Positions 1 to 26,036 of a stretch of 26,036 nt of DNA are shown here, piece by piece (position 1 is the first letter of the stretch; each line of letters begins with the position of its first letter). The DNA is from a virus. The stretch is from IMG/VR virus record IMGVR_UViG_3300020202_000203, positions 1 through 26,036 of that record; one strand, 5' to 3'. A program made the position numbers and the translations under genes. A model generated the notes under the pieces. That model saw only the letters and a program-made list of their open reading frames with translations, was not told the DNA's origin and made no database searches.

Positions 1-300
1 CGGGCGGCGGCACCGGCAGCCCAGCGCGGACACCATGCAGTTGTCAGCGGCCCGATGCGCGTGACACGATGCCGGTGGTGATGGCGGGCGGTGCCCGTCC
101 GAGGGTGTCATTCAGCGCAGACCGTGCGGGGTACGTCGTGCACGACCCGACCCCGGCAGCGTTACCGGGCGCGTAGTGTGATTCGCGCCAGTGGGCCTGG
201 GTAGGTCTCCCCAGGTGGATGACATTGAGCGGCGGACGGGGGCGAACCGGAAACAATCGGCCCGCCCGTCATCGCCCGCGTTATCGGAGGCGCGTACCCC
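1..300. other. Left-edge region without a confident gene
   Basis: No confident gene starts here. Frame 3 is open on the + strand from the window edge to a TAG at 174-176 and could be the last 57 codons of an upstream gene, but nothing in it is recognisable. A hairpin CCTGGG (196-201) / CCCAGG (210-215) and a wider inverted repeat GACGGG (235-240) / CCCGTC (265-270) lie between that stop and the first gene, where a terminator or leader would be expected. There is no clear sigma-70 promoter. The minus-strand frame over 44-256 looks like a composition artefact. Confidence 0.35.
277..294 (+). promoter_or_regulatory. SD-in-loop element 1 (ATCGGAGG repeat)
   Basis: CGCG (277-280) and CGCG (291-294) can pair and leave TTATCGGAGG in the loop. 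The GGAGG at 286-290 is the ribosome-binding site for the GTG at 301, ten bases away. It is the first of seven similar elements in the window, all in or next to intergenic gaps ahead of genes. Confidence 0.45.
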
Positions 301-894
301 GTGACCGCAGCACCACCCCCGCCCCCGAACGGCGAGGCCGGTGGCGACCGTGACCGTGACGACCGCGAGCGCGTGTCGTTGCGCGAGCCGTTCGCCCTCA
401 TCCTCCTGGCCCGCTCCTGCCCGTCGTTGGAGCTGCTCACCACCCACGACGGCATCCGCGCCGTCACCACCCTGTGCGGCGTCGCCCGGCTGCCCATCCT
501 CCACGCCACCCCCGTTGACCTGGGCACGATGCGGGCGCTGGCCCCGACCGGCCCGCACGTCGTCTGCCGCCCCCACCAGCACCCACCCCGTGCCGGGTGG
601 CTGGCGGCGGCGTCCCTGGACGTGGTGCAGCTGCCGGAACTGTTCGACCCCCACACCGGGCTGCAGCTCGCTCCGGCCGACCGCGCCGATGGCGGATGGG
701 TGACGCTCTCCACCCGCCCGGACAAGGCGGCGATGTACCTGGTGATCCTGTCGGTGCGCACCTTCGATGCCCGCGCCGTCTCCGGGTGGCTGGCCGACTT
801 CACCGGCTGCACCGGCGGCGTCGCCGTGCTCCGCGCCGGCTTCTGCCCGCCCGACACCCGCATTCATCTGCCGTGGGAGGACGCCGCATGGTAA
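301..894 (+). CDS. Hypothetical protein, 197 aa
   Basis: I do not recognise this family. The GTG start follows GGAGG by ten bases, so the call is well supported as a gene. The first 25 residues are low complexity (Pro/Gly, then Asp/Arg) and look disordered. The rest is a mixed globular sequence with several Cys and Trp but no motif I can name. Its stop overlaps the start of the next gene by seven bases (ATGGTAA), so the two are probably translationally coupled. It opens a run of small unknown genes ahead of the PP-loop cassette. The region is not part of the standard head or tail set, so an accessory or early function is as likely as a virion role. Confidence 0.7.
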   Translation: MTAAPPPPPNGEAGGDRDRDDRERVSLREPFALILLARSCPSLELLTTHDGIRAVTTLCGVARLPILHATPVDLGTMRALAPTGPHVVCRPHQHPPRAGWLAAASLDVVQLPELFDPHTGLQLAPADRADGGWVTLSTRPDKAAMYLVILSVRTFDARAVSGWLADFTGCTGGVAVLRAGFCPPDTRIHLPWEDAAW

Positions 895-1523
895 GGCCCC
901 GCATTCCGCTGCCGTCGTTCGTCTGGTGCGCGCTGGCCGGTCTGTTGCCCGCCGCCGTGCCGTTGTACCTCGTGTGGCTGCAACGGCCCGTCTCGGGCCT
1001 CTGGTGGGCCGTGGGGGGCATCCTGGCATCGCCGCTGGGGATCATGGGGGTTGCCGTCGAGCGCAGCATTCAGGCATCCCGCCGCCGCGCCCGTGCCCGT
1101 GCCGGTGCGACCGTGGACGGAGACGGAGACGTGGACACCCTGCCGCCCGACGCCTTCGATGCGGAGGTCGCCCGCCGAGCGGCGGACGCGGGCAACCGGT
1201 TCCCGTTCGTGTGCACCAGCGATGACGGGTGCGCGGGGCCGGTCACGTGCAAGGCGTTGCAGCTCTGCGTCCGCCGCACGCTCCTGAACATGCACGCGGG
1301 CCGATCCGATCGCAGTGCCGAGCTGACGCTGCGCGATGACGGCGGCCAGGTCGTAACGCTCGGTGTCCCCACGCAGCGTGTGACGCTGACCGGCTCTCCG
1401 ATTCCCCGCCCGCTGAACATGCCGGTGACGGCCGACTGCACCGATCACGCCGGCTGCGGCTCGCCGGTGCGGTGCGGCGCACTCCGCACCTGTCAGCACC
1501 GTGCCGGATTGGAGCACCTGTGA
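888..1523 (+). CDS. Membrane-anchored protein with duplicated four-Cys module, 211 aa
   Basis: The frame is open further upstream, but the ATG at 888, overlapping the previous stop, gives a sensible N terminus: two hydrophobic segments at about residues 10-31 and 35-56, then an Arg/Ala basic stretch at 63-74. The C-terminal half carries two copies of one module, C109-C115-C121-C127 and C184-C190-C196-C202, each spaced exactly C-x5-C-x5-C-x5-C. Both contain a P-V-x-C-x-A-L core. This suggests two small metal-binding or disulfide-bonded knuckles on the end of a membrane anchor. I know no phage family with this arrangement. Topology and metal binding are inference; the repeat and spacing are read directly. 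Confidence 0.7.
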   Translation: MVRPRIPLPSFVWCALAGLLPAAVPLYLVWLQRPVSGLWWAVGGILASPLGIMGVAVERSIQASRRRARARAGATVDGDGDVDTLPPDAFDAEVARRAADAGNRFPFVCTSDDGCAGPVTCKALQLCVRRTLLNMHAGRSDRSAELTLRDDGGQVVTLGVPTQRVTLTGSPIPRPLNMPVTADCTDHAGCGSPVRCGALRTCQHRAGLEHL

Positions 1524-1858
1524 TGCCCGACGAACCGACACCGACGCCCCCGCTTCCCCCTGAGCCCGACGCGCTCCCCACCTGCCGGCGGGTGGGCTGG
1601 CCGGCAGGCATCGGCGGCGGCAGTTTGTCGCCCGGATGGACGTACAAGACCACGATCGGCACCTGGGTGCTGCGCTGTCCCCGCGGTTGCAGTCCGTGGC
1701 TCCATCTTCCCGACACCGGGGTCCGTAACCTGCGCAACGCGCCGATCAGCATCACCACCCCGTTCTACTGCGGGACGTGCGCCACCTGGTGGACCGTGGA
1801 TGACGCGGTGTTTCTCAGCCACGCCGCTTCGGAAGTGAGGGTTGCCGATGACACTTGA
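1523..1858 (+). CDS. Small zinc-ribbon-like hypothetical protein, 111 aa
   Basis: The ATG at 1523 overlaps the previous stop (TGATG) and is preferred to the earlier in-frame ATG at 1472, which would run deep into the upstream gene. The N terminus is Pro-rich (residues 3-16). Two Cys pairs, C-P-R-G-C near residue 52 and C-G-T-C near residue 84, are spaced like the two knuckles of a zinc ribbon. It could bind nucleic acid or a protein partner. No homologue is recognised. The next gene begins inside its last codons (overlap 1848-1858), consistent with one transcript. Confidence 0.65.
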   Translation: MPDEPTPTPPLPPEPDALPTCRRVGWPAGIGGGSLSPGWTYKTTIGTWVLRCPRGCSPWLHLPDTGVRNLRNAPISITTPFYCGTCATWWTVDDAVFLSHAASEVRVADDT

Positions 1859-2303
1859 GCTTTCCCCCGAACAGCGCACCCGCCTCGCCGCCGGGCAGAT
1901 CGGGCGGTTGTCGCTGCGGGCGGTCGGCTGGCCCGCCGAAGACGTGGCCGCGATTGACGGGGCACTGGCCCTGATCGCCCAGCGGTTCGGGCTGCTCACC
2001 GGCGATGCCGAACGCGCCTGGGACGGCTATCTGGCGCTGTGGGACGTGGTGATGGTCCAGTTCGGCATCACCGCCGAAACGCTCGCGCAAAACCCGCAGA
2101 TGCTGCCGCCCACCCCTCCGCCCGTGGTCGCACTGCCCGATGGCGTGCTGATCCCGACCACCAATGCCGCCCCGCCGCCCGCGCCGCCGCTCCCCGCCCG
2201 CCCGATGGAACCGGAGCCGGTGCGCACCGGACTGATCGCGGGCGCACCGGTCGTGCGCCGCGCTCGCCGCAAAGCAACACAGGAGGAGAAACCCCGTGGC
2301 TGA
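1848..2303 (+). CDS. Hypothetical protein, 151 aa
   Basis: The ATG at 1848 is chosen over a TTG at 1842 because a GTGAGG-type ribosome-binding site sits seven bases upstream of it. The N-terminal 85 residues look helical and compact (L-S-P-E-Q-R, then an Ala/Leu-rich helix). After about residue 88 the protein becomes Pro-rich, and it ends in a basic Arg/Lys patch. A folded domain plus flexible basic tail would suit a DNA- or capsid-associated protein, but no family is recognised. Its end overlaps the start of the next gene by eight bases. Confidence 0.65.
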   Translation: MTLELSPEQRTRLAAGQIGRLSLRAVGWPAEDVAAIDGALALIAQRFGLLTGDAERAWDGYLALWDVVMVQFGITAETLAQNPQMLPPTPPPVVALPDGVLIPTTNAAPPPAPPLPARPMEPEPVRTGLIAGAPVVRRARRKATQEEKPRG

Positions 2304-2742
2304 ACTTGATCTGGGCAAACTGGCCGAAGCCGCCCGGCACGCGCACGTGCCCCCGATCCCGCAAACCACCGGCACCACCGACTTCACCCAGCCTGACACC
2401 TACAACACGGTGCGGGTGGTCGCCTTCGGCATGGAGCTGTCGGTCGATCTGGGCACGCTGCTCAACCGCATCTCGACGGCGATCTCGGGGATGATCAGCC
2501 AGTCCGTCGTCAGCATCCGCGAGCAGATCACGGCGGCGGGCGTCAAGCGGATCGTGGAACCGATGTCGGCGTCGCATTCGATCACCTTCATCGGGAACCA
2601 GTGCGTGCTCACCGTCGTCACCCTCGTCAAAGTCGCGGAGCCGCCGGTGCTGGCTGAGCTCGACTCGTTCGAGCCGCAACTGATCCCGATCGAGCAGGCG
2701 CGGCGGATGATGGCGGAGGGGCTGGATCTGCCGCAGGAGTAG
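2296..2742 (+). CDS. Hypothetical protein, 148 aa
   Basis: The GTG start at 2296 is preceded by AGGAGG (2281-2286), a strong ribosome-binding site, and by an AACCCC block related to the CACCCCGC start-region motif seen elsewhere. The protein looks globular, with an amphipathic Leu/Ile/Ser-rich middle (around residues 45-75) that could be a helical bundle, and no Cys cluster or signal peptide. No family is recognised. It ends four bases before the first PP-loop enzyme and shares its transcript, so it may belong functionally to that cassette. Confidence 0.65.
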   Translation: MAELDLGKLAEAARHAHVPPIPQTTGTTDFTQPDTYNTVRVVAFGMELSVDLGTLLNRISTAISGMISQSVVSIREQITAAGVKRIVEPMSASHSITFIGNQCVLTVVTLVKVAEPPVLAELDSFEPQLIPIEQARRMMAEGLDLPQE

Positions 2743-2746
2743 TCCC

Positions 2747-3640
2747 GTGCCGCATACCCCGCATGAGCCCGGCACCACCCCCAGCGGCCACCGCAGCAAG
2801 CCGCACACCCTGGCGCCCTTGGGTCGCAAACAGGCGTCCGATCACGCCCACTGGCAGGCGGTCGCCCGCCAGATCGTGCACGACTACCCGCGCCCGCTCT
2901 ACTTGGAGATTCTGGGGACCACGCTCACGCAGATCCGCGCCACCATCGCCCGGCATGGCTGGAAGCGGCTGGCGTTCGGCTGGTCGGGCGGCAAGGATTC
3001 GGTGGCGTTGGAGTTCGTGATGCGGGCGGCGGGCATCTCCGAATGCGTGCTCGTCATCTCCCGGCTCGAATACCGCGCCTTCCTGGAATGGGTGACGGAC
3101 CACATGCCCCGCCGCCTCACCGTCGTCCAGACCGGCCAGGATCTGCGCTGGCTCGCCGCCCACCCGGAGATGCTGTTCCCCAAAGACGCGGCCACCGCCG
3201 GCAAGTGGTTCAAGCTGGTGCAGCACACCGGGCAGGACCGGTATTACCGCGAGGAGCGGCTGGACTGCCTGATCCTGGGGCGGCGGCGGGCAGACGGCAA
3301 CCACGTGGGGCCGGCAGGGAGGGATGTGTACACCAACGCCGCCGGGATCACGCGCTGGTCGCCACTGGCACACTGGACCCACGAGCAGCTGCTGGCGTGC
3401 ATCCACTACGAAGGACTGCCACTGCCCCCCACCTACGACTGGCCCCGCGGCTACCAGGTGGGCACCGGACCGTGGCCCGCCCGCCAGTTCGCCGCCTCTC
3501 CCGACGCCGCATGGGATGAGGTCTGGCAGATCGACCCGTCCGTGGTCGAAGATGCCGCCGCCCACCACATCCCCGGCGCAGTCGACGCGTGGAACCGCAA
3601 CGTGCAGGTCCGCCCGTCGCGGTTGTATCACCCCGAGTAG
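2747..3640 (+). CDS. PP-loop ATP pyrophosphatase, PAPS-reductase-like (297 aa)
   Basis: This is a member of the PP-loop (N-type ATP pyrophosphatase) superfamily in its PAPS-reductase-like branch. Such enzymes adenylate a substrate with release of pyrophosphate, followed by attack of sulfur or nitrogen. The signature S-G-G-K-D-S is at residues 80-85. A conserved L-G-R-R-R-A-D-G-N stretch follows at 177-185, and W-S-P-L-A-H-W-T at 204-211 matches the segment that follows the active site in this superfamily. The C-terminal Cys motif of true PAPS reductases is absent, so assimilatory sulfate reduction is unlikely. The GTG start has an AGGAG site at 2735. A class II glutamine amidotransferase starts 11 bases after its stop, which makes this the natural synthetase partner of that ammonia donor. 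The substrate is unknown. Confidence 0.85.
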   Translation: MPHTPHEPGTTPSGHRSKPHTLAPLGRKQASDHAHWQAVARQIVHDYPRPLYLEILGTTLTQIRATIARHGWKRLAFGWSGGKDSVALEFVMRAAGISECVLVISRLEYRAFLEWVTDHMPRRLTVVQTGQDLRWLAAHPEMLFPKDAATAGKWFKLVQHTGQDRYYREERLDCLILGRRRADGNHVGPAGRDVYTNAAGITRWSPLAHWTHEQLLACIHYEGLPLPPTYDWPRGYQVGTGPWPARQFAASPDAAWDEVWQIDPSVVEDAAAHHIPGAVDAWNRNVQVRPSRLYHPE

Positions 3641-3650
3641 GAGGCTCCGT

Positions 3651-4463
3651 ATGTGTGGACTGTTCGGCTATGCCGCCATCGCCCCCGCCCGCGACCCTGG
3701 CCTGCAAGATCACCACCAGCCCGTGCCCGACGCCTGGGTGGACCGCGATGGGCTGCGCCGGCTGGGCCTGGCCGCCGCCGCCGCCTGCCGTCGCGGCCCC
3801 GACGCCTGGGGGTACGCGCTCTACCACGGCGGCAGCGTCTTCACCAATCAGCACGCCGGGGCGTTCGTGTACGACTCGCTGCACGCCTCGCTCAGCCAGT
3901 TCCTCGCCTATCGCATCGACACCTGGGCCACGTCCCTGATCGGCTCCGGGCGGCTGGCAACCTCCGGCTCCCCCGAGGATCACACCAACAACCCGCCGCT
4001 GCGCACCGATACGGTCGCGCTGGTGATGAACGGCGTGGTCCGCGCCCACGAGCAGCAGATCCTGACCGCCCGCTTCGGACTGGCGCTACAGAGCGGCAAC
4101 GATACCGAAATACTGGGACGGCTGATCGATCACGCCCGCTGGAAGATGGGGCATTCGTTCGGCCAGGCGTGCCAGTGGGCCACCGCGCAGCTCACTCCGC
4201 CGTTCGCGGCGCTGCTGCTCGATCTGGTCGACGGCCACGTCTTCGCCACCGGGCACGGCCAGCCGCTGTTCGCGCTCACCGTGCCGGGCGATGGCGTGTA
4301 CTTCACCTCACGCAAGCCGACGCGCACGGACGCCACCCGCACCGGCATCGACCCGTCCGTGGGCAAAGTGCTCACCGTCACCGCGAAGATCGATGATCTG
4401 TCCAACAACATGCTCATGTTCCAGGAGGCCCGCCGTGACCGCGCACTCCCCATCGCCCGATAA
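3651..4463 (+). CDS. Stand-alone class II glutamine amidotransferase (270 aa)
   Basis: The protein begins Met-Cys-Gly-Leu-Phe-Gly, giving the N-terminal nucleophile Cys2 of Ntn-type (GATase II) amidotransferases after Met removal. The rest of the fold's signature is present: R-R-G-P-D (47-51), G-R-L-A-T-S-G (100-106), an N-G pair (127-128) and N-D-T-E-I-L (150-155), as in the glutaminase domains of AsnB, PurF and GlmS. It should hydrolyse glutamine and hand over ammonia. No synthetase or transferase domain is attached; the sequence stops after the glutaminase fold. The PP-loop gene just upstream could supply it, forming a two-gene equivalent of asparagine synthetase. The start is fixed by AGGAGG at 3639-3644 and by the catalytic Cys. 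Confidence 0.9.
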   Translation: MCGLFGYAAIAPARDPGLQDHHQPVPDAWVDRDGLRRLGLAAAAACRRGPDAWGYALYHGGSVFTNQHAGAFVYDSLHASLSQFLAYRIDTWATSLIGSGRLATSGSPEDHTNNPPLRTDTVALVMNGVVRAHEQQILTARFGLALQSGNDTEILGRLIDHARWKMGHSFGQACQWATAQLTPPFAALLLDLVDGHVFATGHGQPLFALTVPGDGVYFTSRKPTRTDATRTGIDPSVGKVLTVTAKIDDLSNNMLMFQEARRDRALPIAR

Positions 4464-5538
4464 CGAAGCGGGGCCGCAGCTGGTCGCCTTTCCCGAGTAC
4501 GCCGCCCATCCTGGCGACGCGGACGTCGAGCAGTGGCGCACCCGCATCGTCGGCGTCGGGTACGAAGACCCTGAGCAGATCATGGCGAACCCGCTCAACT
4601 GGCGGGTGCATCCCCAATCGCAGCAGGCGGCGATGAAGGGGATTCTCCGCTCGATCGGCTGGGTCGATACCGTGATCATCAACCGCACCACCCTGTTTCT
4701 GGTCAACGGTCACATGCGCGTCCAGATCGCGCTATCCGAGCGCCAACGCCGCATCCCCGTGCAGTACGTCGAGCTCACCGAGGCGGAAGAGGCGGCCGTG
4801 CTCAAGACCTTTGATGCCATCGGCCTGCTCGCCGTGCGCGATCCCCGGCTCGATGAGGAGCTGATGGCGGCGGTGGCCGAACGCGACGCCTCTCTGGTCG
4901 ATATCGTGGCCGCCGTCGCCCGCGACCGCGCCGCCACGTCCTTTCTGGACGGGTTGATCGCCGGGGAGGGCGACGCCGACCCGGATCGGATGACCGAAGC
5001 CCAACGGATCGCGGCGGCAGCGGCGCAGCTGGCGGGCGATGACACGGGCGACGATCCGCACGATGACGACGACGGGTGGACCGACGCCCACAATGGCCCC
5101 CAGAGCGACTCAGCGGGCCGAGAAGACGGGTTCACCCCCGATCCGGTGTCCATGGACACCGCCCCCGCCGATACGACCATGATCCCGCTCACTTTCAACG
5201 TCTCCGCCACCGACCGCGCCACCGTCATGCGCGTGCTCAAGGACATTGCCGCCGTGCGGGGGCTGCACTCGGCCGCCGCCGCGCTGGTGTGGCTGTGCGC
5301 CCGCCATTCCCCCGCCGACAGCAGCGTCGATCTGCGGCCCGTCCATGTGGGCGAACCGATCACGCCGCACCCGGTCCCGCTCACGCTCGATCCCACCGTC
5401 CAGGTCGAGGAAGCGCAGCAGCGGGTGGTGGACGGCGTGACCGGCGAGCAGTACATCGCCGTCACGGTCGTGAACGCACACCCCGCGCCGGATGCACTGT
5501 TCGATGACGAAGACCACAAGGATCAATGGGATGACTAA
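4435..5538 (+). CDS. ParB/sulfiredoxin-fold protein with unknown C-terminal domain (367 aa)
   Basis: The GTG at 4435, six bases after AGGAGG (4423-4428), is chosen over an upstream in-frame ATG. Residues about 45-115 form a ParB N-terminal (ParB/Srx) domain: N-P-L-N-W-R-V-H-P (52-60), a helix ending S-I-G-W, and the phosphate-binding-type turn N-G-H-M-R (91-95), usually G-H-x-R in this fold. A very acidic linker (about 202-225) leads to a second domain at about 245-360 that I do not recognise. In phages this ParB domain is often fused to DNA methyltransferases; none is fused here. It overlaps the preceding GATase gene and the following IbrA-like gene, so all three are probably co-translated. 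Confidence 0.8.
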   Translation: MTAHSPSPDNEAGPQLVAFPEYAAHPGDADVEQWRTRIVGVGYEDPEQIMANPLNWRVHPQSQQAAMKGILRSIGWVDTVIINRTTLFLVNGHMRVQIALSERQRRIPVQYVELTEAEEAAVLKTFDAIGLLAVRDPRLDEELMAAVAERDASLVDIVAAVARDRAATSFLDGLIAGEGDADPDRMTEAQRIAAAAAQLAGDDTGDDPHDDDDGWTDAHNGPQSDSAGREDGFTPDPVSMDTAPADTTMIPLTFNVSATDRATVMRVLKDIAAVRGLHSAAAALVWLCARHSPADSSVDLRPVHVGEPITPHPVPLTLDPTVQVEEAQQRVVDGVTGEQYIAVTVVNAHPAPDALFDDEDHKDQWDD

Positions 5539-6796
5539 GGGGCAGCTGGGCGGACGCGGGCGCGGGGTGCGCAAGACCTTCGGGCGGGTCCAGGTGGATA
5601 CCGACGTGTGGACGCTGGCGCTCGACCGGATGCGCCACGTCTATGACATCTTCGATCACGTCGCCGTGGCGTTCTCCGGCGGCAAGGACTCCACCGCCGC
5701 GCTCAACGTGGCGCTGACCGTGGCCCGCGAGCGCCACCGGTTGCCGCTCGACGTGGTGTTCTGGGACGAAGAGGCGATCCCGCTGCAGACCGCGGAGTAC
5801 GTCACCCGCGTGGCGTTCCTTCCTGAAATCGCGTTGCGCTGGCTCTGTCTGCCGGTGCAGCACCGCAACGCCTGTTCCCGTGCGCACCCCTACTGGTGGC
5901 CGTGGGCACCCGAAGACCACGACAAGTGGGTACGTCCGCTGCCGCCCTCGCGGCGGGCCGGTCCCCTGGTGATCACGGAGCTCGACGGCTTCCCGCTCAA
6001 CCCGCCCGCCGCCCGTCTCACCATCCCGGATGCTGCCGGGCTGCTCTGGGACCCCGCGCAGGGACAGACGGCGATGGTGATGGGCATTCGCGCCCAGGAG
6101 AGCATCATCCGGCTGCGCGCCGTCAGCAACCGCCAGGCCGACAACTACATCGTGCCCGACACCGGCAAAAGCAACCGGGGCCATCTCACCAAGGTGTACC
6201 CGATCTATGACTGGACCACCCAGGACGTGTGGACCGCCCCTGCCCGCTTCGGGTGGGACTACAACCGCGCCTATGACGCGCTCGAGATGGCGGGGCTGTC
6301 CCCGTCGATGCAACGCTGCTCGCCGGCGTTCGGTGAGGAGCCGTTGCAAAAGCTGTGGACCTACGCGCACTGCTTCCCCGAGGTCTGGGGACCGATGCAA
6401 GAACGGGTGCCGGGTGCGGCGGCGGCGGCCCGCTACGCGCTCACCGAGCTGTACGCCTACGGCAAGCCGCCGCCCAAACCGGCGGGCATGACCTGGCAGG
6501 AGTTCATCGTCGCCACGCTGCAGAAGTGGCCGGCTGATGTACGCCCCAAGATCGCCGCCCGCATCAAGGGTGAAATCGATCTGCACACCGGCATCACCAC
6601 CGATCCGATCCTCGATTGGGCACCGCACCCGGAGACGGGGGTGTGCTGGACTTATCTGTACACGCTCGCCCACCGGGGCGACTTCAAGAACCGGCGGCAG
6701 GCCGGCATGAACGTGAACACGACCCAGATGGATCGGGAGTGGGAGCGCTACCGTGAAAACCTCACCCAATGGACCGCCGCGCAGCGCGGCATGTAA
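5531..6796 (+). CDS. IbrA-like PP-loop protein (PAPS reductase / DUF3440 type), 421 aa
   Basis: This is the second PP-loop enzyme and is only distantly like the first. The S-G-G-K-D-S motif is at residues 49-54, followed by F-W-D-E-E near 77-81, G-I-R-A-Q-E-S (185-191), V-Y-P-I-Y-D-W-T-T-Q-D-V-W (222-234) and a C-S-P-A-F-G segment near 263-268. Length and motif order fit the IbrA/DUF3440 family, named after the E. coli prophage protein that works with ParB-like IbrB to activate eib genes. ParB/Srx proteins occur immediately upstream and at 7094, reproducing that pairing. The ATG at 5531 overlaps the previous stop (ATGACTAA) and is preferred to an in-frame ATG at 5492. The biochemical reaction of the family is not established. 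Confidence 0.85.
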   Translation: MTKGQLGGRGRGVRKTFGRVQVDTDVWTLALDRMRHVYDIFDHVAVAFSGGKDSTAALNVALTVARERHRLPLDVVFWDEEAIPLQTAEYVTRVAFLPEIALRWLCLPVQHRNACSRAHPYWWPWAPEDHDKWVRPLPPSRRAGPLVITELDGFPLNPPAARLTIPDAAGLLWDPAQGQTAMVMGIRAQESIIRLRAVSNRQADNYIVPDTGKSNRGHLTKVYPIYDWTTQDVWTAPARFGWDYNRAYDALEMAGLSPSMQRCSPAFGEEPLQKLWTYAHCFPEVWGPMQERVPGAAAAARYALTELYAYGKPPPKPAGMTWQEFIVATLQKWPADVRPKIAARIKGEIDLHTGITTDPILDWAPHPETGVCWTYLYTLAHRGDFKNRRQAGMNVNTTQMDREWERYRENLTQWTAAQRGM

Positions 6797-6977
6797 GCAG
6801 CAGGGGTGTCCAGACAACGGGCGGTTTCATTTCCACACGTGCCCGCTGTCGACGCTGCACTGGCTGTGGCACCGCGATCACCCATTGCAGCGGGATGGGT
6901 GCCCGCTGCCGCAGGCGATGGAGCCGTCGTCTGCCCCGGTGCGCCGCCCGCCGTGGGCTGATCATGTCCCGGCCTAA
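6753..6977 (+). CDS. Small Cys/His/Trp-rich protein, 74 aa
   Basis: The GTG start lies seven bases after GGGAG (6741-6745) and overlaps the IbrA-like gene by 44 bases. The protein has C14 and C19 as a C-x4-C pair and two later Cys (near 30 and 50), with several His and a Trp pair around L-H-W-L-W-H. A small metal-binding fold is possible. A second frame over the same DNA (from 6769) is also Cys-rich, so the reading frame is not certain; this one has the better ribosome-binding site and GC-rich third positions. Function is unknown. Confidence 0.45.
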   Translation: MKTSPNGPPRSAACKQQGCPDNGRFHFHTCPLSTLHWLWHRDHPLQRDGCPLPQAMEPSSAPVRRPPWADHVPA

Positions 6978-7173
6978 GGCGGTGCGCCGCTGCCTGGTCT
7001 GCCGCGCGTACAAGTACGTGATCCGCTCCACGCCGCACTTTATCGTGCTCCGCTGCGGCCACGCGCTCAACCTCTACGCAGGAGAACCCCGCTATGCCCG
7101 CCCCGCCCGACTTCACGCACGACAATCTCCACCCACCCGCGCGCCGCGTCCCCGTGCTCGCTTCCGCGCGTAA
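6964..7173 (+). CDS. Small Cys-containing protein, 69 aa
   Basis: The ATG at 6964 overlaps the end of the previous small gene by 14 bases. The N-terminal part has a C-x2-C pair (near 10 and 13) and a later Cys in R-C-G-H, as in a half zinc ribbon. The C terminus is Arg/Pro-rich and overlaps the next gene by 80 bases, which is unusually long here and is the main reason for doubt. No strong ribosome-binding site precedes it, so translation would rely on coupling. No family is recognised. Confidence 0.4.
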   Translation: MSRPKAVRRCLVCRAYKYVIRSTPHFIVLRCGHALNLYAGEPRYARPARLHARQSPPTRAPRPRARFRA

Positions 7174-7708
7174 ACGGGCGCAGCTGCCCCCGCCACGGGT
7201 GACGGGCCAGGATTCACAGCCCGTGTCCACCGTGATCTGGATGGACCCGGCCGACCTGCACGCCAACGACTACAACCCCAACCACGTCGCGCCGATGGAG
7301 CTGGTGTTGCTGGCGATCTCGATCCTCGAGGACGGCTGGACCCAGCCGATTGTGGCGCGGCTGGACGGCGAGATCGTGGACGGGTTTCACCGCTGGTCGG
7401 TGGGCCAGTGGCCGGAGCTGCTCGCCATGACGGGCGGCAAGGTGCCGGTCGTGCACCTGGTCGCCGCCGATGCCGCCCACCAGCGGATGAGCACCATCCG
7501 CCACAACCGCGCTCGCGGCACCCATGCGGTCGTGCCGATGGCCGATATTGTGGCCTCACTGGTCGAGCTCGGCGTTGCACGTGAAACCATCGCCACCCGG
7601 CTGCAGATGGACGACGAGGAAGTGGACCGGCTGCTGGATCGGGGGCAAATGACGAAGCGCGGTGTCCGGGCTGATGGATCGTTTGGTAATGGTTGGATAC
7701 CGGGTTGA
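7094..7708 (+). CDS. IbrB-like ParB/sulfiredoxin-fold protein (204 aa)
   Basis: The ATG at 7094 follows AGGAG (7080-7084). After a basic, Pro-rich N terminus (1-45) comes a clear ParB N-terminal domain: N-D-Y-N-P-N-H-V (58-65), G-W-T-Q-P-I-V (81-87) and V-D-G-F-H-R-W (95-101), the conserved turn of this fold. The Y-N-P-N and T-Q-P-I-V...D-G-F-H-R wording resembles IbrB in particular. R-H-N-R-A-R-G (136-142) and a helix-turn-helix-like segment (about 150-182) follow. It lies two genes after the IbrA-like PP-loop gene, so the IbrA-IbrB pairing is present here. It could be a DNA-binding partner or a nucleotide-dependent enzyme; nuclease activity is not implied. Confidence 0.85.
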   Translation: MPAPPDFTHDNLHPPARRVPVLASARKRAQLPPPRVTGQDSQPVSTVIWMDPADLHANDYNPNHVAPMELVLLAISILEDGWTQPIVARLDGEIVDGFHRWSVGQWPELLAMTGGKVPVVHLVAADAAHQRMSTIRHNRARGTHAVVPMADIVASLVELGVARETIATRLQMDDEEVDRLLDRGQMTKRGVRADGSFGNGWIPG

Positions 7709-7869
7709 GCCAGCGCAGGGTGGGGCCGGTGTGGTGGGTGCGGGCGATGGCGGCGGCGGCCTGCGCCGCCGTGCTCGACGCGGACGCGCTCCTCACCGGC
7801 TCTCTCCCCGAAATCTGGCGCTGGCCCAAGGCTGAACAGGCACAGAAAGAGGCACCCCGCAATGGCTGA
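7705..7869 (+). CDS. Possible small protein, 54 aa
   Basis: This frame fills the only gap between the ParB-like and cupin genes. A TTG at 7705 overlaps the upstream stop (TTGA) and the frame closes with TGA at 7867-7869, overlapping the cupin start (ATGGCTGA). Both junctions have the coupled geometry used by real gene pairs in this window. The peptide has a V-W-W-V segment, an Ala-rich stretch and a charged C terminus. Internal GTG or ATG starts (for example ATG 7747) are possible. No ribosome-binding site is obvious and no family is recognised. Confidence 0.35.
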   Translation: MSQRRVGPVWWVRAMAAAACAAVLDADALLTGSLPEIWRWPKAEQAQKEAPRNG

Positions 7870-8575
7870 TCTTGCCCCGCGCGATCCGCTCGATGAAGCC
7901 CTGATCGCCCACCGCGCCCCCGCCCCGCTCGCGGACCTGTCCTTCCACCGCTGGGCGCTCAACGGCGGTGCCCGCCACGCCGAGGACGAGGCCGGACGCC
8001 ACGTGCAGGTGCTGCTGGTGCCGATGGGACCGCGCCCGACGCCGCTGGCGCACTCGGTCGCCACCGGGGCCGGTCTGGTCTCCAACGGCCAGCTCGGCGT
8101 GGACGTGATCCGGCTGGGGGCCGGCCAGGGGTTCATGCCCCACACCCACCCCGGCGATCACATCCTGATCGTGGTGGCAGGCATCGGCACGATCACCATC
8201 GGCGGCAAGGTGTACCGCAGCACGGCAGGCACCGCCTACATGGTCGATGGCGCGGTCCCGCACGCGGTCGGGGCGATCACCGATCACGTGATCCTGGCGG
8301 TCGGTGCCCCCCACAAAGCCGTCGATGACCCGGAGCGCATGACCCCGGTGGAGTACACGGCGGTGGCGGCCGAGTACGGCGATCTGTGCTGCACCATCTG
8401 CCCGATGAACGGCGACCGTGCCCGCTTCGCCCTCTACCCGATGATGCTGCACGACATGGACTGCCCGCACTGCCCCTGCCCGCTGTGCATGTCCACCGGC
8501 GACCCCGCCGAGGATGAGCAGCTGCGCCGCAAACTGCGCGGCGACCGCTTCGCCGCCGGGATCGGCGCGCGCTAA
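7862..8575 (+). CDS. Cupin-domain protein with Cys-rich C terminus (237 aa)
   Basis: Residues about 75-150 form a cupin barrel. Motif 1 includes H94-x-H96 and H100, where cupins usually have Glu after the His pair, and motif 2 is P133-H134. Cupins with three His often bind Fe(II), Zn or Mn and act as oxygenases, isomerases or ligand sensors. The C-terminal part is unusual: C-C-T-I-C (176-180) and C-P-H-C-P-C-P-L-C (201-209) form a dense Cys cluster, probably a zinc or iron site. The start has AAAGAGG and the CACCCCGC block just before ATG. It ends the accessory cassette directly before the terminase region. A catalytic role in the same modification pathway is attractive but unproven. Confidence 0.75.
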   Translation: MADLAPRDPLDEALIAHRAPAPLADLSFHRWALNGGARHAEDEAGRHVQVLLVPMGPRPTPLAHSVATGAGLVSNGQLGVDVIRLGAGQGFMPHTHPGDHILIVVAGIGTITIGGKVYRSTAGTAYMVDGAVPHAVGAITDHVILAVGAPHKAVDDPERMTPVEYTAVAAEYGDLCCTICPMNGDRARFALYPMMLHDMDCPHCPCPLCMSTGDPAEDEQLRRKLRGDRFAAGIGAR

Positions 8576-8581
8576 CACCAA

Positions 8582-8615
8582 GTTCCGGTTGTGGCCCCTC
8601 AGCTGAGGGCGGAAC
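8582..8615 (+). promoter_or_regulatory. Nested inverted repeat ahead of the small-terminase candidate
   Basis: A perfect 14-base palindrome, CCCTCAGCTGAGGG (8596-8609), is bracketed by GTTCC (8582-8586) and GGAAC (8611-8615), which are also complementary. It fills the short gap between the cupin and the small-terminase candidate and ends just before that gene's AGGAG site. It could be an operator, a packaging-recognition site (often near terS) or an RNA hairpin. There is no U tract, so an intrinsic terminator is less likely. Confidence 0.45.
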
Positions 8616-8627
8616 AGGAGAACGCTC

Positions 8628-9227
8628 ATGCCCACCCGTCCCGATCCGCTCAAGACCGAGTTTGACCTGTCGCCGCGCGCCGTGGCGGTCAAGACGGCGC
8701 GGTCGATCACCGACGTGGAGATCGTGCGCTACCGCATCGCCGGGTGGACCTGGGATCAGATCGCGGACAAGACCCAGCTGGCGGTGGCGACCGTCAAGCA
8801 CCGGTGCAAGCGTGCGCTCGAGGAGCACGGCTCGGTCGATGTGGAGATGCTGCGCAACGAGCAGGACGCGCTGCTGCGCGAGATGCGGCAGACCTACTAT
8901 GCCGACTTCGTGAATCCGCAGCCCGAAACCGGGTTCGCGGACACACTTGCCACCTTGCCCGAATCGGAGCGCACCGCCGTCAAGGTGGCGGAAGCGCTCG
9001 TGATCTTTGCCCGGGAGAAGGCCGCGATCCGCGACCGCGCCGCCGACAAGCTGCTGGCGGTCGAGGACAAGCGCGCCAAGTTGTGGGGCACCTACGCGCC
9101 CGCCCGTCATGAGATGTACGTGTGGGCCGAGGCGGAACGGCTGGCGAAGGCGCTGGGGCTCGATCCCAATGCCATCGTCGCCGAAGCGGAGCGGGTCGTG
9201 CTCGAAGGCCGGCTCCGTACCGATTAG
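8628..9227 (+). CDS. terS: Probable terminase small subunit (199 aa)
   Basis: AGGAG at 8616-8620 fixes the ATG at 8628. Residues about 27-62 form a helix-turn-helix with the pattern seen in small terminases and sigma-like regulators (W-T-W-D-Q-I-A-D-K-T, then V-A-T-V-K-H-R). The rest is almost wholly charged helix with no Cys, as expected for the oligomerisation part of a TerS ring. It is the first gene of the structural region, three genes before the large terminase, where TerS usually lies. No specific TerS family is recognised, so a DNA-binding regulator of the late operon is the alternative. Confidence 0.6.
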   Translation: MPTRPDPLKTEFDLSPRAVAVKTARSITDVEIVRYRIAGWTWDQIADKTQLAVATVKHRCKRALEEHGSVDVEMLRNEQDALLREMRQTYYADFVNPQPETGFADTLATLPESERTAVKVAEALVIFAREKAAIRDRAADKLLAVEDKRAKLWGTYAPARHEMYVWAEAERLAKALGLDPNAIVAEAERVVLEGRLRTD

Positions 9228-9271
9228 CACAGCAGCAGCACGTCGAGCGCAGCACAGGGAGGCGCCTGATC

Positions 9272-9541
9272 ATGCCAGATCACGACCACGGCACCGTGCG
9301 GGTGTACGAGTGCAGCACGGAACTGCTCGCCGATCTCTTCATGCCGCAGGAGCGATCCGGCCGCACGTTTCTGATTCTCGGCTGGGCAGCGGTCACGCGG
9401 GCGGACTTTGACCGCATCGATCAGGAGCTCGGCGACGCGATCACCAAGCTGTCGCGGGTGCGGGAGCAATTCGCGGACGCCGCCGACTCGTTTGTGGAAG
9501 GCCCCCTTCTTCCGCCCCCGACCCCAGCCACCCCCGCGTAG
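9272..9541 (+). CDS. Hypothetical protein, 89 aa
   Basis: The ATG at 9272 is nine bases after GGGAGG (9257-9262) and is preferred to an in-frame start at 9122 inside the previous gene. The protein has a short globular start, an acidic helix around residues 45-70 with coiled-coil character, and a Pro-rich tail. No family is recognised. It lies between the two terminase genes, so a packaging accessory role is possible from position only. Confidence 0.6.
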   Translation: MPDHDHGTVRVYECSTELLADLFMPQERSGRTFLILGWAAVTRADFDRIDQELGDAITKLSRVREQFADAADSFVEGPLLPPPTPATPA

Positions 9542-9549
9542 CGAGTAGT

Positions 9550-9572
9550 TCTGACGCATCGGAGGCATCAGA
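9550..9572 (+). promoter_or_regulatory. SD-in-loop element 2 (ATCGGAGG repeat)
   Basis: TCTGA (9550-9554) pairs with TCAGA (9568-9572) and leaves CGCATCGGAGGCA in the loop. GGAGG at 9561-9565 is the ribosome-binding site for the ATG at 9575. The core GCATCGGAGGC (9556-9566) is identical to elements at 12774 and 22995. Confidence 0.5.
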
Positions 9573-9574
9573 CC

Positions 9575-10369
9575 ATGGCGAAAAACGTGAAGACTGTCAC
9601 CCGGCACAAGCCGCTCCCCGGCCAGCACGGCCCGCCGCGCGGCCTGGGTCTGGCCACCGTGGGCGCGCACCGTCGCCGGTTGCGCGCCGCCCGCATTCTG
9701 CTGCGGGGCCGCCCGCGCATCGCCGACGAGCTGATCGCTGGCCCCCACCGAGGCCCCGGCCCCGTCTCCCGCCCCGCATCCGTGACCGCGATGTTCTTGG
9801 CCGATCGCGCTGAGCAGCGCCACCCACAGGTGTTCGCACTGTCCATGCGCGACAACGGCGGGCGGGCACGGCAGATGCGCGGGGCGTGGGCGCGGCGGCC
9901 TGCCGACCGCAAACGCACGCCGCCCTCCCCCGGCAGCGCCGGCGTTCCGTTCTCGCGCGGACACACCGGCTCACCCTTCCGCGGCATCGGCATCCTGCCC
10001 GGCCTCACGGTCGTGAAGTACCAGTGCGGGTGCACCTTCGATGCCCAGCGCATCGTCCGCCGGAACCCCACCGCCTTTGGCGGTTTGACGGCCCCGCCGC
10101 CCGCCCCGCTGCATTGCGTGGTGCATTCCCGCGCCCAGCGCACCGCCACCACCCAGCGGATCGTGGACGGTCCCGGCCCGCGCAAGGGCAAGCACGGCAC
10201 GCACCGGGACCGGGGCAGACGGTGGGTCGTCGCGCAGCGCCCGGTGATGGAGGGCGGCATCCGCGAAGCGTTGTGGGTGGGCGGCGGCTGGACGGCAGTG
10301 GACCGCACCACCCGTGCTCGTGCCCGTGCCGGCGGCAGTAAGCGGCGGTTCATCAGCAAGGCCAGCTAG
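9575..10369 (+). CDS. Highly basic hypothetical protein (264 aa)
   Basis: The start is set by GGAGG nine bases upstream. The protein is strongly basic: Arg/Lys-rich stretches occupy roughly residues 1-50, 95-115 and 205-264, with a central less charged segment containing C-G-C (about 151-153) and a later Cys and His. Such composition suits nucleic-acid binding or packaging. No family is recognised. Its place between small-terminase candidate and large terminase is unusual, because these two genes are often adjacent. An internal HNH nuclease was considered, but the needed His-Asn-His pattern is not visible. Confidence 0.6.
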   Translation: MAKNVKTVTRHKPLPGQHGPPRGLGLATVGAHRRRLRAARILLRGRPRIADELIAGPHRGPGPVSRPASVTAMFLADRAEQRHPQVFALSMRDNGGRARQMRGAWARRPADRKRTPPSPGSAGVPFSRGHTGSPFRGIGILPGLTVVKYQCGCTFDAQRIVRRNPTAFGGLTAPPPAPLHCVVHSRAQRTATTQRIVDGPGPRKGKHGTHRDRGRRWVVAQRPVMEGGIREALWVGGGWTAVDRTTRARARAGGSKRRFISKAS

Positions 10370-10383
10370 GAAAGGCGGCGGGC

Positions 10384-12087
10384 GTGCGCTCCACCAAGGT
10401 TGCCGCGCAAGACGTGTGGAACGCGCTACCCGCCGCGGTCCTGCGGCTCGTCCATGCCCAGCAGCTGGCGGCGATTGACGACTCGCACGTGATCCGCGCC
10501 CATCAGCGCCAGATCGAGGTCGAGCCGGTCGCCTGGGTGCAAGAGCTGTTCCCCCGCTACGTCACCCACCGCCGCACCGGGGAGTTCGTGCCCTTCGGCG
10601 AGCATCACGAGCAGGCGTGGTCCTGGCTGTGGGCGCTGCGTCCCGGCGTGCGTCCCCGCTCGTTCGTGGGCATGTTTGCGCGCGGTGGCGCGAAATCCAC
10701 CACTGCCGAGCTCGGCTGTGCCGCCGTCGCCGCCCGCCGCACCCGCCGCTATGGACTGTACGTGTCCCGCACCCAGCGCCAGGCCAACGACCACGTGCAG
10801 AACGTGGGCATGATGCTCACGTCCGAGCGGTTCGCCCGCGTCTACCCGGAAGTGGCAGACGCGCGCCGGGGGGAGTACGGCGGGCGGCTGGGCTGGTCGC
10901 GGCAGCGGATCATGACCGCCTCCGGGTTCACGCTCGATGCGATTGGGCTGGACACGGCCGCGCGCGGAGCCAAGATCGATGAGGCCCGCCCCGACTTCCT
11001 CATCCTGGACGATATCGACAAGCCGGAGGACTCCCCGCTCACCATCGCCCGCACCATCGAGATCATCACCAAGGCGCTGATCCCGGCAGGCGCCCCTGAT
11101 CTCGCCATCTTCGCCATCCAGAACAAGATCATGGAGGAGGGATTTTTCGGCCAGCTGGCGAACGGCACCGCCGACTACCTCTCCGACCGGATTCTGTGCG
11201 GGCCGATCCCGGCGATCCGGGACATGGAGTATGAACAGATCGAAGTGCTGGACGATGACCTGGGACCGGCCGCGCCACCGTCTGCTGTCCGCCGCCGGTT
11301 TGTGATCACGGGCGGGACCGCCACCTGGCCGGGGCAGACGGTGGAGGATTGCCAGGAGCTGCTCGATGACATCGGCCTGCGGGCGTTCCTGTCCGAGTGC
11401 CAGCACGAAACCGAGCCGCCTCCGGGGGGCATGTATGATCACATCCAGTTCGCCCGTCTGCCGTGGGACGCGGTGCCCTGGCGACGGATCATCCGCACCG
11501 TGGTGTGGACCGACCCGGCTGTCACCGATAAGCACGGCTCGGACGCGCACGGCATCATTGCCGATGCGATTGACCTGGACGGCATGATCTACCGGCTGTG
11601 GGCCTGGGAGCGCCAGAGCACTCCGTTTGAGACGATGTGCCTGGCGATTCTGATGGCGGTGCGGCTGGGGGCGGAGGCGGTCGGCATCGAGACCGATCAG
11701 GGGGGTGACACATGGAAGAGCGTGTTCCGAGAAGCGGCCCGCGAGCTGGTGCGGCGGGGCGATCTGCCGGTGGGGACGCGGCTGCCGATCTTCCGCGAAG
11801 CGAAGGCGGGATCGGGGTGGGGCGGCAAGGTGCACCGCGCCCAGCAGATGCTGACCGACTACGAGCAGGACAAGATCGTGCACGTGTTCGGCGGCAAGGC
11901 CGGCTCGACGCTGACGACGCTGGAGCGGGCGCTGCGCCGCTTCCCCAAGACCAAGCCGCTCGACCTGGCCGACGCCGCCTTCTGGGGCTGGTCGGATCTG
12001 CGCCGCCCGAAGGGGACCAAGGCCCCGACCGAGGACCCGGAGCTGACCCGCACGATCATGGGCAAGATGCGGGAGCGGGAGTGGTGA
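10384..12087 (+). CDS. terL: Terminase large subunit (567 aa)
   Basis: This is the ATP-driven DNA-packaging motor and headful or cos nuclease. A Walker A-type loop F-A-R-G-G-A-K-S-T (98-106) and Walker B F-L-I-L-D-D-I-D (205-212), with the acidic pair, form the N-terminal ATPase. The C-terminal RNase H-like nuclease is visible as V-V-W-T-D-P-A-V-T-D (373-382), G-I-E-T-D-Q-G-G-D in the middle of the domain, and D-L-A-D-A-A-F-W-G-W near the end, giving the spaced acidic residues for two metals. Length is normal for the family. GTG start with AGGAAAGG upstream. It leads into the portal region, as in Mu-like head modules. Confidence 0.93.
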   Translation: MRSTKVAAQDVWNALPAAVLRLVHAQQLAAIDDSHVIRAHQRQIEVEPVAWVQELFPRYVTHRRTGEFVPFGEHHEQAWSWLWALRPGVRPRSFVGMFARGGAKSTTAELGCAAVAARRTRRYGLYVSRTQRQANDHVQNVGMMLTSERFARVYPEVADARRGEYGGRLGWSRQRIMTASGFTLDAIGLDTAARGAKIDEARPDFLILDDIDKPEDSPLTIARTIEIITKALIPAGAPDLAIFAIQNKIMEEGFFGQLANGTADYLSDRILCGPIPAIRDMEYEQIEVLDDDLGPAAPPSAVRRRFVITGGTATWPGQTVEDCQELLDDIGLRAFLSECQHETEPPPGGMYDHIQFARLPWDAVPWRRIIRTVVWTDPAVTDKHGSDAHGIIADAIDLDGMIYRLWAWERQSTPFETMCLAILMAVRLGAEAVGIETDQGGDTWKSVFREAARELVRRGDLPVGTRLPIFREAKAGSGWGGKVHRAQQMLTDYEQDKIVHVFGGKAGSTLTTLERALRRFPKTKPLDLADAAFWGWSDLRRPKGTKAPTEDPELTRTIMGKMREREW

Positions 12088-12590
12088 GTTCCGGTCTGCG
12101 CGCCGCGCTCGATCCGTTGGTCGTGCAGTCCAGCGCGCTCACCCGCCTGATCGCGTTGGGGAAAGCGAACGACCCGTTGGATGCGGACGAGATCCGGGAG
12201 CTGTACGCCGCGCTGCTGCCCGCCTTCATGCCGTCTCCGACACGGGTGGCGGCGGAGCGGTTGCGCCGGTCGATTATCGAAGAAAGCGTGTTTCTGGATG
12301 AAGCCACCGTGTTCGTGCCGCCACCACTGGACGATGACCGACCGGCCCCGCGAACCTCAGTCACGTGGACCTGGCGCTTCGATGATTTCGGCCCCGCCAT
12401 CGACCACGTGAGCAGCCAGTATCAGCGGTTCGCGGATGCCGCCGCCCATCCCGTGCGGGTGCGGGAGGACGACGGCGCGGAGTACATCGATGTAGAGGCG
12501 CGCGTGCTCGATGCGATCCCGCGCCTGGAAGGACCAAACGCCGATGCCGCTCTCATGGGACGGACAACCCCTGGACCCGACGCCGAGTGA
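12084..12590 (+). CDS. Hypothetical protein, 168 aa
   Basis: The GTG at 12084 overlaps the terminase stop (GTGA), and the long upstream open part of this frame lies inside terL and is ignored. The sequence is globular, with a helical N-terminal half (about 1-75) and a W-T-W-R-F segment near residue 94 that suggests beta structure. No motif or family is recognised. The position between terL and portal, with tight coupling to terL, hints at a packaging or portal accessory. Its end overlaps the next small gene by 47 bases. Confidence 0.6.
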   Translation: MSSGLRAALDPLVVQSSALTRLIALGKANDPLDADEIRELYAALLPAFMPSPTRVAAERLRRSIIEESVFLDEATVFVPPPLDDDRPAPRTSVTWTWRFDDFGPAIDHVSSQYQRFADAAAHPVRVREDDGAEYIDVEARVLDAIPRLEGPNADAALMGRTTPGPDAE

Positions 12591-12756
12591 GCTGTTCCGG
12601 ATCGTGCCGACCAGCAGTATTGCGGCGAGCTCGATGATGCTGACCGCACCATGCGCAGACCCGAACTGCGCGTCGCCCCAGCACATCGTCCAGAACGGGC
12701 AGGGCTACCACGGGATCACGGTCAAGCTGACCGCCGACCGCGAGCACCACACATAA
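12544..12756 (+). CDS. Small hypothetical protein, 70 aa
   Basis: The ATG at 12544 follows GGAAGGA by about ten bases and is preferred to an in-frame ATG at 12511. The protein has one C-x4-C pair (C-A-D-P-N-C) in its middle and a beta-rich C terminus. It overlaps the previous gene by 47 bases in another frame, which lowers confidence. No family is recognised. Confidence 0.45.
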   Translation: MPLSWDGQPLDPTPSELFRIVPTSSIAASSMMLTAPCADPNCASPQHIVQNGQGYHGITVKLTADREHHT

Positions 12757-12771
12757 CGCAGATTCACCGGA

Positions 12772-12788
12772 CTGCATCGGAGGCGCAG
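12772..12788 (+). promoter_or_regulatory. SD-in-loop element 3 (ATCGGAGG repeat)
   Basis: CTGC (12772-12775) pairs with GCAG (12785-12788), leaving ATCGGAGGC in the loop. The portal gene has its own AAGGAG at 12799-12804, so this copy lies upstream of, rather than acting as, the ribosome-binding site. Confidence 0.45.
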
Positions 12789-12813
12789 CCGCACCCCCAA
12801 GGAGCACCCCGCC

Positions 12814-14529
12814 ATGTCGCTCAATGTCACCCCGCAGGCCGCCGCTCCGCGTGTGCGCACGGGCCGCGCCTGGGCGGCAGCCGCTGAATATGCCGATGCG
12901 GTGCGCGCCGCCGAACAGCACCTGGCCGCTGGCGCCACCGCCGGCGCAGGCAGTGGCCGTACCAGTACGGGCAGCGGCCAGCGGGCCACCGCCGCCACCA
13001 TCGGCGCACCCCCCGGCTCCCTCACCCCGGACGGTGCCCCCCGGCTCCGCCAGGTGCCGCCCACCACCTGGTTCCGCGACCGGGGCGCAACCGGCACCAC
13101 CTACTACTCCGGGTTCCTGGCCGGCGAGGAGTACCTGGCCGAGCTGCAAGGGCTGCAGGGCATCCAAACCTACACCAAGATGTTCAAGTCGGACGGCACC
13201 GCCCGCGCCGTCGAGAAAGCTCTGATCCTGCCGCTGCTGGCCGCCCAATGGCGGGCGCTGCCCGCGTCCGATAAGCCGCGCGATGTCGAGATCGCGAAGT
13301 TTGTCGAATACAACTTCTACAACATGCTGCATACCTGGTCGGTGACGTTGCGCCATATCCTCTTCATGCTGCGCTACGGCCATTCGGTCATGGAAAAGGT
13401 GTGGGAGGAACGGGGCGGCCAGTACTGCTACCGCAAATGGGGACCACGCCTGCCCCAGACCATCTATCGCTGGTACTTTGACGAGGAAGGCGAGCCGGTC
13501 GGCATCCAGCAACGGGTGTGGCGGCCCGAAAAGAGCGGGTTCGGCGTGATCGCCGTGGGCAAATACGACTACATCGACATTGAGCGGGAACGGCTGATCT
13601 TGTTCGCCCACGACCGGGAAGGCAGCAACTACCTGGGCGAAAGCATTGGCCGCCCGATGTACAAACACTGGTGGTTGAAGAACAACACCGAGCGGATCAT
13701 GTCGATTGGCGTCGAACGGCGCGAAGTCGGCATCGAATACGCCCACATGAAAGAAGAGGCGTCGGATGAGGACGCCCAAAACGTGCAAGACAGCCTCATG
13801 CGGCTGCACGCCCACGAAAAGGGGTTTCTGATCCTGCCGTGGACCGTGGAAGAGGCGGGCATCTTCGGCCAGGGCGGCACGTCTACCCGCCAATCGTCCT
13901 CGATGCTGTTCTTGGAGTTCCAGAAGCGGGAGATGGCCGTTTCGGCGCTGGCCGAGTTCCTGGCGATGGGCCAGGGCGCATCCGGCGGGCTTTCCCAGCA
14001 TCGGGACAAGACGTCGTTCTTTCTGATGGGGTTGCGCTATATCGCGGACAACATCTGCGACACGATCAACAAAGAGGCGATCCGGCCGCTGGTCGATTAC
14101 AACTACCCCGGCGTGACCGAGTACCCGCGCTGGACGTGCTCGCGCTTGGAGACGCGCGAGCTCAACACCTTCGTGGATGCGGTGGTCAAGCTGATGGCGG
14201 CGGGCGCACTCACCAACCGGCGCATCATCCAGGAGGCGGCCCGCGCCGAGCTCAACCTGCCGGAAATGACGGCCGAAGAGGTCGATCAGATCAACATGGA
14301 GGAAGAGCAGGAGCGGCAGGCGGCGGCCGAGGAACGCAAGCTGCGCATCGCCGGCATGCAGGTGGGCAACGAGGCGAGCGCGGCCGAGGTCGAAGCCTAC
14401 CGCAAGGGGCTGGGCGGCATCTCCCCGACCAAGCGGGGCAAGCCGCCCGCGTCCCGTCCCGCCTCCCAGAGCGGACCGTCTACCCCGACGAAGGCGGCCC
14501 GCAAGAGCACGAAGGAACAGGCAGCATGA
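12814..14529 (+). CDS. Portal protein, Mu gp29-like (DUF935), 571 aa
   Basis: The portal forms the dodecameric vertex ring through which DNA enters and leaves the head. The first 80 residues are low complexity (Ala/Gly/Thr). From about residue 85 the sequence follows the Mu gp29/DUF935 pattern: a D-G-T-A-R-A-V-E-K-A segment, R-Y-G-H-S-V-M-E-K-V-W near 190, D-R-E-G-S-N-Y-L-G-E-S near 269, and F-L-I-L-P-W near 340. The last 80 residues are a charged helix followed by a Ser/Pro/Lys tail, usual for portals. AAGGAG (12799-12804) and CACCCCGC precede the ATG. It follows terL and precedes the protease, as in Mu-like head modules. No MuF-type minor head gene follows it. Confidence 0.88.
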   Translation: MSLNVTPQAAAPRVRTGRAWAAAAEYADAVRAAEQHLAAGATAGAGSGRTSTGSGQRATAATIGAPPGSLTPDGAPRLRQVPPTTWFRDRGATGTTYYSGFLAGEEYLAELQGLQGIQTYTKMFKSDGTARAVEKALILPLLAAQWRALPASDKPRDVEIAKFVEYNFYNMLHTWSVTLRHILFMLRYGHSVMEKVWEERGGQYCYRKWGPRLPQTIYRWYFDEEGEPVGIQQRVWRPEKSGFGVIAVGKYDYIDIERERLILFAHDREGSNYLGESIGRPMYKHWWLKNNTERIMSIGVERREVGIEYAHMKEEASDEDAQNVQDSLMRLHAHEKGFLILPWTVEEAGIFGQGGTSTRQSSSMLFLEFQKREMAVSALAEFLAMGQGASGGLSQHRDKTSFFLMGLRYIADNICDTINKEAIRPLVDYNYPGVTEYPRWTCSRLETRELNTFVDAVVKLMAAGALTNRRIIQEAARAELNLPEMTAEEVDQINMEEEQERQAAAEERKLRIAGMQVGNEASAAEVEAYRKGLGGISPTKRGKPPASRPASQSGPSTPTKAARKSTKEQAA

Positions 14530-14741
14530 CCATGACGTACCAGACCCCGCGCCCCGCACCTGCCAGCCCGCCGCCCACCGCCGCCGTGCGCTGCCCGAAT
14601 GTGGTGCATGACCGCGCTTCGCGGCGCACGTGTAACACCCGCTGCGGCGATGTGGAGTGCGGGGCCTATTACGCCTTTGTCTGCCCCCGGTGCAACCACC
14701 GGTTTGAGGGGTATGCACCGGGCGGTGACACAGCAGCGTAG
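14526..14741 (+). CDS. Small zinc-ribbon protein, 71 aa
   Basis: ATG overlaps the portal stop (ATGA), so it is coupled to the portal. A second ATG at 14532 is possible. After a Pro-rich start come Cys residues at about 24, 37, 41 and 46, followed by C-P-R-C near 55-58. The last pair and surrounding residues resemble Mu Com, a zinc-binding translational regulator of mom, but the spacing differs, so this is only a loose likeness. It may bind RNA or DNA, or may be a minor head component. It lies just before a structured leader. Confidence 0.65.
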   Translation: MTMTYQTPRPAPASPPPTAAVRCPNVVHDRASRRTCNTRCGDVECGAYYAFVCPRCNHRFEGYAPGGDTAA

Positions 14742-14752
14742 ACGGCGGGGCG

Positions 14753-14827
14753 GGTGCGTCCCGTAGCGTAAAGCTGTCCTGTTGATTGGCTTCTTACGAA
14801 GTCCGAGTTCTACCAACCTCGCGCACC
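14753..14827 (+). ncRNA. Possible four-way RNA junction in the leader of the protease/scaffold gene
   Basis: The gap after the zinc-ribbon gene is lower in GC than its surroundings and can fold into nested stems: GGTGCG (14753-14758) with CGCACC (14822-14827) as the closing stem, TAGC/GCTG (14764-14767/14773-14776), GGCTTC/GAAGTC (14788-14793/14798-14803), and CGAG/CTCG (14804-14807/14818-14821). The outline is cloverleaf-like, but the T arm does not match a tRNA. It could be a leader structure or chance folding. Confidence 0.3.
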
Positions 14828-14844
14828 ACCTGGGATAAAGAGGC

Positions 14845-14871
14845 CCCGCGCACAAGCCGTAAGTGCGCGGG
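14845..14871 (+). promoter_or_regulatory. Hairpin covering the ribosome-binding site of the protease/scaffold gene
   Basis: CCCGCGCAC (14845-14853) and GTGCGCGGG (14863-14871) form a perfect nine-base-pair stem with a nine-base loop. The 3' arm includes the first three bases of the GGGAG (14869-14873) that serves the GTG at 14884. Folding would restrict ribosome access, so it is a candidate translational control element. It lacks a U tract and is unlikely to be a terminator. Confidence 0.5.
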
Positions 14872-14883
14872 AGCTTCTTGCCC

Positions 14884-16452
14884 GTGGCCCTCTCCCCGCA
14901 CGATCTCCAGCTACTGGGCCGCACCACAGCGGCCACCGGCACCGGGACGCAGATCCTCTCTGCGCCCGGTGCCTACGACACGCTGCTGTCCACCTTCCGC
15001 ACCCAGCACGTGTCCGGGGTGGAAGTGCTGGCGGCGGGGACGTGGAACGGCGAGGTCTACACGGTCGAGGACCTCCACCAGCTGGCCGACACCTACAACA
15101 GCGGCAACCTCGGTATCGTCTCCCCGGTCAAGCTCGGCCACGACGAGGATCAGAAGCTCTTGCAAGAGCAGGGGTGGCCGGCAGCCGGCTACATCACCCG
15201 GTTGTGGGTCAACGGCGACAAGCTGCTGGCCGACTTCCGCAACGTGCCGCACCTGATCGCCGAGCTGATCAAGGTCAAGGGGTACCGCACGGTCTCCTCC
15301 GAGATCTACTTCAACGTGCTCAACCCGGCCACCGGGCGGCGGGTGCCGCGCCTGTTCAAAGCGGTGGCGCTGCTGGGCGGCGACATTCCCGCCGTCAACA
15401 GCTTGCGCGAGATCGCCGCGCTCTACACCCGCGCCGACGATGCCCCCACCACCGGGGAGAGCGTCGCGGCGGTGTGGCTGGCGGGCGGCGCGGGCCTTGG
15501 TGCCGCCACCACCCCCGCTGACTTTGCCACCTACACGGCGCACACCGCCGCCTATTACACGGCGGGCCAGCCGGGCACGCCTCCCGCTGCGGCTGGCACT
15601 CACCCGCCGGGTAAATCGGGCGATCCCGTCCCCTCCCCCTCCTCAGCGACGGGATCGCCCGATGCCGCACTTTCCGACGACTCCGATGCGGACAGCGCCG
15701 AGCTGACCACCGAGGAGCTGTCGTTCCTGGATCAGATGCGGTCACTGGTCGAAGCGATGGAAACCGCCGTGCGGGGACGCCCCGGCGTGCGGCGACTGCG
15801 CACCTTCCTGTCCGCATCGATGGAGCAACTGGCGGCGATCAAGCCGCCGCCCAAGCCCACGCCCACGTCCACGTCGCAGGAGAAAGGACACCCCGCCATG
15901 AACGAGCAGATGCTCGCGTTGCTCGGTTTGACCAAGGACGCGACCGAAGCCCAGATCACCGCCGCGGTGCAGGCACTGGCCGAGAAGGCCAAGACCGGCA
16001 CCACGATCACGCCTGCCGCTGGCGCCGGCGACGGCAGCCACATCGCCGCACTCACCGCGCTGATCGAGAAGCAGAACCAGACGGTGGCTGCGCTCACGTC
16101 CCAGGTGCAGAGCCTGGCCGGGACCGTCCAGAGCACGCAGGAAGAGGCGAAGCTGTCCCGCGCCGAGGCCGCCGTCGCCCAGGCCGTCAAGGACGGCAAG
16201 GTCGTTCCGGCCACGCTCGAGTGGGCCAAGAAGTATGCGCTCGAGAACCCGGACGGGTTCAAGGCCTACGTCGAGAGCGTGCCCGCCTTCCCGCTCGGCC
16301 AGGAGAAGGGCAAGGACGGTGAGGCAGACGCCGGCGCGGGCGGCGCACCGGCCGTGACCGCGATGGAGAAGTCGATCGCGGCGCAGCTGGGGCTGTCCGA
16401 GGACAAGCTGGCGGCGAGCAAAGCCCGCAACGCCACGGTCCACACCGCCTAA
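14884..16452 (+). CDS. Head maturation protease with C-terminal scaffold, Mu gpI-like (522 aa)
   Basis: The N-terminal half is a Mu gpI-type prohead protease: L-G-H-D-E-D (84-89), W-P-A-A-G-Y-I-T-R-L (98-107), Y-R-T-V-S-S-E-I-Y-F-N (134-144) and L-G-G-D-I-P-A-V-N (164-172). H86 and S138 or S139 are plausible catalytic residues. A Pro/Ser-rich acidic linker (about 235-290) joins it to a helical scaffold domain that also has its own internal start at 15898. The protease cleaves scaffold and often capsid protein during head maturation. GTG 14884 is preferred to GTG 14863, because GGGAG (14869-14873) lies ten bases before it and 14863 falls inside a hairpin arm. Confidence 0.82.
   Translation: MALSPHDLQLLGRTTAATGTGTQILSAPGAYDTLLSTFRTQHVSGVEVLAAGTWNGEVYTVEDLHQLADTYNSGNLGIVSPVKLGHDEDQKLLQEQGWPAAGYITRLWVNGDKLLADFRNVPHLIAELIKVKGYRTVSSEIYFNVLNPATGRRVPRLFKAVALLGGDIPAVNSLREIAALYTRADDAPTTGESVAAVWLAGGAGLGAATTPADFATYTAHTAAYYTAGQPGTPPAAAGTHPPGKSGDPVPSPSSATGSPDAALSDDSDADSAELTTEELSFLDQMRSLVEAMETAVRGRPGVRRLRTFLSASMEQLAAIKPPPKPTPTSTSQEKGHPAMNEQMLALLGLTKDATEAQITAAVQALAEKAKTGTTITPAAGAGDGSHIAALTALIEKQNQTVAALTSQVQSLAGTVQSTQEEAKLSRAEAAVAQAVKDGKVVPATLEWAKKYALENPDGFKAYVESVPAFPLGQEKGKDGEADAGAGGAPAVTAMEKSIAAQLGLSEDKLAASKARNATVHTA
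15898..16452 (+). CDS. Nested scaffold protein from internal start (184 aa)
   Basis: An in-frame ATG at residue 339 of the protease gene is preceded by AGGAG (15878-15882), AAAGGA (15883-15888) and CACCCCGC, the same start region used by the major capsid gene. This is strong evidence for separate translation of the C-terminal part as a scaffold, as for Mu gpZ inside gpI. The product is helical, with an A-A-L-T-A-L-I-E-K-Q coiled-coil section (about 50-85), an acidic Gly-rich stretch near 145-155, and a short C-terminal helix likely to bind capsid protein. It should be made in excess over the protease and be cleaved or lost during maturation. Confidence 0.75.
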   Translation: MNEQMLALLGLTKDATEAQITAAVQALAEKAKTGTTITPAAGAGDGSHIAALTALIEKQNQTVAALTSQVQSLAGTVQSTQEEAKLSRAEAAVAQAVKDGKVVPATLEWAKKYALENPDGFKAYVESVPAFPLGQEKGKDGEADAGAGGAPAVTAMEKSIAAQLGLSEDKLAASKARNATVHTA

Positions 16453-16496
16453 CCGCCACCGACCGCATCAGCATCGCGGCTGCACCCCGCCGCCCC

Positions 16497-16510
16497 CGCC
16501 ACCGGTGGCG
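16497..16510. promoter_or_regulatory. 14-base palindrome before the decoration-protein candidate
   Basis: CGCCACCGGTGGCG is a perfect palindrome in the gap before the gene at 16534. It may be an operator, or an RNA hairpin with a CCGG loop just upstream of the AAAGGA site. Nothing else shows its role. Confidence 0.35.
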
Positions 16511-16533
16511 CGCGTGAGAAAGGAACCCCCGCA

Positions 16534-16944
16534 ATGGCTGCTTTGACCGCCGATCGCAATCGGCAGCGGCGCGGCACCGTCAAGACGGCGTATATCCCGG
16601 TTGCCGCCACCACCAAGATCTACAAGGGCGCGCTCGTCCAGCTCGACGCCTCCGGCTATGCCTCGAACGCGGTCGCGGGCAACACCCGCAAGATCGTCGG
16701 CGTGGCCGCCGAGCAGGTGGATAACACCGGCGCAGCGGGCGCCAAGTCGATTCTGGTCGAGTTCGATGCCGAGTTCCTGTTCACCGCCTCGTCCATCGCC
16801 CAGGCCAACCTGGGTGGGGCGATGCTGGTGGTGGACAACGACACGGTTGATGAGACCTCGGCCGGCTCCGCCACCGTGGGCGCGCTCATGCAGTTCGTCT
16901 CGGCCACCCAGGGCTGGGTGTACGTCCCCGGCATGACCATCTAA
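16534..16944 (+). CDS. Probable capsid decoration (head-stabilising) protein (136 aa)
   Basis: The start follows GAAAGGAACCCCCGCA, close to the start region of the major capsid gene, which suggests strong expression. The protein is small, beta-rich and low in charge clusters, with repeated Thr/Val/Gly segments such as T-K-I-Y-K-G-A-L-V-Q-L (about 27-37) and no Cys. Small beta proteins directly before or after the major capsid gene are commonly decoration proteins that bind the outer capsid surface and stabilise it. The K-G-A-L-V wording resembles decoration proteins of the DUF2190 kind. A head fibre or other minor capsid protein is the alternative. Confidence 0.65.
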   Translation: MAALTADRNRQRRGTVKTAYIPVAATTKIYKGALVQLDASGYASNAVAGNTRKIVGVAAEQVDNTGAAGAKSILVEFDAEFLFTASSIAQANLGGAMLVVDNDTVDETSAGSATVGALMQFVSATQGWVYVPGMTI

Positions 16945-16954
16945 GCCATCGAAG

Positions 16955-17077
16955 CGCCCGGAGTGGGCGAAAGCGCGGGGCCGGTGCCCGAACACCGCCC
17001 CGCCGCCCGTCCGCTGGTGGGAGACCCCGCGCTGGCCCGAACCGGCGCGGTCAGCCCCCCTCCCATCAGCGGATGGG
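16955..17077 (+). promoter_or_regulatory. Hairpin cluster ahead of the major capsid gene
   Basis: The 163-base gap holds no credible gene but contains three stems. CGCCC/GGGCG (16955-16959/16965-16969) has a five-base loop. GCGGGG plus CGGTG (16975-16980, 16982-16986) pairs with CACCG plus CCCCGC (16993-17003), eleven pairs with one bulged C. CCCATC/GATGGG (17062-17067/17072-17077) has a four-base loop. No U tract follows, so partial termination, RNA processing or mRNA stabilisation are all possible. The last stem ends 14 bases before the AAAGGA site of the capsid gene. Confidence 0.5.
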
Positions 17078-17107
17078 CTCAGGCGAACACAGAAAGGACA
17101 CCCCGCA

Positions 17108-18031
17108 ATGGCTGTCGTGACCTCCGACTTCCTGGCCGCCGTTGTTACTACCTACCGGGCGCTGTGGGAAGACGAGTTCTTGGCCGGTCGTGCCCAGCAG
17201 ATCCGCGGCAAGATCGCCACGGAAGTGCCCAGCACGACCCTGATTGAGACCTACAACTGGCTGGGCAACGTGCCCAAGATGCGGGAGTGGGTCTCGGACC
17301 GCCAGCTCTCCGGTCTGCTCTCCCACAACTACAGCATCACCAACAAGCACTACGAGGCCTCGATTGAGGTCGAGCGCGACACCTACGAGGACGACAAGCT
17401 CAACCTCGTGTCGCCGCGTATCCGCCAGCTAGGCGCAGAAGCCGCCCGCTTCGAGGACGAGCTGACGATCAACGCGATCATCAACGGCACGTCTTCACTG
17501 TGCTATGACGGCCAGTTCTTCTTTGACACCGACCACGCCGAGGGCAACTCCGGCACCCAGAGCAACCTGCTCACCGGCACCGGCACCACCCTGGCGCAGA
17601 TCCGCACCGATTGGGAATCGGCACGGGCGGCGATGCAGAACTTCAAGGACGACGAAGGCCGTCCGATGAGCATCATGCCCACGCACATCCTGGCGCCGCC
17701 GGCGCTGGAAGGTCCGTTCCGGCAGCTGCTCAACTCCGAGTTCTTCAACGCCGGGGCGGTGGCCGCGCCCGTCTCGAACGTGTGGAAGGGCACGGCGGAC
17801 CTGATCATCACGCCGTACCTGACCGACGCCGCCGACTGGTACGTGCTGGCGCTCAACCACCCGGTGAAGCCGCTCATGTTCCAGATGCGCAAGCATCCGG
17901 AGTTTGTGGCGCTCGACAGCCCCACCAGCGAGCAGAACTTCCTGCGCAAGCGCTTCATGTACGGCGTCGATGCGCGGTACAACGTCGGCTATTCGTTCTG
18001 GCAGCTGGCGATCAAGGTCAACAACGCATAA
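17108..18031 (+). CDS. Major capsid protein, Mu gpT-like (307 aa)
   Basis: This HK97-fold capsid subunit follows the Mu gpT pattern: Y-N-W-L-G-N-V-P-K-M-R-E-W (about 49-61), followed by a strand ending in I-E-V-E-R-D-T-Y-E-D-D, and the G-Q-F-F-F-D-T-D-H (about 135-143) typical of this family. The C-terminal Y-G-V-D-A-R-Y-N-V-G-Y-S-F-W-Q segment (about 288-302) is also as expected. Length is normal and no long delta domain is present, agreeing with a separate scaffold. The start region AGAAAGGACACCCCGCA is repeated at the scaffold start and resembles the cupin one. Hairpin clusters lie on both sides. Confidence 0.92.
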   Translation: MAVVTSDFLAAVVTTYRALWEDEFLAGRAQQIRGKIATEVPSTTLIETYNWLGNVPKMREWVSDRQLSGLLSHNYSITNKHYEASIEVERDTYEDDKLNLVSPRIRQLGAEAARFEDELTINAIINGTSSLCYDGQFFFDTDHAEGNSGTQSNLLTGTGTTLAQIRTDWESARAAMQNFKDDEGRPMSIMPTHILAPPALEGPFRQLLNSEFFNAGAVAAPVSNVWKGTADLIITPYLTDAADWYVLALNHPVKPLMFQMRKHPEFVALDSPTSEQNFLRKRFMYGVDARYNVGYSFWQLAIKVNNA

Positions 18032-18034
18032 CCA

Positions 18035-18057
18035 CTGCACCCCCTGCGGGGTGGCAG
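18035..18057 (+). terminator. First hairpin after the major capsid gene
   Basis: CTGC (18035-18038) and ACCCC (18039-18043) pair with GGGGT (18048-18052) and GCAG (18054-18057), nine pairs with one bulged G and a CTGC loop. It begins four bases after the capsid stop. There is no U tract. It works as a terminator only if U-independent; it may instead protect the 3' end of the capsid message. Confidence 0.45.
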
Positions 18058-18066
18058 GACGACAGG

Positions 18067-18112
18067 CGGGCGAGTCGCGCGGGGACGCCTCCGATCTCGC
18101 GCGGCTCGCCCG
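18067..18112 (+). terminator. Strong 15-bp hairpin after the major capsid gene
   Basis: CGGGCGAGTCGCGCG (18067-18081) pairs with CGCGCGGCTCGCCCG (18098-18112): 14 Watson-Crick pairs and one G-T (G-U) pair, with a 16-base loop. It is followed by TTCCATCT, a weak T-rich tail. It is the strongest stem found in the window. A terminator or attenuator that separates abundant capsid mRNA from the connector and tail genes is the simplest reading. Confidence 0.6.
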
Positions 18113-18116
18113 TTCC

Positions 18117-18137
18117 ATCTGCACAACGGAGGCAGAT
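18117..18137 (+). promoter_or_regulatory. SD-in-loop element 4 (variant core)
   Basis: ATCTGC (18117-18122) pairs with GCAGAT (18132-18137), leaving ACAACGGAG in the loop. GGAGG at 18128-18132 is the ribosome-binding site for GTG 18140. The core differs from ATCGGAGG (AACGGAGG), but geometry and location match. Confidence 0.45.
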
Positions 18138-18139
18138 CC

Positions 18140-18742
18140 GTGGCCGAGCTCAAGCGCAAGTTCTCCTACCTGTACGTGTGGGTACGCCCCCAGCATCCGA
18201 CCGGCACCTACCGCCGCAGCGGGTACATCTTCCAGGCCAAGTCGTCGCTGGCGTTCCCGGAGGAGTTGCTTACCGACGCCATGCAGGATGACCCGTGGCT
18301 GGTGATCTCGCCGATGCCGCTGCGGGACGGCAAGCTCGACGTGATCCACTACCTGCCCGGCTACGGGCCGAACGGCCCCGATCCGGAGGCGCACGGCACC
18401 GATGGCCTGCCCGCGTCCGTGGCGGAAGCCGTGGCCGGGTCCACCGCCGCCGTGCCTGCTCAGAAGCCCGCCTACCCGCCGCCCGCCGACGAGAAGCTGG
18501 GCGACAAGCCGAGCAAGGCCACCAACGGCAGTGCGGCGGCACGGGAGAAGGCGGCTGCGAAGAAGGCCGCCGCCAAGAGCGACGGCAAGCGGGCGAGCCG
18601 GTCGGCGGCGTCCACCGCCAATCGTGGCCGGGCACTCTCCCGTGCGGTCGCCGAGGCCGACGCCACGGCGGAGACGGCCACCGCCGAACCCGCTGAGACC
18701 GAAGGCGGCGACGAGCAGTTCACCGACTCGGCGGTCGAGTAG
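18140..18742 (+). CDS. Hypothetical head-region protein with Ala/Lys-rich tail (200 aa)
   Basis: GTG with GGAGG seven bases upstream. Residues 1-85 are globular and beta-rich with many aromatics (S-Y-L-Y-V-W-V, and W-L-V-I-S). From about 95 on the sequence is low complexity: a Pro stretch, an Ala/Lys helix (about 130-150), a Ser/Arg section and an acidic end. Such tails suit interaction with DNA or a partner. The position straight after the major capsid gene is where small head-completion genes lie, but no family is recognised. Confidence 0.65.
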   Translation: MAELKRKFSYLYVWVRPQHPTGTYRRSGYIFQAKSSLAFPEELLTDAMQDDPWLVISPMPLRDGKLDVIHYLPGYGPNGPDPEAHGTDGLPASVAEAVAGSTAAVPAQKPAYPPPADEKLGDKPSKATNGSAAAREKAAAKKAAAKSDGKRASRSAASTANRGRALSRAVAEADATAETATAEPAETEGGDEQFTDSAVE

Positions 18743-18778
18743 GCCGGAAGGCCGGAGTCGGGCAGCAGGAGGCGGGCG

Positions 18779-19246
18779 GTGACGTACTGCGATATCGAGC
18801 ACGTCCAGGCCAAGCGGGCCACCCGTGACGAGCTCACGGATGACACCGTGCCCACGTCCCAGCAGGTGAGTCTCTTCATCGAGGAGATCGCCGGCGAGAT
18901 CGACACGGTGTTGCTCACGCGCGGCGTGCAGGTGCCCGTCACCGCCCCCGCCGCCTTCCTGCTGTTTCTGCAGAACACGAACGCGCTGGGCGCGGCGGCC
19001 CAGGCGGAAATGGCCGCGTTCACCGAGTTCGAGGGGCAGCAGGCGTCCACCTACGGGGCGCGGTTGGAAGCGATGTACCAGAAGCGGCTGGCGCGGCTGG
19101 CGGACGGCTCGGCGATCCCGTCCGGGGCGGCAGGCGGGGCGGCGTCGCGGGTGCGGGCCAGGAGCTACGGCACCGAGTACCCGGAGGATGACCGCGACGA
19201 CGCGCCGGACACGGCCAGTTTCTTCTCCCGGGGGCGGCAGTTTTGA
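18779..19246 (+). CDS. Probable head-tail connector (155 aa)
   Basis: GTG start with AGGAGG at 18767-18772. The protein starts M-T-Y-C-D-I-E-H-V, and its helical core has a S-Q-Q-V-S-L-F-I-E-E-I-A-G-E-I-D segment (about 29-44) like phage connectors of the gp6/gp15 type that form rings under the portal. It is followed by a minor-tail or head-completion gene at a TTGA overlap, the usual order of portal-capsid-connector-completion. The C terminus is acidic and disordered. Family identity is inferred from pattern and place. Confidence 0.65.
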   Translation: MTYCDIEHVQAKRATRDELTDDTVPTSQQVSLFIEEIAGEIDTVLLTRGVQVPVTAPAAFLLFLQNTNALGAAAQAEMAAFTEFEGQQASTYGARLEAMYQKRLARLADGSAIPSGAAGGAASRVRARSYGTEYPEDDRDDAPDTASFFSRGRQF

Positions 19247-19728
19247 GAATCACGTTTTCGATGAAGCGGATTCGCGATCAGCTGACCCCGGAGATGCGGC
19301 GGCTGGAACGGCGGTTGGTCAGCTTCACCCCCTTGTGGCCGCTGGTGCACAGCGAGTGGGAAGCGATGCAGTACGCCCATTTCGACAGCATGGGCCGGGG
19401 GGCGTGGCTCCCGCAATCCGACGCCACGGCGGAGCGGCGGCCAGGTGGGAAGCTACTCAACGTCACCGGGAAGCTGCGCGCCTCCACCGCCAAGGGGCGG
19501 GGGCACGTGCGCATCGCCACGCCGCAAAGCCTGACGGTCGGTACCCGCCTGCCCTATGCCCGCTTTCACCAGCACGGGACCGGGCGGATGCCCGCCCGCC
19601 AGGTGATCGCGCCGTCGCCGCAGTTTCTGCACCGGGTGGCGGGGATGATGCTGTACTACGTCGCCGGTGGCATGACCAGCCGCAACCCGAACACGGGCCG
19701 GTTCCGCACCAACGTCTGGGGCACGTAA
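19243..19728 (+). CDS. Virion morphogenesis protein, Mu gpG-like (161 aa)
   Basis: TTG start overlapping the previous stop (TTGA), with an ATG at 19261 as an alternative. The core has the pattern of the phage virion-morphogenesis / tail-completion family: L-L-N-V-T-G-K-L-R-A-S (about 70-80), Y-A-R-F-H-Q-H-G-T-G (105-114), then M-P-A-R-Q-V-I (116-122), where family members have a H-Q-x-G ... P-A-R-x-F motif. These proteins act at head or tail completion. Length fits. The C terminus is basic with an Asn/Arg-rich end. Confidence 0.8.
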   Translation: MRITFSMKRIRDQLTPEMRRLERRLVSFTPLWPLVHSEWEAMQYAHFDSMGRGAWLPQSDATAERRPGGKLLNVTGKLRASTAKGRGHVRIATPQSLTVGTRLPYARFHQHGTGRMPARQVIAPSPQFLHRVAGMMLYYVAGGMTSRNPNTGRFRTNVWGT

Positions 19729-19750
19729 GACCGAGGCCAAGAGGGACGCG

Positions 19751-20257
19751 ATGACCTGGGAATTCAGCGAGGGTGCGGTGCGGGCGGTGGCCGCCTATCT
19801 GGCGGCGGTCCTGCCCGCGCGCCTGGACCTGATCGATACGCAGTACGCCGGTGATGCGGTGCCGATCACGCTGGACGACTTCACCATCGAAGAGGGCGAG
19901 CTCGTGGAAGTGCAGGCGCACAAGTACCCGCTGATCGAGCTGACGGTGGCGCGGACCGTGGCGAACGCGGCGGACGGCACCTATCTCAAGGCCACCCAGG
20001 ACGTGCTGATCCGCGGCAGCATCTCCGACGCCAAGCCGGTGTATCTGCGGCGGCGGGTGTACCGGTCGGCCCGCGCGATTGTCGAGTGCTTCTCGCAGGG
20101 ACGCGCCGGCCAGCACGCGCTGATCGGCGGGGCCAGCTGGTCGGCCAGTTACGGCACGCCGCTGGTCGATTACTCCGAGGCGTTCCGCCAGCGGGGCGTG
20201 CCCCAGCCCATCGCCGCCTTCACCGTGCGGATCACGATGACCCGCACGGAGCTGTAG
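19751..20257 (+). CDS. Probable tail terminator / minor tail protein (168 aa)
   Basis: The ATG follows GAGGG at 19741-19745. The order connector, gpG-like protein, this gene, tail tube is where long-tailed phages carry the tail terminator that caps the tube. The sequence is a compact alpha/beta domain: N-terminal helix with A-A-Y-L-A-A-V-L-P-A-R-L, then strands such as L-I-E-L-T-V-A-R-T-V and, at the C terminus, F-T-V-R-I-T-M-T-R-T, as in terminator folds. No specific motif can be named, so the call rests on place, size and pattern. Confidence 0.6.
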   Translation: MTWEFSEGAVRAVAAYLAAVLPARLDLIDTQYAGDAVPITLDDFTIEEGELVEVQAHKYPLIELTVARTVANAADGTYLKATQDVLIRGSISDAKPVYLRRRVYRSARAIVECFSQGRAGQHALIGGASWSASYGTPLVDYSEAFRQRGVPQPIAAFTVRITMTRTEL

Positions 20258-20296
20258 TCGTTCGGACGAACCGAGTCGAGCCAAAGGAGACGGACC

Positions 20297-20746
20297 ATGC
20301 CCACCCCGAAGTTTCCGATCACCGCCCTGCGGTTTCTGGGCGGCGGCATGATCCCGGACGTGCCCGCCCGCTCCCTGTCGCGGGAGGACGTGGCCGCGAT
20401 CATCACCCGCTACCCCTACCTGTACGAATCGCCGCTGTATGAGCCGTGCACCGACAAGGAGTTCGAGCAGTACGCGGCCGAGGAAGCGGCGGCAGCGGCG
20501 GCGGTGTACGAGCAGGAAGCGGCCGAGCTTGAGGAGCGGGCCGCGTCGATGCGGACCGTGCTGATTGGCGATGACGATCCCGCCGCCGCCACGCTGCTGA
20601 TCAAGCGCGCTCAGGAGGCGCTCAAGGCCCGATTGGGGCGTGGGGGGTCCATCGATACCCCCGACACCACCGAGGCCCCTTCTCGGCCCGCTGAGCGCGT
20701 CTCAGCGGCATCCGACGCATCGGACGCGGACGCACCGGCATCGTAA
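20297..20746 (+). CDS. Hypothetical tail-region protein (149 aa)
   Basis: ATG with AAAGGAG eight bases upstream. Residues 1-60 are globular (K-F-P-I-T-A-L-R-F-L, then Y-P-Y-L-Y-E-S). Residues about 60-85 are an Ala/Glu helix with coiled-coil character, and the last 35 are Ser/Asp/Ala-rich and disordered. No family is recognised. It sits between the terminator candidate and the tail tube. Confidence 0.6.
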   Translation: MPTPKFPITALRFLGGGMIPDVPARSLSREDVAAIITRYPYLYESPLYEPCTDKEFEQYAAEEAAAAAAVYEQEAAELEERAASMRTVLIGDDDPAAATLLIKRAQEALKARLGRGGSIDTPDTTEAPSRPAERVSAASDASDADAPAS

Positions 20747-20780
20747 AACCGGCACCCGCCCGGACCGCACCCGGCGCACC

Positions 20781-20794
20781 CGCATCGGAGGGCG
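20781..20794 (+). promoter_or_regulatory. SD-in-loop element 5 (ATCGGAGG repeat)
   Basis: CGC (20781-20783) and GCG (20792-20794) flank ATCGGAGG. It is 37 bases ahead of the tail-tube gene, which has its own AAAGGAG closer by, so this copy is not the immediate ribosome-binding site. Confidence 0.4.
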
Positions 20795-20831
20795 AGAGCG
20801 CGCGAGGGAGTCGTAAAGGAGTCACCCCGCT

Positions 20832-21839
20832 ATGGCTGTCACCCAGAAGCTCCTGCGCCGGTTGCAGATCGGGCAGGAAACCACCAAGGGCACCGAGGTC
20901 AACGCCACCAAGGTGTTGATCGTCAACGATATCGCCTTCGACCTGGCGCCCACGATCTACCACCCCAGCCAGGACCTGGGCATCCTCGCCGACCGCGACA
21001 TGGGCGTGGAGACCGCCCGCCATGTCAACTGGTCGGCCAACGGCGATCTGTCGTTCGAGGAGGCCATCTACTGGTTCAACATGGCCCTCAAGAAGGTCAC
21101 GTTGCCGACCGGGGCGATGGCCGATAAGACCTGGACCTTTACCCCTGCCGCCGCCGGCTCCGACGACTTCATGACCTACACCATGGAGACGCGGCACAGT
21201 GACGGCACCAACAACATCGACCGCACCATGACCTATGGCATGTGCACGTCGTTGGAGTTGTCGGCGTCGCTCGATCAGCAGGTGACGCTCAAGGCGGAGG
21301 GCTTCGTCAAGAACGAGGCGAGCACGGCGATCACGGCCGCGCTCACCATCCCCACCACCTTCACCATTCTCGCGTCCCAGGACTTCAAGCTCTACTCGGA
21401 CCCCAACTGGGCCGGGCTGGGCACCACCCAGATCACCGGCCAGGTGTACGGGTTCACCTGGAAGCTGATGACGGGCTTGGCCCCCGCGTTCTATCTCGAT
21501 GGGGCCAAGACTATGACCCGCCACCGCCGCGTGCGGCGTGCGGTCGAGCTCACCCTGCAGCTCGACCAGGAAGCCTCAAGCGGCCTGGCCGAAACGATGC
21601 GGTCGCGCCTGACCTCGCGCGCCTCGTCGTTCATCCAGCTGGAGGCCTTGGGCGCGGTGTTGGGCGCGGGCAACTACAAGATCGAGCTGGACGGGCATTA
21701 CGCCGTCGATTCGGTGGGGCCGCCCACCGACCACGAAGGCGAGGATGCCGTGACCGTGCGGCTCCGGTCCAAGTACGACCCCACCGGCGCGCAGGACGTG
21801 CGCGCCGTGGTGGTCAACGCCTCGGCCACCCTGGTCTAA
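20832..21839 (+). CDS. Major tail tube protein (335 aa)
   Basis: AAAGGAG and CACCCCGCT precede the ATG, marking a strongly translated virion gene. The protein begins like many tube proteins (L-R-R-L-Q-I-G-Q-E-T-T-K-G-T-E-V-N-A-T) and is rich in beta strand with alternating Thr/Val and few Cys. A duplicated feel (about 1-165 and 170-330) suggests two tube folds, as in several siphovirus tube proteins. A strong hairpin follows its stop, and the frameshifted chaperone and tape measure come next, the canonical order for long tails. A sheath protein was considered but size and order favour the tube. Confidence 0.82.
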   Translation: MAVTQKLLRRLQIGQETTKGTEVNATKVLIVNDIAFDLAPTIYHPSQDLGILADRDMGVETARHVNWSANGDLSFEEAIYWFNMALKKVTLPTGAMADKTWTFTPAAAGSDDFMTYTMETRHSDGTNNIDRTMTYGMCTSLELSASLDQQVTLKAEGFVKNEASTAITAALTIPTTFTILASQDFKLYSDPNWAGLGTTQITGQVYGFTWKLMTGLAPAFYLDGAKTMTRHRRVRRAVELTLQLDQEASSGLAETMRSRLTSRASSFIQLEALGAVLGAGNYKIELDGHYAVDSVGPPTDHEGEDAVTVRLRSKYDPTGAQDVRAVVVNASATLV

Positions 21840-21857
21840 CGATCAGGATCTGCGCCA

Positions 21858-21892
21858 CCCGTGGCGGCGTGTGATGGCCGCGCCGCCACGGG
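21858..21892 (+). terminator. Perfect 12-bp hairpin after the tail-tube gene
   Basis: CCCGTGGCGGCG (21858-21869) pairs perfectly with CGCCGCCACGGG (21881-21892) around an eleven-base loop. It begins 19 bases after the tube stop. No U tract follows. Together with the hairpins after the capsid gene it suggests attenuation or 3'-end protection of the most abundant messages. Confidence 0.55.
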
Positions 21893-21906
21893 AACCCCCC
21901 ACCCAT

Positions 21907-21922
21907 CGCATCGGAGGTAGCG
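21907..21922 (+). promoter_or_regulatory. SD-in-loop element 6 (ATCGGAGG repeat)
   Basis: CGC (21907-21909) and GCG (21920-21922) flank ATCGGAGGTA. GGAGG at 21913-21917 is the nearest ribosome-binding site to ATG 21929, eleven bases away, so here the element is itself the initiation signal. Confidence 0.45.
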
Positions 21923-21928
21923 CACCCC

Positions 21929-22414
21929 ATGTCTGAGCGTGACTTTCTCGACTATGACGATCTGTACAAGTCCAAGGTGAAGTTGCCGCCCATCAAGTGG
22001 GGCGACCGCGAGTTCGACGTGTGGTACCGCCCTGGCGTGATCACCGGTGAGTTCGAGGACGTGCTCACCGCCATGCGCCAGCTGCCGGGCGGCCCCACCC
22101 GCTCCATGCACTTCCTGTTCGAGCAATGTCTGGTCGAATGGACCCTCACCGGCGATCTCGCCGGCGACCCCGAGATTACCGCCGTCGTGCCGGACGAGCA
22201 GGACGGGCGCGTGCTCTCCGACGAGGAGAAATTCAAGCTGCTGGAAGCGCGCGGGCGGCGGGCGGTGGAGATGGCAACGCCGCGCCCGATGGTGCTGGGC
22301 GAGCCGCACCAGGTGTTGCCGATTGAGCGGCGCACATTCATCCGGCTGCCGATCAAGCTGCAGCGGGCGATCTACAACGCGATCTACGGAGATGTGGTCG
22401 TGGGGGAAGTGTAG
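21929..22414 (+). CDS. Tail assembly chaperone, short form (161 aa)
   Basis: This protein coats the tape measure while the tail assembles and is not in the finished virion. It lies between tail tube and tape measure, the fixed place of the lambda G / G-T pair. The sequence starts acidic, carries I-K-W-G-D-R-E-F-D-V-W-Y-R (about 23-35), and is otherwise helical. It ends G-D-V-V-V-G-E-V at a TAG. Just before that stop a run of five G then AA (22402-22408) allows a -1 shift into the frame of the following gene, giving a longer chaperone. Sequence families vary widely, so the call rests mainly on place and the frameshift site. Confidence 0.75.
   Translation: MSERDFLDYDDLYKSKVKLPPIKWGDREFDVWYRPGVITGEFEDVLTAMRQLPGGPTRSMHFLFEQCLVEWTLTGDLAGDPEITAVVPDEQDGRVLSDEEKFKLLEARGRRAVEMATPRPMVLGEPHQVLPIERRTFIRLPIKLQRAIYNAIYGDVVVGEV
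22402..22408 (+). other. Probable -1 ribosomal frameshift site
   Basis: In the short chaperone frame the codons are GTG GGG GAA GTG TAG. The heptamer G-GGG-GAA lets the P-site codon GGG re-pair perfectly one base back. The -1 frame is open from 22327 and continues to 22968, giving a fusion of about 346 aa (159 + 187 codons). The slip would occur two codons before the stop. The A-site match after slipping is imperfect, so the exact position could differ by a codon. Confidence 0.65.
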
Positions 22415-22968
22415 TCCGCGACGCCGTGCGCTGGATGCTGACGGGCGGCGCGGAGGGTTCCCCGCCGCCCCGCTTCTACTCCGTGATCAAGGCAGCGCGG
22501 GCGCTCAACACCCAGCCGTGGGAGCTGCGCAAGCAGCACCTGATCTGGGAGACCTGGGCCAACACCACCGACAGCATCGACGCGGAGTACGAGCATGAAG
22601 CCAGCGCCAACCGCGCACTTGCCAAGGCCGGACGCAACCGGGCACGGGCGCTGCGCAATCAGGGTGGCGGCGCGTATGGCCCCGGTGCGGCCCGACTGTT
22701 GGGGCGGCGGCGCGGCTTCCGCACTAGCAGCAGCGGCAGCGGCGGCGGTTCGCGGACAGGTCCAAGCAACACCAGTGCAGGCGTGGCATATGCCCGGCCC
22801 GCGCTGGGCGGCGATCCGGTGCCGATCACGAAAGGGCCCTTGATCATGCCCCGTGGCGGCCTGGTGCTGGATGCCGCCGCGATCATGGCCCGGTACGGCG
22901 TGGCGGAGCACGTGTTCCCCGAGCCCGAGCCAGAACCGGAGTCAGCGTCAGGAGCGGAAGCACCTTAG
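22405..22968 (+). CDS. Tail assembly chaperone, frameshift extension (about 187 aa)
   Basis: This frame continues the chaperone after a -1 shift near 22402-22408. Read alone it could start only at GTG 22426, which lacks a ribosome-binding site, supporting production as a fusion like lambda G-T. The first part, V-R-W-M-L-T-G and F-Y-S-V-I-K-A-A-R (about 8-35), is followed by W-E-L-R-K-Q-H and a charged helix, as common in T-type extensions. The remainder is low complexity: Arg/Gly, Ser/Gly, and an acidic Pro/Glu repeat near the end. The T part recruits tail tube subunits to the tape measure in lambda; here that role is inferred. Confidence 0.65.
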   Translation, partial: GSVVRDAVRWMLTGGAEGSPPPRFYSVIKAARALNTQPWELRKQHLIWETWANTTDSIDAEYEHEASANRALAKAGRNRARALRNQGGGAYGPGAARLLGRRRGFRTSSSGSGGGSRTGPSNTSAGVAYARPALGGDPVPITKGPLIMPRGGLVLDAAAIMARYGVAEHVFPEPEPEPESASGAEAP

Positions 22969-22994
22969 CGGTACGCACGGTCCCTGTCCGGGAC

Positions 22995-23005
22995 GCATCG
23001 GAGGC
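22995..23005 (+). promoter_or_regulatory. SD-in-loop element 7 (ATCGGAGG repeat) next to a hairpin
   Basis: GCATCGGAGGC, identical to the cores at 9556 and 12774, follows directly after a GTCCC/GGGAC hairpin (22980-22984/22990-22994). It lies 17 bases before GTG 23023, which also has CACCCCGC directly upstream (23014-23021). Confidence 0.4.
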
Positions 23006-23022
23006 AGAACGGACACCCCGCC

Positions 23023-26000
23023 GTGAGTTTTGACGAGGCCGTGCTGTATCGCATTGGAGTCGATACCGCCGCTGCACGCCGTGAAGTTGACGAGCTGGTC
23101 AAGAAGCTCGATGGGTTGGACGGGCACGTCGGCAAGTTCGGCCGCTCGTCCAGCAGCTCCTTTGGCGGGGCCAGCAAGGCGGCATCCGGCTTCGCCGGCA
23201 CGCTCATGTCGGTCGGGCGCGGGGTGGGCATCGTCGCGGCGGGCGTACTGGTGGCCGAAGCCGCGATGAAGGGGTTTGAGATCGCCACCACCGCCGCCGG
23301 CTCGGCGCTGCGGGCAGTGATCCAAACCGGCATCTCCTTCAACTCGATGATGCAGAACGCCGAGATCGGCTTTGCCGGGTATCTCGGCTCGGTGGAAAAG
23401 GCAAAAAGCGCCCTCGCCGATCTGCTTTCCTTCGCCCGTCAAACCCCGTTTGAAGTGCCGGGACTGATCCAGGCGTCCCGGCACCTGCTCGCCTTCAAGT
23501 TCGACGGCGCCCAGGTGCTGCCGATCATCAAGGCGATTGGCGACTCCCTCTCCCAGGCGGGCACCGCCACCAGCGAGACCATCGAGCACGTCACGCGCGC
23601 AATCGGCCAAATGGCCGCGCTCGGCAAGATCAACATGCGCGACATGATGCAGCTCGTGAACGCGGGTATTCCCGCATGGGATCTGCTGTCGAAGGCCACC
23701 GGCAAGACCACCGGCGAACTGCTCAAGATGAGCGAGCAGGGCATCCTGCCCGCGGCCCGCTATCTGCCGATGCTGATCGAGCAGATGGAGAAGGACGCCC
23801 CGGACGCGATGCGCAAGATGATGGGCACGTGGACGCAGGCCACGTCCAACATCAAAGACGTCACCTCCCAGCTGGTCGGGTCCGCCTTCAAGCCGATGTT
23901 CGACGTGCTCAACGAGGGTGCGGTGCGCATCGACCGCGCCTTGCAGTCCAAGACGGCCGAACGCTGGGGCCGGGACATGCAACAGGTGTTCGGCAGCGTT
24001 GCCGCCGCCGCCCGCGCGCTCGGCAAGGGGGACGTGGCCGGGTTCGAGCTGGCCCTGCAGAACCTGGGCGGCACCAGCTCGCGGGTCGGCAAGGAGCTGC
24101 AGCTCGCGTTCGTGGGGGCGGCGCTCCATCTCGCCCCGTTCCTGTCCGAAATGATGGGGGCGATGGGGCGACTGGCCGGCGAAATGACCGGCTGGGGCAT
24201 CCGCATGGCCTTCGCCCTGGCCGATGGGTTCATCAGCGGGGCCGCCATCGCCATCGTTGCCGCCATGGAAGCGGTCGGCGGTATGATCGCGGACTTCCTC
24301 AAGGGGTTCTCGCCGCCGAAAAAGGGTGTGCTGTCGGATATCGACAAGTGGGGGGTGTCGGTCATCAACGCCTGGCTCGATGGTGCGACCAAGGCGGACA
24401 TGACCATCCTCGACACCTTCGGCACGATGCTCAAGGAGCGGCTGGAAACCATGCTCGTGCTCGACGGGCTCGGGTCCAGCCAGGAAGGCAAAGTCGATCT
24501 GATCTCACGGCTGATCGGCGGCCAGGCCGCGATCACCGACGCCATCACCCAATTCCGCGAGTTCGGGGCGGTGGCGGAAGAGACCCTCACCACCCTGCGT
24601 GATCTGTTCGGCGAGGACGCCGACCGGGCCCTGTCGCTGCTGGACATCATGCTGCGCATGGACGAGCCGGTGCGCAAGCTGGCCGAGGTCAACAGCAAGA
24701 TCGATGAGCAGGAGCGCAAACTCGACGGACTCACCCGCGCCCACGAAAAGGCCCAGGCCGAGATCGAACGCACGATCGAGGCGGAGACGCGCCGGTTCGA
24801 CAAGGAGATCACCCGCGCCGACCGCGCCATTGCCGCGCAGGAACGCAAGCTTGAGCTGATCCGGGCCGAGTACCAGCCGCAACTGGACCTGCTCGACGCC
24901 AACACCGCCCAACTGCAGCTCACCGCCGATCAGGAGGCCTTGGAGAAGGCGCGGGTGGCGCACGTCGAACGCCGCGCCGCCATCGAAAAGGATCTCGCCT
25001 CCATCGACCGTGACATTGCTCAGGAGCGCAAGAAGGGCAAGGACGCCGACCCGGAGCGGCTGCGCGATCTGATGGACCGGCGGGCGGACATTACCGCCCG
25101 GCTGGAGAAGGAGGGGGTGCAGACCGCTGCCGACCGGCTGCGCATCGCCCAGCTCGAGCGCACGGTGTTGCAGGACACGATCACGATCCGCGAGGCCGGG
25201 GCCAACACCGAAATCCGCAAGCAAGAGCAGATCCGCAAAGAGACGCAGCGTCAGAAAGACGAGGCGTTGGCCCCACTGGAAGACAAGCTCAAGGACATCA
25301 ACGCCGAGCACGAGCTGCGGGTGCAGGCGATTGAAGACGAGATCGCCTCGCTGGACGAGGAAAAGATCAAGCTCGAAGAGCAGATCAAGCCGATGCAGGA
25401 GGCGGTGGCGCTCGCCCAAGACCGGCTCAAGCACCAGCGCGATATCACCAAGCAACTCGCCGAGCAGCAGACGTTGCTCGACCAGATCGCCAACCGCAAG
25501 GACGGCGGCGGCGGCGGCGCGGACGGCTTCGGCGGTGCCGGTGGCATCAAGGTGGACGTGCCGGTGAAGCTGCCCAAGCCGCACGGTCCGCAGTCCTTCC
25601 AGGACCTGGAAGCCCAGATCGAGGCCGAGCAGCTCCGCCAGGATCAGATCGACGCCAAGATCAAGCTCCAGGCGGAAAAACTGAAGAAGATTCTCGAAAC
25701 GGAGTTCCGGCAGGGCATCCGTGAGGGGTTCCGGGGCGCGTTTTCCTTCGGGTTCAAGGACGCGATCAAGGACCACGAGCAGGAACTTGAGGAGATCTTC
25801 AAGAGTGGACCGGCCGGGCCGCTCAACTTCATCGGCCGCAAGCTAGGCGAGGCGCTCCGCAAGGAGATCCAGCAGACCGACTGGTACCAGGCGGGCGCGG
25901 ATATTGTCGATGGCATCTGGAAGGGCATCACCGACACCTGGGACCGCTTCAAACACTGGATCGTCAATGACGCCTGGGACGATCTGATCCATGCCATCAA

Positions 26001-26036
26001 AGTGATTCTGCTAATCGACTCCCCCTCCAAGCGGTT
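23023..26036 (+). CDS. Tape measure protein, 3' end beyond window (at least 1004 aa)
   Basis: The frame is open from GTG 23023 through the window end. It sets tail length and helps DNA ejection. Residues about 107-227 match the tape-measure domain (TIGR02675-like): N-S-M-M-Q-N-A-E-I-G-F-A-G-Y-L, F-A-R-Q-T-P-F-E and N-A-G-I-P-A-W-D-L-L. Hydrophobic stretches at about 62-80 and 397-425 could insert in a membrane during ejection. Residues about 550-825 are a long charged coiled coil with many Glu/Lys/Arg/Gln. A Gly run (about 827) follows, then more helix, and D-S-P-S-K at about 999. The visible part alone would span about 150 nm at 0.15 nm per residue, a general rule, so the tail is long. It follows the chaperone pair as expected. 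Confidence 0.9.
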   Translation, partial: MSFDEAVLYRIGVDTAAARREVDELVKKLDGLDGHVGKFGRSSSSSFGGASKAASGFAGTLMSVGRGVGIVAAGVLVAEAAMKGFEIATTAAGSALRAVIQTGISFNSMMQNAEIGFAGYLGSVEKAKSALADLLSFARQTPFEVPGLIQASRHLLAFKFDGAQVLPIIKAIGDSLSQAGTATSETIEHVTRAIGQMAALGKINMRDMMQLVNAGIPAWDLLSKATGKTTGELLKMSEQGILPAARYLPMLIEQMEKDAPDAMRKMMGTWTQATSNIKDVTSQLVGSAFKPMFDVLNEGAVRIDRALQSKTAERWGRDMQQVFGSVAAAARALGKGDVAGFELALQNLGGTSSRVGKELQLAFVGAALHLAPFLSEMMGAMGRLAGEMTGWGIRMAFALADGFISGAAIAIVAAMEAVGGMIADFLKGFSPPKKGVLSDIDKWGVSVINAWLDGATKADMTILDTFGTMLKERLETMLVLDGLGSSQEGKVDLISRLIGGQAAITDAITQFREFGAVAEETLTTLRDLFGEDADRALSLLDIMLRMDEPVRKLAEVNSKIDEQERKLDGLTRAHEKAQAEIERTIEAETRRFDKEITRADRAIAAQERKLELIRAEYQPQLDLLDANTAQLQLTADQEALEKARVAHVERRAAIEKDLASIDRDIAQERKKGKDADPERLRDLMDRRADITARLEKEGVQTAADRLRIAQLERTVLQDTITIREAGANTEIRKQEQIRKETQRQKDEALAPLEDKLKDINAEHELRVQAIEDEIASLDEEKIKLEEQIKPMQEAVALAQDRLKHQRDITKQLAEQQTLLDQIANRKDGGGGGADGFGGAGGIKVDVPVKLPKPHGPQSFQDLEAQIEAEQLRQDQIDAKIKLQAEKLKKILETEFRQGIREGFRGAFSFGFKDAIKDHEQELEEIFKSGPAGPLNFIGRKLGEALRKEIQQTDWYQAGADIVDGIWKGITDTWDRFKHWIVNDAWDDLIHAIKVILLIDSPSKR

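Follow-up and report, generated by a model that had tools for sequence, protein, structure and literature searches.

The window analysed here is a 26,036-base IMG/VR fragment, and since it is only a fragment, the operon in it may extend beyond its edges. Positions 2747-8575 carry two PP-loop enzymes of the PAPS-reductase type, an intact class II glutamine amidotransferase (GATase II), two ParB/Srx proteins and a cupin (Table 1).

Table 1. Genes of the module and its flank in the window
Feature	Position	Strand	Evidence
PPL1, PP-loop ATPase of the PAPS-reductase branch, 297 aa	2747..3640	+	PP-loop 2984-3001; PAPS_reduct, phrog_424
Free GATase II, Cys2 nucleophile, 270 aa	3651..4463	+	GATase_6, glmS matches; relatives adjoin PPL1
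ParB1, ParB/Srx-fold protein, GTG start chosen	4435..5538	+	phrog_498/620; family in 70/70 loci with context
PPL2, IbrA-type PP-loop ATPase with DUF3440, 421 aa	5531..6796	+	PP-loop 5675-5692; phrog_2302
Small ORF containing Cys, 74 aa, module membership unsupported	6753..6977	+	Without family match
Small zinc-ribbon-like ORF, 69 aa, overlaps ParB2, module membership unsupported	6964..7173	+	Without family match
ParB2, IbrB-type ParB/Srx protein	7094..7708	+	phrog_2159; motifs DGFHRW, HNRARGTH; family in 69/70 loci
Small ORF, TTG start, 54 aa, doubtful	7705..7869	+	ORF only
Cupin, 237 aa, Cys-rich tail at C-terminus	7862..8575	+	Cupin_2
HTH protein, small-terminase position, flanking	8628..9227	+	Sigma70_r4_2 3e-6, phrog_645 1e-17
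Large terminase subunit, divergent, flanking	10384..12087	+	Weak tblastn matches to annotated large terminases

Enzymes and ParB/Srx proteins of the window

PPL1 matched PAPS_reduct (8e-6) and phrog_424 (4e-18), the top PDB fold match of its AlphaFold2 model (pLDDT 92) was PAPS reductase (Z 15.8), and a homologue from MT836198.1 was 47% identical to it. PPL2 matched the IbrA-type family phrog_2302 (3e-81) and DUF3440 (1e-7), with FAD synthase and APS reductase as fold matches (best Z 15) and 59% identity to a homologue from a Streptomyces locus (L021). Both have the fold of the PAPS/APS reductase (CysH) branch, and TilS, TtuA and NcsA were also among the fold matches. An asparagine synthetase B-type fusion of GATase II to an Asn-synthase PP-loop domain is absent: the genes are separate, and the PP-loop domains match PAPS_reduct and PAPS reductase/FAD synthase folds. 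No conserved active-site Cys was found in PPL1 (76 relatives aligned), and the catalytic Cys conserved near the C-terminus of CysH-type enzymes is absent from the alignments of both proteins, on which ground sulfur assimilation by true PAPS reductases was rejected. PPL2 keeps a single near-invariant Cys, Cys106 (99 of 103 relatives), and may be capable of sulfur transfer.

The amidotransferase begins MCG, retains the conserved R, NG and D of the glutamine site, and matched GATase_6 (4e-6) and glmS (3e-12). ParB1 matched phrog_498 (7e-13) and phrog_620 (1e-8) and contains a GHMR motif; an in-frame ATG upstream, at 4291, would overlap the GATase gene. ParB2 matched phrog_2159 (3e-56), has the G-x-H-R-type feature of the ParB N-terminal domain, and its two motifs are kept in about 100 relatives. 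Plasmid-style ParB partitioning is unlikely, as ParA is missing from the recurring neighbours and the partners of the ParB proteins are enzymes. The cupin matched Cupin_2 (4e-10) as well as AraC-binding and PuuR domains. As judged by sequence, the active sites of the window proteins are intact, which favours hypermodification; against it, no gene in the set is a proven DNA modifier on its own.

These matches bear out the GATase II, the two ParB/Srx proteins and the cupin named in the original prediction, and both of its SGGKDS PP-loops were recovered exactly. Its small Cys-rich cassette members did not prove to be conserved: ORFs 6753-6977 and 6964-7173 had no relative among the fetched loci and no Pfam or phrog-type family match, and ORF 7705-7869 had no relative in one search of those loci. 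The product of the flanking 10384..12087 gene gave no match in a Pfam search.

Conservation of the module across phage loci

Searches with either PP-loop protein returned 108 independent loci, and gene context was counted in the 70 fetched loci with enough flank; because PPL1 or PPL2 served as bait in retrieving them, co-occurrence with the bait is inflated. Beside the IbrA-like enzyme, ParB1 was present in 70 of 70 and ParB2 in 69 of 70 loci, in four layouts. ParB2 came after PPL2 in every locus with context but L021, where masked N follows; in the window two small ORFs separate the pair. The median gap between 379 adjacent gene pairs was -10 bases, and 87% were separated by 50 bases or fewer; the use of longest ORFs somewhat exaggerates the overlap. 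In Mycobacterium phage Gaia, an ectoine-synthase-like cupin and ParB2 form a single protein, gp104, encoded next to the IbrA-type enzyme.

As an unanchored check of co-occurrence, 50,697 cultured phage records were searched by tblastn. PPL2 was found in 211 and ParB2 in 222 of these, in nearly identical sets of phages (Flavobacterium 90/90, Mycobacterium 55/55, Streptococcus 21/21 and Arthrobacter 12/12 for PPL2/ParB2), so a pair that had been described as known only from eib regulation in E. coli is widespread in cultured phages. Laboratory phages that carry the core include Akoma, Phlyer and Gaia of M. smegmatis, Laroye of Arthrobacter and 055SW001 of Bacillus. Since the core recurs in 108 independent loci with genes overlapping or nearly abutting, the gene contexts indicate that the grouping is not due to chance and that this is a conserved operon. 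Relatives were checked for scattered, independently occurring genes; instead, gene order was conserved across distant phages. In these comparisons PPL1, ParB1, PPL2 and ParB2 move as a unit over different hosts and terminase types, accompanied by a supply gene (transporter, cupin or GATase II) and in most cases beside the terminase. The cassette as first proposed holds for its core, ParB1-PPL2-ParB2; PPL1, GATase II and the cupin are variable, as is a transporter absent from the window.

This transporter, of the Na+/solute-symporter type, was present in 42 of the 70 loci and a cupin in 27, with both in none and neither in one; the cupins, of several types, thus occupied 27 of the 28 loci without transporter. 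The Fisher value for this split (1.5e-18) is inflated because the split largely tracks two deep PPL2 branches, and at least 4-5 switches are needed to explain the distribution on the PPL2 tree. Judging from gene content, the supply modules replace one another. GATase II, searched with a profile built from MCG-start proteins, was present in 9 of the 70 loci; it occurred in 8 of 14 PPL1 loci without the transporter versus 0 of 39 with it. Single-protein queries with PPL1 and GATase II gave no matches in viral contigs, where relatives were reached only with a two-member alignment. The GATase II relatives adjoin PPL1 in L021, L018, L029/L046, L041/L153, L045/L103, L092, L093, L102, L119 and L120. 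Locus L027, which has long flanks, carries PPL1 and GATase II without PPL2, an arrangement that speaks against hypermodification.

The symporter (460 aa) had the urea symporter DUR3 as its top solved-structure match (1e-27), followed by choline, glucose and multivitamin carriers, so that its substrate cannot be read from the matches; DUR3-type urea transport was not adopted as its function, and urea is a lead only. An assignment of the bicupin as the ureidoglycine aminohydrolase YlbA was discarded, the match (E 0.086) being unusable.

ParB1 homologues in the terminase-proximal slot

The module lies immediately ahead of the terminase genes in many phages, whose terminases belong to different families. 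Among relatives picked by their terminase, this slot carries varying cargo (Mom, TGT, methyltransferase). Enterococcus phage phiEf11, whose TerL is 52% identical to that of one module-bearing locus (L009), carries upstream of its terminase a ParB1 homologue (3e-32) together with Mom (PF25680, 2e-45). The corresponding slot of Faecalibacterium phage Roos holds a ParB1 homologue (4e-34), a TGT/DpdA-like protein (phrog_887, 2e-18) and a YhhQ-family transporter (PF02592, 2e-42), and in phiFN37 a ParB1 homologue adjoins a TGT. The position of these homologues beside Mom and a TGT/DpdA-like enzyme indicates that ParB1 partners enzyme families already known to modify DNA.

Candidate functions of the module

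We consider it probable (roughly 0.6) that the module is a nucleic-acid hypermodification operon encoded by the phage, whose most likely substrate is the DNA of the phage itself, prior to packaging. The original prediction of a single pathway, with phage DNA hypermodification as its likely purpose, is strongly supported in comparative terms by the conserved order, by ParB1 homologues beside Mom and TGT/DpdA-like enzymes, and by the supply genes; DNA as the target is what we infer from them. There are about even odds that the module hypermodifies phage DNA in a way that forms a class of its own and has yet to be described. Two PP-loop ATPases, with one ParB/Srx partner apiece, would install a new group on the base (or on sugar or backbone), and the small-molecule source would be interchangeable: import by a phage symporter, processing by a cupin, or ammonia from the free amidotransferase. 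The ParB/Srx proteins would bind or open DNA for their PP-loop partners, or power them. PPL2 would adenylate a group on DNA or on a precursor, giving a common first change, and PPL1, where present, would carry out a second transfer, presumably of nitrogen type given its lack of a conserved catalytic Cys and its usual company of an amidotransferase. In the window's variant the amidotransferase would provide ammonia as the nucleophile, and the other variants would use a small molecule that is imported or processed by a cupin. The modified DNA would be concealed from restriction or CRISPR nucleases.

If this is correct, it would add a DNA-modification chemistry that is widespread among actinobacterial, Bacillota and other phages, among them cultured ones that infect Mycobacterium smegmatis, Arthrobacter and Bacillus. 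The IbrA/IbrB pair, so far known only as a regulator, would gain a biochemical role, and phage genes annotated as 'PAPS reductase' and 'ParB partition' without sulfur metabolism or partitioning would be explained. The replaceable supply modules would make the substrate tractable, as the symporter's import would constrain the nucleophile of the other variants, and ParB1 would be a candidate companion of phage DNA modifiers in general and a label for finding more of them. A search of the open-access literature found no paper on this operon; part of the system may have been predicted computationally before, and Iyer et al. 2013 are said to have predicted lysidine-like modified pyrimidines in phages.

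The published role of E. coli IbrA/IbrB, the best-known such pair, is gene regulation and not chemistry, which counts against hypermodification. So does the fact that cupins can be sensors. The module could be regulatory, its PP-loop/ParB pairs co-activating late phage or host genes while a small molecule sensed through cupin or transporter tunes lysis or lysogeny. The annotation of IbrA/IbrB as co-activators of prophage gene expression, the AraC-binding and PuuR matches of the cupin and the position just ahead of the late genes fit such a role; however, two enzymes of ATP-pyrophosphatase type plus an intact amidotransferase and a symporter are metabolically more than a regulator would need, and the same slot pairs ParB1 homologues with Mom and TGT/DpdA-like proteins, so we regard it as improbable. 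We give a little more credit, while still thinking it unlikely, to a target other than DNA: RNA, protein, or a free nucleotide or signal, for instance an anti-defence or inter-phage weapon made from an imported metabolite. Small molecules and tRNA are also substrates of PP-loop enzymes in the PAPS-reductase branch, tRNA modification by PP-loop enzymes is represented among the fold matches, and ParB/Srx proteins can have NTPase activity; what argues against it is that the module lies beside terminases of different families and that ParB1 also accompanies enzyme families known to modify DNA.

Modification of the DNA backbone, with PPL2 as a DndC-like enzyme placing a phosphorothioate or related group in phage DNA with sulfur from host IscS, appears as improbable as regulation. 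Weak similarity to DndC and BrxP, the near-invariant Cys106 and the grouping of DndB with ParB proteins (PMC10853773) agree with it. However, the DndC family score is 24.6 bits against a cut-off of 290.4, which led us to reject Dnd phosphorothioation as the identity of the module; the PADLOC DndC match (8e-7) covers only 60 residues; DndD, DndE and a cysteine desulfurase are absent among the recurring neighbour families of these fragmentary contigs, and sulfur transfer is ill-suited to an amidotransferase and a cupin. It is very improbable that the genes are unlinked morons gathered by chance in a packaging-proximal slot: the slot does take differing cargo, but the fixed order, the overlaps, the near-obligate PPL2-ParB2 pairing and the replacement pattern oppose this.

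The proposed hypermodification module can be set beside several known systems. PPL2-ParB2 matches IbrA/IbrB in order and families, although here ParB1, and usually PPL1 and a supply gene as well, accompany the pair at the terminase. The 7-deazaguanine systems (DpdA, ParB-like DpdB, YhhQ importer) also have a ParB-like partner and, as in Roos, a packaging-proximal slot with a precursor transporter, and phages encode the preQ0 importer YhhQ (PMC6884629); the module differs in having PP-loop enzymes in place of a TGT (no TGT-type protein was found among the module genes of the window fragment) and an unrelated transporter of the SSS family. The CmoA/CmoX/CmoY carboxymethylcytosine pathway (PMC12783734) shares phage origin, a ParBc neighbour (ParBc proteins adjoin CmoX/CmoY), an AMP-forming amide ligase homologous to asparagine synthetase and, in some members (a CmoY subgroup bears an amidotransferase), a GATase II domain, whereas the module's PP-loop proteins are of the PAPS-reductase branch and its GATase is a separate gene; CmoA, CmoX or any methyltransferase was absent among the module genes of this incomplete contig. 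Phosphorothioation by DndC/SspD likewise uses a PAPS-reductase-branch PP-loop enzyme on DNA, the presumed target of the module, but no DndD/E or SspB/C was seen with the module. Mom of phiEf11 shares the slot and a ParB1-family partner, although it is an acyltransferase-type enzyme and not a PP-loop protein. Asparagine synthetase B, NAD synthetase and GMP synthetase, like the proposed module, combine a PP-loop enzyme with glutamine-derived ammonia; they belong to another PP-loop branch, and the module genes are separate.

Gene content of the window

The original prediction described two PP-loop enzymes (PPL1 and PPL2), a free class II glutamine amidotransferase (GATase II), two ParB/Srx-fold proteins (ParB1 and ParB2) and a cupin, and this description was correct in the location of the genes and of both SGGKDS motifs. 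In this 26,036-base IMG/VR viral record (G+C 68%), the module is followed on its 3' side by genes for an HTH protein, a divergent large terminase, a Mu-type portal, a protease and a major head protein. The head genes (Portal_Mu, Mu-like_Pro and Mu-like_gpT; 12814-18031) are of Mu type, yet the large terminase is very divergent. Known relatives of the window's three small ORFs were found neither by family searches nor in the fetched loci.

Module genes in the window, with the supporting family matches and motifs
Gene	Position	Evidence
PPL1	2747-3640	SGGKDS; PAPS_reduct 8e-6; phrog_424 4e-18
GATase II	3651-4463	MCG start; conserved class II residues R, NG and D
ParB1	4435-5538	phage ParB families phrog_498/620
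PPL2	5531-6796	SGGKDS; phrog_2302 (IbrA-type family) 3e-81; DUF3440 match
ParB2	7094-7708	phage ParB family phrog_2159 3e-56
Cupin	7862-8575	Cupin_2 4e-10

Conservation and variants of the module

As a single query, PPL1 recovered one relative in the annotated database (MT836198.1, human faeces; 47% identity), in which PPL1, ParB, PPL2 and the start of ParB2 follow one another in overlapping frames. A search with the two-member alignment yielded 17 viral contigs and 5 bacterial genomes, including Streptomyces sp. MP131-18 and Parablautia, and larger alignments yielded 168 loci, forming 108 groups at 90% anchor-protein identity. Among the groups with enough flank, ParB1 was present in 70/70, ParB2 in 69/70 and PPL1 in 53/70, although co-occurrence with the bait is biased because PPL1 or PPL2 was used to fetch the loci; the sole group lacking ParB2 (L021) has sequence that turns masked there. 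The median gap between neighbouring module genes was -10 bases. As an unbiased check, separate whole-database searches with PPL2 and ParB2 returned nearly identical sets of cultured-phage records (211 vs 222), and each main host genus contributed the same number to both. The core, ParB1-PPL2-ParB2, is narrower than the set originally predicted. At L027 (8980-11053), PPL1 and GATase II occur with no PPL2 or ParB2 within about 8-9 kb, possibly as a stand-alone pair. At L045 (10379-14564; same contig as L103), PPL2 is present as three tandem copies, flanked by the amidotransferase and ParB2 within one operon, an arrangement that suggests several substrates or target sites of a related kind.

Around the core, the supply genes are richer than the original prediction had it, comprising a transporter and several cupins. 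Variant A, mainly of Bacillota phages, reads Symporter-PPL1-ParB1-PPL2-ParB2-TerS-TerL, and its transporter either belongs to the SSF family (about 460 aa) or is another membrane protein of about 331 aa. Variant B, ParB1-(cupin)-PPL1-GATase II-PPL2-ParB2, is found in actinobacterial phages of high G+C. The window belongs to this variant, but with ParB1 shifted behind the amidotransferase and the cupin to the end. Variant C (ParB1-bicupin-PPL2-ParB2) is without PPL1, and variant D is ParB1-transporter-PPL2-ParB2 (L108-L113). Counting all cupin types, 42 groups had a transporter, 27 a cupin, none both and one neither (L091). Since the PPL2 tree requires 4-5 switches, with transporter loci L128 and L111 nested in the cupin branch and the long-branched cupin locus L168 in the transporter branch, this exclusion is more than a single old divergence, although its strength is exaggerated by the Fisher value. 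GATase II was present in 8/14 PPL1 loci without a transporter vs 0/39 with one. Cultured phages show the association of cupins with the PPL2-ParB2 pair as well. In Mycobacterium phage Gaia, gp104 (L171 6326-7225) fuses an ectoine-synthase-like cupin to a ParB2 domain and adjoins an IbrA-type gene; a function related to ectoine is unlikely. In XCL1123, a cupin adjoins ParB2.

Terminase-adjacent slot and predicted function

The strongest clue to function is the position and company of the module: many of its loci, drawn from every main variant, lie beside terminase genes of differing families. Relatives were picked by terminase to see other cargo of this slot. Immediately before its terminase region, Enterococcus phage phiEf11 (L178, NC_013696.1 40389-41505) carries a ParB1 homologue whose gene overlaps that for Mom, a family with an established role in phage DNA modification, and in phiFN37 a TGT adjoins a ParB1 homologue. 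Faecalibacterium phage Roos (L177, PP479939.1 51706-54302) encodes in this slot a ParB1 homologue, a TGT/DpdA-like protein and a YhhQ-family transporter, genes that its record lists as hypothetical. This cassette likely performs 7-deazaguanine DNA modification fed by import. With its importer, ParB1, modifying enzyme and terminase, it corresponds directly to variant A. DpdA is known to modify phage DNA, and phages that encode the preQ0 importer YhhQ are a published parallel (PMC6884629). Likewise, ParBc proteins adjoin CmoX/CmoY, and one CmoY group has a glutamine amidotransferase domain (PMC12783734).

With moderate confidence, we propose that the module modifies phage DNA, by analogy and association, since this reading is based on the slot, the company of ParB1 and published parallels. 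The original idea of one pathway, possibly for DNA hypermodification, has held up better than expected, with comparative support from the slot and from ParB1 beside Mom/TGT, and with the core and supply genes revised. A search of an open-access literature library turned up no account of this operon. Phages of M. smegmatis and Arthrobacter make the reading highly testable.

The typical reaction of PP-loop enzymes is adenylation of a substrate, followed by attack of N or S on it. AlphaFold2 models (pLDDT 92 for PPL1, 86 for PPL2) place both in the PAPS-reductase/FAD-synthase/CysD branch. Because no conserved Cys suggestive of sulfur transfer was found among 76 PPL1 relatives, whereas one, C106, is near-invariant among 104 PPL2 relatives, the best reading of PPL1 is a nitrogen-type transferase that the amidotransferase would supply in loci that have one, and PPL2 may possibly perform sulfur chemistry. 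Judging from their superfamily and from DpdB-like usage (PMC12839542), ParB1 and ParB2 may serve to present DNA, to open it or to provide energy from NTP.

Methyltransferase-annotated genes lie beside ParB2 or between PPL2 and ParB2 in Arthrobacter phage Laroye (L183 5078-5656) and Bacillus phage 055SW001 (L187 3539-4090), possibly for an extra tailoring step. In phage C72C1 (L181 945-1619), the same slot, upstream of TerS, holds a short PAPS-reductase-like protein with a DNA methyltransferase nearby. At L023 (1819-3820), a second PPL2-like ORF adjoins a small protein resembling, by eye, an ASCH domain, a fold for which recognition of modified bases has been proposed.
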